64,000 nucleotides of DNA from Bdellovibrio svalbardensis. GTDB taxonomy: Bacteria > Bdellovibrionota > Bdellovibrionia > Bdellovibrionales > Bdellovibrionaceae. The position numbers and the translations under genes were made by a program. The stretch is from NCBI RefSeq assembly GCF_029531655.1, contig NZ_JANRMI010000002.1, positions 310,001-374,000 on the forward strand, given 5' to 3'. Positions 1 to 64,000 of this stretch are shown in pieces. Position 1 is the stretch's first letter; each line of letters opens with the position of its first letter. The notes under the pieces were generated by a model. It did not search any database, had not been told where the DNA came from, and worked only from the letters and a program-made list of their open reading frames with translations.

Positions 1-890
1 TGGGCCTTCAAAGCTTCAATCAAAATCTGTTTTGCCTGTTTGCCGCCACTGAGTGAATCATTGGCGCCCTTGTCGTTAAAAGTCGCTACCGCAATAAATT
101 CCTGATCCTTCCCCTCAATATGAGCAACAAACCAGCCCAGTCGTTGCTTGAACTCCGGTGGCATAAACCCGGACCCTGTCTTTCCACTGAGTTTGAATCC
201 TCGGGGGGTCATTTCTAAAAAAGTGATTTTGCGAGTGAGGTCCATCGCTGCCTGCGAGGCGGGGAGCTGAGAAGTCCAAAGTTTCTTCATGAAATCAACT
301 TGCTCATAGCCAGAAATCAAAACAGAAGATTTGGGATTTTCATGAGGAACAGGCCCTCCGGTGAGCCAAGCCGTCGTGAGACCGCCAGAGAAGTCGTGGT
401 TTCCATATTGAAATTTATCAAGATAGCTCTGTACTTTTTTGCGCCCCAGTTTTTGTGTAATTCGCTGTGAATACCAAACTACAGATTCTTGCATCCAACT
501 TTTTGCGGTCTGATCTTTATTCCACGCAAGGATGGTGTTCTTCCTGCCATCCCATTTAAAAGTGCTGTCTTCATCTTTCAGGATTCCTGAATCAAAGGCC
601 ATGACCGCCAGTGGAACCTTAAAGGTTGAACAAGGTGAGGTGGGTTGACGGCAGCGAGGGGAGTTGAACTCCTCGACGTAGTCATTGAGCTTCATATCAA
701 AAAGAAGAAAGCAGCCCTCAAGGTCTGCAAATGAGTCGGTCAACATGTTAAATGCGGATGCCATTTGAGGCGGTGGTGGCGGCGCTGGCGGGATATAAAG
801 AGTTGTATCTTTTTTCTCGGCGGTTGATGTGCAGGCGAAAGAGTAAAAGACGACAAAAGATATTAAGAAAGTCTTTGCAAGTTTAACCAT
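1..890 (-). CDS. Class D (OXA-like) beta-lactamase, partial at window edge
   Basis: Serine beta-lactamase or penicillin-binding-type hydrolase that would open beta-lactam rings in the periplasm. The ATG is at 890 and 296 codons are visible before the window ends; the class D domain is nearly complete. Motifs in order: S88-T-F-K91 (acyl-serine motif), S136-V-V138, Y162-G-N164 and K237-T-G239, followed by GWFV, all diagnostic of class D enzymes. The N-terminus is a hydrophobic signal ending SFAC (Cys20), so it may be a lipoprotein, although the position before Cys20 is not an ideal lipobox. A proline-rich stretch (about residues 34-41) links the signal to the catalytic domain. Cysteines at 80 and 87 flank the approach to the active serine. 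It is a single gene with no regulator next to it. The fold assignment is firm; the substrate range cannot be read from sequence. Confidence 0.9.
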   Translation of the reverse strand, partial: MVKLAKTFLISFVVFYSFACTSTAEKKDTTLYIPPAPPPPPQMASAFNMLTDSFADLEGCFLLFDMKLNDYVEEFNSPRCRQPTSPCSTFKVPLAVMAFDSGILKDEDSTFKWDGRKNTILAWNKDQTAKSWMQESVVWYSQRITQKLGRKKVQSYLDKFQYGNHDFSGGLTTAWLTGGPVPHENPKSSVLISGYEQVDFMKKLWTSQLPASQAAMDLTRKITFLEMTPRGFKLSGKTGSGFMPPEFKQRLGWFVAHIEGKDQEFIAVATFNDKGANDSLSGGKQAKQILIEALKA

Positions 891-1080
891 GAAAAGCCTC
901 ATTCAGTCTTGCCAAGAAGTAAGTTGAAGTCGCGGCGTTAGTTCTATTAACTCAATTCTTCAAAAGAGAGACAAGGAGTATTGAGATGCAGAGTCTTCTG
1001 ATGGTTCTGTTGTCGTTTTTCGGGGTTTCTTAACTGGTTGTTTTGTGAATATGCAAAGAACTGGCGGCTGCCTGTAAAAA

Positions 1081-1108
1081 AAAGCCCAGCTCTTGCGAAC
1101 TGGGCTTT
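1081..1108 (-). terminator. Intrinsic terminator of the methylcitrate/citrate synthase gene
   Basis: A 9-bp inverted repeat (AAAGCCCAG / CTGGGCTTT) with a short loop. Read on the minus strand it is followed by a run of T. It lies about 25 bp past the stop of the synthase gene. Confidence 0.85.
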
Positions 1109-1133
1109 TTCAAATCTTTAAATTTAGAAAAGA

Positions 1134-2300
1134 TTATTTTCTTTCTGACAAAGGAACAACTTTACGTTGTTCAGCACCCACGTACTCAGACAATGGACGA
1201 ATGATACGGTTGTCAGCAGTTTGCTCCATGATGTGAGCAGACCAACCCGTTGTACGAGCCATTACGAAGATCGGTGTAAAGAAGTCGATCTCGAAGCCCA
1301 TCATGTAGTAAGCAGGACCCGCTGGGAAATCCAAGTTAGGGTAGATCTTTTTCTTCTCAACCATAACTTTTTCCAAAGCCGTGTACATCTGCATCCATTT
1401 TTGCTCGCCAGTCACATCAGCCATAACTTGCGCATATTTTTTCATAGTTGGAACGCGCGAGTCACCAGAACGGTAAACGCGGTGACCGAAGCCCATCACT
1501 TTTTTCTTATTAGCAAGAGCATCCAACATCCACGCTTCAGCTTTTGCTGGATCCGCGATCTCTTTCATCATGTGCATAACCATCTCATTCGCACCACCGT
1601 GCAAAGGACCTTTTAAGGCACCGATACCTGCAACAGTTGCAGAGTAGATATCAGACTGAGTTGAAGTCACAACACGCGCTGTGAAAGTTGAAGCATTGAA
1701 GCTGTGTTCAGCGTAAAGGATCAAAGAAACGTCAAAAGCTTTAACAACTTCTTTTTGTGGAACTTTACCGAAGCACATGTGGAAGAAGTTTTCTGCCATC
1801 GTCAAATCAGCTTTTGGAGGGATAAAGTCCAAACCTTTTTTGAAACGGTAGTCGGCAGCAACTGCAGTTGGGATCTTAGCAAGCAACATCATGGCTTTAT
1901 CAAGATTTGTTGCAGGAGTCGCATCCCAGATACGTGGATCTTCAGCACCCATGAAAGAAACCGCAGTGCGGATTGAATCCATCGGGTGGCATTTTTGTGG
2001 AAGAGCTTTGATTACGTTCAACAAAGTTGCAGAGATATCACGGTAGCTGCGTTCTTTTTTCGTGAAGTCAGCAAGTTGAGCCGCTGTTGGCAACTCACCA
2101 TTGTACATCAAGAAAGCCACTTCTTCGAAAGAGCAGTTCTCAGCCAAGTCTTGAACTGGGTAACCACGATAGATCAAAGAGTTAGTGTGTGGGTTTACTT
2201 TTGATACTGAAGACGTATCCATAACAACGCCATCAAGACCTTTTTTAACGTTCATTTTCTCTGGTTCAGGCACGTAATCTGGATTGATATATTCAGCCAT
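1134..2300 (-). CDS. prpC: 2-methylcitrate synthase / citrate synthase
   Basis: Condenses oxaloacetate with propionyl-CoA (methylcitrate cycle) or acetyl-CoA (TCA cycle) in the cytosol. The protein has 388 residues, the short type typical of PrpC and Gram-positive-like citrate synthases rather than the ~430-residue proteobacterial GltA. The catalytic triad is visible as H234 (GPLHGGANE), H273 (MGFGHRVYR) and D324 (NLDFPAGP). The N-terminal region (KKGLDGVVMDT and SLIYRGYPVQDL) resembles mycobacterial PrpC as I remember it. The window also carries prpB and prpD, and this gene shares its upstream palindromic element with prpD, which favours a methylcitrate role. The start is supported by GAGG about 7 nt before ATG. 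The gene is monocistronic with its own terminator. It could instead be the only citrate synthase, or act in both pathways. Confidence 0.88.
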   Translation of the reverse strand: MAEYINPDYVPEPEKMNVKKGLDGVVMDTSSVSKVNPHTNSLIYRGYPVQDLAENCSFEEVAFLMYNGELPTAAQLADFTKKERSYRDISATLLNVIKALPQKCHPMDSIRTAVSFMGAEDPRIWDATPATNLDKAMMLLAKIPTAVAADYRFKKGLDFIPPKADLTMAENFFHMCFGKVPQKEVVKAFDVSLILYAEHSFNASTFTARVVTSTQSDIYSATVAGIGALKGPLHGGANEMVMHMMKEIADPAKAEAWMLDALANKKKVMGFGHRVYRSGDSRVPTMKKYAQVMADVTGEQKWMQMYTALEKVMVEKKKIYPNLDFPAGPAYYMMGFEIDFFTPIFVMARTTGWSAHIMEQTADNRIIRPLSEYVGAEQRKVVPLSERK

Positions 2301-2312
2301 TTTTTCCTCTTG

Positions 2313-2350
2313 GGTACGCCGTACCTTTTTGAGGCTCAGCGTGTTAATTT
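2313..2350 (-). promoter_or_regulatory. Palindromic upstream element, copy 1 (before prpC)
   Basis: The perfect palindrome GGTACGCCGTACC at 2313-2325 lies 12 bp before the prpC ATG, immediately upstream of the ribosome-binding site. The next ~25 bp, through an A5 tract (minus strand) and TGAGCCTC, is almost identical to the sequence before prpD (20736-20774). This shared block is most simply an operator or promoter element for a dimeric regulator. The regulator is not identifiable here. Confidence 0.6.
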
Positions 2351-2541
2351 TATGAAAATGTAATGGCTAAAACTAGTCCCTGGCATCCTTTGGGTCAAGA
2401 ACGGAGCTGCTGAAGTATTCTACTTCCGGCGCTGGTGGCGCATCGTTTCCTCGAAAATGCTTGAAATTTGGGATGTCGATACGCCGTGTTGGAGTTGAAT
2501 TGGATTGTGGTTGGCTTGTTGCCATTTTTTGAGGGGCGGAT

Positions 2542-2856
2542 TTACTTTCCAGATGATGGAAAATAAGGAATTTCTATCACCGCACGCATTCCGTTTCGTG
2601 ACATCATCGCGCCGATAATATGGCGAACGGCGGTGATGTTTTTTCCTTTCGTACCGATAACGCGACCGAGGGCCTGAGGTGTGCAATCCACCTGATAGAC
2701 GACGGTCTTTTCACCAACATAAAACTTCACAGCCAGAGTCTCCTCAGAGCCAACAAGTTCCGCCAACAAATGATGAAGAATGTTGCGAATTCTTTCATGG
2801 GCATCTGTTGTCGCAGAAGTTCTATTTACTACTTTCACAACTGGTACTGAGCTCAT
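2542..2856 (-). CDS. KH-domain RNA-binding protein (KhpA-like)
   Basis: A 104-residue protein with a single type II KH domain in its C-terminal two thirds. The GxxG nucleic-acid-binding loop is visible as IGTKGKNI after the VDCTPQALGRV strand-helix. KhpA/YlqC proteins bind RNA broadly and take part in sRNA biology and cell-length control in Gram-positives. The usual length is 75-80 residues, so this protein has an N-terminal extension of about 25 residues. AGAGGA lies 7-8 nt before the ATG. A small hypothetical gene lies 17 bp upstream in the same direction, so the two may be co-transcribed. No partner (KhpB/Jag) is seen in the window. Confidence 0.8.
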   Translation of the reverse strand: MSSVPVVKVVNRTSATTDAHERIRNILHHLLAELVGSEETLAVKFYVGEKTVVYQVDCTPQALGRVIGTKGKNITAVRHIIGAMMSRNGMRAVIEIPYFPSSGK

Positions 2857-2873
2857 TGCATTTTCCTCTTTTT

Positions 2874-3071
2874 TTAAAGCTCATCATCGGAAATGTATTT
2901 AAACAATGTCTCATTGATAGAGTCCTGAATTCTTTGATCCCCATAATCCTTGGGAACATCGCCGTGAAAGTGGTGCTTCATGAAAAGCCGGAAGCACTTA
3001 TCAGTCGGGGTTTTTACGTCTCTGTAATAAACGCTCAAAATTGCGAGATTCCTTTCCGATACTTTCAACAT
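2874..3071 (-). CDS. Small hypothetical protein (65 aa)
   Basis: A short charged open frame just upstream of the KH-domain gene with 17 bp between them. I recognise no domain. It lacks a clear Shine-Dalgarno site, and its start codon overlaps the start of the oppositely oriented lipoprotein gene at 3070. It could be a real small gene co-transcribed with the KH-domain gene, or a chance frame. The C-terminus is acidic (SDDEL) and there is no signal peptide or membrane segment. Confidence 0.4.
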   Translation of the reverse strand: MLKVSERNLAILSVYYRDVKTPTDKCFRLFMKHHFHGDVPKDYGDQRIQDSINETLFKYISDDEL

Positions 3072-3354
3072 GGCAGTGTTTTGGGACTTTTGGAAATTCT
3101 TAACCCTAGCTTTTGTTGCAGCTCTTCTGAGTGCCTGCAGTATCGAGGCTTCTTTAGAGGCTCTGAGTCCTCAATTTTTTCAAACGACTGTGGAATCGGG
3201 AGCGACCCGAGTTTCGACGTTCAAGGCTTCGGGGACCGAGTTCAGTTCCAAGTCAGTTTCTGGCGATGGCAGATACAAAGTTAAAAGTACGGTGGGGCCG
3301 ATGGTCAGTCATCTTAAAGTGCGCAGCGGAATTTATGATGTGGATTTAAACTAG
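3070..3354 (+). CDS. Small lipoprotein upstream of the giant fibre gene
   Basis: A 94-residue protein with a textbook lipoprotein signal: hydrophobic stretch FLTLAFVAALLSAC with lipobox LSAC at about residue 23. The mature part is about 70 residues, Ser/Thr/Val-rich and probably beta-structured; I recognise no family. Its TAG stop (3352-3354) overlaps the AGGCGG ribosome-binding site of the giant fibre gene, so the two are tightly coupled. Association suggests an outer-membrane anchor or assembly partner of the fibre; this is inference. No strong Shine-Dalgarno site precedes the ATG at 3070, and a GTG at 3076 is an alternative start. Confidence 0.65.
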   Translation: MAVFWDFWKFLTLAFVAALLSACSIEASLEALSPQFFQTTVESGATRVSTFKASGTEFSSKSVSGDGRYKVKSTVGPMVSHLKVRSGIYDVDLN

Positions 3355-3364
3355 GCGGTTGTTG

Positions 3365-6300
3365 ATGAAGCTAACTCTGGTCACTTATATTTTGACGTTA
3401 GGTGTATCCAATGCCTGGGCCAATCCTGTCGGCGTGCACTTAAGTGGACATATCAGTAACAGTGCAACAGGTACTTCTTTAAATGCGACCAACGTAGACT
3501 TTGTCGTTAAGGTCTTGAGCCCCGGAGGCTGTCTTCTTTATTCCGAAAATCACTTAGGCAAAGATCTTTCACAGACCTCGGGCAACTTCGATATCGACAT
3601 CGGGACAGGTTCGACGGCTTACAACGTCTATGACGGAGTGACTCCGCAAAGTACTGCGTCCGTGGTAAAAGTTTTTGATAAGGCGGCACCTGCGCTGTCT
3701 GGCTTAACTAATGTAGATACCGGGGGATGTCCTGGTGGTGTGTACACTCCTGCTGCGAATGATTTGCGCCAAGTGCGTATTGAGTTTGATGCCCATGATG
3801 GCCTTGGTGTGCAGATCATTCAGCCATATCATAAGGTAACGAATATTCCATTTGCTTTGCTTGCAGAAAAAGCCGGCGATTCTGAAAGTCTTCAAGGTAA
3901 AGTGGCTAGTGATTTCGTTTTGAATTCGGATCTTGCAACTGTAGTTCCTGAAAATGAAACCGATCCTTCTGTGAAGGCGTTCGCAAAAGCGAATTTGCCT
4001 TCATGTAATGCGGGCGAGGTCTTGAAAGCCTCAGGTGGAGTTCTGACTTGCGTGAGTGCTGGTGGTTCAGTTGCTGTGGCAACGACGACTTCGACGGGTA
4101 TGGTGCAAGTGGGCAGTGGTCTTTCGGTCGACGGTGTTGGTTTATTGACGACAGATAATGCAGTTATCAAGGCTGGTTTGGGGCTGGCGATCCCGGATGT
4201 TTCAGGATTGCAGACAGCTTTGAATGACCGTGTTTTGTATTCGCAAATGCCGTCCTGTACTGCTGGGCAAACTTGGACTTTCGTTTCCCCGGTGGGTGGG
4301 TTTGTTTGTACATCGACATCGATCACAGCCTCGCAGGTGAGTGACTTTAGTACCGCAGTGGATGCAAGGATTGCTGCCGATACAACCAAGTTGCCTTTAA
4401 GCGGTGGCACCATGAGTGGTGCGATTGATATGAATGGTCAGAATTTGACCTTAACGGGTTACATCACGATGAACCCTTCGAAGTCATTGCATTTATCAAA
4501 CAATGCTGTGGATCCAGTGGGATTAACTCCTGCCGATAAAGGTAAAGTTTGGTTCAACTCGACAAGTAACGAGATTAAATACTGGGACGGCACGCAGGCT
4601 AAAGTCATAGGGACTGCAGGGGCTGGTCTTCAATCAATGAATGGCTTGAGTGACAACACTCAGACTTTTGCAACGGGCTCGAGCGGATCTGATTTCAATA
4701 TCAATTCAGCTTCTGGAGTTCACACATTCAATATCCCAAGTGCTTCTGCATCGAATCGCGGCCTTTTGACAGCAGCGGACTATACAGCCTTTTCGAATAA
4801 ACTTTCTGCAGTGAGTGGCAGTGCTTTGCCTGCCGCGCAAATTTGGGTGGGTAATGCCGGCGGGAATGCCGCAGCTGTTTCGCTCAGTGGTGATGTGACG
4901 ATTGATAATGCAGGTGTTGCGACTTTGAAAAGCACGGGCACTGCGGGTACTTACTATAAAGTAACGACAGATGCCCAAGGTCGTGTCTCAAGTGGTGTTG
5001 CGACACTGGCTGTTTCAGATGTGACAAGCCTACAAACGAGTTTAGATGCGAAAGTCCCGTACTCGCAGCTTTCAACTTGTACTGATAATCAAACTTTGAA
5101 ATTCATTTCCCCAGTGGGTGGTTTTTCTTGCGTGAACATCGCGATCACCGCTTCGCAGGTAACTGACTTCAGTACAGCAGTGGATGCGCGAATTGCTGCA
5201 GACACTACAAAATTGCCTGTAGCTGGCGGAACGATGACGGGCACCTTGAATATGGGTGGCCAAGATATCACGAATGCGGGCAATGTTTCATTGGCTTCTA
5301 ATAAGAATCTGCAACTGGGTTCTTATGCGGCCGATCCATCCACAGCAGGCTGGGGAGCAACAGAAAAAGGTCGTACTTGGTTTAATACCACCAGTAATCA
5401 GATTAAGTACTGGGATGGATCTTCAGTTCAAGCCTTGGGAATTTCGGGAGCCGGCTTAACTTCATTCAATGGCCAAGTTGGTTCGACTCAAACTTTGGCC
5501 GTTCCAGGTACATCAGGTGCTGCTCCAAACTGGTCGTCATCAGGCAATGTTCATACGTTGAATATTCCATTGGCTTCTTCGGCGGGGTCGACGGCGGGTC
5601 TTTTAAGTAAAGCTGATTACGATTCGTTTGTGGCGAAGCAGCCTGCTGGTAACTACGTCACGGCTTTGACAGGTGATGTGACTGCGGCGGGGCCTGGCTC
5701 TGCGGCAGCGACAATTGCCGCGAATGCAATCACAACAGGCAAAATCTTAGACGGCACTATTTTAGGTGCTGATTTGAATTTCACGGGCGTGAACACCGCA
5801 ACTTCTGGAATTGCGGTTGTTGATTCCACGGGCAAGTTTAATAACTTTGCCTGCTCCACCTCAGGCCACATTGCAACGTGGACGGCGACAGGTTGGACAT
5901 GTCAAGCTCCCGCAACAAATGGAACTGTGACGAATGTTGCGACGGGTACTGGATTAACCGGTGGTCCAATTACAGGAACTGGTACGATTTCTTTGGCTAG
6001 TACTGCGGTGACTGCGGCTTCTTATGGTTCTGCAACTCAAGTGGGAACATTTACGGTGGATGCTCAAGGTCGTTTGACTGCTGCATCGAATGTAACAGTA
6101 ACTCCATCTTGGTCTTCGATCACGGGAACTCCGACAACACTCAGTGGTTACGGAATCACGGATGGCGTGCAAAATAGTGGTGGCACTCCAAGTATGCAAA
6201 CGGGAACGTTGGCAGCTCGTCCTGCTTTTGGAACTGCGGGCAGAATCTATATCGCTTCTGACACGAATACGATCTATCGCGATACGGGTTCTACATGGGT

Positions 6301-9300
6301 TGCAATTGGTGACGGTACCGGAGCTGGTGGCACGGTCAGTAACGTTTCCAGTTCGACTGCTGATATCAGTGTGGCAACAGGAACGACAACACCGGTGTTG
6401 ACTTTGAACTCAGGGACAACTGGTGGCGGTAGTGATGCGAATAAGATCGCGAAACTTGATGCGAGTGGTTTGCTGGCTCCAGCGATGATTCCGTCCATTG
6501 ATGCTGCGAAAATTTCGTCTGGAACATTGCCAGTCGCTCGTGGTGGTACAAATTCAGCAGCAGCATTGACAAATAATAAAGTCATGGTTTCAAGTGGTGG
6601 CGCGATTGTCGAGGCAGCGGCGATAACTGCAAATAAAGCTTTGATTTCGGATGCTAATGGTATTCCAACTCACTCGACAGTGACGAATACAGAACTTGGC
6701 TACTTATCAGGTGTCACTTCAGCAGTTCAAACTCAGTTGAATGCGAAGTCTTCATCTACTGGTTGGTCGAACTACAGCGTCATTGCAACGAACGGTTCGG
6801 GCACCATGACTGCGGTTACAGGTTCTGCAGTTGGAAGTATTTTGCAGTATTCTGCAACTGGTCCGGTGTATTCAACAGCAACTTATCCAAGTTCAACAAC
6901 AGCAAATCAGTTGTTGTTCTCTTCAGCGAACAACGTTGTGGGTGGATTAACTTCTGCCAATGACTCAGTTCTTTTAACGAATGGTACTGGTGTGCCGGCT
7001 TGGTCGGCAAAGACAGCTGATGCATTCACGCAGTACGCTTTGTTGGCAGGTCGTGCTGGTGGTCAGTCAATTAATGGTGGAACAGCGGCAAGTAATAATT
7101 TGACGTTAGATTCTACAGCGAATGCAACTAAGGGTTATGTTCTTATCAACCCAACAGGCGGCAATGTTGGTGTTGGAACTGCGACTCCAGCGATCAAACT
7201 CGATGTTGCGGGTGCGGTTCGTGTTGGTACGGATGCAACAGCCTGTGCGGCAGGTGTTGCAGGCGCGATCCGTTATAACGGTGGTAATGTCGAGTATTGT
7301 AATGGAACTGCGTGGACTGCTTTTGCGGCGAGTGGTGCTGGGATTACTTCGTTTAATGGTATGACGGGTAATACGCAAACGTTGGCGGTACCAGGCACAA
7401 CTGGGAATGCTCCTAATTGGTCATCGGCTTCGAATATTCACACTTTGAATATTCCGATGGCGAATACTGGCTCGGTAACAGCGGGTCTTATTAGTAAAAC
7501 TGAATATGACAACTTCAATACAAAATTGGGAACTGGATCAACATTCTCTGGTGACGTGTCTGGAACTTACAACGCGATGTCAGTGGATAGAATTAAAGGC
7601 AAAGCGGTTAGTGCAACTGCGCCAACTGATACTCAGTTCTTAGTCTATAACAATGGTGCGACTCAGTATGCTCCCGTGAGCATGTCTGGCGACGCGACAA
7701 TGGCGAATACTGGTGCTGTGACTTTGAAAAACACTGGTACTGCTGGAACATACACTAAAGTCACAACAGACGCCCAAGGTCGTGTGACTTCAGGAACTAC
7801 TTTAGTAGCTGCCGACATTCCAGGATTAGATTGGACTAAGATTACTTCCGGTATACCAACTACACTAAGTGGTCATGGAATCACTGATGGCGTACAAAAC
7901 AATGGTGGCACTCCAAGTATGCAAACAGGAACGTTTGCGGCTCGTCCAGCATTTGGAACTGCGGGCAGAATCTATATCGCTTCTGATACGAACACAATCT
8001 ATCGCGATACAGGTGCAGCTTGGGTTGCGATCGGTGATGGTGCCGGTGCAGGCACTGTGACTTCGATCACAGCTGGAACTGGCTTAACGGGTGGTACGAT
8101 CACCTCAGCTGGAACTATTGGCTTAGGCACAGAGTTGACGGGATTGAATGGACTTTCAACAACTGGTTTCGTTAAGCGTACTGGCGCTGGTACATATACC
8201 ACCGCGGCAGCAAGTTTAACGGCTGATGTTTCAGGTGTTTTGCCGGTTGCAAACGGTGGTACAAATTCTTCGACAGCTTTGACTAATAACAAAGTGATGG
8301 TTTCAAGTGGTGGTGCAATTGTTGAGGCCACTGCAATTACTGCAAACAGAGCGTTGATTTCGGATGCGAGTGGCATTCCAACTCACTCTGCGGTGACGAA
8401 TACTGAGCTTGGCTATCTGTCAGGTGTTACTTCTGCAGTTCAAACTCAGCTGAATGCAAAATCATCTTCAACTGGCTGGTCAAATTATAGTGTTATTGCA
8501 ACGAATGGTTCCGGGACGATGACAGCAGTCACTGGCTCTGTAAACGGTTCGATCTTGCAATATTCTGCGACGGGTCCGGTTTATTCTACGGCTTCTTATC
8601 CAGGTACAACGACCGCAAATCAATTGTTGTTCTCTTCAGCTAATAACGTGGTTGGTGGTTTGACATCGGCGAATGACTCAGTTCTTTTAACGAATGGTAC
8701 TGGTGTGCCTGCTTGGGCTGCAAAAACAGCAGATACTTTCACTCAATACGCGCTATTGGCAGGTCGTGCTGGTGGGCAGGTGTTGAATGGTGGAACAGCG
8801 GCAAGCAATAACTTGACGTTGGATTCGACAAACAATGCTACTAAGGGTTATGTTCTGCTAAATCCAACTGGCGGTAATGTTGGTATCGGCACTGCGACTC
8901 CTGCGATCAAACTCGATGTGGCCGGTGCGGTTCGTGTCGGTACTGATGCCACAGCCTGCGCGGCGGGTGTTGCGGGTGCGATTCGATATAACGGCGGCAA
9001 CGTTGAGTATTGTAATGGAACCGCTTGGACGGCCTTTGCAGCAAGCGGAGCGGGAATCACTTCATTGAATGGATTGATAGCTGGTACACAAACATTTGCG
9101 ATTGGTACAACTGGAAACTCGCCAGCATTCACCTCCGCAACAAGCACTCATACGTTGAATATTCCAATGGCATCGGCATCGGGAACGGTAACGGCGGGTT
9201 TGTTAAGTAATACTGATTGGACGACATTCAACAATAAACTTGGAACGGCTTCGACATTCTCTGGTGACGTGTCTGGGACATCCAGCACGATGTCAGTGGA

Positions 9301-12300
9301 TAAAATCAAAGGTAAAGCGGTTAGTGCTACTGCGCCTACTGACACTCAGTTCCTCGTCTATAACAACGGTGCCACTCAATATGCTCCGGTGAGTATGTCG
9401 GGTGATGCAACGATGGCAAACACCGGTGCGGTGACTTTGAAAAACACCGGCACCGCTGGAACATACACGAAAGTTACTACAGATGCTCAAGGTCGTGTGA
9501 CTTCTGGTACCACTCTGGCAGCTGCGGATATTCCAGGACTGGATTGGACTAAGATTACTTCTGGTAAGCCGACAACAATTGCGGGCTATGGAATCACAGA
9601 TGCAATTTCTAATCTGGGTGGTACGCCAAGCGTGCAAACGGGGCTATTAGCTTCACGTCCTGCATTTGGCATCGCCGGCAGATTGTATATCGCTTCAGAT
9701 AACAACACGATCTATCGCGATACGGGTGCAGCTTGGGTTGCGATTGGTGATGGTGCTGGTACAGGTACTGTGACTTCGATCACTGCAGGAACTGGTTTAA
9801 CTGGCGGTACAATCACTGCGACAGGGACCATTGGTTTAGGTACAGAGTTGACTGGATTGAATGGTCTTGCGACGACGGGGTTTGTAAAAAGAACCGGCGC
9901 GGGCGCTTATTCAGCAGTGACAAGCGTGGGCTTGTCATCCGACGTGACGGGAACGTTGCCGGTAGCAAATGGTGGTACTAATTCTTCGACGGCATTAACG
10001 AATAATCAGCTGATGTATTCAGGCGCTGGTGCGATTAAAGAGCTAGGCGCGATGACTGACGGTCAAATCGTTGTCGGTAAAAACGCCAGTGCTCCGCAAA
10101 TCGTTTCTATGAGCGGTGATGTGACTGTTTCGAATACCGGCGTAACGACTGTTGGAAAAGTCAATGGCACCACAGTTACAGGTGTGGGTTTAGCAACAAA
10201 TAATATTTTGCAGAACACAGGATCAGCGATAACTGCGAATAGCGTTTTAGTCAGTAACGGCACGGCCACAGGTGTAACCGCATTGACCAGCCCAGCAAGT
10301 GGTGTGTTGACATCTTCAGGGACAGTTCCCTCTTGGTCGACTTCTTTGCCGGCAACGATGGGTGGTACGGGACAGACTAGCTTTGCGGTTGGTGATTTGT
10401 TGTATGCTTCAACAACGACTGCGATGTCTCGCTTGCCTGCTACAACATCCGGTTATGTTTTAACTAGTAACGGTGCGGGTACTGCACCAAGTTGGCAGGC
10501 AGTTTCTGGTGTTATCGCAGGATTGACTGCGGGCCGAGTGACTTTGTCTACGGCCGCTAATTCAGTAGGTGATAGTCCGAACTTTACATTCAACTCATCA
10601 TCTGGCGCGATGGCGATCGGTGGTACTACACCAGCCTTTACATCTGCAGGTGCATTGACTGTGCAGGGCGCTTCAGGTTCTGCAACAACTGTGGGTAACT
10701 CGGGTACGACTTCTAGCTTGGTATTGCAATCTGGTTCTGGTGGTGTTTCTTTAGCGGGCAATACTTCGATTTCGGGTGCAAATACCTTCGCAACGGGTAC
10801 TGGTGCGGTGAGCTTGAATGGTGCGACGACGGTTGCTGCCAATCAAAACTTAACGATGGCTTCTGGTACGGGTGTTCATACACAGACCTTTACTGGGACA
10901 ACAACGGATGCGGCCTCGATCATCGCGAACTCATTGACGACAGGAACAGCGCTGAATTTGACTTCTTCAAGTGCAAGTTTAAATTCAACGGATGGTTTGT
11001 TGTATGTGGCGAACACGGGTGCTTCAACCTCTGGAATGGTTGCCAGAATTCAGTCGAACTCTACCGCAGGGACAGGTTTGACGGTATTAGCAAGCGGCAA
11101 CGTGGGTGTTGGCACAGTAGCTCCGAGTGCGGCTCTTGAAGTTGCGGGCCAAGTTAAAATCACTGGCGGTACTCCGGGCGCAGGCAAAGTGTTGACTTCA
11201 GATGCGGCGGGTTTGGCGACCTGGGCAACTCCTGGTGGTGGCGGAGCTCTCTCTGCGATCACGGCGGCAACCGCAACAAATACCATCGACAACTTAAACT
11301 TCGGTCAAATCTGGAACTGGTCAACGGCGACGACGCAAAGTCCGCTGAGTATTTCCGCGAATGCTTTAACAACCGGCAGCTTGTTAAACTTGACGACTTC
11401 AAATGCATCTGTGAATTCTACGAATGGTTTGTTGTATATTGCGAATACAAGTGCAGCGACGACCGGTACAGTTGCACGGATTCAGTCGAGCTCTGCCAGT
11501 GGCTCTGGTTTAACAGTTCTTGCGAATGGCAACGTCGGTATCGGGGTTGCCGCACCAGGAAAGAACTTGCATGTCTTGGGCTCAAGTCCAACGATTAAGT
11601 TAGAGGCAAGTAGTGGTAGTGCATATTTGGATCTTTCAGCTGGTGTAACGAGCAACAGTTTTACTCGCTATATGTCTCAAAACCAAAGTCGTTGGGAGGT
11701 GGGAAAAGAGCCAACCGCGGAAACCGGTTCTGATGCGGGAAGCGATTTCGTGATCAACAGGATTAGCGATGCAGGCGGTAGCCTTGGGACAGCGCTATTT
11801 ATTAAGCGATTAAATGGTAATATCGGAATCGGTACGACAGCACCAGGTGCAGCCTTAGATGTTAAAGGCGCAATTCGTATGTCCGGCTCAACTTCGGGCT
11901 ACACGGGATTCCAACCATCATCCGCTGCTGGTTCAACAGTTTGGACGTTGCCAAATATTGATGGCACGAACGGTCAGGTCCTGCGAACAAATGGATCTGG
12001 TGGGCTTTCTTGGCTGACGCCAGTTACCAGCTCTACGGGCTTTGTCAACGGTGGAAATAGCTTTGGTAGTATCGCAAGGATTGGAACTAACGATGCCTAT
12101 GATTTTGCACTGGCAGCTTCTGGCGTAACAACGATGACGTTGATCGCTTCTTCCGGTAACGTCGCAATTGGAACAACCAACGCCTCAGAAAAGCTTCATG
12201 TCCGTGGCGCCAATGGAGCTAATATTTCGGCCGACAATTTTGGGGAACAATTCACTGAGTTTTTGTTTAAAAATAATGATATCGCGAAAGCCAATATAAT

Positions 12301-15300
12301 ATGGGACAACACGAATACAACATTGTCCGTCAATAACAATCAAGCTGGACCTCTGAAGTTGGGAACTAGCGGTACAGAGCGTATGAGAATTGATTCTGCA
12401 GGCAATGTCGGCATCGGCGCAACGGCTCCTGTTGATACTCTTTCTATCGGCACAGCACCTGTTGCCAGTGCGACTCGTGCGCAAGTGAACTTGTCGAACA
12501 CAGCTCTTTCTGCTGGTTCTGCGAATGGAACTTACATCGGCGCTAACCCTGCCGCTTATACTGGTGACTTTATTAACTTCCAAGTTGGTAACGCTACTAG
12601 GTTTAAAGTCGATGCCACAGGTAAGGTAACTGGAGATGGTTCTGGTTTGACAGGCGTTACTGCCACAGCAGCACTTTCAGGAGTTACTGCCGCCACTGCC
12701 ACCAATACGATCGACAACTTACTCAATGCGCAGATTTGGAACTGGTCGACGGCGACGACTCAAAGTCCAATGACTATGACAGCAAATGGCCTCACGACTG
12801 GAAGTATTTTATCACTGACCAGTTCGAGCACCGGTAATACTGGCTCAAATGGTTTGCTATATGTTGCTAATACAGCCGCAACCTCAACAGGCACAATTGC
12901 GAGATTTCAGGCTAACTCTACAGCAAACTCAGGTCTTACTCTTTCTGCGAACGGCGACTTAGGCCTTGGAGCAAGTACGAGTATGATAGGAGACTTGGGT
13001 GGATTTGCATATACCCCAAATCTGAATACAATTCTTCATATTAACTCTTCAGGTAATGAAAATGCAGTTCTAATTGTAGACTCAAAATCCGGCACCGGAT
13101 CTCCCCAAATACTTATGCGTGCAGCGAGTGGATCTAACAATCGCATATTTAAAAGTTCTTATTCTGGAAATCTTGTGAATTACAGCTTTGTTGGCGAAAC
13201 CACTGGTACGACCAATCCAGACAATGTCCTTGTAATGTCTAATACAGGGAGTGTCGGCGTTGGTATCATTCCAACAAATTTCTTCTCAGTGTCACCACCT
13301 TACTACCAAACCGGTTATGCATCACAATCTGGAAATACTATCACTGGGACGTCTGGAGCATCTTGGACATCGGCTATGATTGGCTCGCAATTTGTTTTCG
13401 CCAATGGAACCGACGCAGGCACAATTACCGCGGTACCCAGCGGCACGTCACTCACTGTTTCCACATCGCAAACTGTTGGATCTCAAACCTATAGAATTCA
13501 TCAAGTTGGTATACAGCTCACGACAGCCGGAAATGTCGGTATCGGAACAACAACGCCTTCTTCAATTCTTGATGTTAACGGAGCTGAAACTATGCGCGGC
13601 ATGGCGGCTCCGGCAGTGTCTCCGGCGGGGCAAGGTCGCCTCTACTTTGATTCTGCAGCGAATAAGTTCAAAGTTTCTCAAAATGGCGGGGCTTATGTTG
13701 ATTTAGTCAGCGCTGGCGGTGGAGCTTTATCTGGTATCACCGCCGCGACAGCAGGAAATACGATCGACAACTTAAACTTCGGTCAAATCTGGAACTGGTC
13801 AACGGCGACGACTCAGACATTGATGTCAATGAATTCAAATGCGCTAACCACCGGCAGTATGGTGAGTCTGGCCAGCTCTAGTGCCACATTGAATTCCAGC
13901 AATGGTTTATTCTATGTTGCCAACACTGGGTCATCTACCAGTGGAAAAGTAGCAAGAATTCAAGCGAACGCAACCTCAACAACGGGTTTCACAGTCCTTG
14001 CTAACGGCAATGTTGGTGTTAATACCGATAACCCATCGAATCTCTTCCATGTTGCTGGAGGAACAGCTTCCAGCGGGAATGGTAAAGCTGTACGTATAGA
14101 AGGTCAAACTGGTGCCGCTGGCGTAACTCTGGGCGGTGATATTTTGTTGATGCCTGGAGCAAATGGTGCAGGAGGTGGTGCGAATCTTTCGGGTAGAGTG
14201 GGTATTGGAGCATCTCCGACTGCAATGTTGGATGTCTATAGAGCGTGGACTGATATTTCCAACCCTATTGCTCGCTTCACTGATTCTGGCGGCGCGGAGC
14301 TAAAGATTATTGCAAACAGTTCTACATTGATGAGTATAGCTGCAGGTACTGGAGACAGTGTGCGGTTGATTAATAATAGCGAAGTCTCTCCGAATGAAAT
14401 TGTAAATCTCGACTTAGCGACGCATTCACTGCAGTTTACTACCAATGGTAGTGAACGTATGCGTGTAGATAGTAGCGGTAACGTTGGCATTGGCACGACA
14501 AGTCCGAATACTCCGCTACATGTTGTTAACCCCGGAGCTGCTTTTACGACTTATTATGGAATTAAAGGTGAGTTGACTTCGACGACAGGCGGTGATGACA
14601 ACTCCGCTGCGGTTTACGGAAAAACTGCTCATTCCTCTGGTTATGGTGTGGCTGGTGTAAGAGGAGAAGCCACAGCAGGATCGAATACCGTTGGTGTTTC
14701 AGGCGTTGCGATTGCCGGGAAAGGTGTCTCTGGTACAGCGACCACAGGTTATGGTGGCTTCTTCAGCTCTGCTTCTGGCTATGCACTTATTACCTCAGGC
14801 GGAAATGTTGGATTTGGTACTTTTGGGCCCAAATCTAAACTTGACGTTAATGGCGGCATTTCTGTAGGTACCTATGCAGGCACTAATGCCGCCCCTGCAA
14901 ATGGAGTAATAGTTAGTGGCAATGTCGGGATAGGAACAACTGCTCCTGGTTACAACTTGCACGTTGTCGGCACTGCAGGCTTGAGTACAGGTACGGCGTG
15001 GACTTTGGCTTCAGATGCCCGCCTTAAAGATGTTCATGGGGATTACGAATACGGACTGAATGAGATTTTAAAACTTCACACCGTGCGTTTTAACTATAAA
15101 AAAGAAAACGCTTTGAATATTCCATCAGACAAAGCGATGACTGGTTTTATCGCGCAGGAAGTGCAGAAGGTGATTCCTGATGCTGTTCATACTCGCGATG
15201 ATGGATATCTTGAGTTGAATGCGGATCCAATTCACTGGGCGGTGGTGAATGCTGTGAAAGAGTTTTATCAAAAATGGTTTCAAGATTCTCAGCAGATTCA

Positions 15301-15439
15301 TAGAGGTATTGCTTCTGTACAGGCACAGGTTGAAAATAAGGCGGATCAATCTGAAGTGATGCAGTTAAAAACGGAAAACGCGCAGATGAAGGCGTGGATT
15401 TGCAAGCAGGATCCGGTGGCTCCATTCTGTAAAAAATAA
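3365..15439 (+). CDS. Giant mosaic fibre protein with C-terminal peptidase S74 chaperone domain
   Basis: About 4,024 residues, secreted, resembling phage tail fibres and the mosaic adhesive trimer proteins described in Bdellovibrio. The start is taken as the ATG at 3365 because AGGCGG lies 6 nt before it; two in-frame TTG codons just upstream are too close to that site. A signal peptide ends at NAWA. The body is Gly/Ser/Thr/Ala-rich with many repeats. Roughly a dozen motifs of the type GNVGIGTTxP occur. A near-identical 571-residue module is duplicated in tandem (nt about 6,578-8,290 and 8,291-10,000). A TIDNLxxxQIWNWSTATTQ module occurs three times (nt about 11,280, 12,710 and 13,760). The end carries an S74 intramolecular chaperone with the S3883-D3884-A-R-L-K self-cleavage motif, then a C-terminal coiled coil (about residues 3960-4024). 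The family trimerises and the S74 part is cut off after folding. A prey- or surface-adhesive role is inferred. Confidence 0.88.
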   Translation: MKLTLVTYILTLGVSNAWANPVGVHLSGHISNSATGTSLNATNVDFVVKVLSPGGCLLYSENHLGKDLSQTSGNFDIDIGTGSTAYNVYDGVTPQSTASVVKVFDKAAPALSGLTNVDTGGCPGGVYTPAANDLRQVRIEFDAHDGLGVQIIQPYHKVTNIPFALLAEKAGDSESLQGKVASDFVLNSDLATVVPENETDPSVKAFAKANLPSCNAGEVLKASGGVLTCVSAGGSVAVATTTSTGMVQVGSGLSVDGVGLLTTDNAVIKAGLGLAIPDVSGLQTALNDRVLYSQMPSCTAGQTWTFVSPVGGFVCTSTSITASQVSDFSTAVDARIAADTTKLPLSGGTMSGAIDMNGQNLTLTGYITMNPSKSLHLSNNAVDPVGLTPADKGKVWFNSTSNEIKYWDGTQAKVIGTAGAGLQSMNGLSDNTQTFATGSSGSDFNINSASGVHTFNIPSASASNRGLLTAADYTAFSNKLSAVSGSALPAAQIWVGNAGGNAAAVSLSGDVTIDNAGVATLKSTGTAGTYYKVTTDAQGRVSSGVATLAVSDVTSLQTSLDAKVPYSQLSTCTDNQTLKFISPVGGFSCVNIAITASQVTDFSTAVDARIAADTTKLPVAGGTMTGTLNMGGQDITNAGNVSLASNKNLQLGSYAADPSTAGWGATEKGRTWFNTTSNQIKYWDGSSVQALGISGAGLTSFNGQVGSTQTLAVPGTSGAAPNWSSSGNVHTLNIPLASSAGSTAGLLSKADYDSFVAKQPAGNYVTALTGDVTAAGPGSAAATIAANAITTGKILDGTILGADLNFTGVNTATSGIAVVDSTGKFNNFACSTSGHIATWTATGWTCQAPATNGTVTNVATGTGLTGGPITGTGTISLASTAVTAASYGSATQVGTFTVDAQGRLTAASNVTVTPSWSSITGTPTTLSGYGITDGVQNSGGTPSMQTGTLAARPAFGTAGRIYIASDTNTIYRDTGSTWVAIGDGTGAGGTVSNVSSSTADISVATGTTTPVLTLNSGTTGGGSDANKIAKLDASGLLAPAMIPSIDAAKISSGTLPVARGGTNSAAALTNNKVMVSSGGAIVEAAAITANKALISDANGIPTHSTVTNTELGYLSGVTSAVQTQLNAKSSSTGWSNYSVIATNGSGTMTAVTGSAVGSILQYSATGPVYSTATYPSSTTANQLLFSSANNVVGGLTSANDSVLLTNGTGVPAWSAKTADAFTQYALLAGRAGGQSINGGTAASNNLTLDSTANATKGYVLINPTGGNVGVGTATPAIKLDVAGAVRVGTDATACAAGVAGAIRYNGGNVEYCNGTAWTAFAASGAGITSFNGMTGNTQTLAVPGTTGNAPNWSSASNIHTLNIPMANTGSVTAGLISKTEYDNFNTKLGTGSTFSGDVSGTYNAMSVDRIKGKAVSATAPTDTQFLVYNNGATQYAPVSMSGDATMANTGAVTLKNTGTAGTYTKVTTDAQGRVTSGTTLVAADIPGLDWTKITSGIPTTLSGHGITDGVQNNGGTPSMQTGTFAARPAFGTAGRIYIASDTNTIYRDTGAAWVAIGDGAGAGTVTSITAGTGLTGGTITSAGTIGLGTELTGLNGLSTTGFVKRTGAGTYTTAAASLTADVSGVLPVANGGTNSSTALTNNKVMVSSGGAIVEATAITANRALISDASGIPTHSAVTNTELGYLSGVTSAVQTQLNAKSSSTGWSNYSVIATNGSGTMTAVTGSVNGSILQYSATGPVYSTASYPGTTTANQLLFSSANNVVGGLTSANDSVLLTNGTGVPAWAAKTADTFTQYALLAGRAGGQVLNGGTAASNNLTLDSTNNATKGYVLLNPTGGNVGIGTATPAIKLDVAGAVRVGTDATACAAGVAGAIRYNGGNVEYCNGTAWTAFAASGAGITSLNGLIAGTQTFAIGTTGNSPAFTSATSTHTLNIPMASASGTVTAGLLSNTDWTTFNNKLGTASTFSGDVSGTSSTMSVDKIKGKAVSATAPTDTQFLVYNNGATQYAPVSMSGDATMANTGAVTLKNTGTAGTYTKVTTDAQGRVTSGTTLAAADIPGLDWTKITSGKPTTIAGYGITDAISNLGGTPSVQTGLLASRPAFGIAGRLYIASDNNTIYRDTGAAWVAIGDGAGTGTVTSITAGTGLTGGTITATGTIGLGTELTGLNGLATTGFVKRTGAGAYSAVTSVGLSSDVTGTLPVANGGTNSSTALTNNQLMYSGAGAIKELGAMTDGQIVVGKNASAPQIVSMSGDVTVSNTGVTTVGKVNGTTVTGVGLATNNILQNTGSAITANSVLVSNGTATGVTALTSPASGVLTSSGTVPSWSTSLPATMGGTGQTSFAVGDLLYASTTTAMSRLPATTSGYVLTSNGAGTAPSWQAVSGVIAGLTAGRVTLSTAANSVGDSPNFTFNSSSGAMAIGGTTPAFTSAGALTVQGASGSATTVGNSGTTSSLVLQSGSGGVSLAGNTSISGANTFATGTGAVSLNGATTVAANQNLTMASGTGVHTQTFTGTTTDAASIIANSLTTGTALNLTSSSASLNSTDGLLYVANTGASTSGMVARIQSNSTAGTGLTVLASGNVGVGTVAPSAALEVAGQVKITGGTPGAGKVLTSDAAGLATWATPGGGGALSAITAATATNTIDNLNFGQIWNWSTATTQSPLSISANALTTGSLLNLTTSNASVNSTNGLLYIANTSAATTGTVARIQSSSASGSGLTVLANGNVGIGVAAPGKNLHVLGSSPTIKLEASSGSAYLDLSAGVTSNSFTRYMSQNQSRWEVGKEPTAETGSDAGSDFVINRISDAGGSLGTALFIKRLNGNIGIGTTAPGAALDVKGAIRMSGSTSGYTGFQPSSAAGSTVWTLPNIDGTNGQVLRTNGSGGLSWLTPVTSSTGFVNGGNSFGSIARIGTNDAYDFALAASGVTTMTLIASSGNVAIGTTNASEKLHVRGANGANISADNFGEQFTEFLFKNNDIAKANIIWDNTNTTLSVNNNQAGPLKLGTSGTERMRIDSAGNVGIGATAPVDTLSIGTAPVASATRAQVNLSNTALSAGSANGTYIGANPAAYTGDFINFQVGNATRFKVDATGKVTGDGSGLTGVTATAALSGVTAATATNTIDNLLNAQIWNWSTATTQSPMTMTANGLTTGSILSLTSSSTGNTGSNGLLYVANTAATSTGTIARFQANSTANSGLTLSANGDLGLGASTSMIGDLGGFAYTPNLNTILHINSSGNENAVLIVDSKSGTGSPQILMRAASGSNNRIFKSSYSGNLVNYSFVGETTGTTNPDNVLVMSNTGSVGVGIIPTNFFSVSPPYYQTGYASQSGNTITGTSGASWTSAMIGSQFVFANGTDAGTITAVPSGTSLTVSTSQTVGSQTYRIHQVGIQLTTAGNVGIGTTTPSSILDVNGAETMRGMAAPAVSPAGQGRLYFDSAANKFKVSQNGGAYVDLVSAGGGALSGITAATAGNTIDNLNFGQIWNWSTATTQTLMSMNSNALTTGSMVSLASSSATLNSSNGLFYVANTGSSTSGKVARIQANATSTTGFTVLANGNVGVNTDNPSNLFHVAGGTASSGNGKAVRIEGQTGAAGVTLGGDILLMPGANGAGGGANLSGRVGIGASPTAMLDVYRAWTDISNPIARFTDSGGAELKIIANSSTLMSIAAGTGDSVRLINNSEVSPNEIVNLDLATHSLQFTTNGSERMRVDSSGNVGIGTTSPNTPLHVVNPGAAFTTYYGIKGELTSTTGGDDNSAAVYGKTAHSSGYGVAGVRGEATAGSNTVGVSGVAIAGKGVSGTATTGYGGFFSSASGYALITSGGNVGFGTFGPKSKLDVNGGISVGTYAGTNAAPANGVIVSGNVGIGTTAPGYNLHVVGTAGLSTGTAWTLASDARLKDVHGDYEYGLNEILKLHTVRFNYKKENALNIPSDKAMTGFIAQEVQKVIPDAVHTRDDGYLELNADPIHWAVVNAVKEFYQKWFQDSQQIHRGIASVQAQVENKADQSEVMQLKTENAQMKAWICKQDPVAPFCKK
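6538..9990 (+). repeat. Tandem 571-codon coding repeat inside the giant fibre gene
   Basis: Two consecutive copies, period 1,713 nt (the KVMVSSGG segment starts at 6578 and 8291). The encoded residues are nearly identical over long blocks, but many third codon positions differ. Part of the module (GITDGVQNSGGTPSMQTG, nt about 6,150) occurs a third time upstream. Confidence 0.85.
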
Positions 15440-15450
15440 GTTACCCTTTA

Positions 15451-15478
15451 CATTGCTGTGGCTTGAGCCACAGCAATG
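15451..15478 (+). terminator. Hairpin after the giant fibre gene
   Basis: A perfect 12-bp stem (CATTGCTGTGGC / GCCACAGCAATG) with loop TTGA begins 12 bp after the fibre stop. There is no T tract, so it may protect the mRNA 3' end or act with a factor rather than be a classic terminator. Confidence 0.55.
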
Positions 15479-15582
15479 CTCCCGATAATTCAGGGAACTC
15501 TGACCAGACTAAAAAAAATATTGGCAAGCTCGCATTTACGATTAACGATATTGTTTAATCACAAGATAGAGGCCGAGCACCT

Positions 15583-16038
15583 ATGGAATTGTCTGTAAAA
15601 AAAATGATTGTCATGGCTTTTTTCTTTTCCACAATTTCGACGGCATTCGCTGGGCATGAGTGGGGAAATGGTGCTCTTGATGTTCCTTTGAGATGTACAA
15701 CCGTTCGCGGCTTGTTTAATGGGCGAGCGTTGATTTACTCTTCAGCAATCCTAGAACGACGCAATCAAGCCTTATATCTAACCGTTTATGATGGAAAAAA
15801 TGCGGTGCCTGTTCAGCAGAGTGTCTATTCCTATAGAAATTTAAGCACGAAGGATGGTGTGGTTGTGCTCACCAGACTTGAAGAATATGCCCGTAGAGAG
15901 AAAATTTGGCTTTATGCCGGAGTTGAAGGATTGATTTCACATAGTCCTAAGGGGGAATTGATTTTCCTTATGAGGTTTGTGACAGATCCATCGAGAACCT
16001 ATTCTACTTTTAAATGCACAGAACTGCCGAAGGAATAA
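15583..16038 (+). CDS. Secreted hypothetical protein paired with a TIGR02147 regulator
   Basis: A 151-residue protein with a Sec signal peptide (VKKMIVMAFFFSTISTAFAG, cleavage near residue 23). The mature domain has two Cys (near the start and near the end, CTT and KCTEL) that could form a disulfide, with alternating polar/hydrophobic strands suggesting a small beta-rich domain. I do not recognise a family. AGAGG lies about 9 nt before the ATG at 15583; an internal ATG (residue 8) is an alternative. The stop is 1 bp before the next gene, so the two form an operon. A periplasmic location is inferred from the signal alone. Confidence 0.72.
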   Translation: MELSVKKMIVMAFFFSTISTAFAGHEWGNGALDVPLRCTTVRGLFNGRALIYSSAILERRNQALYLTVYDGKNAVPVQQSVYSYRNLSTKDGVVVLTRLEEYARREKIWLYAGVEGLISHSPKGELIFLMRFVTDPSRTYSTFKCTELPKE

Positions 16039-16039
16039 C

Positions 16040-16771
16040 ATGTCAGTCTCTGTAGATATTTTGCGTCAGGCTTTTGAAGGGAAGAAATTAAAAAATCCCC
16101 GCTATTCACTTCGGGCTTTTGCCAAGCATCTTGAAATTGGCAGCGGCCGGCTGTCTGAATTTATGAATGGCCAAAGACAGATCACTGAAAGCGTGGCCCG
16201 TAAAATTTCTGAAAGACTCAATCTGAATGAGGAAGAGCGTGAAATATTTTTGGACGCTGTTCGCGTGGAAGAGCAGGGTGAAGTCTATGGGAAGATCCTG
16301 CAAGAGGAAGAGTTTAAATTTTTAATGGATCCTCATTACGTGGCGTTGCTTTCGTTGATTGAAACGAAAGGCTTTGATCACAAGACCTCAACCGCAGCGA
16401 ATCGCCTGGGAATTTCGGAAATACAAGCCAAAGAGGCTATTGAGACATTGCGAAAGTTGAGCTTGCTTGAAGTGAAATCTGGAAAGCTGTGTGCCAAGAG
16501 TCGTAAAACTCAAACAATCACAGAGATCCCTTCTGAGGTGCTGCGTGAAGGGCATAAGCGTCGCTTAAAAGTGGTGGAGAAGGCCATTGATGAAGTGCCG
16601 CTGGCCCTGCGTGACTCATCGGCGATGATCCTGGCTATCGATCCTAAGAAGTTGCCAGAGGCCAAAGAAAAGCTAAAAAAAATGCGCCGCCGATTTGCTG
16701 ACTATCTAGAGACAGGAACTCGCTCCGAGGTTTATATGCTCGCAGTTCATCTCGTCCCGATGACGAAATAA
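16040..16771 (+). CDS. TIGR02147 family protein (HTH / DUF4423-type regulator)
   Basis: A 243-residue cytoplasmic protein. The N-terminus contains a helix-turn-helix-like stretch (YSLRAFAKHLEIGSGRLSEF, about residues 22-41) followed by ARKISERLNLNEEEREIF, characteristic of the TIGR02147 family, originally noted in Fibrobacter and abundant in Bdellovibrio-like genomes. The middle has a second winged-helix-like region (NRLGISEIQAKEAIETLRKLSLLEV) and the C-terminus is basic and helical. The family is of unknown function and is presumed to regulate transcription. It follows the secreted protein gene by 1 bp, so it may control that gene or respond to its product. The next gene is convergent, 5 bp away. 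Confidence 0.75.
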   Translation: MSVSVDILRQAFEGKKLKNPRYSLRAFAKHLEIGSGRLSEFMNGQRQITESVARKISERLNLNEEEREIFLDAVRVEEQGEVYGKILQEEEFKFLMDPHYVALLSLIETKGFDHKTSTAANRLGISEIQAKEAIETLRKLSLLEVKSGKLCAKSRKTQTITEIPSEVLREGHKRRLKVVEKAIDEVPLALRDSSAMILAIDPKKLPEAKEKLKKMRRRFADYLETGTRSEVYMLAVHLVPMTK

Positions 16772-16776
16772 ATAGT

Positions 16777-17850
16777 TTAGTGACTTCCAGTCTGCGGTTC
16801 TGTGATTTGCGTGGCGAATTGAGCAGAAGCGCAGGAGAAAGTCGTCACCAATTGCGCGACTGGAGTCGCCAGTTGAGCGTCTTGAAGCATGGTGGACTGA
16901 ATAGTGTTACTGAGCTTCTGGTTAGCCTCAATGATTCCTAGCTCTCGTGCAGCTGTCAGACTGTTGTAGCTGAAGTTTTCAGAGCCCACATAGAACTCTT
17001 GATTGTCGACGACCATCGACTTCGCGTGGATATAAGGATTTTGTCCGTTATAGGGTGGAACTGAAAGTCGTGCATCCACGCCCGCGGAAGAAAGCTCTTT
17101 CATAAAAGGAAGATTGCGAGCTCCTCCTCCCTCTACACAAGCGGGAACAACCACAACAACTTGGATGCCAGCCTGGGCTTTTTCCTCGAGGGCGGAGAGC
17201 ACGTCTTTATCGCCCAAATTTTCTACTTCTAAATAAATTGATTTCTGAGATTTTTTGATAAGAGCTAAAATCTTATCAAGAGAATTCAACGGGCTCCATG
17301 CTAGCTTAGCAACCGTCAACTCAGGAGTGTTCCCGGTTTTGTTCTGTGCATTTTCCCAATCTGCAGCAAAGACTTTTTCAAACTCGGCCGTGACTTCGCT
17401 GTCCGTTGTCTTAATTCCAAAATCACGCGTGAAAGGGGCCGTGCGAGTCAGGTTGATGGAGGTGACCAGAGTCCATGAGTTATCAAAACTGGCAGCCTTG
17501 GCATGACTGATGGAGAACGCTGGAGTGCTCGCGCGAACCGAAACTCCACTGGCCGTCAGTTGATTGAAAATTGCTGTTGAAGAAGGCGTACCCATCGCTT
17601 TCGCATCCAGTATCAAGCGAACTTGAACTCCACGCTGTTGCGCCGCCAACAGATGCTGTGTCGTCTCAAGATCCGAGAGATGATACATCATCATATCAAT
17701 AGAGGTTTTCGCCTGATCGATACTGTCATTAAAAAGACTGTGACCATTTTGCGGAGTGATCGAAAGAATATCGTCAGAGACGACCTCGGCCCCATGCGCA
17801 CGCAGAGTGAAAACAAAAAGGGCAGAGAGAACAAGAACTCGAGATCTCAT
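16777..17850 (-). CDS. Secreted phospholipase D-like protein
   Basis: A 357-residue PLD-superfamily enzyme exported by a Sec signal (cleavage near residue 20, RAHG-A). It has two HKD motifs, the expected number for a complete active site: H116-x-K118-x4-D123 followed by S131/N133, and H275-x-K277-x4-D282 followed by G289-S290-E-N292. Superfamily members hydrolyse phosphodiesters in phospholipids or nucleic acids through a phosphohistidine intermediate. Export suggests action in the periplasm or on prey material. The ATG is preceded by GGAGG at good spacing. A copy of the GGTACGCCGTACC palindrome lies 66 bp upstream, as for the prp genes. The substrate cannot be decided; lipid and nucleic acid are both possible. 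Confidence 0.85.
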   Translation of the reverse strand: MRSRVLVLSALFVFTLRAHGAEVVSDDILSITPQNGHSLFNDSIDQAKTSIDMMMYHLSDLETTQHLLAAQQRGVQVRLILDAKAMGTPSSTAIFNQLTASGVSVRASTPAFSISHAKAASFDNSWTLVTSINLTRTAPFTRDFGIKTTDSEVTAEFEKVFAADWENAQNKTGNTPELTVAKLAWSPLNSLDKILALIKKSQKSIYLEVENLGDKDVLSALEEKAQAGIQVVVVVPACVEGGGARNLPFMKELSSAGVDARLSVPPYNGQNPYIHAKSMVVDNQEFYVGSENFSYNSLTAARELGIIEANQKLSNTIQSTMLQDAQLATPVAQLVTTFSCASAQFATQITEPQTGSH

Positions 17851-17915
17851 AAAGCCTCCGACTTAAAAAGTCCGACTAAAGAGAACTTAACAAATGTTAA
17901 TACAGAGTCAATCAG

Positions 17916-17935
17916 AAGGTACGCCGTACCTTTTT
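17916..17935 (-). promoter_or_regulatory. Palindromic upstream element, copy 2 (before the PLD-like gene)
   Basis: The 17-bp perfect palindrome AAGGTACGCCGTACCTT at 17916-17932, followed by T's, is in the same orientation relative to its gene as the copies at prpC and prpD. The TGAGCCTC extension seen at those two sites is absent here. Confidence 0.5.
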
Positions 17936-17972
17936 GCCATGCAAAGCGTTGGCGGGTGATTGCTGGCAAAAA

Positions 17973-17996
17973 AAAAGCCCGGTTGCCCGGGCTTTT
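17973..17996 (-). terminator. Intrinsic terminator of prpB
   Basis: A 10-bp stem (AAAAGCCCGG / CCGGGCTTTT) with loop TTGC, followed on the minus strand by a T run. It lies 10 bp beyond the prpB stop. Confidence 0.88.
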
Positions 17997-18005
17997 GGAA
18001 TTCAA

Positions 18006-18905
18006 TTACTTTAAAGTAAAGTTGAAAATGTTTTGGTCAAAGCTGTTGTATTCATCATAACGAGTGAGTGCATACAAATCTTTGCGAGTTTGCATTTTCC
18101 CAAGCAAACCTTCTTGAGTCCCCTTGGCTTTAATTTCCGCCAAACCCTCAACAGTTGCACCCATCGCCAGACGGAAAGTCGTCACGGGATAGATCACAAT
18201 GTTGTAACCCAAGTTTGAAAGCTCTTCGTAAGTGAACAAGCGACCTTTTCCGAACTCAGTCATATTCGCCAGAAGGGGAACAGAAACAGCTTTACGGAAT
18301 GTTTCAAATTCTTTTTCATTCTCAAGAGCTTCCGTGAAGATGCAATCTGCACCCGCATCGATATAAGCTTTTGCACGATCAATCGCCGCATCCAAACCCT
18401 CAGAAGCACGAGCATCAGTACGAGCAATCAAAAGGAAGTTCTCATCCAATTTTTTACCCTTGGCTGCCGCCGCCACTTTGCGTGAGGCTTCGTCGCGAGA
18501 CACAAGGCTTTTACCATCAAGATGACCACAACGTTTCGGATTGATTTGATCTTCAATATGGCAACCCGCAAGCCCCATCTCAATCATCTCTTGAACCGTT
18601 CGAGTCGCGCTCATCGGTTCGCCAAAACCAGTGTCGATATCAATGATAGTAGGAAGTTTCGTCGTGCGAGCAATTTGACGTCCACGCTGAGCCACCTCAG
18701 TCAACGAAGTCAAACCAATGTCAGGATAGCCAAGATCATTGGAAAGCACAGATCCAGAGATATAAACCCCATCAAATCCCGCTTTCTCAATAGCCATTGA
18801 AGCTAGCGGAGACCAAGACCCCGGCATCTGAAGAAGCTTCCCAGATTTCAAAGCCGCTCTAAAGTTAGCACGTTTCTGTGCAGGAGTAATTTCAGGAAAC
18901 AACAT
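18006..18905 (-). CDS. prpB: 2-methylisocitrate lyase
   Basis: Cleaves 2-methylisocitrate to pyruvate and succinate, the last step of the methylcitrate cycle. A 299-residue member of the isocitrate lyase/PEP mutase family. The catalytic loop is K124-R-C-G-H128 and the metal-binding aspartates lie in TIIDIDTGFGE (D89, D91). The start is supported by GGAGG (minus strand) a few bases upstream of ATG 18905. The gene lies downstream of prpD in the same direction, but a 295-bp interval with several hairpins separates them. No GGTACG palindrome precedes prpB itself, so it may rely on read-through from prpD or on its own promoter. Confidence 0.93.
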   Translation of the reverse strand: MLFPEITPAQKRANFRAALKSGKLLQMPGSWSPLASMAIEKAGFDGVYISGSVLSNDLGYPDIGLTSLTEVAQRGRQIARTTKLPTIIDIDTGFGEPMSATRTVQEMIEMGLAGCHIEDQINPKRCGHLDGKSLVSRDEASRKVAAAAKGKKLDENFLLIARTDARASEGLDAAIDRAKAYIDAGADCIFTEALENEKEFETFRKAVSVPLLANMTEFGKGRLFTYEELSNLGYNIVIYPVTTFRLAMGATVEGLAEIKAKGTQEGLLGKMQTRKDLYALTRYDEYNSFDQNIFNFTLK

Positions 18906-18970
18906 AAATTTCCTCCAAAGGAATTCGCCTCAAAAAAGAGTCGATTAAAAAAATAAAACCAAGAAGCTCA

Positions 18971-19029
18971 ATGCCCACCTTCGGCGGGACCGACGTACCC
19001 AAAACTGCGAGTCCCACCAAAGGTGGGAC
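18971..19029. repeat. Two tandem GTCCC-type hairpins between prpD and prpB
   Basis: A perfect hairpin GTCCCACC-AAA-GGTGGGAC at 19011-19029 and a related imperfect one (CCCACCTTCGGCGGG) at 18974-18988. The similar CCCACC/GGYGGGA sequence suggests duplication of one palindromic unit. Role unknown; no T tract. Confidence 0.5.
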
Positions 19030-19074
19030 AAGCCAAATAAAGATCCCAACAAATTGGACCTTTGAGAAAAGTCA

Positions 19075-19190
19075 GCCGGCGGAGAGTGCAGAGTCGGGTT
19101 GGACCTCCGCGGGGCCTGGGTGGCCCTCGCCGCAGGCGAAGCGGTGAGGCAGGATGCCGTGTCCAACACGACTCTGCACTCTCCGCTGGC
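19075..19190. repeat. Large imperfect inverted repeat, structured element copy 1
   Basis: The left arm at 19075-19104 and the right arm at 19161-19190 are complementary over 30 bp with about two mismatches. The 56-nt loop is G+C-rich and contains a smaller hairpin (CTCGCC-GCA-GGCGAAG) followed by GCAGGATGCCGTGTCC. The same core, with similar architecture and opposite orientation, occurs at 44500-44643. It starts 11 bp after the prpD stop, in the 3' region of the prpD transcript. Likely a dispersed repeat; it could work as an RNA structure. Confidence 0.65.
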
Positions 19191-19200
19191 GGTCTTCTTA

Positions 19201-20709
19201 CTAGAAGATCCCTTTTGTATCGCGCTTGTTGTTCACAAGTTTGTCGATAGGAATTTGTACGTTCAATTGTTTCACTTCATCAGCAGTCAAGTTCTCAAGG
19301 TTCTCAACCAAAGAGATGAAACGGTTGCGTTCTTCTTTAGTGATGATTCCATCAGTCAAAGTATCAAACTTGCGGATGTAGTCAGCACGTTTGAATGGTT
19401 TTGCTCCTGCTGGATGCGCGTTTGCTACGCCCAATTCATCAACCAATTTAGTTCCGTCTTTGAAAGTGATTTCAACACGACCACCGAAACGTTTTTTGTC
19501 TGGGTCTTGATCGTGGTAAGCCGCTGTCCAAGCTGGATCTTCTTGAGTTGAAATTTTGTGCCACAAAGCCACAGTGTCAGCACGTTTCGCACGCTCTGGA
19601 GCGTATGAGTTCACATGGTGCCAAGTTCCGTCTTGAAGGGCTACTGCGAAGATGTACATGATCGAGTGATCAAGAGTTTCGCGAGATGCATTTGGATCCA
19701 TTTTTTGCGGATCGTTTGCACCAGTACCGATAACATAGTGAGTGTGGTGAGACGTGTGGATCACGATGTTTGTGATGTCATCGAAGTTTGCAATCTTAGT
19801 TTTCATACGAGCTGCCAAGTCGATCAATGCTTGTGATTGATATTCAGCAGAGTGCTCTTTTGTGTATGTTTCAAGGATCGCGCGTTTTTCTTCGCCAACT
19901 TCTGGAAGTGGAACTTCGTATTTTCCATTTTTACCAGAAAGCATGTAAGCGATCACAGAGTCTTCACCTTCATAAATAGGAGATGGAGCACCTTCACCAC
20001 GCATAACACGGTCAACCGCTTCAATAGCTAGTTTACCAGCATGTGCAGGAGCGTATGCTTTCCAAGAAGAGATTTCACCTTTACGAGATTGACGAGTCGT
20101 GAAAGACACGTGAACCGCTTGTTGAATCGCCTGGAAGATAGTTTCAGTCGGAAGACCCAACAAAGTTCCGATACCACCAGCTTGAGCCGGGCACAGGTGA
20201 GCGATATGGTCTTTTTTGTACTCATGCAAGCAGATGCCTTTTACTAGATCAACGTGGATCTCGTAACCAGTCACGATACCTTTCAAAAGCTCTTTACCGT
20301 TTTTATTCATTTGCTGTGCAACAGCCAAGATTGCAGGGATGTTGTCACCAGGGTGAGAGTAGTCAGCTGCCAAGAAAGTATCATGGAAATCCAACTCACG
20401 AACGGCCGTTCCGTTCGCCCAAGCTGCCCATTCACAATCAAATTTTTGATCGTTCGGCATACCGAAAACAGTCGCACCAGAGTTGCGCGGATGAGCAATT
20501 GCCATCGCACGAGCCGAAGCCACAGGACGACGATTTGCTGCTGCAATCGCAACAGAAGCATTGTCGATGATACGATTGATAACCATATCTACAACATCAG
20601 CTTTGATCGGAGCATTGTCAGAAGAGATTTCTGCAAGTTTCCAAGCAAGTTGATCTTTGCGATCTAGTTTCTCTTTAGATGGATAAACACGTACTGTGTG
20701 TTTCTTCAT
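19201..20709 (-). CDS. prpD: 2-methylcitrate dehydratase (MmgE/PrpD family)
   Basis: Dehydrates 2-methylcitrate toward 2-methyl-cis-aconitate in the methylcitrate cycle. A 502-residue MmgE/PrpD-family protein at the expected length. Recognisable family blocks are [15 protein letters not shown] near residue 60, the [15 protein letters not shown] segment near residue 125, [16 protein letters not shown] near residue 150 and the [10 protein letters not shown] strand near the C-terminus. This iron-sulfur-independent enzyme would work with the synthase at 1134-2300 and prpB downstream. AAAGGA precedes ATG 20709. The upstream element with the GGTACGGCGTACC palindrome is shared with prpC. An immediate 3' inverted repeat may separate it from prpB. 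Confidence 0.93.
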
Positions 20710-20735
20710 GGAAAGTCCTTTCGATGAGGCGATGA

Positions 20736-20774
20736 GGTACGGCGTACCTTTTTGAGGCTCATTGCGTTAAGTTT
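20736..20774 (-). promoter_or_regulatory. Palindromic upstream element, copy 3 (before prpD)
   Basis: The palindrome GGTACGGCGTACC at 20736-20748 lies 26 bp before the prpD ATG. It continues through TTTTTGAGGCTCA (plus strand) and a GTTAA segment that closely match the prpC upstream region (2313-2350). The only change within the palindrome is the central C/G. Likely a shared operator or promoter element of a prp regulon. Confidence 0.62.
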
Positions 20775-20837
20775 GTATGTTAAAACAAGCAAAATTAACT
20801 TGGCCTCAGATAAGGGTCAAGGAGGTGAGGGCTTGAT

Positions 20838-21365
20838 TCAGAGCGAAATTGAGAATGATTTTTTCAAATGGAAATCAGCCTGAGGGCCAGGGTGGGCGAG
20901 GGCGAAAAAGCTGCGCGTTCCATCGGTAAATTCGATCACGGCGGTCATTCCCAAGTGGCGAGCGTGGAGCAAATCGTCTCCGCTCACGGATATTCGGAAA
21001 AAAGCCTCATTTTCTGAACTCTCACGGTGGGTCAGTTTGACGCCTAAATTTTGCGAGGGAGTCATGCCTTGACGGTAGCTGCTGAAAGCGTAGGCATTCC
21101 AGTCGCCGCTCGGAGCGCAGTTGACCTCAAAATAGGGGGCAGACTCTTCGAGACCTGTGGAAAAAAAGCACTCCAGACAAGTGTGCTTCCAAAGTTCATC
21201 ACGGCGGGCTGCAACCAGCGAACTTTCTGCGAAGCAAACTTGGCCAATGTCACCACGAATTGTGAATTCCAAAATCAGCTCGGTCGGAGTCGTCTTTTGA
21301 CTTGTCGTCTCGATACTGATGGAGCGCGTGAGTGGATTTTCGGCAAAGGGCTTCAGCAAATTCAT
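20838..21365 (-). CDS. DOMON-like domain protein
   Basis: About 175 residues, predicted beta-sandwich. The segment DELWKHTCLECFF followed by YFEVNCAPSGDWNAYAF matches the DOMON-like family seen in many proteobacteria. DOMON folds in general bind heme or sugars, but this bacterial subgroup has no settled function. The start is taken as the ATG at 21365 because it overlaps the TGA of the upstream thioesterase gene (ATGA) and has GGAGA about 9 nt before it; a longer in-frame start exists at 21383. No signal peptide, so probably cytosolic. Translational coupling to the thioesterase suggests a shared role, which cannot be named. Confidence 0.65.
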   Translation of the reverse strand: MNLLKPFAENPLTRSISIETTSQKTTPTELILEFTIRGDIGQVCFAESSLVAARRDELWKHTCLECFFSTGLEESAPYFEVNCAPSGDWNAYAFSSYRQGMTPSQNLGVKLTHRESSENEAFFRISVSGDDLLHARHLGMTAVIEFTDGTRSFFALAHPGPQADFHLKKSFSISL

Positions 21366-22138
21366 GCTTTTATCTTCTCCCATTCAAGGCGTGCTGTAAA
21401 AAGAATCTTATCATCTTCTAATCTGGCGCCACGATAAGTCGTAATGCCGGCCGAAACCTCGTCTACGGAAGGAGCCGAGCAGGAGCGTTCAACTTTTACT
21501 TTATCGCCCAGGTGAGTCTCTGCCAGGAAATTGACAGAGTAGCTCTTCAGAGCGAGCGACTTATGCAGATCATAATGAATTGAGTCCAAAATCCACTGTG
21601 CATATTTGGTGTTGTTCACATGTTGGTTGGTATCGAGGTCGGAGTTGCGCACTCTGAATTTTGCCAAGCTCTCGTAGGCTCCTTGAACGGGGATTTTCTC
21701 AGTGATCAGGCCATTGCTTTGATCAAGACAGATTTGCTCCCAAGGGCGAAGATCTTGAGATGGTAAAATCTTTTTTGTACGGCGATCCAAGGCCAACCAA
21801 CTGGTTGAACAGCGTCCGATGATTTCACCGTTGTCATCTTTAAGAAAAAACTCACGCGAAACAAAAGCCCCATCAGGGGGGCGAAGCCATGTCTCAACAC
21901 AGATATGTTGACCGATCGCTGGCCAAGAGCTCATTTGCAAAGTTTGTCGAGTGAGGACCCAGAAAAGACCTTGCTGTTCCATGTCCTTAATCCCGAAACC
22001 TAAAGTCTCTGCATGCATCCACGCGGTTTCTTGAATCAGATTCAAGACGCCATAGAGTCCAAGTCGTCCCATGGGATTCACTAAGAGGCTTGTGATTTTG
22101 AAACGTTCAGACCAGAGTTTTTTAATTTCTTGAGACAT
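21362..22138 (-). CDS. Acyl-ACP thioesterase family protein
   Basis: A 258-residue double hot-dog protein of the acyl-ACP thioesterase family (PF01643 type), which releases fatty acids from acyl carrier protein or acyl-CoA in the cytosol. The second hot-dog contains the catalytic region RNSDLDTNQHVNNTKYAQW, with the Asp/Asn/His arrangement (D-x-N-x-H-V-N-N) typical of the family. The first hot-dog has IQETAWMHAETLGFG. It is first in a two-gene operon with the DOMON-like protein (ATGA overlap). The upstream intergenic region is shared with the divergent XRE regulator gene, which might control it. Confidence 0.82.
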   Translation of the reverse strand: MSQEIKKLWSERFKITSLLVNPMGRLGLYGVLNLIQETAWMHAETLGFGIKDMEQQGLFWVLTRQTLQMSSWPAIGQHICVETWLRPPDGAFVSREFFLKDDNGEIIGRCSTSWLALDRRTKKILPSQDLRPWEQICLDQSNGLITEKIPVQGAYESLAKFRVRNSDLDTNQHVNNTKYAQWILDSIHYDLHKSLALKSYSVNFLAETHLGDKVKVERSCSAPSVDEVSAGITTYRGARLEDDKILFTARLEWEKIKA

Positions 22139-22327
22139 AAAATGAGTAAACCTCTATTAGTGTTGTATCAATGTAAGGAAACATGAAGTCTCTACTTAAA
22201 CTTAAGGCAGTTTGTAAAAAAACAGGAAGTAATTTATTTATTTCCATGTATACTGTGTTTGTTTAGGATGTCGTAAGTTTGAAGGCATTGAAAGAGTTAA
22301 TCTTTCGCAAGAGTGAAAAGCAAATGC

Positions 22328-22357
22328 TTGTCACATTTAACTGATTATGTTTATTCT
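22328..22357 (+). promoter_or_regulatory. Candidate sigma-70-type promoter of the XRE gene
   Basis: TTGTCA at 22328-22333 and TATTCT at 22352-22357 with 18-bp spacing, 25 bp before the ATG at 22382. A second A+T-rich -10-like site (TATACT, about 22249-22254) lies further upstream. Confidence 0.4.
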
Positions 22358-22381
22358 AAATAAAATTTAGGTGGAAATCAC

Positions 22382-22660
22382 ATGAAACAAAAAAATATGC
22401 TAGCAGATTTCTTGAAACAAAAACGTGTAGCGGCAGGCCTTTCACAAAGAGATGTTGCAGATAAATTGGGTTATTCAACTCCGCAGTTTATTTCTAATTG
22501 GGAACGTGGTGTGTCTCACCCACCAATCAACGCTTTGAAACGTTTGGGCGAACTTTATAAAGTATCTGCAGAAGATCTTTTTGAAGTGACACTCAGTGCG
22601 ACTATCCAAGAGGTGACTCAGGATTTACGCAGAAAATTTGCTACAAGCAAAGCACGCTAA
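22382..22660 (+). CDS. XRE-family DNA-binding regulator
   Basis: A 92-residue protein that is almost entirely one HTH_3/XRE domain: LADFLKQKRVAAGLSQRDVADKLG, then YSTPQFISNWERGVSHPP (recognition helix region) and LKRLGELYKVSAEDLFE. The short C-terminal tail is basic. It likely binds DNA as a dimer and regulates nearby genes or itself. AGGTGG lies 7 nt before the ATG. It has its own terminator. Neighbours are the divergent thioesterase operon and a lineage-specific protein gene downstream. Confidence 0.88.
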   Translation: MKQKNMLADFLKQKRVAAGLSQRDVADKLGYSTPQFISNWERGVSHPPINALKRLGELYKVSAEDLFEVTLSATIQEVTQDLRRKFATSKAR

Positions 22661-22686
22661 GATTATTTCTTTAAAATGAATAGGTA

Positions 22687-22711
22687 AAAAGCCCCTAAAT
22701 TGGGGCTTTTT
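22687..22711 (+). terminator. Intrinsic terminator of the XRE gene
   Basis: Stem AAAAGCCCC / GGGGCTTTT with a 6-nt loop and trailing T's, 27 bp after the stop. Confidence 0.9.
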
Positions 22712-22769
22712 GCTTTTTTATAGCTTAAACCTGAGATAAACTCGTTATTATTTAGGTGAAATTATAGCC

Positions 22770-23408
22770 ATGCACGTTCTCGCCAAGCAGTTTAAAATTC
22801 TAAGTGAAGAGCTGAGCGACCTGATTGAAAAAGAAGGTTGGGTGGTCCGCCCATATCAAATGGACTCTTTGCCGTTTTTTAGTGCGCTTTCGGATGAGAT
22901 GAAACAATCGGTTTGTGAAGAGTTGAAGGAATACTTGGGCATCTGTCGACAGACGCAGGCGGCAGGGCATAGCATCTCGGATGCTCGGTTTTTGGTTAAT
23001 GAGGCTCGTGAGCATCACGGGTTCTACTTTCATGAAGATGTAAATAAGTTGATCGAGAAGGGTGATGTGGTTGAATTTTACACTTCAAATCACCTGCAGA
23101 TTTTTAGAACCTTCAACTACTTTGAATACACCAGTTACACGATCGAAGATATCTACTGCCGCCCTTGGTTTTCTTTGTATGAGCGAGATGATGAAGTGAC
23201 AAAAAGAATTCTTGAAATGGCAGTTCCCGTATTCGCAGGAAAACAACTGACGCCATTATTGCTCGACGTGGGTGTCCACCTGATCACAGAGCGGTACTCT
23301 TTAGAAAGACTGCAACTACGCAACAAAGCCAACTGGATCGCCCCTCTATTTAAGGACGAAGACCAAATCGGCTATGTTAATGTTTTGAGAGTGGAACCGC
23401 TTACATAG
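22770..23408 (+). CDS. Lineage-specific protein, family A (paralogue of the 53300 gene)
   Basis: A 212-residue cytoplasmic protein with no domain I recognise and no signal peptide. It is clearly paralogous to the 226-residue protein at 53300-53980. Shared landmarks are the N-terminal VRPY/VRPF segment followed by LPFF/LPHF, the region around LxIFRTFNYFEYTSYTIEDIY (here) versus LYRNLRYYDFCSYSIEELY (there), a W-rich turn (PWFSL / EWWNL), then an RDxEVT/RDAEIT helix. Conserved aromatics and charges suggest a folded functional domain. It follows the XRE gene after a terminator, so it is probably transcribed alone. The last codons and stop lie inside a duplicated hairpin (23396-23441). Confidence 0.7.
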   Translation: MHVLAKQFKILSEELSDLIEKEGWVVRPYQMDSLPFFSALSDEMKQSVCEELKEYLGICRQTQAAGHSISDARFLVNEAREHHGFYFHEDVNKLIEKGDVVEFYTSNHLQIFRTFNYFEYTSYTIEDIYCRPWFSLYERDDEVTKRILEMAVPVFAGKQLTPLLLDVGVHLITERYSLERLQLRNKANWIAPLFKDEDQIGYVNVLRVEPLT

Positions 23409-23441
23409 CGGTCCAAAGTTAGGCACCGCTTACATAGCGGT
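23396..23441. repeat. Duplicated hairpin overlapping a stop codon
   Basis: ACCGCTTACATAGCGGT occurs at 23396-23412 and again at 23425-23441 (29-bp period). Each copy forms a 6-bp stem with a 5-nt loop. The first copy contains the stop codon of the 22770 gene; the second lies 5 bp from the end of the convergent tamA gene. Probably an end-of-transcript structure between convergent genes. Confidence 0.6.
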
Positions 23442-23445
23442 CCCC

Positions 23446-26244
23446 CTAGAAGGTTCCGATCGACAAGTGAATTCTCCAAGGACTTTCCCCTGGCTGCATA
23501 TTCAGCTTCCAAGCCATATCGACACTTAATGGTCCGACTGGGGTGTTGTAGCGAATTCCAAAGCCCGTGGAGGCTCGGTAAGGTTCTTTGATATCCAAGC
23601 CCTCAATCAGAACTTCACCGGCATCGTAGAACGCGGCTCCGCCCAAACTGCCGTAAACAGGGAAGCGCAATTCTGACTTGATCAAGAACATCGTAGAGTC
23701 TGTCGTCAGATAGTACTTGTTACTGGTGCCTTCAATGCCCAAGTCTTTATTGTTCGGGAAATACTCAGTCCCGGCTTCATAGCCGCGCACTGTTGAAGTT
23801 CCACCAAGGCTGAATCCCTTTTTATCCCATGGGACACCATTAATATTCGAATTCGTTTGTGCCAAGTTTTTGAGATAACCGCCACGAACCTGGTTGGCCC
23901 ACACAACGGGTTGTTTCTGCCAGCGATCCACATGCCAGTAGTGGGTAAAGCTGGCCACCGCACGCCAGTACTTGATTGTTTCCGTAGAACCAATAACCGG
24001 GTCTGAGTATTCTGCAGTGACCCGAGTGAAAGTTCCACGGGTAGGTGTGAAAGGATTGTCGCGATAGTCAAAGTCCACATTGGGGCCCGTGGTGACGATG
24101 TCTTGGCGGGTCGGTTGGTAAGGATAGCGTTCATCCAAACCATAGTCTTTTACCTGCGCCATTGACCAAACGTCGTAAGTTCCCAGGATATGGGTGGTCA
24201 GATCTTTTTCCAGAGAGTAGGTGTATGAATTCACGTCAGTGATCTGACCGACATTGTAATCGGTAATTTGACTGGAACGAGTGATATTGATGCGACCACG
24301 CAGTTTTGTATCAAACAAATAAGGTTCCAAATAGCCCAGGACAATTTTACTTTCCAGGTATTTAAACTCAGTGACGTTGTAATTTCCTTCAAGGCGCAAA
24401 GAAAGACCGCGTCCGGTTCCCAGAAGATTGCGATAAGCGATGCTGGTGTATCCACGCAAAGTGAAAGTTCGCTCATTTGTCGCGCCGGCACCCACCGTGA
24501 AAAGACCTGGATCACGTTCTGTTACTTTCACCAAAACCGTGCGGTTGGCTTGAGTGGTTTTTTCTTCCAAAGTGCGCACTTCAATGGTGCTGAAGAATCC
24601 CGTACGTTGCAGATGAGTGATCGAGTCTTCAATCTTTTGTGGAGTGATCAATTGCCCCGGTTCAACGTCCAATTCCTTGAGGATGACATAGTCTTTGGTG
24701 AAGTTATTACCCTCAATGACGATGGAGGCCGCGCGTACTTGGGGGCCTTCGAAAATCTTAAAATGAAGAATGGCCTGAGTGCTGGTTTCGTCGTAGGTGA
24801 CGAGATCTTCTTTTTCATTCAGAAGCTGCATCTCGATATAGCCATTGTTTTTATAATAATTTTTGATGTTCGAAACTGCCGCTTCAATTTGACTAAGCTT
24901 TAGAGGTCCCGGATTCAGACTTGTGACCTTAAGAAGCTGTTCATTGGAGTAAGCACTATTGCCGCTGAACTCCACAGCTTTAATAACTGTCAGAGGCCCC
25001 TCGGTCAGATTGACGAAGAGAGTGACTTCCGTTTTGTCGCGATTGTATTGGAAGCGAGTCGAGACGATTTTTGTCTGCAAATAACCTTCGTTTTGCAGCT
25101 GCAAAGCCAGATTGCGCACGCCCGTATCAAGGTCATCCTTGTTAAAGTAGCCCTTATCAACAATCTCTGAACTGTGAGTCTTAATAAAGTGGCTGTAGTA
25201 GGCAGGCTTTCGGCTGAACTTACCATTGATCACAATGTCTTGGATTTTTATCCGTGGGCCTTCGTCGATTTCAAAAACAATTTTCTTAAAGAAGGGAGTA
25301 TTGGTTTCTACTTCCTGCTGGTTCACTTCGGCGCGCGCATAACCTTCCGCCAAGTAGTAAGCGCGAATTTTTTGTGCAAGTTCGGCGCCGATTGTTGGGT
25401 TCGCAGAATAGAAGGTATCCAGATCGATCGCATTCTTGATTTTTCGTTCGCTGAGCAAATAAATGCCTTTGAACTCAAAGGCATACTTTTCAACTCGTTC
25501 CAGGCGATAAGTCAAAGTGGCTTCGGCTTCGTCTTTACTATAAGAGATTGTCGGACCCGTAAGATCGGCGCGAACATAATGCTCTTTAGTTAAAAAATCC
25601 CGGGCGCGTTTGTTGATATCCGCCAAAGTTTTATCGGTTAAAGGATCGTCGACAACTTTTTCGAGTTTGATGGCCAAAGACTTGTTAAGTTCCTGGTTGG
25701 CGCTTTGCAGGATGATGTTTGCGACCAGGGTGCGTTTATTTTCAGTCACTTTAACGTGAATATCAACGTTGCCATCTTCTCGTGGTGGCATTTCGATATC
25801 GATGACGGCATTGAAGAAACCCAGGTCTTTATAGCTTTGACGAAGTTTTTCACCTTGATCAATTAAAGTCTGCTGATCAAAGACGTCGCCGGATTTAATT
25901 GCCAAATAGTTGGCGGCCTCAGACTTGGAAAGATACTTCAATCCCTGGAACTGCACTTCGCCAATACGCTTTGTTTTGATATAGGTCACTTTGTAGACAT
26001 TGCCGCTGTCTAGGACCTGCAAACGATCAAAGTCAGGGCGGAGCTGAATGAAACGAATGATCTCATCAACTTGGTCCAAACCAATGCGATCATTTTGGGC
26101 CTGTGGAAAGCGTTTGTAAATATCAGCGCGCACTTCTGCTGGGAAGTTGGAAAGGTCGATATTTTTTTTAGCCCAAGCCGAACAAGTTCCCAAGGTAATC
26201 AGCAAAGCGGCTGAGAGAGTCAAAGCGCGAGAGGAAAAAATCAT
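23446..26244 (-). CDS. tamA: TamA/BamA-family outer-membrane assembly protein
   Basis: A 932-residue Omp85-superfamily protein that inserts or assembles proteins in the outer membrane. Signal peptide ends near CSAWA (about residue 25). The periplasmic part runs to about residue 540 and shows repeated POTRA signatures (for example IGEVQFQGLKYLS, IKIQDIVINGKFS, IKAVEFSGNSAYS and ASIVIEGNNFTKD), which I count as six or seven. The C-terminal beta-barrel carries the VRGY motif (STVRGYEAGTEYFP) and ends in phenylalanine (SIGTF). It overlaps the TamB gene by ATGA, so it is assigned as the TamA partner. The POTRA count is higher than E. coli TamA (three) or BamA (five), so the symbol is by context. 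A role as a second BamA cannot be excluded. Confidence 0.82.
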   Translation of the reverse strand: MIFSSRALTLSAALLITLGTCSAWAKKNIDLSNFPAEVRADIYKRFPQAQNDRIGLDQVDEIIRFIQLRPDFDRLQVLDSGNVYKVTYIKTKRIGEVQFQGLKYLSKSEAANYLAIKSGDVFDQQTLIDQGEKLRQSYKDLGFFNAVIDIEMPPREDGNVDIHVKVTENKRTLVANIILQSANQELNKSLAIKLEKVVDDPLTDKTLADINKRARDFLTKEHYVRADLTGPTISYSKDEAEATLTYRLERVEKYAFEFKGIYLLSERKIKNAIDLDTFYSANPTIGAELAQKIRAYYLAEGYARAEVNQQEVETNTPFFKKIVFEIDEGPRIKIQDIVINGKFSRKPAYYSHFIKTHSSEIVDKGYFNKDDLDTGVRNLALQLQNEGYLQTKIVSTRFQYNRDKTEVTLFVNLTEGPLTVIKAVEFSGNSAYSNEQLLKVTSLNPGPLKLSQIEAAVSNIKNYYKNNGYIEMQLLNEKEDLVTYDETSTQAILHFKIFEGPQVRAASIVIEGNNFTKDYVILKELDVEPGQLITPQKIEDSITHLQRTGFFSTIEVRTLEEKTTQANRTVLVKVTERDPGLFTVGAGATNERTFTLRGYTSIAYRNLLGTGRGLSLRLEGNYNVTEFKYLESKIVLGYLEPYLFDTKLRGRINITRSSQITDYNVGQITDVNSYTYSLEKDLTTHILGTYDVWSMAQVKDYGLDERYPYQPTRQDIVTTGPNVDFDYRDNPFTPTRGTFTRVTAEYSDPVIGSTETIKYWRAVASFTHYWHVDRWQKQPVVWANQVRGGYLKNLAQTNSNINGVPWDKKGFSLGGTSTVRGYEAGTEYFPNNKDLGIEGTSNKYYLTTDSTMFLIKSELRFPVYGSLGGAAFYDAGEVLIEGLDIKEPYRASTGFGIRYNTPVGPLSVDMAWKLNMQPGESPWRIHLSIGTF

Positions 26245-29200
26245 TTAAACTCCCGCTTAAATTCAAGATCAAGACCGAACACGTTTTCCGTTTCCTGAGG
26301 AGTATTTTGAAGGATTGAGTTTTCATAAAGGCTCTTGTTTTCGTAAGAACCAATGGCCGTATAATTTGCGTTTAGCAAATACTCAAGTTTTACATCATAA
26401 CCGACGACATCGCCACTTACGGGACGGCTGCCTGAAACCTTCACTCGTTCCGACAATTTTCTGCTTAAAGTGATCTTCGGAATACTGATATTGCGAAGGG
26501 AGTCGTATTGCGAGGTGACCGCAAGGTCGAAGGTGACACCAAGAGTGCTTTCCAGGGTTTTATTGGCCTGTTTGGTGATGACTCCCAAACCAATTTCATA
26601 ACCTGTTTGTTCAGCGACGGATTTTTGCTGTCCCGCAGTTTGATCCAGACTGGTTGAAGTGACTCCGAGGGCAATCAAAGAAACGATATCCTGATCACTC
26701 AATGGGGGAACCGAGCTCATTTTAATGTTCAGATTTTTCGCAGAACCTTGTGCGATCAACGTGATGTCGTATTCGTTGATACGAGAATTCGCCGTCACGA
26801 ACAGATTTGGATTGATCTCGTTGGGGTCTGTGAAATCAATGGTCGCATTTTGCACGTCGAACAATTTGTCTTTAAAGATCAATCTTGATTTGCGATCCGC
26901 AGTGATTCTGCCAGAAAGAATAGGGTTGGTGGGAGGCCCTTTGACCTGCAAGTTTCCTAGAACTGCACCTTCAAAAAGAGACATTTTCACCGGCAACGGG
27001 CGATCCAAAATGATCTGAATGTCCAAAAGAACAGGCTCGAATTGTGATTCGCGAAGGACCTTTGGTAAGTACACACTTTGCTTGATTCCAGCCACGCCAC
27101 CAGTGCTGTCCGTGAACTCTTTTTCGACTAATCCGCCAGTCACATGGTAAACCCCAGACAAAGTGAAGGGGAACCAGTGCCCCGCAAAAGCCAGGTCGGC
27201 ATTGCCGCTGGTGCGAACTTTATCGGGAACATTCAAAGAGACATTTTCCAAATGCGCTTGGATTGAAGTCTGTAGGTCTTTCGGTCCTTTAATGATAATG
27301 CTGCCTTCGCCCGCCAATGTACCGCCAGCAATCTGGCCTCGGATATCACCAATTAGAATTCGGCTTTGTGAGAAAGACACTTCCGTGGAAAGTTTTTCGA
27401 TGGCGTGAGGGAAGCCTTTGATTTTGACATAGGCATTCTTAAGATTTGCCGTTCCCAAAATTTCCGGTTTTGTCAGGGCGCCACTGATGCCAGCTGAGAT
27501 ATTTAATGGGCCACCCAGATCTTCCAGGAATGGCATAAAGATTTGCAATAGACGCAGATCCGTTTGCGCATCGATATTCAAATTCAAACGCTCGGTGGTG
27601 AAGTTACTGCCGCCAATGCGAATGGTATTACTTGGTCCTTTAAGCACGAAATTCTTAATATTAATCAAACCATTTTCGCTGGTGATATCCACCGGACCGC
27701 TATTGGCAAGGCTCATGTGGCTGCGTTTAAGGAAGAAGTTATCTATATGAACTTTGCCGGTTGATCTAAAGAGATCGCCGCTGTCGGAGCGGAGGTCGAT
27801 CACCGCGGAAAGATTGGAATCATATTCGGAAGCCAAATTAGCTCCGCCAACCAAAGCCAGCAAATTTGAGTAGCTCCAGTTGATCGTCTTCATCTTTATC
27901 AATAGCGGAGCGGCGCCTTTTTCGTAAGGATATTGGAATTCACCGTTGACCTTGTCGCCAAAAAGGCTGACTTGACCGGAAAGGCTGCGCTTGTCCGTGC
28001 GAAGAATGAAGTTGGAGTTTGGCAGATCTTGATCTTCAACGATGGTGTCCACGATGGCACCTTTGATCATCACATGGGGATTTTTGATCGAATCATTGAT
28101 CTCAGAAGAGAAATTTAATGTTCCATAGATGTTGGAATTAATACCCGCAACTATGTTGGACTCTTCCAATTTCCAGTTTTTACCATCCATCTGCAGACCA
28201 AGAATTTGTTCCGAGCTGATGCCGCCAGTGACATTGACGACGGAAGAGTTTTTCAAGAGCTGAACTTTTTGGGTTTTGATGTTTCCATTCGTGGCTTCCA
28301 CATTGAAGTGGAGTTGATCAAAGTTTTCTTTGCCCAGGAAAACGTTTTTGAAGCTGGATTCAACTTTGTAATTCAACTTCCAAAAATTCAAAGGTCCATC
28401 GAAGCGGGCCTTTGCGGCGCCAGTTCCTTGCAGGCCCATCGGGAAGCGATAAAAGCCGTCCAAGATTGTTGCCACATCGGCAAGCTCGGTTGTCGGCGAA
28501 CTCACGCTGCCTGAGACCCGGTCGTGGTTCAGATCGACATCGAGATTTCCGATGTACTGAGTTTTGTTTTGTGCGCCAGCAAGATCTTGGAAAAGCAGAT
28601 GGCCTTTTTTCAAACTCACATTTGAGATCACATTGCCTAAATTAAAATCTTCAAAAATGAAATCACGTGCGTTAACGCTCATATCAAAGGTTGCCGTGGA
28701 GGTGTTGCCCTCGGTCGTGCCTTCGATGCTAGCGCTTCCTTGCATTTTTAGGTTGGCAAGATTTTGAACATTTTTGAAATCAAGTTTTTTGGTCTTGTAG
28801 GAAATCTTGAATCCAGTATCGAAGTCAATGACACCGTCGCTGGAGCCCGTGCTGTCACCCAACGTAAGATTTGCGTTATAAGCAATGGCTTTGGGTGTTA
28901 CCTGCATGCGTCCGTTTGCAGACATCGATTTCAAGTTTAAAAGCGCAGTGCCCTTTTTGTTGTTTTCGGATTTGACCCAGATATTGTCAGCGCGGATCTG
29001 TGAACCATCGCAGGTCATGCTGAAAGTGGGTTTGATTTTGCCAGAGCAAGGCAGTTCCGCCGTTGCTGACATTCCAGCCGGAATATTGGCAAGATCCAAT
29101 GAAACAAAAAGCTTCTGTAAATCCAGGCTCTCAACTTTGACATGAGATTTGAAGTCAAAGTCTCCATCCAATTCAATTTGTGACTTGAGCAATGAAGCGG

Positions 29201-30221
29201 TGCCGGCTGGATGATTGATCTTAACTTCGGAGATGGAAACAAGGCGATTTTTAAACTCACCCTGAATTTTGGCACTTCCCAGCTCAAATTTATCAACTAC
29301 GACGGCTTGAGAATTAACCTCAACCTTGCCTCTGACATCGTCTTTGCCGTTGAAGCGAGCTTCGATCTCGGTGTTCAACTGTCCTGCAAGTTCCGGGAGT
29401 TTGAGTTTAGGTTTAACCTTCTTCATCTCGTTGTAGATATCTGCCAAGGCGATATTCGCAGACAAAGAGAGGACACCCGAAGGTTTGATCGTCAGATCTT
29501 TGAAAGGAGTTAGCTCTCCACGCAAAATGAATTCAGACTGATCCAGATGAGCACCTAGTTGTAAGATGCGCAAAGATTGCCGAGTGAGATATACGTGGGT
29601 GTCGAAAGAGCCAGCGAAATGGCCAAGTTCTTTCGTTTGCACTTGCAGATCTGGAACATCAGCCTTGCCGGTGATGTTTTTTCCCATATTGGTCAGCAGC
29701 AAGCCGCCGTTTTTAACTTCAACTGCAAAGCCCAGTTTTTCTGATTCCACCAGAACATGAATATTTTGGATAAAGATCTTTTGCAGCGGCAGTTTCTCTG
29801 CAAAGGCAAAAATCTGGTCGACGGGGATTTCTTTAGGCGGAGTCTTGTCTTCCAGTAGGGAGTCGATGTTGACTCGTGCCTCTGGTGAATCTACGACCAC
29901 CGCAGACAGATTCACGCGCCCACCAAGAAGCTGAAGAAAATCCAGATGAACACGTGCGCTCGTAACACGAACGCTGGAGGTGATTTTAGCGAGGTCACCT
30001 TTTGGCGTAATGGTGATGTCTTCCAACGCCAAAGAAGGACGAAGAATGCGCAAGCGAAGTTTCCCCGCCGTGATTTCCACAGGCAGAGATGACTTGGAAT
30101 AGTTTTGCAGCTCCTGCAAACCCCATGTTTCCAAGCGGGGAATGATCAGCCAAGTGCCCAAGCTCCATAAAACCAAGAATGCAAGAGTGGGTGTGATCAG
30201 AATCCAGAAGACGCGCTTCAT
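26241..30221 (-). CDS. tamB: TamB-like translocation/assembly protein
   Basis: A 1,326-residue AsmA/TamB-type bridge protein. It is anchored in the inner membrane by one N-terminal segment (WILITPTLAFLVLWSLGTWLI, about residues 6-26) and predicted to span the periplasm as a long beta-groove that passes lipids or assists TamA. The N-terminal AsmA-like part and long beta-rich middle are evident. The C-terminal DUF490/TamB domain is marked by ATIDFTDPNEINPNLFV and PPLSDQDIVSLIALGV. Length is close to E. coli TamB (1,259). Start and stop overlap the flanking TPR and tamA genes, an arrangement that fits a co-translated TPR-tamB-tamA operon. Confidence 0.9.
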   Translation of the reverse strand: MKRVFWILITPTLAFLVLWSLGTWLIIPRLETWGLQELQNYSKSSLPVEITAGKLRLRILRPSLALEDITITPKGDLAKITSSVRVTSARVHLDFLQLLGGRVNLSAVVVDSPEARVNIDSLLEDKTPPKEIPVDQIFAFAEKLPLQKIFIQNIHVLVESEKLGFAVEVKNGGLLLTNMGKNITGKADVPDLQVQTKELGHFAGSFDTHVYLTRQSLRILQLGAHLDQSEFILRGELTPFKDLTIKPSGVLSLSANIALADIYNEMKKVKPKLKLPELAGQLNTEIEARFNGKDDVRGKVEVNSQAVVVDKFELGSAKIQGEFKNRLVSISEVKINHPAGTASLLKSQIELDGDFDFKSHVKVESLDLQKLFVSLDLANIPAGMSATAELPCSGKIKPTFSMTCDGSQIRADNIWVKSENNKKGTALLNLKSMSANGRMQVTPKAIAYNANLTLGDSTGSSDGVIDFDTGFKISYKTKKLDFKNVQNLANLKMQGSASIEGTTEGNTSTATFDMSVNARDFIFEDFNLGNVISNVSLKKGHLLFQDLAGAQNKTQYIGNLDVDLNHDRVSGSVSSPTTELADVATILDGFYRFPMGLQGTGAAKARFDGPLNFWKLNYKVESSFKNVFLGKENFDQLHFNVEATNGNIKTQKVQLLKNSSVVNVTGGISSEQILGLQMDGKNWKLEESNIVAGINSNIYGTLNFSSEINDSIKNPHVMIKGAIVDTIVEDQDLPNSNFILRTDKRSLSGQVSLFGDKVNGEFQYPYEKGAAPLLIKMKTINWSYSNLLALVGGANLASEYDSNLSAVIDLRSDSGDLFRSTGKVHIDNFFLKRSHMSLANSGPVDITSENGLINIKNFVLKGPSNTIRIGGSNFTTERLNLNIDAQTDLRLLQIFMPFLEDLGGPLNISAGISGALTKPEILGTANLKNAYVKIKGFPHAIEKLSTEVSFSQSRILIGDIRGQIAGGTLAGEGSIIIKGPKDLQTSIQAHLENVSLNVPDKVRTSGNADLAFAGHWFPFTLSGVYHVTGGLVEKEFTDSTGGVAGIKQSVYLPKVLRESQFEPVLLDIQIILDRPLPVKMSLFEGAVLGNLQVKGPPTNPILSGRITADRKSRLIFKDKLFDVQNATIDFTDPNEINPNLFVTANSRINEYDITLIAQGSAKNLNIKMSSVPPLSDQDIVSLIALGVTSTSLDQTAGQQKSVAEQTGYEIGLGVITKQANKTLESTLGVTFDLAVTSQYDSLRNISIPKITLSRKLSERVKVSGSRPVSGDVVGYDVKLEYLLNANYTAIGSYENKSLYENSILQNTPQETENVFGLDLEFKREFK

Positions 30222-31327
30222 TGGCCACTCCAGATATTGAGCAGCGCACTGGCTGCCCGATAGTGAGGGCGGGAGGCAAGGAGGCCTTCCATGACTTCAA
30301 TAGCCGTGTGTTTTTGTCCCAAGCCCCAGAGTGCCTGCGCGCGAAGATAAGCGGTGGCGAAGAAAGTTTCCGGTTCATGAGACAGCAGCATTTCGACCTG
30401 CGCCACTTCAGTCAGCAGCTCTACGAAGCGGCGACACTTCAAAAGTATTTCCAAACGCAACCAAAGATAGGATTCAGTTTGTTCGCTGAATTCCAAAATC
30501 TCCAGAGCGGCCTCGTAGCTTTCCAGCATGAAAGCGACAATCGCAAAATCAAAGGCCATCTCTGGATCTTGCTCTGCATGTTCAAGCAAAGATGAAAGCA
30601 GCGCACGCAATGCTTCCTCAGTTTCAGGATCTTTTTGCTCTAGATCATCGGTGTTGGCTTCGCGTGCTTTGGGCGAACGGCGCGAAAGGATTTCCAAAGC
30701 GTAGCGCTGTTTGTGCTCGCGGGTTTCGCGTTGGATGTCGGAGTCATCCGGATAAAGCTTTTGCAGGCGTTGCAAAAGATGTTTCTCTTGTTCGTAGAGT
30801 TGCTGCGTGCGAAGCGTGATCAACATGTCGAGCAAGATTTTCTTATTTTTCAGATAGTCTTTATGAATTTTGTATTTTCTATTGCTGCGCCATTCACCAA
30901 GGAGGGGTTCGTATTTATTGAGCGCTTGTGAGCGCGCAGCTTCCGCTTCAGCTCCGGATTCAATAATTCCCTCGAGCAAAGCTTTGACGGTCTTTTCATC
31001 AAGATCCAAAGTCGCGTGCCCTAAGGCTTCTAAGAAATACGGCCAAGGAATTGGAAAGCTTTCGTTTTCAAGATGACTCAAAATAAATTCCACCAACTTC
31101 TGGTGTTTGCCTGAGAAATTTAGAAAGCGGGCGAAGGCCGTAATATTGTCGAGATTAAAATGGTCCGGGGATGATTCGATTGTGCTAGTGAGGCGTGCGG
31201 CCACTTCGTCGAGATCTTGAGTCTGATTGAGCAAATTTTGAATTTCTAACTCAATGAAGTTGGACAAAAAAAAGCCTCCGCTATCTGCTGAACCCTTCGG
31301 CTTTTGCCGGGGGCGGGCAGTACTCAT
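30218..31327 (-). CDS. TPR-repeat protein, first gene of the tamBA operon
   Basis: A 369-residue helical protein with TPR-like repeats in the C-terminal half (LESYEAALEILEFSEQ and LWGLGQKHTAIEVMEG). No signal peptide, so probably cytosolic. It overlaps tamB by 4 bp. The start is uncertain. The ATG at 31327 has no Shine-Dalgarno site and sits in a 7-bp inverted repeat (TACTCAT 31321-31327 / ATGAGTA 31343-31349). An in-frame TTG at 31267 has GGAGG 7 nt upstream and may be the true start (349 residues). The function is unknown; position suggests a support role in envelope assembly. Confidence 0.75.
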   Translation of the reverse strand: MSTARPRQKPKGSADSGGFFLSNFIELEIQNLLNQTQDLDEVAARLTSTIESSPDHFNLDNITAFARFLNFSGKHQKLVEFILSHLENESFPIPWPYFLEALGHATLDLDEKTVKALLEGIIESGAEAEAARSQALNKYEPLLGEWRSNRKYKIHKDYLKNKKILLDMLITLRTQQLYEQEKHLLQRLQKLYPDDSDIQRETREHKQRYALEILSRRSPKAREANTDDLEQKDPETEEALRALLSSLLEHAEQDPEMAFDFAIVAFMLESYEAALEILEFSEQTESYLWLRLEILLKCRRFVELLTEVAQVEMLLSHEPETFFATAYLRAQALWGLGQKHTAIEVMEGLLASRPHYRAASALLNIWSGQ

Positions 31328-31421
31328 TATTTTGGTATAAAAATGAGTATTAGCGGAGACTTAATATCTTGCGTTACGTAAGTATTTTTACGGCAAGAGG
31401 TAGAGGCTATTTCTGCCTCAA

Positions 31422-31988
31422 CTACTTCATATTAACGCGTTCTACGTAATCACCAGTTTGAGTGTCGATGCGAAGAACATCGCCCTCATTGATGTGTAGA
31501 GGAACATTCACTACCAAGCCTGTTTCCATAGTCGCAGGCTTAGTCGCGCCAGAAACGCGGTCGCCTTTGATACCAGGATCAGATTTAGCAACCATCAAGT
31601 TCACAGCTTTTGGAACGTCAACAGCAACGGCTTTTTCATTGTAGAACAAAACAACAACTTTGAGGTTCTCTGTAAGATAGAATCTTGATTCGCCAAGATC
31701 CTCTTCGCTCATCGCGATTTGCTCAAAAGTCTCTTGAGACATGAAGTTGTAACCAGAATCGTCTTTGTACAAGAAAGACATCTCTTTGTTTTCAACGTTA
31801 GGTACTTCGAATTTTTCGCCAGACTTGAAAGTGACTTCAAGATTTTGGCCAGTAAGCATATTTCTCAATTTTGTGCGGCTGAATTGATTGCCTTTACCAG
31901 GCTTAACGTGTTGGAAGTCCACGATCACGTAAGGTTTATCTTCAACCATGATCTTAAGGCCTTTTTTAAAGTCTGATGTTTCGTACAT
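31422..31988 (-). CDS. efp: Translation elongation factor P
   Basis: Relieves ribosome stalling at polyproline stretches by binding between the P and E sites. A 188-residue, three-domain EF-P at the expected length. The N-terminal KOW-like domain carries the loop HVKPGKGNQF with the conserved Lys that is modified or contacts the P-site tRNA; the C-terminal OB fold ends DTQTGDYVERV. GAGAGGA precedes the ATG. That ribosome-binding site lies in the right arm of a small inverted repeat (AATCCT 31994-31999 / AGGATT 32011-32016), which could modulate translation. It is a single gene between a TPR gene and the TPR-tamBA operon. Confidence 0.96.
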   Translation of the reverse strand: MYETSDFKKGLKIMVEDKPYVIVDFQHVKPGKGNQFSRTKLRNMLTGQNLEVTFKSGEKFEVPNVENKEMSFLYKDDSGYNFMSQETFEQIAMSEEDLGESRFYLTENLKVVVLFYNEKAVAVDVPKAVNLMVAKSDPGIKGDRVSGATKPATMETGLVVNVPLHINEGDVLRIDTQTGDYVERVNMK

Positions 31989-32043
31989 GCTAAAATCCTC
32001 TCATTTTGAAAGGATTAATATAAGCTGAGAAGGCGGGGGGCGG

Positions 32044-32871
32044 TCAACCCTGTGCTCGGTACTCTTCGATTCTGCGAAGCATCATCTCAAGGGTTTCGAG
32101 CTTTTTCTGGTGAATCAGTTCTTCGCGTGAACGCAAAGGCTTCAAAGGCATGGCCTCCTCGGGTTCATTATAACGAACCTGGAGGGTTTTCATGCGTCTT
32201 TCAATTTCAGGATGGTCGCCGAATTCCACGCGGGTATCTTTTAAAAGCGCATGGGCTTTTTCCAGGTCGTTGCGCACGATGAAAGCGTCGATCAGGGACA
32301 ACATGCGCTCCATTGCCTTGTTTTTAGGCTGAGGCGCTGGTTTATACATCGGCTCTGGAATTGCTGGCGATGTGGCTTGAGGGCGTTCCGGAGGGGCGGC
32401 ATCCAAGTTCACATTGGGAAGCTTTGCCATCGCAAAAACTTCTTCGTCATACTCGTCCGCTGTCAGTGATTCCAATTTTTGAACCGCTTTTTGAGCCGTT
32501 TTAGAGTTTGGATTTAAGAACAAAACCATCTTGAAGGCTTTTAGTGCCTCTTTGGGATTTTTGCTGCCAAGTTGAACTTCGGCCGTGAGTTGATGCGCCA
32601 GAATGTTCTCGGGGGCCAGGTTGGTGGCCTTTTTTAAAGTCTCCAAGGCCTGAGGAAGTTTGCCCGCATCACGCAGAATTTTTGCGTATGTGACCAATCC
32701 TCCAACAAATTGCGGATGGCGTTGAACGCCAGAAGTCACAACCTGAAGAGCTTCTTTCATCATGCCCATTTCACGATATGCTTCAGCCAAAGGCGCAAAA
32801 ACCTGAGAATTAGGGTCTTTCGCGAGGAGCGTCTGATATTTTTCGATGGCGCTTGCTTCTATCTTGGGCAT
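32044..32871 (-). CDS. TPR-repeat protein
   Basis: A 275-residue protein with consecutive TPR units in the N-terminal 130 residues: VFAPLAEAYREMGMMKEALQ, GGLVTYAKILRDAGKLPQAL, and LAHQLTAEVQLGSKNPKEAL. A Pro-rich linker (PERPQATSPAIPEPM) follows, then another helical region with a basic C-terminus. No signal peptide; a cytosolic scaffold is likely. It is divergent from ruvC and upstream of efp in the same direction with a 55-bp gap. The binding partner is unknown. Confidence 0.8.
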   Translation of the reverse strand: MPKIEASAIEKYQTLLAKDPNSQVFAPLAEAYREMGMMKEALQVVTSGVQRHPQFVGGLVTYAKILRDAGKLPQALETLKKATNLAPENILAHQLTAEVQLGSKNPKEALKAFKMVLFLNPNSKTAQKAVQKLESLTADEYDEEVFAMAKLPNVNLDAAPPERPQATSPAIPEPMYKPAPQPKNKAMERMLSLIDAFIVRNDLEKAHALLKDTRVEFGDHPEIERRMKTLQVRYNEPEEAMPLKPLRSREELIHQKKLETLEMMLRRIEEYRAQG

Positions 32872-32930
32872 AGAAAAATACTAAAGCAGATTCATTGACT
32901 AAGCAATAGCTTCAGCATGAAATTATCCCT

Positions 32931-33440
32931 ATGAGCAGCTTAACAGTCCTCGGGGTAGATCCCGGTTCCCGCATTACCGGCTTCGGCGTTGTTCGCGTTG
33001 AAAATGGAAAAATTGAACATATCAATCACGGTGTGATTGTCATGGATGCCGACGAATCTTTTCATGCGCGCATGACCGAACTGGGTTCTGCGTTTCGTGA
33101 AGTGATGGAAAAGTACAAACCTCATCAGGTTGTTATCGAGAAAATCTTCCTCGGTAAAAATGTCGACAGTGCTTTTAAGCTCGGGCATGCTCGTGGCGTC
33201 ATCATGTATGAAGCGGGTTTGGGAAAAGCGGGAGTGTCGGAATACGCCACGAGATCCGTAAAAAAAGGGATCACCGGCAACGGCGGTTCCAGCAAGGAAG
33301 ACGTTCAGGCCATGCTGAAAGTTATGCTGAATATTAAAGCCATCAATCGAATTGATGCTTCGGATGCCTTGGCCATGGCTTGCCATCATGCCTTCGAACT
33401 AAAAAAGAAATTGATCTTACAAAGAGCGGTGAGTTTATGA
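32931..33440 (+). CDS. ruvC: Crossover junction endodeoxyribonuclease RuvC
   Basis: Holliday-junction resolvase; 169 residues, standard length. The RNase H-like active-site acidic residues are visible as D7 (VLGVDPGSR), E68 region (HQVVIEKIFLGKN), and the C-terminal IDASDALAMACHH pair. It is the first gene of ruvC-ruvA-ruvB. Its TGA overlaps the ruvA ATG (ATGA). The upstream region is shared with the divergent TPR gene. A Shine-Dalgarno site before ATG 32931 is weak. Confidence 0.97.
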   Translation: MSSLTVLGVDPGSRITGFGVVRVENGKIEHINHGVIVMDADESFHARMTELGSAFREVMEKYKPHQVVIEKIFLGKNVDSAFKLGHARGVIMYEAGLGKAGVSEYATRSVKKGITGNGGSSKEDVQAMLKVMLNIKAINRIDASDALAMACHHAFELKKKLILQRAVSL

Positions 33441-34018
33441 TCGGATATTTACGCGGAAAAATTATCGAAGTGATGGGCGATTCGGCATTGATCGACGTTC
33501 ATGGCGTTGGTTATGAGATTCACGCTTCAGCAAACACACTTCAAGATTTTCAAAATCTTTTGGGTAACGATATCATTGTCTGGATTCACACCCATGTGCG
33601 TGAAGATGCACTGACGCTCTTTGGATTTCACGATAAAGAGGAGAAAAATCTTTTCCTGTCTTTGCTAAAAGTGAATGGCGTGGGTCCAAAAATGGCTTTG
33701 AGTATTTTGTCAGGCGGTCGTCCAGCGGCGATTCATGAATTGATCGAGGCCGGAAACGCCAAAGGTTTGTCAGCGCTACCTAAGGTTGGCAAAAAAACAG
33801 CGGAACAAATCATCCTGACTCTTAAGGGAAAACTTGTTTCAATTGAAGAGACTTCAAAAACGAAATCAGAATCATTGACGCAAATCACGTCAGCGCTTTT
33901 GAATCTTGGTTATAAATCACAGCACGTGGATCAATTCGTGGCGACATTGCCCGTGGATATCACAGTTGAAGATGGTGTTCGTAAGGGCTTCCAGACTTTG
34001 TCAGGATCATTATCATGA
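33437..34018 (+). CDS. ruvA: Holliday junction DNA helicase subunit RuvA
   Basis: Tetrameric junction-binding protein that loads RuvB. From the ATG at 33437 it has 193 residues, the family length, beginning MIGYLRGK, the conserved RuvA start; a longer in-frame start at 33380 inside ruvC is rejected. Domain I is an OB fold ([12 protein letters not shown]), domain II has two HhH motifs ([12 protein letters not shown] and [12 protein letters not shown]), and domain III is the flexible RuvB-contacting C-terminus ([15 protein letters not shown]). It overlaps ruvB by ATGA. Confidence 0.97.
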
Positions 34019-35019
34019 GTCGCATTTTAGAAGGTGATATTGGCAGCGACGGGGAAAAGGCCTGGGAAAACGAACTTCGTCCCCAGCGCTTTGAAGACTT
34101 TCCCGGTCAGGAAAACGTCAAAGAGAAAATTAAAGTTTTCGTGGCAGCGGCAAAACATCGTGGCGAACCTTTGGATCACGTTTTGTTAAGCGGCCCCCCA
34201 GGTTTGGGGAAAACCACATTGGCAAAGATTATTGCCAATGACATGGGTGCTGAAATGAAAATGACTTCAGCTCCGGCCATCGACAAAAAAGGCGACTTGG
34301 CGGCGGTTTTGACATCGCTCAAACCTCACTCTGTCTTATTTATTGATGAGATTCATCGTCTTAGTCGTCATGTGGAAGAGTATCTCTACACAGCGATGGA
34401 AGACTATTATATCGACATCGTGACCGGTGACGGCTTGGGTGCGCGTTCAATGAAGTTTCAATTGGCGCCATTTACCCTGGTCGGGGCGACCACTCGTGCT
34501 GGCTTGCTGAACCCGCCATTCCGAGACCGTTTCGGGATTGTCGAACGCCTGCAATTCTATGAAAAAGGGGCTCTTCAGAAAATCTTGATGAGATCCGCAG
34601 AGATTCTCAAAGTGGAAATGAATGAAGAGGGAGCCGCTGAGGTGGCACGCAGATCGCGTGGGACGCCCCGTGTGGCGAATCGCCTGCTAAAGCGCGTGCG
34701 CGACTATGCTCAGGTCAAAGGCAATGGGATCATTGATAAAGACATTGCGATTTATGCTCTAAATCAGCTGGGTGTGGATCAATTTGGTCTGGACCTTATG
34801 GACCGTCGTATTTTGAGTCTGATCCTAGAAAAGTATAACGGAGGCCCTGTAGGTATTGATACAATAGCTGCGGCCCTCAGTGAAGAACGTGATACTCTTG
34901 AAGACGTGTATGAGCCTTTCTTGATCCAAGAAGGATTTATCCAAAAGACTCAAAGAGGCCGTGTGATCACAGAGTACGCTAAAAACTCAGTACTGCCTTC
35001 AGTACAATTTGATAAATAA
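34015..35019 (+). CDS. ruvB: Holliday junction branch migration ATPase RuvB
   Basis: Hexameric AAA+ motor that drives branch migration with RuvA; 334 residues. Walker [12 protein letters not shown] (about residues 60-70), Walker [10 protein letters not shown], sensor 1 GATTRAGLL, arginine finger region NPPFRDRFG, and a C-terminal winged helix ([11 protein letters not shown]). Overlap with ruvA gives coupled translation. An asparaginase and lpxC follow in the same direction. Confidence 0.98.
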
Positions 35020-35058
35020 GCTCGTCATATCGACGGGCATGTCCCGGAGAGTGAAGAG

Positions 35059-36063
35059 ATGTTTTCTAAGCAGCCCATTATCGTTGAAGTCGTGCGTGGC
35101 CAAGCGGTCGAGAGTGTGCATCAAGTGATGGTTGCCGTCGTCAATGAGGGTGGCAGCTTGTTGCACTCTTGGGGAAATGCGCTGTATCTGACGTTTCCAC
35201 GCAGTGCTATTAAAATGCTTCAAGCAATCCCACTTATTGAATCAGGCGCTGCTGACAAGTTTCAGTTGGAAGAAAAGCATATTGCTTTGGCCTGTGCTTC
35301 TCATCGAGGAGAAAAAGCTCATCTCGAAGCTTTGAGTCAGTGGATGGAAAAAGCAAAGATTCCGGAAAGCTGTTATGTCTGCGGCCCGCATTTGCCATAT
35401 AATGAAGCCAGTGCCCATGATTTCATCCGTCGGGGGCAAAAGCCCACGGTGCTTTGTAATAACTGTGCTGGAAAACACTCCGCTATTATTTCGACTTGTC
35501 TTCATCTGGGCGAAAATCCCGAAGGTTACGAAAAACTCGATCATAATGCGCAGAAAAGATTGCGCAAAGTTTTGACTGAAACGATGAAGTACGATCATGC
35601 AAAAGCCGCCTCTGGCATTGATGGTTGTGGTATTCCATCCTATGCGGTGCCTTTGCAGCATATCGCCACAGGCATGTCAGTTTTTGTAAACTCCAAAGAA
35701 GCTCCGGCGCGCAAAGCCGCGTGTGAGCGCATTCTTAAGGCTGTGACCAACAATCCTTTTTTCATTTCCGGCAGTGACGAATTCGCAACAGCTGTGATCG
35801 AAAAGACACAGGGTCGAGCTATAGTGAAGGGCGGCGCAGAGGGAGTCATGGCGGGGTTTTTGCCAGAAAAGAAAATGGCCTTCGCTTTGAAGTGTGCTGA
35901 CGGGGCGGGGCGCGCAACCCAACTCGCGACAGTGCAACTTTTGCTGCAATTGGGCGGCTTGACCTTGGAAGAAGCGAAGTCTCTCTCAAAATACTCACAG
36001 CCTTCAGTCACGAACTGGAAAGGCGATGTGGTCGGGCAGTTGCGGATTGCGAAGCCTACATAG
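35059..36063 (+). CDS. Type II asparaginase (Rhizobium-type, PF06089 family)
   Basis: Hydrolyses L-asparagine to aspartate and ammonia in the cytosol. A 334-residue member of the AnsA family related to Rhizobium etli asparaginase, not to the E. coli enzymes. The catalytic Ser-x-x-Lys is present as R48-S49-A-I-K52, and the zinc-binding residues are in C133-N-N-C136-A-G-K139 and IDGCGIPSYA. GGAGAG lies upstream of the ATG. It sits between ruvB (39-bp gap) and lpxC (18-bp gap), so probably in one transcript. A predator digesting prey protein would have use for amino-acid deamidation, but this is inference. Confidence 0.9.
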   Translation: MFSKQPIIVEVVRGQAVESVHQVMVAVVNEGGSLLHSWGNALYLTFPRSAIKMLQAIPLIESGAADKFQLEEKHIALACASHRGEKAHLEALSQWMEKAKIPESCYVCGPHLPYNEASAHDFIRRGQKPTVLCNNCAGKHSAIISTCLHLGENPEGYEKLDHNAQKRLRKVLTETMKYDHAKAASGIDGCGIPSYAVPLQHIATGMSVFVNSKEAPARKAACERILKAVTNNPFFISGSDEFATAVIEKTQGRAIVKGGAEGVMAGFLPEKKMAFALKCADGAGRATQLATVQLLLQLGGLTLEEAKSLSKYSQPSVTNWKGDVVGQLRIAKPT

Positions 36064-36081
36064 TTGGAGTAATCTCTATGT

Positions 36082-36990
36082 ATGTTTTTACAAAAGACCA
36101 TTCGTAAAAGAACAGTAGTTAATGGAATTGGGATTCACTCAGGGGATCCCTGCACTCTGACCTTCAGGCCAGCTCCTCCGGATACCGGCGTTTACTTTAT
36201 CCGCACGGACTTGTCAGGTTCTCCCTCTTTAAAAGTCAGCGCTAAAAATGTTCAGGCGACCTCTCACCAGACCACCATCGGTGGGGAGGCTTTTTCAGTC
36301 GCAACGATCGAACACTGTGTTTCCGCACTATCGGCTTTGCGCATTGATAATATTTTTATTGAACTCGATGGCCCTGAAATTCCAATCTGCGATGGCAGCG
36401 CCGGAGCTTTCTTAAAAGCCCTTCTCGATGTGGGTATTGTTGAGCAGGATCAACCCCGTAAGTATTGTTACATCACAGAGCCTATTTATTTTAGTGAAGG
36501 CGAAAAACACGCCTACGTCGTCCCTTATCATGGACTGCGTGTGACGGTGACCATTGATTTCCCTCATCCAAAAATCGGTAAGCAAACAGTTGATCTGGAC
36601 GTCAATGAACAATCTTTCGGTCGTGATATCGCAAGCGCTCGGACCTTTGGATTCCTTAAAGACGTGGAAGCTTTACAAGCGCGTGGTTTGGCGAAGGGCG
36701 GAAGCCTTGATAACTGTGTCGTATTGGATAACTCCGAAGTCGTGAACCCCGAAGGCTTGCGCTGGGTGGATGAATTCGTTCGGCACAAAGCTCTGGACGC
36801 CCTCGGTGACCTGGTCACTCTGGAAATGCCACTGATGGGCCATGTTGTTCTCTACAAAGCAGGTCACGACGTTATGAACAAACTGGTCAGAAAGATCTGG
36901 GATTCACCAAATTCCTACCGTCACGTCGAACTCGGCGCCGACATCTCTGAAGAAGTCGAACGCTACTCTGGCTGGTCTGTACCTCTTTAG
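36082..36990 (+). CDS. lpxC: UDP-3-O-acyl-N-acetylglucosamine deacetylase
   Basis: Zinc-dependent committed step of lipid A synthesis. 302 residues, standard length. Signature elements: GIGIHSGDP near the N-terminus, ATIEHCVSALSAL (zinc-ligand His), GPEIPICDGSAGAF, and FVRHKALDALGDL (zinc-ligand His/Asp). TTGGAG lies 12 nt before the chosen ATG; another ATG 4 nt upstream is out of frame. It is the last gene of the ruvCAB-asparaginase-lpxC run and is followed by a bidirectional terminator. Confidence 0.96.
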   Translation: MFLQKTIRKRTVVNGIGIHSGDPCTLTFRPAPPDTGVYFIRTDLSGSPSLKVSAKNVQATSHQTTIGGEAFSVATIEHCVSALSALRIDNIFIELDGPEIPICDGSAGAFLKALLDVGIVEQDQPRKYCYITEPIYFSEGEKHAYVVPYHGLRVTVTIDFPHPKIGKQTVDLDVNEQSFGRDIASARTFGFLKDVEALQARGLAKGGSLDNCVVLDNSEVVNPEGLRWVDEFVRHKALDALGDLVTLEMPLMGHVVLYKAGHDVMNKLVRKIWDSPNSYRHVELGADISEEVERYSGWSVPL

Positions 36991-37046
36991 GTACGGACAC
37001 ACTTTTGGTGTCGCAGTTGCGTTAGAAAGTTTAATAAGCTTTGCAT

Positions 37047-37079
37047 AAAAAAAGCCCCGAATCTCTCGGGGCTTTTTTT
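37047..37079. terminator. Bidirectional terminator between lpxC and the 37081 gene
   Basis: AAAAAAAGCCCCGA / TCGGGGCTTTTTTT with loop ATCTC. A and T runs on both sides serve both convergent genes. Confidence 0.92.
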
Positions 37080-37080
37080 A

Positions 37081-38733
37081 TTACATTTGCGATTTCAAGT
37101 AAGTGACAATGTCTACATCTGGTGGAGCGGCTACTCCAACTCCTGGCTTAGGGCCATTCAGCTCATACAAGCTAAAGTCCATGCGGACGTCATAGCGACG
37201 ATCGGTTTGATTGCGCAGCCATTGCTCTTGTTGATACCACTGTTTTTTATTGGCATCGTCAGCGCAAGCTTCCAATTCTTGCGGAAGGCGGGCACCCCAG
37301 CGTGATTCTACGCAGTGATAAGGGTCGAAGCTCATGGCGAACAATCTTTGTCTAGCGGCCTCGAGGTTCATCAAGACGCTTTTGCCATTGGATGTTGTGT
37401 ACGAGAACTGACAAGCTGTCGCGCCTTGAGCATAAGCCTGGAAAAGATCCTGCGCCAAATTGCCACCGTTGTATTTGATCGATGGATCGTGCGCACGGTA
37501 TTTTTCAACCGCTGATTTCGCCGAATTCAAAAGATCTGCGAAAGAGACCTTCAAGCGTGCATCACGTGAAGGAGTTGCATAAGATTCCCATTCTCCATCT
37601 GTGCCGTAGATATTCAGCGGCAAACGCTCTGGGTGAGGTTTCAATTGCACACCAGAAGTTCTAGCGGCATCCACGGCTGCGACACGGTCTTTCAGGCTTG
37701 AGCAGATATCTGCCACAAGATTCTTCATGTCCTCAATCGGATTCAAATGTTGAGCGCCGATGGTCAGCTTCAAACGAACAAAGTCATAGAAGCTCACGGT
37801 TTGGTTGTTCAGAATAAATTTACCTTGTTTCCAGTCACCTGAAGGATCTGGATTAGTACCAACAAACTGTTCCGTTCCGAATAAAGGAAGCTGATAGTTC
37901 GTCAATCCAACAATTTTGCCGCCTACATAAGCGCCGCTAGAGTCGGGCTTGGCATCGACCAACATCAAAGGACGGAAGTTTTTAAAGCCCGCACCTTGAT
38001 TCGGATTGCTTCGTGAGAACTTCGGAGTGAACAAGCCCGTCGTCAACGAGTTGTCAGGATGAGCGTCGACATAGTAAATACGGCCTTCGTCAGTAACCTT
38101 GTATATAAGCGCCGCATGACCATTCGGATCGTAAACCACAGTGCCGGGACGAATCGCATCGCGTGAGATTTTTACCGGATACAGATCCGTAAACATCGCA
38201 CCTTCATCGAGACCGCTCATGCGGTAAGACGCCGTTGAAACGAAATCAGCAAAAGTGTCATTTAAAATTTCTACGGCATTGGGATAGCTGTTTTTAAAGA
38301 TCAAAACCGTTTTAGTGATCAGATCAGTTCTTTTCACAACGACATTGCCATTAGGAGAATAGCGAACATCGCTGACTTTTTCGCCGGTCGGCAATGGGCG
38401 AGGGGCTAGCTCGCGCTCATAAGAAAATGGCAGGCCATTTTTCCACGCAAAGTAAGCTCTAAGGTAATAAGGGAAGTCGGCGCAGTCTGCGTAATAGCGC
38501 AGTCCCGAAGGATCTGTGCCGTAGTATATATTTGCAGGGCTTTTCAAGCAGTCGGCAACAGTGCCGCACTGGCGTTTTTCAACCGCGGTGGCAATTTGAG
38601 TGACGAACTGGCCAAAGAGGGCTTCGTGTTGCTCCGTCCAATTAGGTTGTGTGATTTTCCAGTCGGAACTGGGAGCTGCATGGGCAGCAGAGCTGAGGGA
38701 AAGCAATAAAATCAAGGCACTCCAGTTTTTCAT
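37081..38733 (-). CDS. Secreted protein, putative papain/NlpC-like cysteine hydrolase
   Basis: A 550-residue exported protein (signal peptide cleaved near SSAAHA-A, residue 20). No family recognised with certainty. Visible features are a segment YYADCADFPYYLRAYFAWKNG (Cys about residue 83, at the start of a predicted helix) and, about 120 residues later, PNGHAALIYKVTDEGRIYYVDAHPDN, where His then Asp/His sit on strands. That Cys-then-His order is how papain-like and NlpC/P60 hydrolases place their catalytic residues, so peptidoglycan or peptide cleavage is plausible. Further Cys pairs occur near the C-terminus. GAGGAA precedes the ATG. It is a single gene. Confidence 0.7.
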   Translation of the reverse strand: MKNWSALILLLSLSSAAHAAPSSDWKITQPNWTEQHEALFGQFVTQIATAVEKRQCGTVADCLKSPANIYYGTDPSGLRYYADCADFPYYLRAYFAWKNGLPFSYERELAPRPLPTGEKVSDVRYSPNGNVVVKRTDLITKTVLIFKNSYPNAVEILNDTFADFVSTASYRMSGLDEGAMFTDLYPVKISRDAIRPGTVVYDPNGHAALIYKVTDEGRIYYVDAHPDNSLTTGLFTPKFSRSNPNQGAGFKNFRPLMLVDAKPDSSGAYVGGKIVGLTNYQLPLFGTEQFVGTNPDPSGDWKQGKFILNNQTVSFYDFVRLKLTIGAQHLNPIEDMKNLVADICSSLKDRVAAVDAARTSGVQLKPHPERLPLNIYGTDGEWESYATPSRDARLKVSFADLLNSAKSAVEKYRAHDPSIKYNGGNLAQDLFQAYAQGATACQFSYTTSNGKSVLMNLEAARQRLFAMSFDPYHCVESRWGARLPQELEACADDANKKQWYQQEQWLRNQTDRRYDVRMDFSLYELNGPKPGVGVAAPPDVDIVTYLKSQM

Positions 38734-39088
38734 CGTAATTCCTCGTTTGTCTACCCTCCGATTTCGTCGGAGTTTGGGGTGAGATTTAATAAACCCAAGG
38801 AATATACGAAATATAGTTATGGAAATCCTGTGTTCTCAGGGACTCGGAAAATAATTTATGGCTGTCTAAAAGATAGTCAAAGACTATCTCCTGAAGTCCT
38901 CTGTATTCGCTCTACATATAAAAAAATGGGTGGGCTTCCTGTTGTGATTTCAGAGTCGAAAAATAGATAACGAATAGTTTCACCGATATTACCAACGAGG
39001 CGCGGGTAAAAGAGCGAAAAGTACACTGAAGTTCGGTATGAAAAGATCAGTATCTGCGAGATAATTGTAGAAACGAATCGAGCCGAGA
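38734..39088. other. Intergenic region with two small hairpins
   Basis: 355 bp between divergent genes. Hairpins: CTCCGA/TCGGAG near 38756-38772 and AGATAGTC-AAA-GACTATCT at 38871-38889. Divergent promoters are expected here. A 63-codon open frame (38779-38970) has no Shine-Dalgarno site and no recognisable composition, so it is not called. Confidence 0.5.
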
Positions 39089-40237
39089 ATGTCATACCGA
39101 GGGAAAGCTTTCTTAAAAAAGGACCATTTGTTTCATGGTGGCCTGGGCTATGCTGGTTTTTCCATGATTGAAGTTCTGGGAGCCATGGCCGCCGCCGCCG
39201 TGGTGGTCATGGGAACCATGAAGATGGCTGGTGCTATTTCTCAATCTGGAGTCGGTGCTGCCATCAGCCAACAACGCACTAATTTGGATCAGGAACTTAC
39301 AACAATCTTTGACAATCCCGACAACTGCACTCGTGCGTTGCTGGGCACAGTTTCAACGGAAAATACGAAGGTGAATTTAAATTCTTTAGGTTCGATGAAT
39401 AGCACCAAGGCTGTCGACCTTGCCTCAACGAAGACCAGTGATCAGGTCGCAATTCTGGATCGCGTTTCTTTGAAGAGTATCACTTTAACCAATATTTCAG
39501 GGGATTTGGGATCAGGAACTTATAGAGCTATTTTGTCCATTATAGGCAACTTGAAAGACAGTATTAAAGGCAGTGGTTTGGAACAAGCTGGTACTGGTAG
39601 TTTTAATATCAATGTTCCTGTTTACTACACTGCTTCTGGGGGCGTGATTTCGAGTTGTCTCTCTACCAAGTCACCTTATTCAAACTGCCTGGCGTTGAAG
39701 GGCTTTTGGAATGGCGTTTCTTGTGATTTTTGTTCTAGCCTCGGCGGTTCAAGACTAGCAGATGGAACCTGTTCTATCTTTGAAAAGCCATTGTTGCCAG
39801 TTGTGCCTCCTCCGGCACCTCTGGTCGTGGACGATGGTTCGGCAACGATGTCCGTCACGACTCGTAGTTTGTACAATGGATATACTTTTCAGAACTTGGG
39901 CGTGCATAAATGGTGCGCGCTTACAAGCTACTCCTATGACGGGGATGGCATTGGTGAATGCACCATCACTGGGTCAGTGAATGGTGGATGGAATATTCGC
40001 ATAGGCGACGAGGGCACGAAATATCCTCAGCTGTGCTATATAACTTGTTCCGATGGAGGCAGTACCGCGATCACCGGGGCGACTAATAACGGGGCTATGT
40101 GCAGTTACTCTGGCAAATCAGGGATCATGATTGGGGGGTGTTGTTCGACGGGAACCCAGTTTAAAATTATATTTAAGGGTGGTGGACGAGGATCTGGGGG
40201 GCGGGTAGGTGTTGCAAATGATATCGGCTGCCATTAA
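39089..40237 (+). CDS. Type IV pilin-like protein 1 with Cys motif and extra C-terminal domain
   Basis: A 382-residue protein with a class III signal: a 23-residue leader ending in Gly, then FSMIEVLGAMAAAAVVVMGTMKMAG, with Glu at +5 and a hydrophobic helix as in prepilins and type II secretion pseudopilins. After a globular pilin region comes the Cys motif CDFCSSLGG...GTC (about residues 213-230), shared with the two following genes. It then has about 140 extra residues with several more Cys (WCALTSY, GECTIT, CYITC, CCSTG), probably disulfide-rich and exposed. Its stop overlaps the next gene. It likely forms a tip or minor pilin of an envelope filament. Confidence 0.78.
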   Translation: MSYRGKAFLKKDHLFHGGLGYAGFSMIEVLGAMAAAAVVVMGTMKMAGAISQSGVGAAISQQRTNLDQELTTIFDNPDNCTRALLGTVSTENTKVNLNSLGSMNSTKAVDLASTKTSDQVAILDRVSLKSITLTNISGDLGSGTYRAILSIIGNLKDSIKGSGLEQAGTGSFNINVPVYYTASGGVISSCLSTKSPYSNCLALKGFWNGVSCDFCSSLGGSRLADGTCSIFEKPLLPVVPPPAPLVVDDGSATMSVTTRSLYNGYTFQNLGVHKWCALTSYSYDGDGIGECTITGSVNGGWNIRIGDEGTKYPQLCYITCSDGGSTAITGATNNGAMCSYSGKSGIMIGGCCSTGTQFKIIFKGGGRGSGGRVGVANDIGCH

Positions 40238-40826
40238 AGAATCCAATAAAGGATCTGCTCTGATAATGACCATTTTGGTAATTTCCGCAGTGTCAATAGT
40301 TGCGACTCTTGCAATTTTGTCGAGGTCTCAAAATATGGTGAAAGTCGGTGGAATTTATCGCGATCACGTCATGAACGCTCAAATCAAGCATGAGCTTTCA
40401 GTTATTTTTGCCAATCCTTCTTTGTGTAAAAATGCTGTGACACTAAGTGGAACCTCGTTCAAGGTCAGTGGCGGTTTTCAATCGACCACCAATGCGGGCG
40501 TCGCTGTTTTAAGCGCGGATAAAGGATTCGCTATCAATCAAATGAGTTTAGAGAATCGTATTGATCTGGGCGGAGGATTGAAGCAGGCTGAGTTTGCGAT
40601 TTATACCAAAAACATCAAGGATGCAGTTGGCGCAACCGCTCAAAGAGCCAGTTTTAGTGCCATTTATGCGGAAGATGGATCAGGAAATCTTACGGACTGT
40701 CGAATTGTAGTTTCCGCTCAGAAGGCTTGCGAGGATTTGGGGCTGACGTATTCAGGAGGCCGATGTTTGATCTGTGAAAAACTTGGAGGCACTTGGGATG
40801 GCGCGATCTGCAAGTTGTCGTTGTGA
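40218..40826 (+). CDS. Pilin-like protein 2 (PilX/GspK-type N-terminus)
   Basis: About 203 residues. The N-terminus ESNKGSALIMTILVISAVSIVATLAIL has a Gly cleavage site and hydrophobic helix but lacks the +5 Glu, as in PilX or GspK-type minor pilins that sit at filament tips. The C-terminus ends in the motif CLICEKLGGTWDGAIC, matching its neighbours. The start at ATG 40218 is preferred (AGGTG about 7 nt upstream); GTG 40209 is an alternative. It overlaps both neighbours, so the three genes are translationally coupled. Confidence 0.75.
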   Translation: MISAAIKESNKGSALIMTILVISAVSIVATLAILSRSQNMVKVGGIYRDHVMNAQIKHELSVIFANPSLCKNAVTLSGTSFKVSGGFQSTTNAGVAVLSADKGFAINQMSLENRIDLGGGLKQAEFAIYTKNIKDAVGATAQRASFSAIYAEDGSGNLTDCRIVVSAQKACEDLGLTYSGGRCLICEKLGGTWDGAICKLSL

Positions 40827-41410
40827 TGAACATTCAAGTAAACAACAAAGGTCTTTCAATGGTTGAGATGTTGGCGGCAACTGCCACTGCCGCGATCGTT
40901 CTGTTCGCAATTTTTTCTGTTCATACTTATATGATGAAATCCCAAATGAGTTCGATGAATTCAATGGACGGCGTTGATCTGAGGTTTGAAGTGGCTGCGA
41001 TTATGGCGGAGGAAGATAAATGCTCGGCGATACTTGAAGGGAAACATTCCGTAGCTGGAGAGTTGATCGCGATTTCTCCGACCTTAGGGGCAGATAAAGA
41101 TTGGGCGGGCGGTCGAATGCATATTTCCAGTATTCAGTTACAAAGTATTAAAAATCTTGGATCAGCGGGAAAAGTAAATGCCAAGCTTATGATTGCGGGA
41201 ACTCGTTTGGGAAGTAATCGGAAAGTTGACTTTATCGAGTATATTCCAATCTATTACTCCGTAAATGCCAGCAATGTTATTACAACTTGCCACGATGATT
41301 TCCAGGTCTGTTCATATATGGGCGGAATTTGGAATGCAAATCACTGTGATTTCTGCACAAACCTGGGTGGAAAGCTTCGCCCAGATGGAACATGCGGCGC
41401 CGGAATTTAG
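40826..41410 (+). CDS. Pilin-like protein 3
   Basis: About 194 residues from ATG 40826, which overlaps the preceding stop (TGATG). An in-frame ATG at 40793 is less likely because it would make the leader too long. Leader NNKG followed by LSMVEMLAATATAAIVLFAIF, with Glu at +5, is a classic prepilin signal. The C-terminus carries CDFCTNLGG...GTC, the same motif as in pilin-like proteins 1 and 2. It probably assembles with them in the inner membrane through the type IV pilus or type II secretion machinery encoded elsewhere. Confidence 0.78.
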   Translation: MNIQVNNKGLSMVEMLAATATAAIVLFAIFSVHTYMMKSQMSSMNSMDGVDLRFEVAAIMAEEDKCSAILEGKHSVAGELIAISPTLGADKDWAGGRMHISSIQLQSIKNLGSAGKVNAKLMIAGTRLGSNRKVDFIEYIPIYYSVNASNVITTCHDDFQVCSYMGGIWNANHCDFCTNLGGKLRPDGTCGAGI

Positions 41411-41431
41411 TGCCATGACTTTCAAAAATGT

Positions 41432-42067
41432 TTAAAAAGTCTTGCGAATCTTCTGCGCGAATTTCCAGAACTTATTGTCGCTGGTGAACTTGCTATTTAG
41501 AAAAGCTTCGGCCTGCTTTGGCGATATCCTTGCGGCTTCATTCCATAGATCTTCATAGATGTTTTTAGTCGCACCGACGGCCAAAGACGGAAAACTGGAA
41601 TCTTCCACTTCCCCCCAAGCGACCACCAACAAACGCTGCCACAAAGCTTTCATCGCACGGTTGTAGGCAGCTTCCATAAATTTTCCCTGAAGTTCCGCGG
41701 CCTCTTTGATTTGCTTCGTGGAAAGGGGAGAATCCATTTCGAGAGCCTCTAAAATCGTAGTGCTTTCATTCGATAACGGGGAATCACTGCGCAGATAGGC
41801 GATCATATTAACAAAGACTTCCTTAGAGAAAAAAGTCGCGCGATTCTGATACCACTTCGTGTAGACGACCAGATTTGAGCGAGACAGTTCTTCTTTCAAA
41901 AGCCAAAGATCCGACACCTTGTGATCGCCACCCGCATCCCACTCCCAGCGCATTGGCGTACGCGGGAAGAGGTTGTACCATAGCGACGCCGGATCTTTTT
42001 GGTTTTGAATGGGGTAAACCAGTAGAATTCCATGTTTTTCAATCGCAGCCAGGGCTTTTTTTCTCAT
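41432..42067 (-). CDS. AlkZ-related protein (winged-helix, putative)
   Basis: A 211-residue cytoplasmic protein. The layout resembles AlkZ-related winged-helix proteins: RWEWDAGGDHKVSDLWLLKEELSRSNLVVYTKWYQNRATFFSKEVF followed by a helical LSTKQIKEAAELQG (HTH-like) and a strand-rich LLVVAWGEVED. Full AlkZ proteins are DNA glycosylases that unhook crosslinks; this short relative lacks obvious catalytic signatures, so activity is uncertain. No Shine-Dalgarno site is visible. It is convergent with the pilin genes and the family assignment is tentative. Confidence 0.55.
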   Translation of the reverse strand: MRKKALAAIEKHGILLVYPIQNQKDPASLWYNLFPRTPMRWEWDAGGDHKVSDLWLLKEELSRSNLVVYTKWYQNRATFFSKEVFVNMIAYLRSDSPLSNESTTILEALEMDSPLSTKQIKEAAELQGKFMEAAYNRAMKALWQRLLVVAWGEVEDSSFPSLAVGATKNIYEDLWNEAARISPKQAEAFLNSKFTSDNKFWKFAQKIRKTF

Positions 42068-42285
42068 GGATCAAAGTTAAGCAATTCGGAGGGGTTTGAA
42101 TAGAGTTTTCGATGTTTTCAATGCTTGGTCTGCCGAGACCAACCAGAATTCGGCAAAAGACAAAATCTTTTGGATACATATTTTCAAAAAGAGCCCACAT
42201 CCGATCTTTAGGTTGGCAAGCCACGGGCTAAGACGTAGAAGCTACATAGCAAAATAATTAGCAAAATTTCTAAAGAGGTCCCTGA

Positions 42286-43131
42286 ATGAGTTTTCGTATC
42301 GCAACTGCACAATATCCTATCCAAAAACACACAGATCTTGCCGGTTGGAAAGACTATGTGGAATCTTGGGTGCAAGAGGCGACCAGTAATCACGCAAAAC
42401 TGTTAGTCTTCCCTGAATTCGGTTCCATGGAATTATTCTCCGTGATGCCTGAAAAAGTGCAAAAGAGTCTTTCTGCACAAATCAAAGAGATGACGAAGTT
42501 GCATGATGAATTCGTGGAGACCTATCAGGTTTTGGCACAGAAATACGAATGCTTTTTGCTCGCCCCCTCAATCGTGGTGTTGAATGAAGAAAAAGAAACC
42601 GTCAATCGCGCCTATTTCTTCGGTCCTTCGGGCGGAGTGTCCTTTCAGGAAAAAAACCATACCTCACGCTTGGAAAATGAAAAATGGGGAGTGGTCACAG
42701 GGGATGCATCACTGCAGGTTTTCGAAACTGGCCTGGGCGATATCGGCGTGAGTATGTCTGATGATGTGCAATTTCCCACGTCCGCGAATAAGTTGGCTAA
42801 AGAAGGCATCAAAATTTTGTTGGCTCCAAGTTACACAAAAGATTTGCAAGGTGCACACCGAGTTCATATCGGAGCCAGAGCCCGTGCTTTGGAAAATCAG
42901 TTTTATGTGATCGTGAGTCAAACTGTCGGAGAAGCTCTCTGGTCTTTGGCTGTAGACAGAAACAATGGTTTCGCCGCGGTCTATGGTCCTGCAGACCAGG
43001 GTTTCCCCGAAGATGGTATCGTTGCCAAAGGCGAGGTTAACGAACCGGGCTGGTTGTATGCCGAGCTTGATCTGGATAAGGTCGATCACGTTCGCTCTAA
43101 AGGTGACACCCTCAACTTTAAGCAGTCCTAA
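42286..43131 (+). CDS. Carbon-nitrogen hydrolase (nitrilase) family protein lacking the catalytic Cys
   Basis: A 281-residue nitrilase-superfamily fold protein: E44 (LVFPEF) and K123 (FQEKNH) of the Glu-Lys-Cys triad are present. The position of the nucleophile, normally in a G-V-x-I-C-Y-D-x-x-F-P context, reads GVSMSDDVQFP with Ser158 (TCT codon at 42757-42759). The only Cys in the protein is in KYECFLL, far from the site. It may therefore be a pseudoenzyme, or use Ser. Family enzymes hydrolyse amides or nitriles in the cytosol. AGAGG lies before the ATG. It is a single gene between a divergent AlkZ-related gene and alanine dehydrogenase. Confidence 0.85.
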   Translation: MSFRIATAQYPIQKHTDLAGWKDYVESWVQEATSNHAKLLVFPEFGSMELFSVMPEKVQKSLSAQIKEMTKLHDEFVETYQVLAQKYECFLLAPSIVVLNEEKETVNRAYFFGPSGGVSFQEKNHTSRLENEKWGVVTGDASLQVFETGLGDIGVSMSDDVQFPTSANKLAKEGIKILLAPSYTKDLQGAHRVHIGARARALENQFYVIVSQTVGEALWSLAVDRNNGFAAVYGPADQGFPEDGIVAKGEVNEPGWLYAELDLDKVDHVRSKGDTLNFKQS

Positions 43132-43316
43132 GCTCAGTCATCTGACGCGGCTAGGCTGTTTTCAGCAGGCCGCAATACGAAGGGTGTTGTCAGTTGGTTT
43201 TTATTGCCGAGGCGGCATTTATTCTGGCATATTTCCAAAGTTACTAAAGATAAATAACGCGCTTGGACTTTGGTTTTCAAAGGCTGATGGAACAGGCGCC
43301 TTCTAGGAGTAAAGAC

Positions 43317-44423
43317 ATGATTATCGGTGTTCCAAAAGAAATCAAAATTTCTGAAAACCGCGTAGGTATGACTGAAGCGGGTGTTGTTCAGTACGTAAAA
43401 GAAGGTCACACAGTTATCGTTGAAAAAGATGCTGGTGTCGGTTCTGGTATCACGAACGAACAATACGAAAAAGCTGGCGCAAAAATCATCGACAGCAAAA
43501 AAGAAGTTTATGCGAAAGCAGACATGATTCAGAAAGTGAAAGAACCACTTCCTGAAGAGTATGATTTGATGAAAGAAAACCAAATCATCTACACTTACCT
43601 TCACTTGGCTGCTGAGCCAAAACTAACTAAAGTTCTTTGCGAACGTAAAGTTAAAGCAATCGCTTATGAAACGATCCAATTGGATAACGGTTCATTGCCT
43701 TTGTTGACTCCTATGTCTGAAGTTGCGGGCCGTATGGCGACGCAAATCGGTGCTTTCTACCTCCAAAAAGATCACGGTGGTAAAGGCATCCTTCTTGGTG
43801 GCGTTACTGGTGTTAAGCCAGGTAAAGTAACAATCATCGGTGGTGGTGTTGTTGGTACGAACGCTGCGAAAATGGCAGTAGGTCTTGGTGCTTCAGTAAC
43901 TATTCTTGACGTAAACACAGCTCGTCTTGAATACCTTGATGACGTTTTCCAAGGTCGTTGCATGACTTTGTTCTCGAATCCAAAAAATATCGAAGAATCA
44001 GTTCGTGAGTCAGACCTTGTTATCGGTGGCGTATTGATCACTGGTCACAAAGCTCCAACTCTTGTTTCTAAAGAGATGATCTCTTCAATGGCTAAAGGTT
44101 CTGTGGTTGTTGACGTTGCGGTTGACCAAGGTGGTTGTATCGAAACTTGCCGTCCAACTTCACACACAAACCCAACATACGAAGTTGATGGCGTAATCCA
44201 TTACTGCGTACCAAACATGCCAGGCGTTGCACCAAGAACTTCTACTTACGCTCTTACTAACGTAACGACTAAGTACGGTTTGATGCTTGCTGGAATGGGC
44301 GTAGAAGATGCGGTTGCTAAAAACGCGCACCTTCGCAAAGGTCTGAACGTTTACGGCGGCAACGTTGTTTACGAGCCAGTAGCAAAAGATCTTCACATGC
44401 CATACGTAGCTTACAAAGGCTAA
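43317..44423 (+). CDS. ald: Alanine dehydrogenase
   Basis: NAD-dependent oxidative deamination of L-alanine to pyruvate and ammonia (reversible). 368 residues from ATG 43317, which starts [10 protein letters not shown], the family N-terminus; TAGGAG lies 8 nt upstream, and a longer TTG start at 43263 is rejected. Substrate-binding [11 protein letters not shown] and the Rossmann loop [16 protein letters not shown] are visible, as are HLAAEP and [13 protein letters not shown]. Codon use favours frequent, evenly spaced codons, suggesting good expression. It provides pyruvate from amino acids, fitting a protein-consuming predator. A strong terminator follows. Confidence 0.96.
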
Positions 44424-44447
44424 TACGTTACGCAAAAAATGAGTTTC

Positions 44448-44477
44448 AAAAAAGGGAGTCGCAAGACTCCCTTTTTT
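44448..44477 (+). terminator. Intrinsic terminator of ald
   Basis: A 13-bp stem AAAAAAGGGAGTC / GACTCCCTTTTTT with loop GCAA, 25 bp after the ald stop. Confidence 0.95.
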
Positions 44478-44499
44478 ATTTGTGGATCGTAAATGCGGG

Positions 44500-44643
44500 G
44501 ATTTGGTGAGACGGTTGAGCTTGCTGCTGACTTCAGTCGGCACAGCGTCCTGCTTCGTCGCCGCCGGGCTGCGCCCGGTTCGCGCATCGTGCGCCGGCGA
44601 AGGCCTCTTTTCGCAGCAGCAAAGCTCAACCGCCTCACCAAAT
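44500..44643. repeat. Large imperfect inverted repeat, structured element copy 2
   Basis: The left arm 44500-44529 (ATTTGGTGAG through CTGCTG) pairs with the right arm 44614-44643 over about 30 bp with one mismatch and one bulge. The 84-nt loop is G+C-rich. On the reverse strand it contains a hairpin around GGGCGCAGCCCGG followed by GCAGGACGCTGTGCC, closely matching the core of the element at 19075-19190. It lies 3' of the ald terminator in a 468-bp gene-free stretch. Confidence 0.65.
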
Positions 44644-44664
44644 TTCGTTTCACAACCAATAAAT

Positions 44665-44713
44665 AAAAAAAGGTGCCTGCCATCTTTTGGGGTCTATGGC
44701 GCATCAAAAGATG
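44665..44713. repeat. Degenerate GGTGCC-type palindrome remnant
   Basis: AAAGGTGCCTGCCATCTTTTG has a matching right arm only for its inner part: CATCTTTTG (44681-44689) pairs with CAAAAGATG (44705-44713). Beyond that the right side has decayed. It resembles a longer hairpin unit that has lost one arm. Confidence 0.45.
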
Positions 44714-44891
44714 AAGCGTGAATCATCAGTTGTCTGTGTTTGTAGATTTCTGATGGGTGTTAATTACCCAAAAAACTAACCCTCACCTTAACTTGGTGGA
44801 CCTAAAAACGGGGTAAGGGGCACTTTGTACTTCGGCGCCGGTGTCGCGCTGCTTCTGCAGTATGTTTTTTTTGCGGCACTTTGGTGACATG
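44714..44891. other. Intergenic remainder downstream of the structured elements
   Basis: 178 bp before the comEC-like gene pair stop, with no supported gene. It contains a G+C-rich stretch CTTCGGCGCCGGTGTCGCGC (44839-44858). A related string occurs near 2,430-2,446, and may be another decayed repeat. Confidence 0.35.
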
Positions 44892-45647
44892 TCAAAGTTC
44901 AAACCACAAATTTCCCCAGTCTTCTGTTCGCAGCAGAGCAATGTGATGTTGCTTTAGTAAGCTCTCTGTTTCTGCGTGGGGGTGGTGGTAGCGTGCCCAG
45001 CGGGCGGAGGCGACCGCCATTTGGAGATGGGGGAGGTTGTCTAAGAGCTCTGTCGATGTGCTGGTGCGGCTGCCGTGGTGGCCTAGAACTAAAACCCTGG
45101 CCTTTCCAATCCAGGAGTTCGTCCTCCATATTTTTTCCTGTGTGCGCGGGGAATCGCCGGGCATTAAAAACTGCTGATATTCGACAACATGACTGGCGGA
45201 GTTGGTGTCCTTCAAGGATTTGATGTTTGAAGGTGACCATTGTTGAATAACGTTTTCAGTATTCGCACATCCAGAGAAGCGCTCAAGCATTTTCATTTTG
45301 CGTTTGCTGCTTTTTCCTGAAGGAGGCAGAGCCAGGCACGACGACCAGCTCGGCCACTTAGCCAAGCCGCCAATGTGGTCCCAGTCCCAGTGACTTAAGA
45401 AAATTTTATTTTCTCGGGCTTTGCATAAAGCCTTTAGCTTTTTCCACGGAAAGAACTCTCCACCGACATCGAAATGCAGGCATTCTTTCTCGCGCACCGC
45501 TGTCACCCATTGTCCCTGACCAACATTCCAGATCACCATATAGTTAGAAAGTGAATCCCGTCGCAATGGACTCGCACTTAAGCTGATTAAAAGAACGACG
45601 CCAATGAACAGTCTTTGGCTGAGTAGCAATTCCAAAGTCTTTTTCAT
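44892..45647 (-). CDS. ComEC-type metallo-beta-lactamase domain as a separate gene
   Basis: About 252 residues. A metallo-beta-lactamase fold with HWDWDH in FLSHWDWDHIGG (H-x-D-x-D-H type) and a downstream VLGHHGSRTSTS, as in the C-terminal domain of ComEC/Rec2, proposed to degrade one DNA strand during uptake. The N-terminus has a hydrophobic stretch (RLFIGVVLLISLSA) for membrane attachment. The start at ATG 45647 overlaps the TGA of the upstream comEC channel gene (ATGA) and has GGGAAGGG before it. The two genes together make up a ComEC split in two. Confidence 0.75.
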   Translation of the reverse strand: MKKTLELLLSQRLFIGVVLLISLSASPLRRDSLSNYMVIWNVGQGQWVTAVREKECLHFDVGGEFFPWKKLKALCKARENKIFLSHWDWDHIGGLAKWPSWSSCLALPPSGKSSKRKMKMLERFSGCANTENVIQQWSPSNIKSLKDTNSASHVVEYQQFLMPGDSPRTQEKIWRTNSWIGKARVLVLGHHGSRTSTSTELLDNLPHLQMAVASARWARYHHPHAETESLLKQHHIALLRTEDWGNLWFEL

Positions 45648-46549
45648 CTGGACAAATCCCTTCCCTGGTAAAGTCGTAAACGTAGAAGATGAAAGAAGAT
45701 ATGCCACGCAAAAACCCAGCCCCAAAGCAAGCCTATCGAAGGTGACGTTCCTGCGGTTATTGTGATCGGCTCTGCGGCGAACTTTAAGATGGCTTCGAAT
45801 CCCTTCATGACGAAATCAAAGACGGTGAGCAGGGGGTGGATGAGGACTGCAAAAAAAGCCAAAGGCAAAAGTACAAAAGCGACCACAGGCGCCAGCAAAA
45901 GATTATAGAGCAGACTCAAAGGATGTAGAGCTCCCAGTCCCCACAGAGGCGCACTCATAAATAAGAAAATCGCCAGTTGTGATAACAACAGGGCAGAAAA
46001 TTTATTTCGAACTTTCAAAACCGACACCCAACACAAAGCCAGTGCCGCGCACCAGCTCATCACCAAGGATAGCGAATTCCACCACTCTGGAAAAAGTGCG
46101 AGTGTTATGCAGCCGGCAATCAGCACCGCAAAATCCACTGGAAACTTCCAGCTCCAACGTTGAAATAAAATTCGTGCGCCAAGGGCGACAAGTGCGCGAA
46201 CAGCGGGCGGTTGCCATCCCACTGCGAGAGAGTAAAAGCTCAAAAAAAGAAATCTTACAAAGACTGGAATTCTTAAGATGCTCAAAAGCTCATCAAGTAA
46301 AATTAAGTGAGATCCGGAAATAACAAAGATATGAATGAGTGAAGTCTTGATGAGCTTATCTTTAAGCTCTGTGTCTGTGATATTTTCACCACACAAAAGT
46401 GATGACAAAATTTTGCGATTTACAGACTCTGTCGGCAGAGTCTGTACACATTTCTGGTGAAAGATTGCCGCAACTTCTGACGTATTTTTCAGCAATGAGT
46501 GTGAGAATGAATTGCTCAAGGTTAATGCAAGAAAAAGTAGAATGATCAT
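45644..46549 (-). CDS. ComEC/Rec2-type membrane channel domain
   Basis: A 301-residue polytopic membrane protein matching the competence domain (PF03772) of ComEC. The hallmark TSLIHIFVISGSHLILL near residue 70 is followed by about seven hydrophobic helices. ComEC forms the inner-membrane channel for single-stranded DNA in natural transformation. The N-terminal OB-like domain of full ComEC is absent or reduced, and the nuclease-like domain is in the next gene. With dprA 3 kb away, competence-type DNA processing is likely. ATG 46549 is the first codon I can support. Confidence 0.78.
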   Translation of the reverse strand: MIILLFLALTLSNSFSHSLLKNTSEVAAIFHQKCVQTLPTESVNRKILSSLLCGENITDTELKDKLIKTSLIHIFVISGSHLILLDELLSILRIPVFVRFLFLSFYSLAVGWQPPAVRALVALGARILFQRWSWKFPVDFAVLIAGCITLALFPEWWNSLSLVMSWCAALALCWVSVLKVRNKFSALLLSQLAIFLFMSAPLWGLGALHPLSLLYNLLLAPVVAFVLLPLAFFAVLIHPLLTVFDFVMKGFEAILKFAAEPITITAGTSPSIGLLWGWVFAWHIFFHLLRLRLYQGRDLSR

Positions 46550-46864
46550 GGAATCAGATACTTAGCAAATTTCAGTTCAGTCATGTTTTCTAAAATAGTC
46601 TGTCGTGGGCTACCTGCGTCTCCTAGGGTCGGATTTTAAGATCTGAAATTCGGGCGCTTAAAATTGCTGCTTAAAATTAAAATAAGTCATTAAAATCATG
46701 TGCTTAAGGTGTGCTTAAAGAGGTGGCAATCCGCTGAAACCCTTGAGAATAAACAGGTCTAAGGTCTAGCATTACAATAACTCAACATTTTATGTGGATA
46801 AGTCCTGCTTGTTTGCACTTCTCGAAGCGTGTCATACTGAGGAAAGATCATGAGGTGTACATAG
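46550..46864. other. Intergenic region with GCTTAA repeats
   Basis: 315 bp between divergent genes, with promoters expected in both directions. It contains GCTTAAAATT twice (46656-46665, 46669-46678) and GCTTAA twice more (46702-46707, 46713-46718). I see no gene or terminator. Confidence 0.4.
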
Positions 46865-47413
46865 ATGAAGCAACTTAGACTTTTAGCAGCAACTGTATTT
46901 TTAAGCTTACCACTGGCATTACATGCGCGCACTGCGACTTCGGTGAAGCCGTCAGTTAACATGAATCAGAAGGCATCTTACAAGGATTTGAAAGAACAGC
47001 AACTGCTTGTAGAGCTTACGGGTAAAGATGTTTCTAAAGAAAGTGATATGAAGCTCTATGCTGAAATGGTGGGCGCTTATGAAGCTGATGATGAAATCGC
47101 TTTCAAGAGTCGCTTGCAAAGCCTTCTGAGCCGCTTTCCTAACAGTTCTTACGCCGACAATGCTTTATATCTCGCAGGGAAACTTGCGGTGAATCACAGC
47201 AATTATCCTGAAGCGATTCGCTACTTCGGCAGAGTTGAAAAGGAATTTCCTAAGAGTGATAAAGTGACTGCTGCCACTTTTGCTAAAGCAATGACCTATA
47301 AAAAAATGAACTTGGGTGAGTATGCGAAGCGCTCTTTGATTGAAGTGCGCGCAAAGTATCCAGGCAGTCCTGAATCCTTCAGAGCAAACGCAGAATTGAA
47401 GATGTTGAACTAA
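46865..47413 (+). CDS. Periplasmic TPR protein (YbgF/BamD-like)
   Basis: A 182-residue exported protein: signal peptide MKQLRLLAATVFLSLPLALHA, then a charged helical segment and TPR units (SRFPNSSYADNALYLAGKL, NYPEAIRYFGRVEKEFPKS, ATFAKAMTYKKMNLGEYAK). This pattern of FPxS-type TPRs is typical of YbgF/CpoB and BamD-like proteins that help coordinate envelope constriction or outer-membrane assembly. No Pal/Tol genes adjoin, so the specific role is open. The next gene, encoding a LysM protein, is in the same direction 82 bp away. AGGTG precedes the ATG. Confidence 0.8.
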   Translation: MKQLRLLAATVFLSLPLALHARTATSVKPSVNMNQKASYKDLKEQQLLVELTGKDVSKESDMKLYAEMVGAYEADDEIAFKSRLQSLLSRFPNSSYADNALYLAGKLAVNHSNYPEAIRYFGRVEKEFPKSDKVTAATFAKAMTYKKMNLGEYAKRSLIEVRAKYPGSPESFRANAELKMLN

Positions 47414-47495
47414 ATGCGGCTGCACTCCGACGACCTTGGCGTGCGAAAAGAGTAAGTAGACAAGTTAGGCCACAATTAAGTTAAGGAAGACAATA

Positions 47496-49124
47496 GTGAA
47501 GAACAAGAAGTTCTCTGTTTTATTGGCGATGATATTTTGTGCTCTTGTTGCGCAGGCTCAAGATGCTCCTCCAGATTCAACTTGGGATGCAGATCCTTTA
47601 GATGTTCTGGAGCCAAAGAAACAACAGGAAGTCGTCGAGCCGACAGTTCCGGAATTTAAAGAAATTCCAGAAGCTGGTGCGGAGCCGAAAGCAGAACCTG
47701 CTCACACTGAAGTTCCTGCGGATATTCCGCCACCAGCTCCAGAAGCTGTAGCCGCTCCATCGATGCCTGTGTCTCCTATGGGCAACGAGCCAGATATGTC
47801 CCGCGAGGCGGAGTTCAATCGCATTTACAAGAAGTACAACGAGCAACCAACCTCTGTAGAGGCTTGGGAAAAAGCTGTCGGCAAACGACAAGCAGAGACT
47901 TATCAAGTTCAAAAAGGAAACACCCTTTGGGATATCTCGACTACCTTCTTCGGGGATCCTAATTTCTGGCCAAAAATTTGGTCATTCAATAATGGCGCAA
48001 TCGGAAATCCTCATGAAATTGACCCCTCCATGTCAATTCGCTTTTTTGCGGGAAACATGGATGAGGCTCCGACTGTGGAGTTAGCAGCGACGAAGGCTGA
48101 TAAAGATGCTGTTGTTGATTCTTCCAAAGTAGGTGAGAAGACTGCCGTTGTGACGACTCTTCCGGCACACAAGGTCAAAGGGGCGCCAGTATTAAAGGCT
48201 TTGCCGGGCAGCTTGCCTTCCCGTCGTTTTGGCGTGGACATGAATCAGAAATCTGCTGTTGAAATTGAAGTTCCAGCAAAAAGTGTTTCGCAGGGGCTGG
48301 AGTATCTTGGCTACTACTTGGACGACACACCTGTTTCCGGGGTGGGAGTTGTCACAGCGACAGAGATGGATCTGAAGTCCGCTGGTGAGTTTGTTTATAT
48401 CTATGTGCGCCTAGATCAGGAAGGCGGCAAAGACTTTATCGTGCAGAAAAATCTTGCGCAAATTGAAGATCCTCGTAAGAAGGGGCGCAAAGCACAGATG
48501 GTTGAAATTCAAGGACAGATCGAAGTGCTTGAACGCGTGCATCCACAGAAAAATATTTACCGCGCAATTGTCAAAAAAGCCATTCAACCGGTTGAGGTCG
48601 GCTCGTTGTTGACCCCAGGGCAGTTGCCAATGATTGATCCCAAGCCAGGGGCTATTTCGTCGGGAGCTGGCGCACGCATTATTGGCGGGCAGTTCGGTAA
48701 CAACAGAACTTTGTTCGGCTCGAACAGTTTGATCTTCTTGGATGGCGGCACCAGCCAAGGATTTGCAGAGGGACAAAGTTTTGGAATTTTCGCGGATGAG
48801 GCGGTTCGCAATCGTCAAACGGATGCCATTCAGAACGACCGTCAGATTGGCGTTGTGAAAATTGTTAAAGCGACCCCAAATTTTGCGACGGCCTATATTG
48901 CCAGAAGCAGTGACGATATTCTCAAGGGGGATTACGTCGGGCAGGTTGTGAAGCAGGCGATGAATGCGCCAGAGAGCGCGCCAGTCGTTGAACAGCATGC
49001 GGCGCCGTCAGCGGCACCCAGTGAGGATCTCGAGAAGGAGTTTGATCTCGACAATGCTCCCGCAGCAGCGCCCTCAACGACACCGCCGGATGGCGGAGCT
49101 GATGACTCCGATCTAACACTTTAA
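47496..49124 (+). CDS. Exported LysM-domain protein
   Basis: A 542-residue periplasmic protein starting at GTG 47496 (AAGGAAG about 6 nt upstream), with signal peptide VLLAMIFCALVAQA. A Pro/Glu/Ala-rich linker (residues about 20-110) precedes one LysM domain, YQVQKGNTLWDISTTFFGDPNFWPKIW (about residues 135-165), which binds N-acetylglucosamine in peptidoglycan. The remainder is a long beta-rich region plus an acidic, Pro/Ala-rich C-terminal tail. No catalytic domain is evident, so it is probably a cell-wall-anchored structural or adaptor protein. Confidence 0.85.
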   Translation: MKNKKFSVLLAMIFCALVAQAQDAPPDSTWDADPLDVLEPKKQQEVVEPTVPEFKEIPEAGAEPKAEPAHTEVPADIPPPAPEAVAAPSMPVSPMGNEPDMSREAEFNRIYKKYNEQPTSVEAWEKAVGKRQAETYQVQKGNTLWDISTTFFGDPNFWPKIWSFNNGAIGNPHEIDPSMSIRFFAGNMDEAPTVELAATKADKDAVVDSSKVGEKTAVVTTLPAHKVKGAPVLKALPGSLPSRRFGVDMNQKSAVEIEVPAKSVSQGLEYLGYYLDDTPVSGVGVVTATEMDLKSAGEFVYIYVRLDQEGGKDFIVQKNLAQIEDPRKKGRKAQMVEIQGQIEVLERVHPQKNIYRAIVKKAIQPVEVGSLLTPGQLPMIDPKPGAISSGAGARIIGGQFGNNRTLFGSNSLIFLDGGTSQGFAEGQSFGIFADEAVRNRQTDAIQNDRQIGVVKIVKATPNFATAYIARSSDDILKGDYVGQVVKQAMNAPESAPVVEQHAAPSAAPSEDLEKEFDLDNAPAAAPSTTPPDGGADDSDLTL

Positions 49125-49125
49125 G

Positions 49126-49169
49126 ATGAAACAAGAAGGCCTGCAGATTTGCAGGCCTTCTTGTTTCAT
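49126..49169 (+). terminator. 20-bp perfect hairpin between the LysM gene and dprA
   Basis: The left arm 49126-49145 and right arm 49150-49169 are perfectly complementary with loop GATT. It starts just after the LysM stop and its right arm overlaps the dprA start region. The T-rich segment is inside the right arm, not after it, so termination may be partial and the structure could instead control dprA translation. Confidence 0.75.
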
Positions 49170-50109
49170 GAATGATCTATTTGCATTTTCCCAACTTATT
49201 AAAAATCATCCCTTCTATAAAAAACATCGCGATGAGGTTCATCAGCTTTATTTTCGCTTAGGAAAATGTGGCAGTTTGAACGTCGAAAACCTGTTGAAAA
49301 TGTTTAAAGAGTGTTTGCCCGTGATGTTTTTCACCTTAGACGACAGTCAAAAGATGCTCGCGCAGATTGCAGAAGAAACTTTGAAGCGTCGACTTGAAGG
49401 TGTTCAGTTTGTCGTTTACGGCGAAGAACTTTATCCTCCCAGTTGTTACATGATGGCAGATCCGCCTTTGACTTTGAGTTTTCTTGGGTCGCCGGTGTGG
49501 CTGATGGAAAGAAGTCTTTCCGTGGTGGGCAGTCGAGAGCCCAGTTATGAATCTTTGCGCTGGATGGAAAAGGAACTTGCCGCGTTCTGCGAACAGGAAC
49601 AGCCCTTGATTGTCAGTGGGGGTGCTCGAGGTGTGGATCAAAAAGCTCATGCAGTGGCACTTCGCAAGAATTGTTCAACCGTGGTGGTGCTGCCATCAGG
49701 CTTGGGGGAGATGTATCCCGACAGTCTGAAAGAGTGGATTCATCCGGTGTTGGATGGTGGTGGGTGTTTGCTCAGTGAGTATGATTATGGGCAGAAGATG
49801 CACAAACATCTTTTTCATCATCGCAATCGACTGATTGCGGCCCTAGGAGCCGCGACGCTTTTGGTTGAGGCAAGGAAGCGCAGTGGAACTTTGATCACGG
49901 CCAATCAGGCCGTGCAATTGGGGCGTTCGGTTTGGGTCGTTCCAGGACATCCGCAAGATCCCCATTTTGGAGGATCACTTGATTTGTTAAGTGAAGGGGC
50001 TGTCATGGTTAGGGATGCTCAAGATTTGTCCATGTTCTTTCACTCTGAGTTAATAAGTGAAAAAATGGCCTCAGTAGGGGTTGGGGGTTCGGGTGATCTA
50101 CCACACTAG
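49168..50109 (+). CDS. dprA: DNA processing protein DprA (Smf)
   Basis: Protects incoming single-stranded DNA and loads RecA during transformation. About 313 residues from ATG 49168; the frame also has an ATG at 49126 inside the hairpin arm, making 327. Rossmann-fold signatures are LSVVGSREPSYESLRWM, LIVSGGARGVDQKAHAVAL, VVVLPSGLGEMYP, FHHRNRLIAALGAATLLVEA and SGTLITANQAVQLGRSVWVVPG, all typical DprA blocks. Its closeness to comEC supports a competence-related setting. Neither start has a good Shine-Dalgarno site, suggesting coupling to LysM-gene translation or regulated access. Confidence 0.92.
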   Translation: MNDLFAFSQLIKNHPFYKKHRDEVHQLYFRLGKCGSLNVENLLKMFKECLPVMFFTLDDSQKMLAQIAEETLKRRLEGVQFVVYGEELYPPSCYMMADPPLTLSFLGSPVWLMERSLSVVGSREPSYESLRWMEKELAAFCEQEQPLIVSGGARGVDQKAHAVALRKNCSTVVVLPSGLGEMYPDSLKEWIHPVLDGGGCLLSEYDYGQKMHKHLFHHRNRLIAALGAATLLVEARKRSGTLITANQAVQLGRSVWVVPGHPQDPHFGGSLDLLSEGAVMVRDAQDLSMFFHSELISEKMASVGVGGSGDLPH

Positions 50110-50223
50110 GGCTAGTGGTGTCTGTAAGATATCAAAATTGCTGCGAAAAAAATGAAATGTTCTAAAAAAATCTTTTGCAAGTCTCAGGCACTTGCCCCTA
50201 AACTTTGATTCAAGGGAGGGGCG

Positions 50224-50274
50224 ATGTGGTCAAGGATGACCGTGGTGGTAAGGACGCTACTGCATCGTCTCTAA
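50224..50274 (+). CDS. Possible 16-residue peptide ORF
   Basis: A tiny open frame MWSRMTVVVRTLLHRL with a very strong Shine-Dalgarno site (AAGGGAGGGG, ending 2 nt before the ATG, rather close). It is followed by a TAATTTTTTAG stretch. The composition is hydrophobic plus Arg. It may be a leader or small membrane peptide, or chance. It lies in a 225-bp gap between dprA and the convergent lptF gene, which otherwise holds a weak hairpin (GGTCA-AGGA-TGACC, 50228-50241) and no gene. Confidence 0.25.
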   Translation: MWSRMTVVVRTLLHRL

Positions 50275-50334
50275 TTTTTTAGACTAAACATCATCAATGA
50301 TGCCTCTGCCCTTAGCAACGTCCTGTCGAAAATC

Positions 50335-51441
50335 TTAATTCCAGTTTCTACGTAAAGATTCAAATCCTAAAGCGCCAAAGATAAAGTTCGGAGCCCAAAT
50401 TGCGATGGGAACGGGAATAGCGCCACTTCTTGCTGCGCCTTCGGCCGCGACATACAAAGTCCAATAGAAAATAATCAATCCGATACAAAGAATCATACCA
50501 CCTGCTTTGGCAGCTCTGCGATTTGTGGTTGTCCCCAAACCCACGCCGATCAAAGCAAAGACGATGCAAAGGACAGAGATGGCCCACCGCTTGTGCATTT
50601 CAGTTTCAAGAATGCGGCGTTGCTCTGGATCTTTGATATCTTCTTTGAGACGTTCGCCCACTTCTTGAATGGTCAATGACTGCGGCGATTTTGCCTTCTC
50701 TTCGTTGTATTCAGGTTCTGCAAAATGCACGTCGTAAGTGTCGAAGCTGATCTTGGTGTGTGTTTTAGCCTGGCGATGGATTTCGCCGCTGTTTAAGCGC
50801 AACAAGACTTCCTGTCCTGGGCGATCCGGATCAGGAAGAAGAGAGCCATCTTTAGCAATGATCGTAAGCGGAACTTCGCCATTTTTTTCGTCATAGATAA
50901 AGACTTTTTTGAGAGTCCCTTTTTTCGAATCTACTTCATTTGCATAAACGACCATATCGAAGAAGCCTTCTGCAAAGGTACCTTCTTTGATAACGGCAGT
51001 TGCTTTGGTGTTGGCCAAGCGACTGAATAAAACCTCGAACTGGCGATTGCCCCAGGGTGCAATAATGAAAGATGTCTGTGCGGAAATGACTCCAACAAGG
51101 AGGGCTAAGACCAGAGCGGGCAATAGTAGTGTCCCCATGCTCAGTCCGCTGGCTTTCATCGCGACAACTTCGGAATCCTGGCTGAGGCGTCCGTAGGTCA
51201 AAAGAACCGAAAACAATAACGCCATGGGGAAGAGAACAGGCAGAAGTGAAATCACGACATAGCCAATAATCTCGCCAATGACTTTAAGGGCTACGCCATG
51301 AACCAGAGCGAACTCAGTCAGACGAAGCACTTGAAACATGAGAATAATTGAAATGAAGACGAAGAGTCCAAGAATGAAACTGGGAAGCATCTCAAAAAAA
51401 ATGTACTGCGCGGCTTTTTTGCCATTAAAAATGCTGAACAT
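50335..51441 (-). CDS. LptF/LptG-family lipopolysaccharide export permease
   Basis: A 368-residue YjgP/YjgQ-family inner-membrane permease of the LPS transport ABC system. Three N-terminal helices (about residues 10-130), a large periplasmic beta-jellyroll domain (about 130-275), and three C-terminal helices. Typical family motifs: LTYGRLSQDSEVVAMKASGLS and the C-terminal RRAAKAGGMILCIGLIIFY. The partner permease is not adjacent, which differs from the usual lptF-lptG pair. GGAGAG lies before the ATG. It is a single gene. Confidence 0.88.
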   Translation of the reverse strand: MFSIFNGKKAAQYIFFEMLPSFILGLFVFISIILMFQVLRLTEFALVHGVALKVIGEIIGYVVISLLPVLFPMALLFSVLLTYGRLSQDSEVVAMKASGLSMGTLLLPALVLALLVGVISAQTSFIIAPWGNRQFEVLFSRLANTKATAVIKEGTFAEGFFDMVVYANEVDSKKGTLKKVFIYDEKNGEVPLTIIAKDGSLLPDPDRPGQEVLLRLNSGEIHRQAKTHTKISFDTYDVHFAEPEYNEEKAKSPQSLTIQEVGERLKEDIKDPEQRRILETEMHKRWAISVLCIVFALIGVGLGTTTNRRAAKAGGMILCIGLIIFYWTLYVAAEGAARSGAIPVPIAIWAPNFIFGALGFESLRRNWN

Positions 51442-51572
51442 GTCTCTCCAATTTAATCTGAATCCTGAGGTATTGTATATGGCGGATTTCCCAGAGTCAT
51501 CGCGCCCAATGTCCAGTACAAGCTTGAAGAAGCCTTATTGACGCTGAACAGTCCTTATCTGACAATAGTGAC

Positions 51573-52604
51573 ATGAATAAGATTCTTTTGGTGTACGAGG
51601 ATTATGCAGATTTGATGAGTGTGGAGTCCGCTTTGAAAAAAGTGGGTTTTGACGTCATTGGTCTGTCGAGCGAGTACGCCGTGGCGGAGCAATTGCTTTC
51701 CTTCAATCCTGATGTCGTCATTGGCTCTGGCCGTGGCGGTAAGGTGAGTTCTTTAGGGGTGGGAAAGCGTTTGAAGGAAATGCCGCGTTGGCCAGGCAAG
51801 TCCGTGCTTATTTTCCCGGCGAATTTTAAGCCGTCTCCGCAAGATCTAATTAAAATTCGTGTCGACATGATTCTTGAAGCTCCGGTGGCCCCCCTGCGGG
51901 TTTTGCAGGTTCTAGCCAAGCTTTTGGGACATGATGAGTCTCTTTTGTTGGAGCGCTTAAATAAATCCATGCATGTGGATAGTTCGCCAAGAGCGGGCTC
52001 AGCAAGTGTGGGTGGCAAAGCCGGTACAGACGAGGAGGCTATTTACGTCAAAGGGTCGACGGGAGCAGCTGAAAAAGAAGGCTCATTTGCCTTGGAATCT
52101 GCTTCTGATGAATCTCAAGAGGGATCGCAGGGTTTTGATCTAAATATCGAGAATAAAAAAGAAAGTATGCGCTTTAAATTCGGTGAGCGCATGCAGTCAG
52201 CGGATCGCGAGGGCTTCGGCTCAGAAAGCTCTTCCGGTGGCGCCGGCGAAGAACCTGCCTTTCCAGATGTGGACCTGAAGGCTTTGGAGCGCGAGCTTCT
52301 CGGCGGAGGGGCTCCAGAGGTTGAGCGGGTGGAAGTTGCGGGCAATTTGCCTAGCGATCAAGCAACCCCGGAAGTTGAAAGCGCACTTTTGGATCTTAAA
52401 AAGGCCCAAGAGAAGCTGGCTGGGAAAATGAAGAAGTATTCGGCTCTTGTAAGCGATGTGAAAGTCTCTCCAAAAAGCACAGTGACCCGAGTTGAGGCGC
52501 GTCGTCGCCAAAAGGGGCTTGCTGCGGAGTGGGATAGCGAAAATATCAATGAACTTGATAAGTTGCGAAGAGAATTTACCAAGGCGCTTTTTAAAAAGAA
52601 CTAG
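51573..52604 (+). CDS. Degenerate receiver-domain protein
   Basis: A 343-residue cytoplasmic protein. The N-terminal ~125 residues match the layout of a response-regulator receiver (ILLVYEDYADLMSVESALKKVGF, PDVVIG, KSVLIF, VLQVLAKLL), but the phosphoacceptor Asp is missing: the strand that should end L-x-x-D reads DVVIGSGRGGK, and the Lys-Pro switch is replaced by EAPV. The rest is low-complexity and charged, ending in a coiled-coil/basic stretch (LDLKKAQEKLAGKMKKY, then RVEARRRQKGLAAEW). It could be a pseudo-receiver scaffold. The Shine-Dalgarno site is weak. Confidence 0.7.
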   Translation: MNKILLVYEDYADLMSVESALKKVGFDVIGLSSEYAVAEQLLSFNPDVVIGSGRGGKVSSLGVGKRLKEMPRWPGKSVLIFPANFKPSPQDLIKIRVDMILEAPVAPLRVLQVLAKLLGHDESLLLERLNKSMHVDSSPRAGSASVGGKAGTDEEAIYVKGSTGAAEKEGSFALESASDESQEGSQGFDLNIENKKESMRFKFGERMQSADREGFGSESSSGGAGEEPAFPDVDLKALERELLGGGAPEVERVEVAGNLPSDQATPEVESALLDLKKAQEKLAGKMKKYSALVSDVKVSPKSTVTRVEARRRQKGLAAEWDSENINELDKLRREFTKALFKKN

Positions 52605-52731
52605 GTTCTTTTGCGGCCCATCAGCCCCTCGAACACATGCAAAAAGAGATTGATCCCCTGGGACCTTGCCTATAAGGTTTCCGTGTTCATATTTAACTAG
52701 TGTGTTAAGTTAGTCATAGACGGAGGCCGTA

Positions 52732-53058
52732 ATGGGCACATTTACAAAAGCAGTTACAGACAGTTCTTTTGAAGCAGAAGTTCTTAATTCTCAAACTCCA
52801 GTGCTTGTCGATTTCTGGGCAGAGTGGTGCGGACCATGCCGTGCTTTGGCTCCAAAACTTGAAGAAGTCGCTCAAGAGTTGGGTGCAAAAGTTAAGATCG
52901 TAAAAGTAAACGTAGATGAAAATCCTGGCACTCCAGGTAAGTATGGAATTCGCGGTATTCCAGCGATGTTGCTTTTCAAAGGCGGCAGCGAAGTGGGACA
53001 ACTTGTGGGCAACCACCCTAAAGATGCTATCGTAGACTTCCTTGCGAAGAACACATAA
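52732..53058 (+). CDS. trxA: Thioredoxin
   Basis: A 108-residue classical thioredoxin with redox site W32-C33-G-P-C36 (WAEWCGPCRALAPKLEE), the cis-Pro loop RGIPAMLLFKGG and a normal length. Reduces disulfides in cytosolic proteins. GGAGG lies upstream of the ATG. It is a single gene with its own terminator. Whether it is the main trxA or a paralogue cannot be told from the window. Confidence 0.94.
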   Translation: MGTFTKAVTDSSFEAEVLNSQTPVLVDFWAEWCGPCRALAPKLEEVAQELGAKVKIVKVNVDENPGTPGKYGIRGIPAMLLFKGGSEVGQLVGNHPKDAIVDFLAKNT

Positions 53059-53122
53059 CCTTCCTTCACTCCGCAGATTGCAGAGAGAATTGTTAAGGTT
53101 CTGTAAATAAAATTTTATTTTT

Positions 53123-53157
53123 AAATAGAAAGGGGTCGTAATGGCCCCTTTCTATTT
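53123..53157 (+). terminator. Terminator after thioredoxin
   Basis: A 13-bp stem AAATAGAAAGGGG / CCCCTTTCTATTT with a 9-nt loop and a T tract. It starts 64 bp after the stop. Confidence 0.92.
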
Positions 53158-53299
53158 TTCAAGGATTAAAGTTAATGCAGTTTGATAGAATAAAATTTCT
53201 GTAATCTAAGCTCTAATTCATTTGAACGTTTGATTTTCCTCAGAAAAAAATGAAACTATAGTCCTGGATATGTGATTCAACAGCTTCAAGGACGTATTT

Positions 53300-53980
53300 G
53301 TGGATTTTAATGTTATGCAGATCTCGAACTCAATGTTGTCAATGCAACTTATTCATGAAGAGTTCAAACGTTCGGCGCTGAAACTATCTGCAATCTGCAG
53401 CACTCAAAATATCCGCGTGCGTCCTTTCGTCGAAGGTTTGCCACACTTCGGGAAGCTTTCTTCTGACCGACAATTGGACATCATCAAAAACATCAAATTT
53501 TATCTGGAGCTTTGTGAAGAGCAAATGTCCGAGGGTCAGAGTCTGCGCGACAACTTGTCGTTTACGTGGAAAGCTTTGCGCAAGCTGGGCTACTCGCCTA
53601 AGTCTGATTTGTTTTCTTTGATTAAGGACGATGACATCATTGAGATCTATAACAATGAAAGCCGTCAGCTTTATCGCAACCTTCGTTACTATGATTTCTG
53701 TTCTTACTCCATTGAAGAGCTCTACTCCTTGGAGTGGTGGAATTTGTTTTCTCGTGATGCAGAAATCACCATGAAACTTATTGAGGAAAGCGGAAAGATC
53801 TTCAACGGTGAGGTTGACACACATATTTTCTCTGAAACCGGAGAGCATATGGTGAAAGAGCTTGCGTCTGTTGATAGACTTTCAAACAGATACCGTGCAA
53901 AACTGCTCAGCCCCCTTATGTTGAATAAGAAGGCTGAGGCCATGATGGTTGTTATTGAAGCTAATTCTGTTATGAATTAG
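53300..53980 (+). CDS. Lineage-specific protein, family B (paralogue of the 22770 gene)
   Basis: A 226-residue cytoplasmic protein starting at GTG 53300 (AAGGA about 8 nt upstream; ATG 53315 is possible). No recognised domain. It is clearly paralogous to the 212-residue protein at 22770-23408 across the middle and C-terminal parts: LYRNLRYYDFCSYSIEELY against IFRTFNYFEYTSYTIEDIY, EWWNLFSRDAEIT against PWFSLYERDDEVT, and a C-terminal RLSNRYRAKLLSPLM against RLQLRNKANWIAPLF. It is monocistronic and convergent with the heme-oxygenase-like gene. Confidence 0.7.
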   Translation: MDFNVMQISNSMLSMQLIHEEFKRSALKLSAICSTQNIRVRPFVEGLPHFGKLSSDRQLDIIKNIKFYLELCEEQMSEGQSLRDNLSFTWKALRKLGYSPKSDLFSLIKDDDIIEIYNNESRQLYRNLRYYDFCSYSIEELYSLEWWNLFSRDAEITMKLIEESGKIFNGEVDTHIFSETGEHMVKELASVDRLSNRYRAKLLSPLMLNKKAEAMMVVIEANSVMN

Positions 53981-54008
53981 TTTTTACCCAGAGAGCTAAT
54001 TCGGAAGT

Positions 54009-54656
54009 TTATCCAACCGCTCTGTATTTTGTTGCCGTGGCTTTACTGCGGCAATACTCCAGCATCTTGATGTAATTGTCGCATCCTTGAGCCAAAGACT
54101 GCATGATATAAAGTTCATCGGGACCGGTGATGCCGGCGACCATTTTCATCGCTTCCTCAACATGACCTTCGTCTTCCTCCGCGTGGACGCGAATAAAGTG
54201 ACTGGCTTTGGGGCCAAACTCTTTCGTGGTTTTTTCGCAAATGAAGTGACCTGCATTTTTAGCGATGACTTCCAGGCAAAGAATATAACCAAAGAATGCC
54301 AGCGGACTTTTAAACTGAATCCAATAGTACTGCGGTTGATACAATGATTGAGTCGCAGCGGCTTCTGGGAAGTCGTTGAAATTAAGATTTAAGTTTTTGA
54401 GGTCCATAATGGCCAGCTTGTCGTGGCCTTTCTCTTCCGCAGCATGTGGGATGAAACGGTTGTGATAAGCCGTTTGTTCTTCGTTACAATGGGCGGCGGC
54501 CAGGGTGAGGAGGCGAGTCGAATGCTTTACGAAATGGCCAGTCTGTGCGAGCCATTCAGCATAGAAGCCCTTGTCATGCCAAGGCGCTTCGAGAAGTGCT
54601 TTAGTGGGTTTGTCGCAAAGCTCAAGAATAGATTCAGCGGTCAACATTTTAGACAT
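54009..54656 (-). CDS. Heme-oxygenase-like iron-containing redox enzyme
   Basis: About 215 residues of the TENA/heme-oxygenase-like all-helical fold used by iron-containing redox enzymes such as the CADD and HDO groups. Candidate metal ligands fit that fold: HAAEEKGHDKLAIMDL in the first half, LCLEVIAKNAGHFI in the middle, and HAEEDEGHVEEAMKM in the C-terminal third (repeated E/D/H triplets). Such enzymes oxidise fatty acids or aminobenzoate-type substrates with a di-iron site. Start ATG 54656 is chosen with AAAGGA upstream; TTG 54671 is an alternative. It follows the GNAT-like gene in the same direction with about a 21-bp gap, suggesting a two-step pathway. Confidence 0.75.
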   Translation of the reverse strand: MSKMLTAESILELCDKPTKALLEAPWHDKGFYAEWLAQTGHFVKHSTRLLTLAAAHCNEEQTAYHNRFIPHAAEEKGHDKLAIMDLKNLNLNFNDFPEAAATQSLYQPQYYWIQFKSPLAFFGYILCLEVIAKNAGHFICEKTTKEFGPKASHFIRVHAEEDEGHVEEAMKMVAGITGPDELYIMQSLAQGCDNYIKMLEYCRSKATATKYRAVG

Positions 54657-54677
54657 AGTAGGTCCTTTCAAGAACGT

Positions 54678-55355
54678 TTAAGCAGCTTTTTTGTTAAGTT
54701 TAGAGTTTTCAACCGGAGCCAGGAATGACTCATGATTTTGCCAAAGTGAATCGACCCAGCGTTGGATCTCTTCGCTATAAAATTTCCGTACAGTCTGTTT
54801 TGGCAAAAAGACGACGGTGCATTCATAGTTCATTTTTTTAACTGGTTCCTGGATGTTGTATCCACCCATACGAATGCAGGTTTGATCCATCTTAATATCC
54901 ACGCGGGGAGTACCAATGATTCCACTCGCCGGAGTCTCATCCAAACACTTCAGGGCGCAGCCCATCAGCACGTCCACCCAACGTATATTGGCAGAACTCT
55001 TACGCCACTCAGGAGTGATGTTGGTATATTCGAGGGAATAGAGCAGAGACTTGTTTTCCGCAATGAGTTTGGCGCGAGTCTCTGGCGTGATATCTTCCAT
55101 ATAGTGATGGTCTTGGCAGCAATCCAACTTCAAATCAAACAGAGAGTAATAGTGAGAGCCGATGATATTGTCGCCTTGCATGAGTACGCCAATCATGTCG
55201 TAACGAAAAAAATCATCAAGATCGAGTTCGCCACCAGCAGAAGTGAGAACTTGATTGAAGGTGTTTTTCCAAGACTTGTAGGCAAGATTCAGAAGTCGTC
55301 GTGATTCTTCATTGGTGTAATGCGGACTCAGCAAAACGTAGCGAACATTGAACAT
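54678..55355 (-). CDS. GNAT-like acyltransferase-fold protein, partner of the heme-oxygenase-like enzyme
   Basis: About 225 residues from ATG 55355, chosen because GGGGG lies about 7 nt before it; ATG 55361 is only 1 nt from that site. A GNAT-like layout is suggested by the strand-loop GDNIIGSHYYSLFD, the strand SLEYTNITPEWR, then the helix WVDVLMGCALKCLDE, followed by GIIGTPRVDIKMDQTCIRMGG. No conserved acetyl-CoA Q/RxxGxG/A loop is clear, so this assignment is tentative. It overlaps no gene but precedes the heme-oxygenase-like gene closely. An acyl-amide or other acylated small molecule as a product is possible but speculative. Confidence 0.5.
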   Translation of the reverse strand: MFNVRYVLLSPHYTNEESRRLLNLAYKSWKNTFNQVLTSAGGELDLDDFFRYDMIGVLMQGDNIIGSHYYSLFDLKLDCCQDHHYMEDITPETRAKLIAENKSLLYSLEYTNITPEWRKSSANIRWVDVLMGCALKCLDETPASGIIGTPRVDIKMDQTCIRMGGYNIQEPVKKMNYECTVVFLPKQTVRKFYSEEIQRWVDSLWQNHESFLAPVENSKLNKKAA

Positions 55356-55533
55356 GAACATTCCCCCTTTGTTGTTCGATGGTCAATTATCGGCGGATTT
55401 AAACTAAACAAAAGTTTTCTATTTTTAAGATAGTCAAAATGGGATGTTGCTAAGATTGCAAGTGAGCAATGGGCAATTTGAAACGGAAATGAGAATAAAA
55501 GCGTATAAACAATATAAGGTATATGAAGGTTTT

Positions 55534-55563
55534 GCAGAGGCTCGCCGATAAGGCCGCCTCTGC
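55534..55563. terminator. Hairpin 3' of the lytic transglycosylase gene
   Basis: GCAGAGGC (55534-55541) and GCCTCTGC (55556-55563) form an 8-bp stem with a T run only on the plus strand. It is 18 bp past the minus-strand transglycosylase stop, so it may be non-canonical in that direction. Confidence 0.5.
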
Positions 55564-55580
55564 ATTTTTGATCTTAGGAA

Positions 55581-56303
55581 TTAGTTCGCTGCAACTGTTG
55601 TGACTGTTGAGCGAGCCGCAAGATTTGAGTAGAAGGCATGGTAGTTCTTCATCACTCTTGAATTGTACTCAACCGGCTTCACGTTTTTCGCGATCAAGCG
55701 GAACATGTTGCCTGGCCCCATGTTGTAAGCGCTTACGTAGCGAACAGATTTGCCGTTGAATTTTGTACGCAAGTAGTTCATGTAAGCCAAGCCGATTTTG
55801 ATATTTGCCTCTGGATTTTGCAGAGTCTTTTTACCATTCCAGCCGATTTTAAATTTTTTAGCGATCCATTCAGCAGTGTCTGGCTTAACTTGCATCAAAC
55901 CGATTTCGCCATAACGACCTACTGTCAATGGATTGAATTTGCTTTCAGTTTTAATCACAGCAAGAACAAACACAGGATCCATGTGGTATTTAGCGCTTTC
56001 CGCGATCACAGTGCGTGTGATTGAGCGTGCATGTCCTTTCCATTGTGGGGCCAGGTTTGCCTGCACTTTGGAGTAGATCATATAGTTCAAAGATTTGCGG
56101 CCTTCGATTTTTTGAGCGTCGCTGCCAAAGTAGCCACGGCCCAATAGTTCTTTAGCATGTGACACGCGAGAAGCTTCGCTCACGCCTTCAATGGAAGGTG
56201 ACACCGGTTTGTGCCAGCTAAAGAAATCGAAGTTATTGAAAAGAACCAACGTGAGTGTTGCGGTAACTACAGCGAGTGTTGATTTGAGATGTTTCGTTTT
56301 CAT
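55581..56303 (-). CDS. SLT-type lytic murein transglycosylase
   Basis: A 240-residue exported SLT (goose-lysozyme-like) enzyme that cleaves the glycan strands of peptidoglycan with 1,6-anhydro product formation. The catalytic Glu120 is in IKTESKFNPLTVGRYGEIGLMQVKP, followed by NPEANIKIGLAYMNYL and the substrate-binding SAYNMGPGN, all SLT hallmarks. The N-terminal 30 residues contain one hydrophobic stretch (STLAVVTATLTLVLFNNF), serving as signal or membrane anchor. A short, single-domain form. In a predator it could act in wall remodelling or prey entry; this is inference. Confidence 0.9.
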   Translation of the reverse strand: MKTKHLKSTLAVVTATLTLVLFNNFDFFSWHKPVSPSIEGVSEASRVSHAKELLGRGYFGSDAQKIEGRKSLNYMIYSKVQANLAPQWKGHARSITRTVIAESAKYHMDPVFVLAVIKTESKFNPLTVGRYGEIGLMQVKPDTAEWIAKKFKIGWNGKKTLQNPEANIKIGLAYMNYLRTKFNGKSVRYVSAYNMGPGNMFRLIAKNVKPVEYNSRVMKNYHAFYSNLAARSTVTTVAAN

Positions 56304-56585
56304 ATCCGCGTCCTCCTGATACAGACCTATACTTCAAGGGCCGTGCCGAAGAGCTAAGCTCTTGAAAACAATCAGTTCCTAGAGTGAAACGCTCGTGAGA
56401 AGCAACCCTTTCCAGTTGGCAAGGGGGGGTGTCAACCAATCTGTCGACAATGACTGATAGTTAGTTAATCACTTCAGGACGAATTCCCGCTTTGAGACGG
56501 ACATTCTGAGACGCGCTGATCTTGAGGGATTTAGTTTTTTTATGCGAGTTGGATTAAGGTGCTTACGAACGCCGGATTCGTGGTC
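56304..56585. other. Intergenic region before the transglycosylase gene
   Basis: 282 bp between the transglycosylase start and the end of the HD-GYP gene. It should hold the transglycosylase promoter. I see no terminator, gene or strong hairpin. Confidence 0.3.
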
Positions 56586-57584
56586 TTAGCTTTTACTTTT
56601 TTCCTGCAGATAGTTCTTGTTGATGATGTTTTTGAGAGCCAGAAAAGCTTGTCTGTTGAAGGGTTGTCCCAAAATGTCTTCAATGTACTTGATCGCTTCA
56701 TCAGCAGTATAGGTCTTGCCAGAGCTGCCGCTGTGGTTGAAGAGGAGTTCTGCAAAGTAATTGGCCAGGCCGACAATGCGACCAAGAGGGCTGATTTTGA
56801 TGTCGCGAATTTTTTTAGGGAAACCAGTGCCTTGAGCATTTTCGTGATGCTCCATAATGATCAACAAAACATCGTTGGAGATGTCTTTGATGTCTCGAAG
56901 CATTTCGACGGCTTTCTGAGGATGGCTTTCAAAGAGTGCATTTTCTTCAAAGGTCCATTGATGCTTGGGTTTCTTTAAAAGATCTGAAGGCAGATGTCGA
57001 TAGCCGACATCGTGGAGCAGGCAACCCAAGGCGACCTTTTCGCGGGCCGCCTTTGTTGTGGATTGCATCTCATCACAAATTGAAAGAGCGATTAAACAAG
57101 TGAATATGGCGTGCTTGGATTCCTCTTCGGGAATCTCAGAGAGGAGCAGCATGATTTGATCGAAGTCTTGCAGCGAGTCCTTCATGGAAAGAAGGAATTT
57201 TGAGGTTTGTTGCAATTGAAACTGCGAAGTAAAGTTTTTGCCATCAAAGTCGGCCAAAGCACTTTCGGTCAATCCCGCCAGAAATTTCACTTTGACAGAG
57301 TCGGGAACATTTTTTTGTTCAATGAGCTTGCCGGTAAGTTGGGTGATGTAAGACATTAAAGTGCTGAGGTCTTCAAACATCACGCAAACTTCTGATTTTT
57401 CATTTTTAAAACTGTGAAGTTGTGCGAACTCGGATTTTTCGCCTTTTTTCCCGATCAACAAATAGTGATTGGATTTAATCTTGAGATAAACATTTACCGG
57501 CAACAGCATGCCATTAAAGAAAAAGTCTTTAGAGACTGCTTTTAACTTATCATCGCCAATATTTAGAATGCTTTGTTCGGACAT
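56586..57584 (-). CDS. HD-GYP-type phosphodiesterase/phosphohydrolase
   Basis: A 332-residue protein. The C-terminal half is an HD-GYP-like domain: H191-D192 in GCLLHDVGYRHLP, then HP (H221) and EHHENAQGTGFP, where the GYP signature reads G-F-P (residues 254-256). HD-GYP proteins hydrolyse cyclic di-GMP, which controls predatory versus host-independent growth in Bdellovibrio; the altered motif leaves activity uncertain. The N-terminal ~150 residues form a separate, unrecognised sensory region with PilZ-like strands. It is a single gene next to rodA; a terminator separates them. Confidence 0.82.
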   Translation of the reverse strand: MSEQSILNIGDDKLKAVSKDFFFNGMLLPVNVYLKIKSNHYLLIGKKGEKSEFAQLHSFKNEKSEVCVMFEDLSTLMSYITQLTGKLIEQKNVPDSVKVKFLAGLTESALADFDGKNFTSQFQLQQTSKFLLSMKDSLQDFDQIMLLLSEIPEEESKHAIFTCLIALSICDEMQSTTKAAREKVALGCLLHDVGYRHLPSDLLKKPKHQWTFEENALFESHPQKAVEMLRDIKDISNDVLLIIMEHHENAQGTGFPKKIRDIKISPLGRIVGLANYFAELLFNHSGSSGKTYTADEAIKYIEDILGQPFNRQAFLALKNIINKNYLQEKSKS

Positions 57585-57660
57585 ATGGGATCTATCGGAA
57601 TAATTTCAATATTCTGTACGCATCCAGACTAAGAGCGGGAGCTTGAGAGTGCTTATGGCA

Positions 57661-57694
57661 AAAAAAAGCTTCGAGAAATCTCGAAGCTTTTTTT
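57661..57694 (-). terminator. Terminator of the mreC-mreD-mrdA-rodA operon
   Basis: A 16-bp stem (A7-GCTTCGAGA / TCTCGAAGC-T7) with a 2-nt loop, 24 bp past the rodA stop. A and T runs on both sides. Confidence 0.92.
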
Positions 57695-57717
57695 CAATTT
57701 CAAAGTCTGGCCAAGCT

Positions 57718-58842
57718 TTAGAATAGGTATCTTCGGTACGCGACACTGGAGACCAGTCCCAGACCTGCCATAGTGGTGAGCATGCTCGACCCCCCATAAG
57801 ACAGCAATGGCAGTGGGACACCCACGATTGGAAGAAGACCGATAACCATGCCCATATTCACGAACATATGCCAGAAGACGTAGCAGAGAACACCGACCGT
57901 CAGAAGAGCTCCAAATTTATCTCTGGCGTTGGTGGCGATGCGAATCCCAGTCAGGAATAAGAAGCAGAAAAGTCCCATGACCGCTACGGATCCGACGAAA
58001 CCATGCTCTTCGCTTAGAACAGAATAGATAAAGTCTGTGTGACGTTCTGGAAGGAATTCAAGTTGGGATTGTGTTCCCTTCATGAAGCCTTTTCCGAAGA
58101 ATCTGCCTGATCCGACCGCAATCTTAGACTGGATGCTGTTGTAACCCGTTCCGCGTGGATCATTGGTTGGTGACATAAAAGTCAAAATACGATTTTTTTG
58201 GTAATCATGAAGAACGAACTTCCAAGCCACAGGGAGGGCGATGATGCCCAAAGTGATGATAGTGGCTAAGATCCATTTCTTTACTTTTGCAAACAACAGC
58301 ATCGATCCGCCGATGGCGGCCAACATCATCGCAGTTCCCAAGTCAGGTTGCTCTACGACGAAGACAAAAGGAATGCCCAAAGCCAAAAGTGGCGTGAACA
58401 TTTCCTTAAAGCCCATGCCGCTTCCGAAGGTGTTTCTGTTTGCCAGGATTTTTGCCATCATCATGATCAAGGCCAGCTTCATTGTTTCTGATGGTTGGTA
58501 GCGGAAGAAGCCCAGATCGATCCAGCGTTGCGCGCCCAAAGCCACCTTACCAAAGAATGTGGTGTAGACAATCGCACCCAAATTAAGAACGTAAATTGCA
58601 ATCGCGATGCGATTGACAATGCTGTAATCGAGCAAAGTTGTGACTAGAAAAACGGTCCAGCCAACAACCAGCCACATGATCTGAGATATAAACAAACCTG
58701 AAACCTCAGCAGAAGTGGGGCCGTGAGTGGCACTGTACAGATTGATCAAGCCAATCACATTCAGCGCCAGGATCACGACGATCAAATTGATATCTAATTT
58801 TTTGAAGAGGGTTCTTTCTTCAACATGAAGTGAGTTAAACAT
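57718..58842 (-). CDS. rodA: Peptidoglycan polymerase RodA
   Basis: A 374-residue SEDS-family glycosyltransferase with about ten transmembrane helices, polymerising lipid II in the rod complex. Family blocks: GAQRWIDLGFFRYQPSE near residue 105, EQPDLGTAMML near residue 160, and the C-terminal GLLPIVGVPLPLLSYGGSSM. It is the last gene of mreC-mreD-mrdA-rodA; its start overlaps the mrdA stop (TAATG). Works with PBP2 and the MreCD scaffold during cell elongation, including growth of the predator filament inside prey. Confidence 0.97.
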   Translation of the reverse strand: MFNSLHVEERTLFKKLDINLIVVILALNVIGLINLYSATHGPTSAEVSGLFISQIMWLVVGWTVFLVTTLLDYSIVNRIAIAIYVLNLGAIVYTTFFGKVALGAQRWIDLGFFRYQPSETMKLALIMMMAKILANRNTFGSGMGFKEMFTPLLALGIPFVFVVEQPDLGTAMMLAAIGGSMLLFAKVKKWILATIITLGIIALPVAWKFVLHDYQKNRILTFMSPTNDPRGTGYNSIQSKIAVGSGRFFGKGFMKGTQSQLEFLPERHTDFIYSVLSEEHGFVGSVAVMGLFCFLFLTGIRIATNARDKFGALLTVGVLCYVFWHMFVNMGMVIGLLPIVGVPLPLLSYGGSSMLTTMAGLGLVSSVAYRRYLF

Positions 58843-60839
58843 TATTCGCCCTCGCTTGTCGCGGCAGCTTCCGCTTTAGCCTTTTTTACGCCTTTGTTCT
58901 TAAGAGCTTCGGCGATGATTTCTGGATGATACTTTTCAAAGTAAGCTTGATAGATATCACGCGCTATTGGTACGGCCCCGGTATTACCATGGCAGGAGTG
59001 TTCCGCAAGAATCGCAATAACGATCTCTGGGTTGTCGGCCGGAGCATAGGAGACGAACCAACCATGATGTCGCATATGCATTGGACGCGAAGTACAGCTT
59101 GCATAAATCTGGTCTGCAGAGAAGCCCATAACCTGAGCGGTACCGGTTTTACCGGCAAACTCAACTCCTGGAACTTTCCAGTAGCGAGCCGTTCCGCGCT
59201 GACCATTGGCCACCAGGCGCATGCCTTCTTTAACCACTTTGAAAGTTTCTGGAGAGATCTTTACACCGTTGGGTTGTGTTTGCTGTAAATCACGCACCAC
59301 TTGTGGGAAGTTTTCGCGCAGGACTTTTCCGTCTTGATCCAAAATTTTGCGGATCACAAAAGGTTTCACAACCTTTCCTTCAGTCGCAATCGCGTTGTAG
59401 GCAATTGCCATTGTAATGGGAGTCACAGTAACGAAGCCTTGGCCGATGGCGGTACTTAAGTTTTCACCAGCTTGCCACTCTTCACCCACGGTCGCTTTTT
59501 TCCATGCAGAATTCGGCATGATACCGGAGACTTCACGAGAAAGTTCGATGCCGGTTTTTTGACCGATTCCCAGGTTGTGGATGTAGTCATACATTTTATC
59601 CACTCCCAAGGCGATACCCATCTTATAGAAGAAGACATTCGAACTTTGTTCGATAGCCTGGAAGACCGTGATATTACCGTGACCTTGTTTTAAAGAGTCA
59701 TGGTAAGGACGGCGACCGAAGAAGAACACGCCCGGAGCGGCCACGATGGTCGTCGGTGTGATGACTTTTTCACCCAAGGCCGCTACGGCCACCAACGGTT
59801 TGAAAGTGGATCCTGGTGCCGAGTGATCTTGAATGATCTTATTGCGCAAAGGCTTGAAAGGATCATTGATCAATTTCGACCAGGTTGTTGGCGTGATGCC
59901 GGTTGAGAACTCATTCGGGTCAAAAGACGGAGTGCTCACCCAGGCTAAAACTTCGCCGTTTGTTTTCATCGCGAAGATCGCACCAATGTGACCGCGGGCA
60001 TCGACGCCGGTTTTGGTAAAGGCCGCATGTGCAGCTTCTTGAAGATCACGGTCGATAGTCAAAACGGCGTTATTTCCGTGAACCGCAATTTGATCCTTAA
60101 TCTGTTCGCCGTAAATATTCGGAGTCTGAGTCACAGCCTCACGACCATGGGCATCGACTTGAATAAAGCTGATCCCGTCAGTCCCGCGAATGTCGCGCTC
60201 GAGAGTTTCTTCCAGGCCGGATTTACCGATAATGTCACCCTGATCGAACTTCAAGGATCCTTTATAAAGGTCATTCAATACTGGAATCTGACGTTTTGAA
60301 ATTTCGCTGACATAGCCGAACAACTGCGCGCCATTTTCACGAAGCGGGTAGTAGCGCACGATAGATTCGCGAATCTCAAGTCCCGGGGTGTCCAGGCGCA
60401 TGCGTTTTAAACGGAAAACCTCTTCGCGGCTTAAATTCTCTTTCAAGCGAATTTGCGCGAACGGCCCGTTTTGTTTGCGGCTCTTTTGAACTTTTTGAAC
60501 AACTTTATCAGCGTCCATTCCCAGGATTGGGCCGACAGCTTTAGCGAGATCATTCAAGTCCTCAATATATTGAGGAGTCAAAATAGCTTCAAAGCCTGGC
60601 AAGTTTTCAACCAGGACTTTACCGTCGCGGTCCAACATCAGGCCGCGGGGTGCCGCGATTTTATTTTGTTTGATACGATTCTTCTCAGAGAACTCACGAA
60701 GTTCATTTCCTGAGATGATTTGCAAATACCACAAACGCATCGAGAAGATGCTGAAGGTGATTGCAATCATAATGTAGAACATGCGGTATCGGTTTTGATA
60801 CTCTTTTGCTTCGTCCGGATTACTAACGTATGTACTCAT
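58842..60839 (-). CDS. mrdA: Penicillin-binding protein 2 (transpeptidase)
   Basis: A 665-residue class B PBP, crosslinking peptidoglycan of the elongation machinery. One N-terminal membrane segment (MFYIMIAITFSIFSMRLWYL). The pedestal/dimerisation domain is followed by the transpeptidase domain with SxxK (APGSTFKPL), SxN (SSN in EQSSNVFFYKMG) and KTGTAQ motifs. It has a charged, Ala/Lys-rich C-terminal tail. Its ATG overlaps the mreD stop and its stop overlaps rodA, so translation is coupled in the operon. Confidence 0.96.
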   Translation of the reverse strand: MSTYVSNPDEAKEYQNRYRMFYIMIAITFSIFSMRLWYLQIISGNELREFSEKNRIKQNKIAAPRGLMLDRDGKVLVENLPGFEAILTPQYIEDLNDLAKAVGPILGMDADKVVQKVQKSRKQNGPFAQIRLKENLSREEVFRLKRMRLDTPGLEIRESIVRYYPLRENGAQLFGYVSEISKRQIPVLNDLYKGSLKFDQGDIIGKSGLEETLERDIRGTDGISFIQVDAHGREAVTQTPNIYGEQIKDQIAVHGNNAVLTIDRDLQEAAHAAFTKTGVDARGHIGAIFAMKTNGEVLAWVSTPSFDPNEFSTGITPTTWSKLINDPFKPLRNKIIQDHSAPGSTFKPLVAVAALGEKVITPTTIVAAPGVFFFGRRPYHDSLKQGHGNITVFQAIEQSSNVFFYKMGIALGVDKMYDYIHNLGIGQKTGIELSREVSGIMPNSAWKKATVGEEWQAGENLSTAIGQGFVTVTPITMAIAYNAIATEGKVVKPFVIRKILDQDGKVLRENFPQVVRDLQQTQPNGVKISPETFKVVKEGMRLVANGQRGTARYWKVPGVEFAGKTGTAQVMGFSADQIYASCTSRPMHMRHHGWFVSYAPADNPEIVIAILAEHSCHGNTGAVPIARDIYQAYFEKYHPEIIAEALKNKGVKKAKAEAAATSEGE

Positions 60840-61372
60840 AGCTCCAATCCTCCGGGCTCATGCATGAGTTCGTCTTGAGTGACTTTGTCGAGTTTGGCGA
60901 GGATCCAGTACATCGGAAATGCAAAAGAAGGTGTCAAAATAATTTGTACAAGGCGGTCGACAATCTCGAAACTCGCAGGGTTTTTCTCTAGCACCATCGA
61001 AGAAAAGAAGTAAATCAGGTGATAGGCCACGGCAGAGAATCCACACATGATTGTATAGTAACCAGAGCCGGACCAAAAGACGCGACTTTTGATTAAATAG
61101 ACCAAAGTGAAGAGAATCAGCAAACTGATCCACATCATTTTCAAAGGCATCGCCGTGAATGTGAGAAGAATGAAGCCCATTGCGTAAATCGTGAAGATTG
61201 CCGGGAAGGGTTTACGATAAAGCGTCACATATACGATCAGATTCAGCCATAGTAGCGGAGCTGGAACATTGCCGAAAACTTGGAACCAAAAAGTTGTTTG
61301 GAAGCCGGCGACTGCAAGAAGTACGGCGACAATAATCAAAAAATTTAGCAGGATTGACCAGCGCAATTTCAC
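60836..61372 (-). CDS. mreD: Rod shape-determining protein MreD
   Basis: A 178-residue inner-membrane protein with about five hydrophobic helices; starts at GTG 61372, overlapping the mreC TGA (GTGA). Sequence conservation of MreD is low; assignment rests on topology, length and position between mreC and mrdA. Part of the MreBCD elongation scaffold. Confidence 0.88.
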   Translation of the reverse strand: MKLRWSILLNFLIIVAVLLAVAGFQTTFWFQVFGNVPAPLLWLNLIVYVTLYRKPFPAIFTIYAMGFILLTFTAMPLKMMWISLLILFTLVYLIKSRVFWSGSGYYTIMCGFSAVAYHLIYFFSSMVLEKNPASFEIVDRLVQIILTPSFAFPMYWILAKLDKVTQDELMHEPGGLEL

Positions 61373-62421
61373 TGTTGTTTCTCCTGAGCTTTATTTTCTG
61401 TCGCTGGCTTTGCAGCAGGTTTTGCCGCAGCCTTAGGAGCCGCTGCTGGAGCAGTTGCCGTTGCAGGTTTTGCTACCGCAGCAGCTGGAGCCACTGGTGC
61501 TGGAGTCGCCGCAGGAACAGTTACAGACGGAGCAGGTGTCGCACCGGCTGCACCTTCAGGTGCTGGTGTTGCTGTTTGAGGAGCGTATTTATCGCCAAGA
61601 TCTTCTTTGGCAGCATCGAGGACAACGAAAACTTCTTCAACTTTGTAGGGATCAACAACCGGGCGAAGCTCTACCTTCAAAGAAACACTGAAGGTTTTTC
61701 TTTCAACACTTTCGACAATCGCGACAGGGAAACCTTTTGGAAAGATATTATCGAGGCCGCCGGTGACAACAAGGTCGCCCTCTTTCACATCTTCTGTTCT
61801 TTCCACATATTTCAAAGCGCAACCGTTTTGGCTTTTTCCTTCAACGATACCGTGTGCACGGGTTCTTTGAACGATACCGTCAACAACAGCATAACGATCC
61901 GTGATCAGCATGACATGTGAGGTGAAGGGTTCTGGTTTAAAGATATATCCAAGCACACCACCCGTGGTGATGACAGCCTGGCCAGGTTTGATGCCGTCGC
62001 TAGTTCCTTTATTGATGGTGATCGTATTGTGGTCGATCACGAGATCGCGGCCGATGACTTGAGCCGAGGTCATCGCCATCTTAGTTTGTTGCTTGAAGTT
62101 CAAAAGATCGCGAAGGCGGTCATTTTCCAGAAGCAGCTCGTTCATCTTTTCGAGGCGGGATTGCAGCTCATTGTTAGTGCTATGCAAGCTTTCGCTCTGT
62201 TTTTTAATGTTGATCAAGTCCAAGTACATTGCTGTTGTACCTTTGACTCCGTGGCTGAAGCTGTAGAATGTTTCGGCCACAGTGCTGCCCAGAAGGCTGA
62301 AAGGTTTGACGAGCCAGTGCGACTCTTGCGGTCTTTGCTGCATGTTGATGGAAAGGAGTGGCAAAGCCAGCACAATTCCAATGAGCACGAGTTTCTTGAG
62401 ATCAAAGTTGAAAAAGTTCAA
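61369..62421 (-). CDS. mreC: Rod shape-determining protein MreC
   Basis: A 350-residue bitopic protein: N-terminal membrane segment (LVLIGIVLALPLLSI), then a coiled coil (residues about 70-110), then the beta-barrel MreC domain (VIGRDLVIDHNTITINKGTSDGI; GGVLGYIF). The C-terminal ~70 residues are Ala/Pro/Lys-rich low complexity, an unusual extension. It starts at TTG 62421 with AGGTG upstream. First gene of the operon; mreB is not next to it. The upstream region is shared with the divergent SurA-N/PpiD-like gene. Confidence 0.93.
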   Translation of the reverse strand: MNFFNFDLKKLVLIGIVLALPLLSINMQQRPQESHWLVKPFSLLGSTVAETFYSFSHGVKGTTAMYLDLINIKKQSESLHSTNNELQSRLEKMNELLLENDRLRDLLNFKQQTKMAMTSAQVIGRDLVIDHNTITINKGTSDGIKPGQAVITTGGVLGYIFKPEPFTSHVMLITDRYAVVDGIVQRTRAHGIVEGKSQNGCALKYVERTEDVKEGDLVVTGGLDNIFPKGFPVAIVESVERKTFSVSLKVELRPVVDPYKVEEVFVVLDAAKEDLGDKYAPQTATPAPEGAAGATPAPSVTVPAATPAPVAPAAAVAKPATATAPAAAPKAAAKPAAKPATENKAQEKQQ

Positions 62422-62623
62422 ATGTCACCTACCTAAGCTGTTCAAATAGAACGCTATTCAAAAGACTTAATTAATTCAACAATTTCCACTTGAAAAAATG
62501 AAGAATTCGTTAGGTAATGGCTGCTCTCCCAGTGGCGCAGGTTTCAGAACCGCAGCAAAAGTGGGGGAACGTTTAGGGATTTTCGCCAGTTTTACGATGG
62601 TTTGTTTAAGGAAGGAACTTATT

Positions 62624-63655
62624 ATGAGCGACACTATGGCTGACAAAATGAAGAGAAAGCTTTCTGCTAAGAATGCGACAGCGATGATTCTCTTCGGAGC
62701 TATCATTCTTGTTTTCGTATTTTTCGGTTTGCCTGGCAAACTCGGAGCAGGAGTGGGTTCAGTAGCACGCGTGAACAACTCTTTGATCTCAATTGCAGAC
62801 TTCCAGCAGGAAGAAAACCGCGTTCAGCAGTATTACCAAAATCTCTTCGGTTCATCGATGGATTTTAGCTCTCAGCGTCAACTGCTTCGTCAACAAGCTC
62901 TTGAAAACCTCGTTCGTAACGAGTTGGTTTCTCAAGCTGCACAAAGCGAAGGCATTTTGGCGACTGACGCAGAAGTTCGTGATTTTATCGTGAAAGACAT
63001 TCCGTTCTTTCAACAAAACGGACAATTCCAAAGAGAGTTTTATGCTCGTTACCTAGAGCAAACTCATTCTTCAGCTGGGGACTTCGAAAACAAGGTGCGT
63101 AAAGATATCGCCAATGTTCGTATCCGTCATTTGTTTGAACTTGTGGGGCAACCATCAGCAGTTGAACTTAAGAAGTTGCATGAACTTCGCAGCACGAAAA
63201 TCAACGTGCTTTTCGTGAAAATCGATCAAGAAGCTCTTTCTAAAGTAATGACAAAAGAAAAAGCGGAAGTGGCGATTCAAGCATTGGATGCAGCCCTTGC
63301 AAAAGGTGATGAAGCTGCTGCTAACGTTCAATTGAAAGAATTGAAAGCGACTTGGGAAGAAACTGGCTTTGTTGAGTTGGGTTCTGAAAACTTCCCAAAA
63401 ATCACCAGCGCGGTTGCCACTGACGCGGTGTTTGAACTTTCTAAAGCTCAACCTCTTTTGAAGCGCGTTGTTCGCGATGGCGCTATTAAGTATGTTCTTA
63501 AGTTGAAAGAAACGAAGATCGAGGAAGCCAAAGCGATCGAACCGATGACTGCGGAAATGATGCAAAAACGTCGCGCAGACGGTCTGTTTGAGGCATGGAT
63601 CAATCAGTTCCGTGCAAAATCCCATGTCACTATGAATGCTCAAGCATTGCAGTAG
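62624..63655 (+). CDS. SurA-N/PpiD-like membrane-anchored protein without a parvulin domain
   Basis: About 343 residues from ATG 62624 (AAGGAAGGAAC upstream; an in-frame ATG at 62498 is less likely). One N-terminal membrane segment (ATAMILFGAIILVFVFFGL) is followed by a SurA_N-like helical domain (VNNSLISIADFQQEENRVQQYY, LRQQALENLVRNELVSQAA). This is the PpiD/SurA periplasmic chaperone layout, but I see no peptidyl-prolyl isomerase (parvulin) signature; the C-terminal half is short and charged. It likely has a chaperone-only role in outer-membrane protein transit. A terminator-like hairpin follows at 63707. Confidence 0.8.
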   Translation: MSDTMADKMKRKLSAKNATAMILFGAIILVFVFFGLPGKLGAGVGSVARVNNSLISIADFQQEENRVQQYYQNLFGSSMDFSSQRQLLRQQALENLVRNELVSQAAQSEGILATDAEVRDFIVKDIPFFQQNGQFQREFYARYLEQTHSSAGDFENKVRKDIANVRIRHLFELVGQPSAVELKKLHELRSTKINVLFVKIDQEALSKVMTKEKAEVAIQALDAALAKGDEAAANVQLKELKATWEETGFVELGSENFPKITSAVATDAVFELSKAQPLLKRVVRDGAIKYVLKLKETKIEEAKAIEPMTAEMMQKRRADGLFEAWINQFRAKSHVTMNAQALQ

Positions 63656-63660
63656 TTATC

Positions 63661-64000
63661 ATGTTGCAATTCGTTCGTGAAATTCCACTGCGAATAGTAA
63701 TTCAAGAGGCCTCGTCTGAAAGACGGGGCTTTTTGTTTTATGTGTCAGCAGGGTTTACTAAAGAGATAAACCCTTTAACGGGCATGTCGGCAAATTTGCC
63801 CCTGATAGACCGGTGGCTTGCCGGTTTAAAGGCGGATCTTGAGAGAAAATGTTTTGTGCTTAGCTCCGAAAGCTTGAATCAAGTTTGCGCTGAAATCTTG
63901 GCGTCAGCTCGATTGAATCTTTCTCAGCAAGCTCAGAGCGATGGGACTCAATTGGTGAGTTTGGAATTTAGGGAGCATCGCGGCTGGGCCTTTTCTTGGT
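63661..64000 (+). CDS. Partial ORF, possibly PTPS/QueD-like
   Basis: An open frame of at least 113 codons running off the window. The segment AGFTKEINPLTGMSANLPLIDRWL resembles the second strand and helix of the 6-pyruvoyl-tetrahydropterin synthase fold (as in QueD), where a GMxxD/N-type turn follows the ligand region, but the metal-binding His cluster is not visible here. ATG 63661 has no Shine-Dalgarno site, and a terminator of the preceding gene lies inside the first 25 codons, so GTG 63742 is a credible start. Assignment is tentative. Confidence 0.38.
   Translation, partial: MLQFVREIPLRIVIQEASSERRGFLFYVSAGFTKEINPLTGMSANLPLIDRWLAGLKADLERKCFVLSSESLNQVCAEILASARLNLSQQAQSDGTQLVSLEFREHRGWAFSW
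63707..63735 (+). terminator. Intrinsic terminator of the SurA-N/PpiD-like gene
   Basis: Stem GGCCTCGTCT / AGACGGGGCT (one G-T wobble) with loop GAA and TTTTTG, about 50 bp after the stop of the 62624 gene. It lies inside the first codons of the next open frame if that starts at 63661. Confidence 0.85.

Follow-up and report, generated by a model that had tools for sequence, protein, structure and literature searches.

A giant MAT fibre gene in Bdellovibrio svalbardensis

The window analysed here is a 64,000-nucleotide stretch of the Bdellovibrio svalbardensis genome (NCBI RefSeq assembly GCF_029531655.1, contig NZ_JANRMI010000002.1, positions 310,001 to 374,000). Near its left edge lies a fibre gene that we call W (Table 1). 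Judged by its domains, W belongs to the S74 group of the mosaic adhesive trimer (MAT) fibres known from Bdellovibrio. Members of the MAT superfamily have, behind the signal peptide, a conserved N-terminal domain that is about 130-160 residues long. In W this presentation domain is recognised by the NCBIfam profile NF053851.1 (Bdello_MAT_N; E 8.2e-39, 133 bits against a cut-off of 60) and is 87% identical to that of another MAT gene of this genome, S. At the opposite end, residues 3883-3942 match Peptidase_S74 (Pfam PF13884, E 1e-11), and this C-terminal domain carries the catalytic SDxxxK motif in the form SDARLK, at S3883. Sequence matches to structures in the PDB include the MATs 8ojn (Bd3182) and 8ond (Bd2133) and, for the S74 part, the S74 domain of MyRF. 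PHROG tail-fibre families match the module described below and the distal part of W; the neighbours of W that we examined are ordinary chromosomal genes, with no phage genes among them. From its family membership, W would form a homotrimeric fibre on the surface of the predator.

The MAT family was already known, and W is an added member of it, within which a two-module tandem is ordinary. For B. bacteriovorus HD100, passages of PMC10769870 describe 21 MATs, 13 of them with an S74 end, as trimeric surface fibres whose base is conserved and whose tips vary, and report that self-cleavage at the S74 serine has been demonstrated for Bd3182. The HD100 S74-group MATs, as they appear in these passages, resemble W in having a conserved N-domain after the signal peptide, a long beta-rich fibre, and a C-terminal S74 domain with SDxxxK and capping-loop motifs. 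HD100 and the present genome each hold about 20 MAT paralogues with different tips (we count 22 MAT N-domains in B. svalbardensis), but W is about four times the usual MAT length given there, at 4,024 versus about 1,000 residues. At least five MAT open reading frames of this genome exceed 3,000 residues; among the matches listed for 23 further species of the genus, the longest MAT has 2,771.

Table 1. Features of the fibre gene W (nucleotide positions within the window).
Feature	Position	Strand	Remarks
W, S74-type MAT fibre gene	3365..15439	+	4,024 residues; single open reading frame, ATG at 3365, stop ending at 15439
MAT N-terminal presentation domain	3395..3928	+	Residues 11-188; NF053851; preceded by a signal-peptide-like start
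C0, upstream partial C segment	5942..6535	+	Good alignment to the module confined to nt 6131-6327 and 6521-6535
W1, module copy 1	6536..8248	+	571 residues (1058-1628); AB, module residues 1-372; C, module residues 373-571
W2, module copy 2	8249..9964	+	572 residues (1629-2200); in frame with W1
Third module copy, start only	9965..10058	+	Repeat match; then a different shaft block
Distal shaft and tip	11282..14882	+	About residues 2640-3840; few close relatives among the MATs examined
S74 intramolecular chaperone/protease domain	15011..15190	+	PF13884, residues 3883-3942

Tandem modules that differ mainly at silent sites

An earlier note on this DNA had described two tandem 571-residue modules within one reading frame, alike in protein and different in silent DNA positions, and this description holds. 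Since a partial copy lies upstream of the two modules and a short one downstream, the array reads C-[AB]-C-[AB]-C. The shaft block that follows the start of the third copy (to about nt 11280) is common to the paralogues S and Q. A single capping-loop-like motif occurs at module residue 210 in both W1 and W2. We propose a trimeric shaft fold for the module; an AlphaFold2 run of the monomer gave pLDDT 58.5 and pTM 0.28, a low score that is expected when an obligate trimer is modelled as a monomer but that lends the fold no support. An assembly artefact is unlikely as the source of the tandem, for W1 and W2 differ at 22% of bases and lie inside a 1.01 Mb contig. We take the antisense open reading frames that overlap the modules, such as those at 7999-8376 and 9293-9637 on the minus strand, to be by-products of the coding frame.

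Over 570 aligned codons the two module proteins are 86% identical (about 10% for shuffled sequence) with three single-residue indels, and the nucleotide identity is 78%. The DNA differences are dominated by third codon positions, with 63, 36 and 276 at positions 1, 2 and 3, respectively. In the longest identical protein runs (71, 59, 49 and 36 residues) 36-53% of third positions are changed, and the stretch KVMVSSGGAIVEA, which the earlier note had given as an example, is identical in both copies and differs in DNA only at third positions. By the NG86 method, pS is 0.584 (bootstrap 95% CI 0.538-0.638) and pN 0.090, corresponding to a dS of 1.13, a dN of 0.095 and a dN/dS of 0.084 (CI 0.059-0.111); LWL85, YN00 and maximum likelihood place dN/dS between 0.05 and 0.11. 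Synonymous divergence is thus neither low nor matched by the divergence of the protein. For scale, the neighbouring orthologues of G013, the closest species sampled, differ from those of this genome by a pS of 0.34-0.58 where the gene is conserved and of 0.78-0.84 where it is less constrained.

The best reading of these rates is that each module copy is under ordinary purifying selection, with a dN/dS of about 0.08, and the earlier claim that selection keeps the module protein stands in this sense. A dS of about 1.1 rules out a recent duplication, again as proposed. Recent gene conversion had also been discounted, and for W we see no strong sign of it, the longest DNA run identical between W1 and W2 being 38 nt (permutation P 0.03), a value that leaves room for slight old conversion.

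Copy-by-copy pairing with a paralogue

A second array of the form C-AB-C-AB-C is present in the paralogue Q, which lies on another contig and starts near G000:C1:1129000. The module copies of the two genes pair by position. Amino-acid identity is 94% for W2-Q2 and 89% for W1-Q1, compared with 86% for W1-W2, and models of nucleotides, codons and amino acids all prefer the quartet (W1,Q1),(W2,Q2), with an AU p of at most 0.003 for the alternatives. Of the informative amino-acid sites, 25 favour the positional pairing, and 7 and 3 the other two. This pairing implies that the duplication is older than the split between the arrays of W and Q. The AU tests reject a separate duplication in each gene, both for the whole module and for codons 226-573.

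The pairing signal sits in codons 226-573 of the module. In codons 1-225 the unusual likeness of Q1 and Q2, whose pS over this part is only 0.29, makes the DNA group by gene, and the positional tree is rejected here with an AU p of 0.007. Together with an identical run of 92 nt between the Q copies (permutation P below 0.0005), this points to local gene conversion between the module copies in Q.

The copies thus stand closer to their positional counterparts in Q than to each other, and the further suggestion of the earlier note, that selection preserves the repeated state itself, is not borne out. Only the differences specific to each copy and common to W and Q hint at separate roles for the copies. 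It would follow, if the hint were sound, that the modules are specialised by position, as distinct neighbouring segments that each keep the residues shared with their Q counterpart and not as interchangeable spacers. We think this unlikely; were it true, the modules would set the reach and the local binding or bending of giant fibres in this predator species.

Shaft blocks across the MAT family

The low dN/dS of the tandem pair is not special among MAT shaft blocks, since single-copy blocks match or exceed the pattern, which also tells against preservation of the repeat as such. The single-copy block of W residues 181-720 is 91% identical to its equivalent in S at a pS of 0.61 and a dN/dS of 0.036. 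Single-copy comparisons of W with V and X give a dN/dS of 0.059 and 0.034-0.040, respectively, the W-X blocks having a pS of 0.68-0.72, and W residues 2221-2600 give 0.083 against S and 0.052 against Q. Single-copy shaft blocks have 0-1 gap per 150-540 residues.

Different stretches of W have different nearest relatives in the genome. These are S and V for residues 1-780, X, S and V for residues 720-930, Q (then R and T) for residues 1058-2200, S and Q for residues 2220-2640, and T for the S74 end. Proximal blocks are conserved and residues 2640-3840 divergent (best matches among the other MATs examined are mostly 30-75%, with one stretch lacking any), the make-up of a multi-gene family with different distal parts. 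The SDxxxK motif is found near the C-terminus of R, T and W and is absent from Q and S, so the same shaft blocks occur under different ends. At the gltA locus, where W lies, G013 has the neighbouring genes with no MAT gene between them, and none of the eight other species compared gave a MAT N-domain match there. These absences and the changing relatives of W fit frequent gain, loss and reshuffling of MATs. Downstream of W, at 15583-16771 on the plus strand, are genes for a 151-residue secreted-looking protein and a TIGR02147/DUF4423 protein, a pair that G013 carries without the fibre gene. Immediately after gene S, at L011:10334-13024 (plus strand), is an 897-residue open reading frame made up of 60-residue tandem repeats.

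Other paralogues hold the module in other states. The array reads C-AB-C in R, where about 97 residues are missing from AB, and also in T, where it is diverged and the module has 596 residues; S (module of 612 residues) and U have diverged or partial single copies. Trees of the AB and C segments have modest support at individual nodes. A close full-length module is absent from the 23 other sampled species of the genus (one genome per species), in which the best pieces are 226-residue A blocks at 70-72% and mid-module blocks of about 217-235 residues at 67-73%. Diverged tandem units as such are widespread, a scan finding them in most long MATs of this genome and of the genus, with a typical pS of 0.5-0.75 and periods of 246-257, 289-295, 371-378, 432-438, 563, 570-571 and 666 residues. 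A near twin of the W tandem is the 3,689-residue MAT at L122 (G000:C2:175500-188000, open reading frame 1126-12192, minus strand), whose 666-residue duplication has a protein identity of 84% and a pS of 0.56; this protein also contains 372- and 294-residue sub-units.

Origin of the array

We consider it probable that the array arose long ago, when recombination duplicated a segment of a trimeric fibre shaft, that recombination also reshuffled such segments, and that the copies have since been held under ordinary purifying selection. The N-domain would hold the fibre on the predator and be followed by a long, trimeric, beta-rich shaft; the far end would consist of a variable distal part and the S74 domain, which in known members first serves trimerisation and is then removed by cleavage. 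Shaft blocks of tens to hundreds of residues would be shuffled and multiplied by recombination, within and between MAT genes. The repeat pattern itself suggests such a cause for the array, in that C-AB-C would become C-AB-C-AB-C most simply via unequal crossing-over between the flanking C segments. This step would have preceded the separation of the two-module arrays of W and Q, after which silent changes would accumulate in each copy while purifying selection held the protein, as in all conserved shaft blocks tested. The duplication would add length to the fibre and repeat its surface. The 922-residue fibre of Bd3182 measures about 550 Å according to passages of PMC10769870, and the resulting scale of about 0.6 Å per residue, which as the value of one published fibre is a rough guide only, gives roughly 340 Å per module; greater reach may be the benefit.

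A different route into W is possible, though somewhat doubtful: the gene may have acquired its two-module block in one piece through inter-gene recombination, with Q or a common donor as the source and with no tandem duplication inside W. The changes of nearest relative, from S at the N-domain (87%) to Q at the array and S or Q at the next block, would suit such a transfer, as would the pairing of W1 with Q1 and W2 with Q2. Against it, the silent divergence of W and Q within the array, a pS of about 0.5, does not fall below that of other shared blocks (0.40-0.61), so that any transfer would be old. It concerns how the array entered W and not what the array is, and is compatible with the old shaft-segment duplication that we favour.

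The earlier note had further proposed that module length and sequence may matter for fibre geometry or binding. For the sequence this is so in the ordinary sense of purifying selection; for the length it is not supported. A rival reading along this line is a geometric ruler, with selection acting on the 571-residue length and on the two-copy state themselves because sites along the fibre must keep a fixed spacing. That W1, W2, Q1 and Q2 all have 570-572 residues despite up to 14% protein divergence, that both genes retain two copies, and that the capping-loop-like motif recurs at module residue 210 in each W copy could be read in this way. The many other unit lengths among MATs, the longer modules of S and T and the 97-residue deletion tolerated in R leave a fixed 571-residue ruler unsupported, however, and indels are just as rare in single-copy shaft blocks, so their low number is not particular to the array. 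We regard such a ruler as quite improbable. Least credible of all is selection for silent difference itself, by which the copies would have been recoded to block recombination that deletes a module. The high synonymous divergence of W1 and W2 and the shortness of their longest identical stretch are what it would predict, but their synonymous codons agree in a proportion of 0.546, against 0.349 under independent choice, so silent sites have not reached full saturation and have not been scrambled. Moreover, their silent divergence does not exceed that of non-tandem pairs (0.58 for W2-Q1 and the higher W-S and W-X values above), and Q retains long identical stretches. Codon scrambling is rejected by the agreement test and the idea is largely refuted.

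Comparison with other long fibres

A keyword search and sections of PMC10769870 gave no discussion of long tandem shaft modules, and our literature searches brought up nothing specific on silent divergence of adhesin repeats. W shares its S74 chaperone domain with phage tail fibres and tailspikes such as the K1F endosialidase and the T5 L-shaped fibre, but unlike these it is a chromosomal bacterial gene with a MAT N-domain and ordinary chromosomal neighbours. MpAFP of Marinomonas primoryensis, as portrayed in parts of PMC4083281, likewise owes its great length as a surface adhesin to tandem repeats; its 104-residue Ig-like repeats are identical and number about 120, whereas W has two long, diverged modules of a predicted trimeric fibre. 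The array suggests how Bdellovibrio predators may lengthen and diversify their prey-contact fibres, by duplicating blocks within genes and sharing them between S74 and non-S74 ends while the protein is tightly kept. The MATs of this one genome, from about 700 to 4,000 residues, form a natural series of fibre lengths in which reach could be tested against prey range.

Other genes in the window

About 8 kb from W, at 23446-31327 on the minus strand, are three overlapping genes for an Omp85 protein (BamA/TamA-like), a TamB-like protein and a 369-residue protein, likely an outer-membrane translocation and assembly (TAM-like) operon. At 3-902 on the minus strand, cut by the window edge, is a gene for a class D beta-lactamase-like protein (NF012161, E 2.5e-53, below the family cut-off).

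Follow-up and report, generated by a model that had tools for sequence, protein, structure and literature searches.

A candidate acyl-signal pathway in Bdellovibrionota that pairs a LuxI-fold acyltransferase-like protein with a heme-oxygenase-like oxidase, putative sensors and a shared C-terminal tail

Introduction

Two groups of described enzymes lie closest to the locus reported here. The first comprises the heme-oxygenase-like dimetal oxidases (HDOs), most of which use a metal-ligand set of three His and three Asp/Glu residues (3H/3C); in five substrate-bound HDO structures, the substrate itself ligates Fe1, as stated in excerpts of PMC13108848. For the mangotoxin acetylenase MboA, excerpts of PMC13185094 give the ligands of the crystallised enzyme as E86/H89/E143/H172/D176/H181, and describe a peptide arginine substrate (a feature of MboA, not of the oxidase considered below) that ligates Fe1 via its carboxylate. 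The second group comprises the LuxI-type acyl-homoserine lactone (AHL) synthases, in whose systems the synthase gene adjoins a sensor gene, as well as the FeeM N-acyl amino acid synthases (PF21926). LuxI-like GNATs also make products that are not signals, i.e., the N-acyl amino acids of FeeM. Among predatory bacteria, LuxI/LuxR genes have been found in Micavibrio, and neither this predator nor Bdellovibrio has been observed in group predation in the laboratory, according to the excerpted text of PMC3189940.

Herein, we analyse a locus of Bdellovibrio svalbardensis in which a protein with the predicted fold of LuxI and FeeM (A) is encoded beside an HDO (B); no paper on this pair was found in the open-licence PMC literature.

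Results

A tight operon with a convergent third gene

The window, i.e., the whole stretch of 64,000 nucleotides that was analysed (contig NZ_JANRMI010000002.1, positions 310,001 to 374,000), had been described in an earlier note as holding two minus-strand genes about 21 bp apart. Both were confirmed as open reading frames, at 54009-54656 and 54678-55355, and A and B form a tight operon. The features treated below are:

54678..55355, minus strand: A, LuxI/FeeM-fold (GNAT) acyltransferase-like protein by AlphaFold model with Foldseek and VIA comparison; 225 aa, without a Pfam family (possible alternative start: ATG at 55361)
54681..54692, minus strand: C-terminal KKAA of A, the shared tag, in a predicted disordered tail (tail comparison and model)
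54657..54677, minus strand: A-B gap of 21 bp, with a ribosome-binding-like GAAAGGA in the sequence preceding the B start
54009..54656, minus strand: B, predicted heme-oxygenase-like di-iron oxidase (PF14518) by Pfam and six conserved ligands; 215 aa from the ATG (a TTG at 54671 is also possible as start)
54012..54029, minus strand: C-terminus of B, KYRAVG, which in this genome is the shared tag in weaker form (tail comparison)
53300..53980, plus strand: R, conserved third gene convergent with B, proposed sensor; N-terminal helices and a predicted PAS-fold C-terminal half (about 109-226)
22382..23408, plus strand: XRE-type regulator at 22382-22660, then an R paralogue at 22770-23408; the second R-XRE unit of the window, distant from A and B

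The surroundings of A and B are a housekeeping stretch, kept in 10 of the 61 compared loci, with upstream genes of cell-wall/cell-shape type and, beyond, thioredoxin-like and DprA-like genes (names read from the ORFs). A sigma-70 consensus scan upstream of A gave no promoter-like site, the numbers being in line with those of shuffles. The sole inverted repeat upstream of A (55533-55564) was set aside: it lies directly behind the preceding gene and looks like the terminator of that gene. Elsewhere in the window, 3359-15439 is occupied by one repetitive ORF of 4026 aa with the look of a fibre or adhesin.

The predicted fold of A

No Pfam or NCBIfam family scored over its cut-off for A. Across 35 members of the A family, Pfam returned chance-level matches only (one being Acetyltransf_1 at E 0.051), with no match to the LuxI family PF00765 at E <= 0.1. 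A likewise had no match to PF21926, and profile-profile comparison with three FeeM-like proteins reached a probability of just 6.5%. PDB searches by sequence and by whole profile gave nothing credible, only chance matches.

The AlphaFold2 model of A, built from 10 input sequences, is confident (pLDDT 89.6, pTM 0.86). Foldseek placed RpaI (6wn0, E 4.8e-7) and BjaI in the top rows, followed in lower rows by MesI, LasI, FeeM and EsaI, among other GNATs. By VIA-align, RpaI scored Z 17.0 over 193 residues, BjaI 16.2, MesI 15.0 and LasI 14.2, with FeeM (2G0B), of the same fold group, at 14.7; Z was at least 8 for 892 of the 999 chains compared, the 50 listed being acyltransferases of the GNAT fold. 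As for the GNAT motif A, (R/Q)xxGx(G/A), R118 is kept in at least 90% and the A3 consensus is V-x-P-x-x-R-K-x-x-x-G, which would be a degenerate form of the motif.

The earlier note had seen an acyltransferase fold in the 54678 protein and had named structure prediction as its check; on the model obtained, the GNAT fold is firm. Beyond this general assignment, A likely resembles autoinducer synthases specifically, lying closer to AHL synthases than to other GNATs, though not exclusively. LuxI-type enzymes (RpaI, BjaI, MesI, LasI, EsaI) offer the closest solved folds, and their systems share with the A locus the adjacency of synthase and sensor genes. Unlike them, A has no PF00765 match (identity is about 10%), an HDO as partner and a shared C-terminal tag, and the putative sensor at its locus is R, a predicted PAS protein without a helix-turn-helix (HTH), instead of LuxR.

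It is improbable, in our estimation, that A is instead an ordinary small-molecule or protein acetyltransferase with a GNAT core and no acyl-lipid chemistry, with an unrelated amino acid as the substrate of B. GCN5, RimI and arylalkylamine N-acetyltransferases do score Z 14-15, within about 3 units of the AHL synthases, and A is without a sequence match to LuxI or FeeM. However, these ordinary GNATs align over 140-170 residues, whereas AHL synthases lead both the Foldseek and the VIA rows and align over 186-193 residues. Moreover, PF14518 HDOs also lie beside FeeM-type GNATs outside the phylum (loci L139 and L152, below), and the desaturases and FAD oxidases that replace B elsewhere fit a lipidic product. 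An autoinducer-synthase fold for A would add to this fold group an enzyme family that sequence searches miss.

B and its metal ligands

B matches PF14518, "Iron-containing redox enzyme," at 37.1 bits against a cut-off of 28.9, and a B profile of 28 relatives matched 3DDE (E 8e-19) and MboA (9YPI, E 4e-7) in the PDB. Twelve columns are invariant across 28 diverse homologues, including E75, H78, E129, H158, D162 and H165; B thus carries the 3H/3C set in the order E..H, E, H..D..H, the same order as in MboA, to which its sequence is related by profile. Given these matches and the six invariant ligands, the 54009 protein is, by homology, a heme-oxygenase-like dimetal oxidase with the ligands that had been expected of it; a di-iron cofactor and O2-dependent oxidation are its predicted activity. 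MboA, 3DDE and UndA have the ligand pattern and a sequence relation in common with B, and differ from it in that the partner of B is a LuxI-fold GNAT. Since the substrate ligates Fe1 in the five substrate-bound HDO structures, and by a carboxylate in MboA, a carboxylate-bearing product of A would be favoured as the substrate of B.

Linkage of A and B across the phylum

The survey covered 290 genomes of one phylum, taken as Bdellovibrionota on the strength of named relatives (Bdellovibrio, Bacteriovoracaceae, Oligoflexia and others). Single-sequence searches located A in 85 of these genomes and B in 117; by profile search, A was present in 104 genomes, about a third. B lies within 2 kb of 104 of the 130 A places in these genomes. 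Ranked by score, the 50 best B places all have A within 2 kb, as do 103 of the best 110 and 105 of the full 145. The two genes stand on one strand as A-B (88 pairs) or B-A (12), or on opposite strands (4), and identity among A proteins drops to about 16-20%. That linkage survives both reordering and identities of about 16-30% points to joint function of A and B. The pair from which the earlier note surmised a small-molecule pathway, and for which it proposed a survey across genomes, is hence not rare outside this strain, and its conservation is far stronger than had been claimed.

Several loci are related and not independent (L068-L070, L116/L120 and L110/L111), and the ORF caller missed A and B in L071, where a long antisense ORF took their place, and A in L105. 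Distance-matrix correlations (A-B r 0.67-0.70, A-R 0.69, B-R 0.70) were not counted as evidence because shared species history alone yields such values. PADLOC, run on P0001, P0002, R and two relatives, returned no defence family, and a defence role was therefore dropped. In L128 (5177-5884) and L133 (5223-5945), a very different protein of 235-240 aa stands in the place of A before B; it scores neither as A nor as any Pfam family over cut-off, and is also tailed (EQKVA / VVRAA).

Other oxidases in the place of B

A is found without B in 26 places, of which 14 were examined. Six of these adjoin a fatty-acid desaturase (PF00487; L108, L109, L112, L114 and, twice, L115), and two adjoin an FAD_binding_4 oxidase (L110, L111). 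In L113 (genome G181, 3565-5877), A and an FAD_binding_4 oxidase are joined in one 770-aa protein, a natural fusion that ties A to oxidative chemistry. The other five showed no replacement and are mostly lone A paralogues (e.g., G000:C3:603928). Where B is missing, a desaturase or FAD-linked oxidase thus often takes over, a pattern not in the earlier note. Both B and a desaturase are present in three loci (L078, L087, L121), and further tailed neighbours include a methyltransferase (L091) and an FAD-dependent oxidoreductase (L114).

A lone A paralogue without B or R occupies 5920-6642 of L103 (the G000:C3:603928 region), with another in L104; in both this genome and G145 its neighbour is a zinc alcohol dehydrogenase-like gene, and its tail (L103/L104) is not of the strict tag type.

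HDO-GNAT pairs beyond the phylum

In a Hyphomicrobiaceae metagenome-assembled genome (L139), the gene after that of an HDO with the C-terminus RRRAA encodes a true FeeM, which scores over the PF21926 cut-off and terminates in LAMAA; the B profile matched 19 of 240 genomes of the class of Hyphomicrobiaceae, the L139 genome included. A GNAT with a cNMP-binding domain adjoins an HDO in L152 and L153; a Pfam scan of L152 names both FeeM and cNMP_binding. There, at 386-2181, an alphaproteobacterial HDO stands beside a FeeM-type GNAT fused to the cyclic-nucleotide-binding domain.

PF14518 genes also occur on plasmids, and three of the four regions opened held a T_hemolysin/AMP-binding/SDR cluster. 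On plasmids of Citrobacter, Vibrio and Variovorax (L178, L179, L180), the order is thermostable hemolysin, AMP-binding protein, iron-containing redox enzyme, SDR and a hypothetical (TPR) protein. On a Deefgea plasmid (L181, 3299-6197), a FeeM-like protein whose weak match stays below the cut-off (E 0.0039) stands in a row with a PF14518-type HDO, DUF3419 and an AdoMet decarboxylase, possibly another acyl/aminopropyl pathway. The T_hemolysin cluster is compact and has a PF14518 HDO, as does the A-B locus, and its T_hemolysin protein is, like A, of GNAT size and presumably GNAT-like by its fold clan; this "hemolysin" might act as an acyltransferase and not as a toxin. The cluster differs in its AMP ligase and SDR and in an inconsistent tail tag, and no member of the A or R family was seen in it. 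An HDO with a LuxI-like GNAT is a recurring pairing, of which the form with R and tails is distinct.

R and the sensor side

The R family was found in 46 of the 61 loci examined. An XRE gene is present in 26 loci and is the direct neighbour of 20 of 54 R genes. The B. svalbardensis genome has four R genes in all, and the second XRE-R unit of the window stands without A or B; an R paralogue at L147 adjoins a protein with an endosialidase-chaperone domain. None of the R, XRE or histidine-kinase neighbours appeared in the earlier note.

The model of R (pLDDT 92.1) has helices at the N-terminus; for its C-terminal half, PAS domains head the match lists, and a PAS fold is predicted at modest match strength (Foldseek PAS rows prob 1.00, E 1.2e-3; VIA Z 6-7.7). 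Among 31 R members, Pfam found no PAS at E <= 0.1, no HTH family, and the autoinducer-binding domain PF03472 in one alone, at E 0.012, too weak to use. R is without a DNA-binding part, and a whole-profile PDB sequence search gave chance matches only. Judged by PF03472 and HTH, R would not be a receptor of LuxR type.

A histidine kinase-cluster protein of at least 300 aa lies directly beside the pair in 8 of 14 R-less loci versus 3 of 45 R-bearing ones (Fisher p 1.6e-4 over 59 loci with A, a value that flatters, as some loci are close relatives). Five of the eight kinases (L089, L094, L116, L120, L122) are related in their N-terminal regions, which contain 4-6 hydrophobic segments and match no Pfam family. 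This alternation of R and kinase suggests that cue reading is part of the A-B module.

The same enzymes might alternatively make a structural or competitive metabolite (a modified lipid, a surfactant, or an antibiotic against rivals or prey), with R, XRE and the kinases only regulating the operon while sensing oxygen, redox or envelope state; we consider this rather unlikely. PAS domains often sense O2 or redox, as the PAS protein here could, B would need O2, and FeeM exemplifies LuxI-like GNATs with non-signal products. Known HDOs serve mostly natural-product assembly, according to excerpts of PMC13108848, and MboA, the nearest characterised one, works in mangotoxin (excerpts of PMC13185094). 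Yet the cluster is small, with two enzymes and no conserved transporter or scaffold enzyme found by neighbour clustering, and it has a conserved sensor, in whose absence another sensor tends to stand in, which fits the reading of a signal better.

A C-terminal tail shared by the enzymes and absent from R

A, B and the replacements of B carry a tail of about the form [K/R][K/R][A/V]A, never seen on R; this shared tag was absent from the earlier note. Under the pattern [K/R].?[AVSTG][AVG], used for counts over all loci, the tail is present on 38/61 A, 29/48 B, 9/10 desaturases and 2/2 FAD oxidases, versus 0/54 R and 7/529 other ORFs of the same loci. When each group is reduced to a single representative, at below 50% identity, the strict tail occurs on 28/46 A, 19/34 B, 8/9 desaturases and 1/1 FAD oxidase, versus 0/44 R and 6/360 other ORFs of at least 100 aa (p 2e-25 for A, 2e-18 for B). 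A and B agree in their commonest letters, with K at the fourth- and third-last positions and A at the last two. The loose tag pattern is absent from 16 of the 56 A proteins that have a partner, several of those 16 ending KIA, KVS or KTG. In the window, A ends KKAA and B ends RAVG rather than AA, making the B tail of this genome a weaker case of the tag.

According to excerpts of PMC7652416, ClpXP recognises ssrA (...LAA) chiefly by its terminal Ala-Ala, and other proteins with Ala-Ala ends are also ClpXP substrates; the MuA C-terminus is given as RRKKAI in the excerpted text of PMC8138137. Like these ClpX C-degrons, the tails of A and B end in small residues, and that of A is unstructured by prediction, with residues 216-225 of the model below pLDDT 50 (about 35 at the end), and the tmRNA tag of the host, GNDYALAA, ends ALAA. 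From this resemblance, the disorder and the tmRNA tag, we propose by analogy that the tails may be a ClpXP-type degron. A real contender, if one we would bet against, is that the tail serves for docking or sorting instead of degradation and gathers the pathway enzymes at a common partner (e.g., a PDZ-like protein or the membrane). Its presence on A, B, desaturases and FAD oxidases and never on R (0/54) is as a pathway-assembly tag would have it, and basic residues before two small ones could touch a membrane or partner; the likeness to ssrA and MuA (PMC7652416, PMC8138137, as excerpted) and the ALAA end of the genome's own tmRNA tag argue for the degron instead. The tag also offers a case, open to test, in which enzymes of a putative single pathway share a terminal tag without being homologous.

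Discussion

We hold, at somewhat better than even likelihood, that this locus encodes a degron-tagged acyl-signal pathway in which a LuxI-fold acyltransferase acts together with oxidative tailoring and exchangeable sensors. A and B would be two successive enzymes of a small-molecule pathway, with A moving an acyl chain from acyl-CoA or acyl-ACP onto an amine, most likely an amino acid, and thereby yielding an N-acyl amino acid-like product. B would then oxidise this product with its di-iron site and O2 (by desaturation, decarboxylation or hydroxylation), probably binding the product carboxylate at Fe1 in the manner of other HDOs; in other lineages, this tailoring would fall to a fatty-acid desaturase or an FAD-linked oxidase. 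The resulting compound would act as a diffusible signal, to be read by R, a predicted PAS-fold protein working with an XRE repressor or activator, or, in R-less lineages, by the neighbouring histidine kinase. The [K/R]x[A/V]A tails would mark the biosynthetic enzymes, and not the sensor, for ClpXP-type turnover, such that output could be quickly shut off.

More tentatively, and with doubt outweighing conviction, the module may represent an undescribed class of chemical communication across Bdellovibrionota. Such a class would combine (i) a Pfam-invisible LuxI-fold synthase, (ii) interchangeable oxidases (HDO, desaturase or FAD oxidase), (iii) interchangeable sensors (PAS plus XRE, or a polytopic histidine kinase), and (iv) a common C-terminal degron letting ClpXP clear the whole pathway at once, perhaps at a switch in the predatory life cycle.

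Ultimately, HDOs are found here repeatedly paired with enzymes of the autoinducer-synthase fold, as predicted for A, and Bdellovibrio-type predators probably make and sense a small, undescribed acylated molecule. The synthase-oxidase-sensor module, with A in 104 of 290 genomes, provides a concrete candidate for predator communication and a route to its chemistry.
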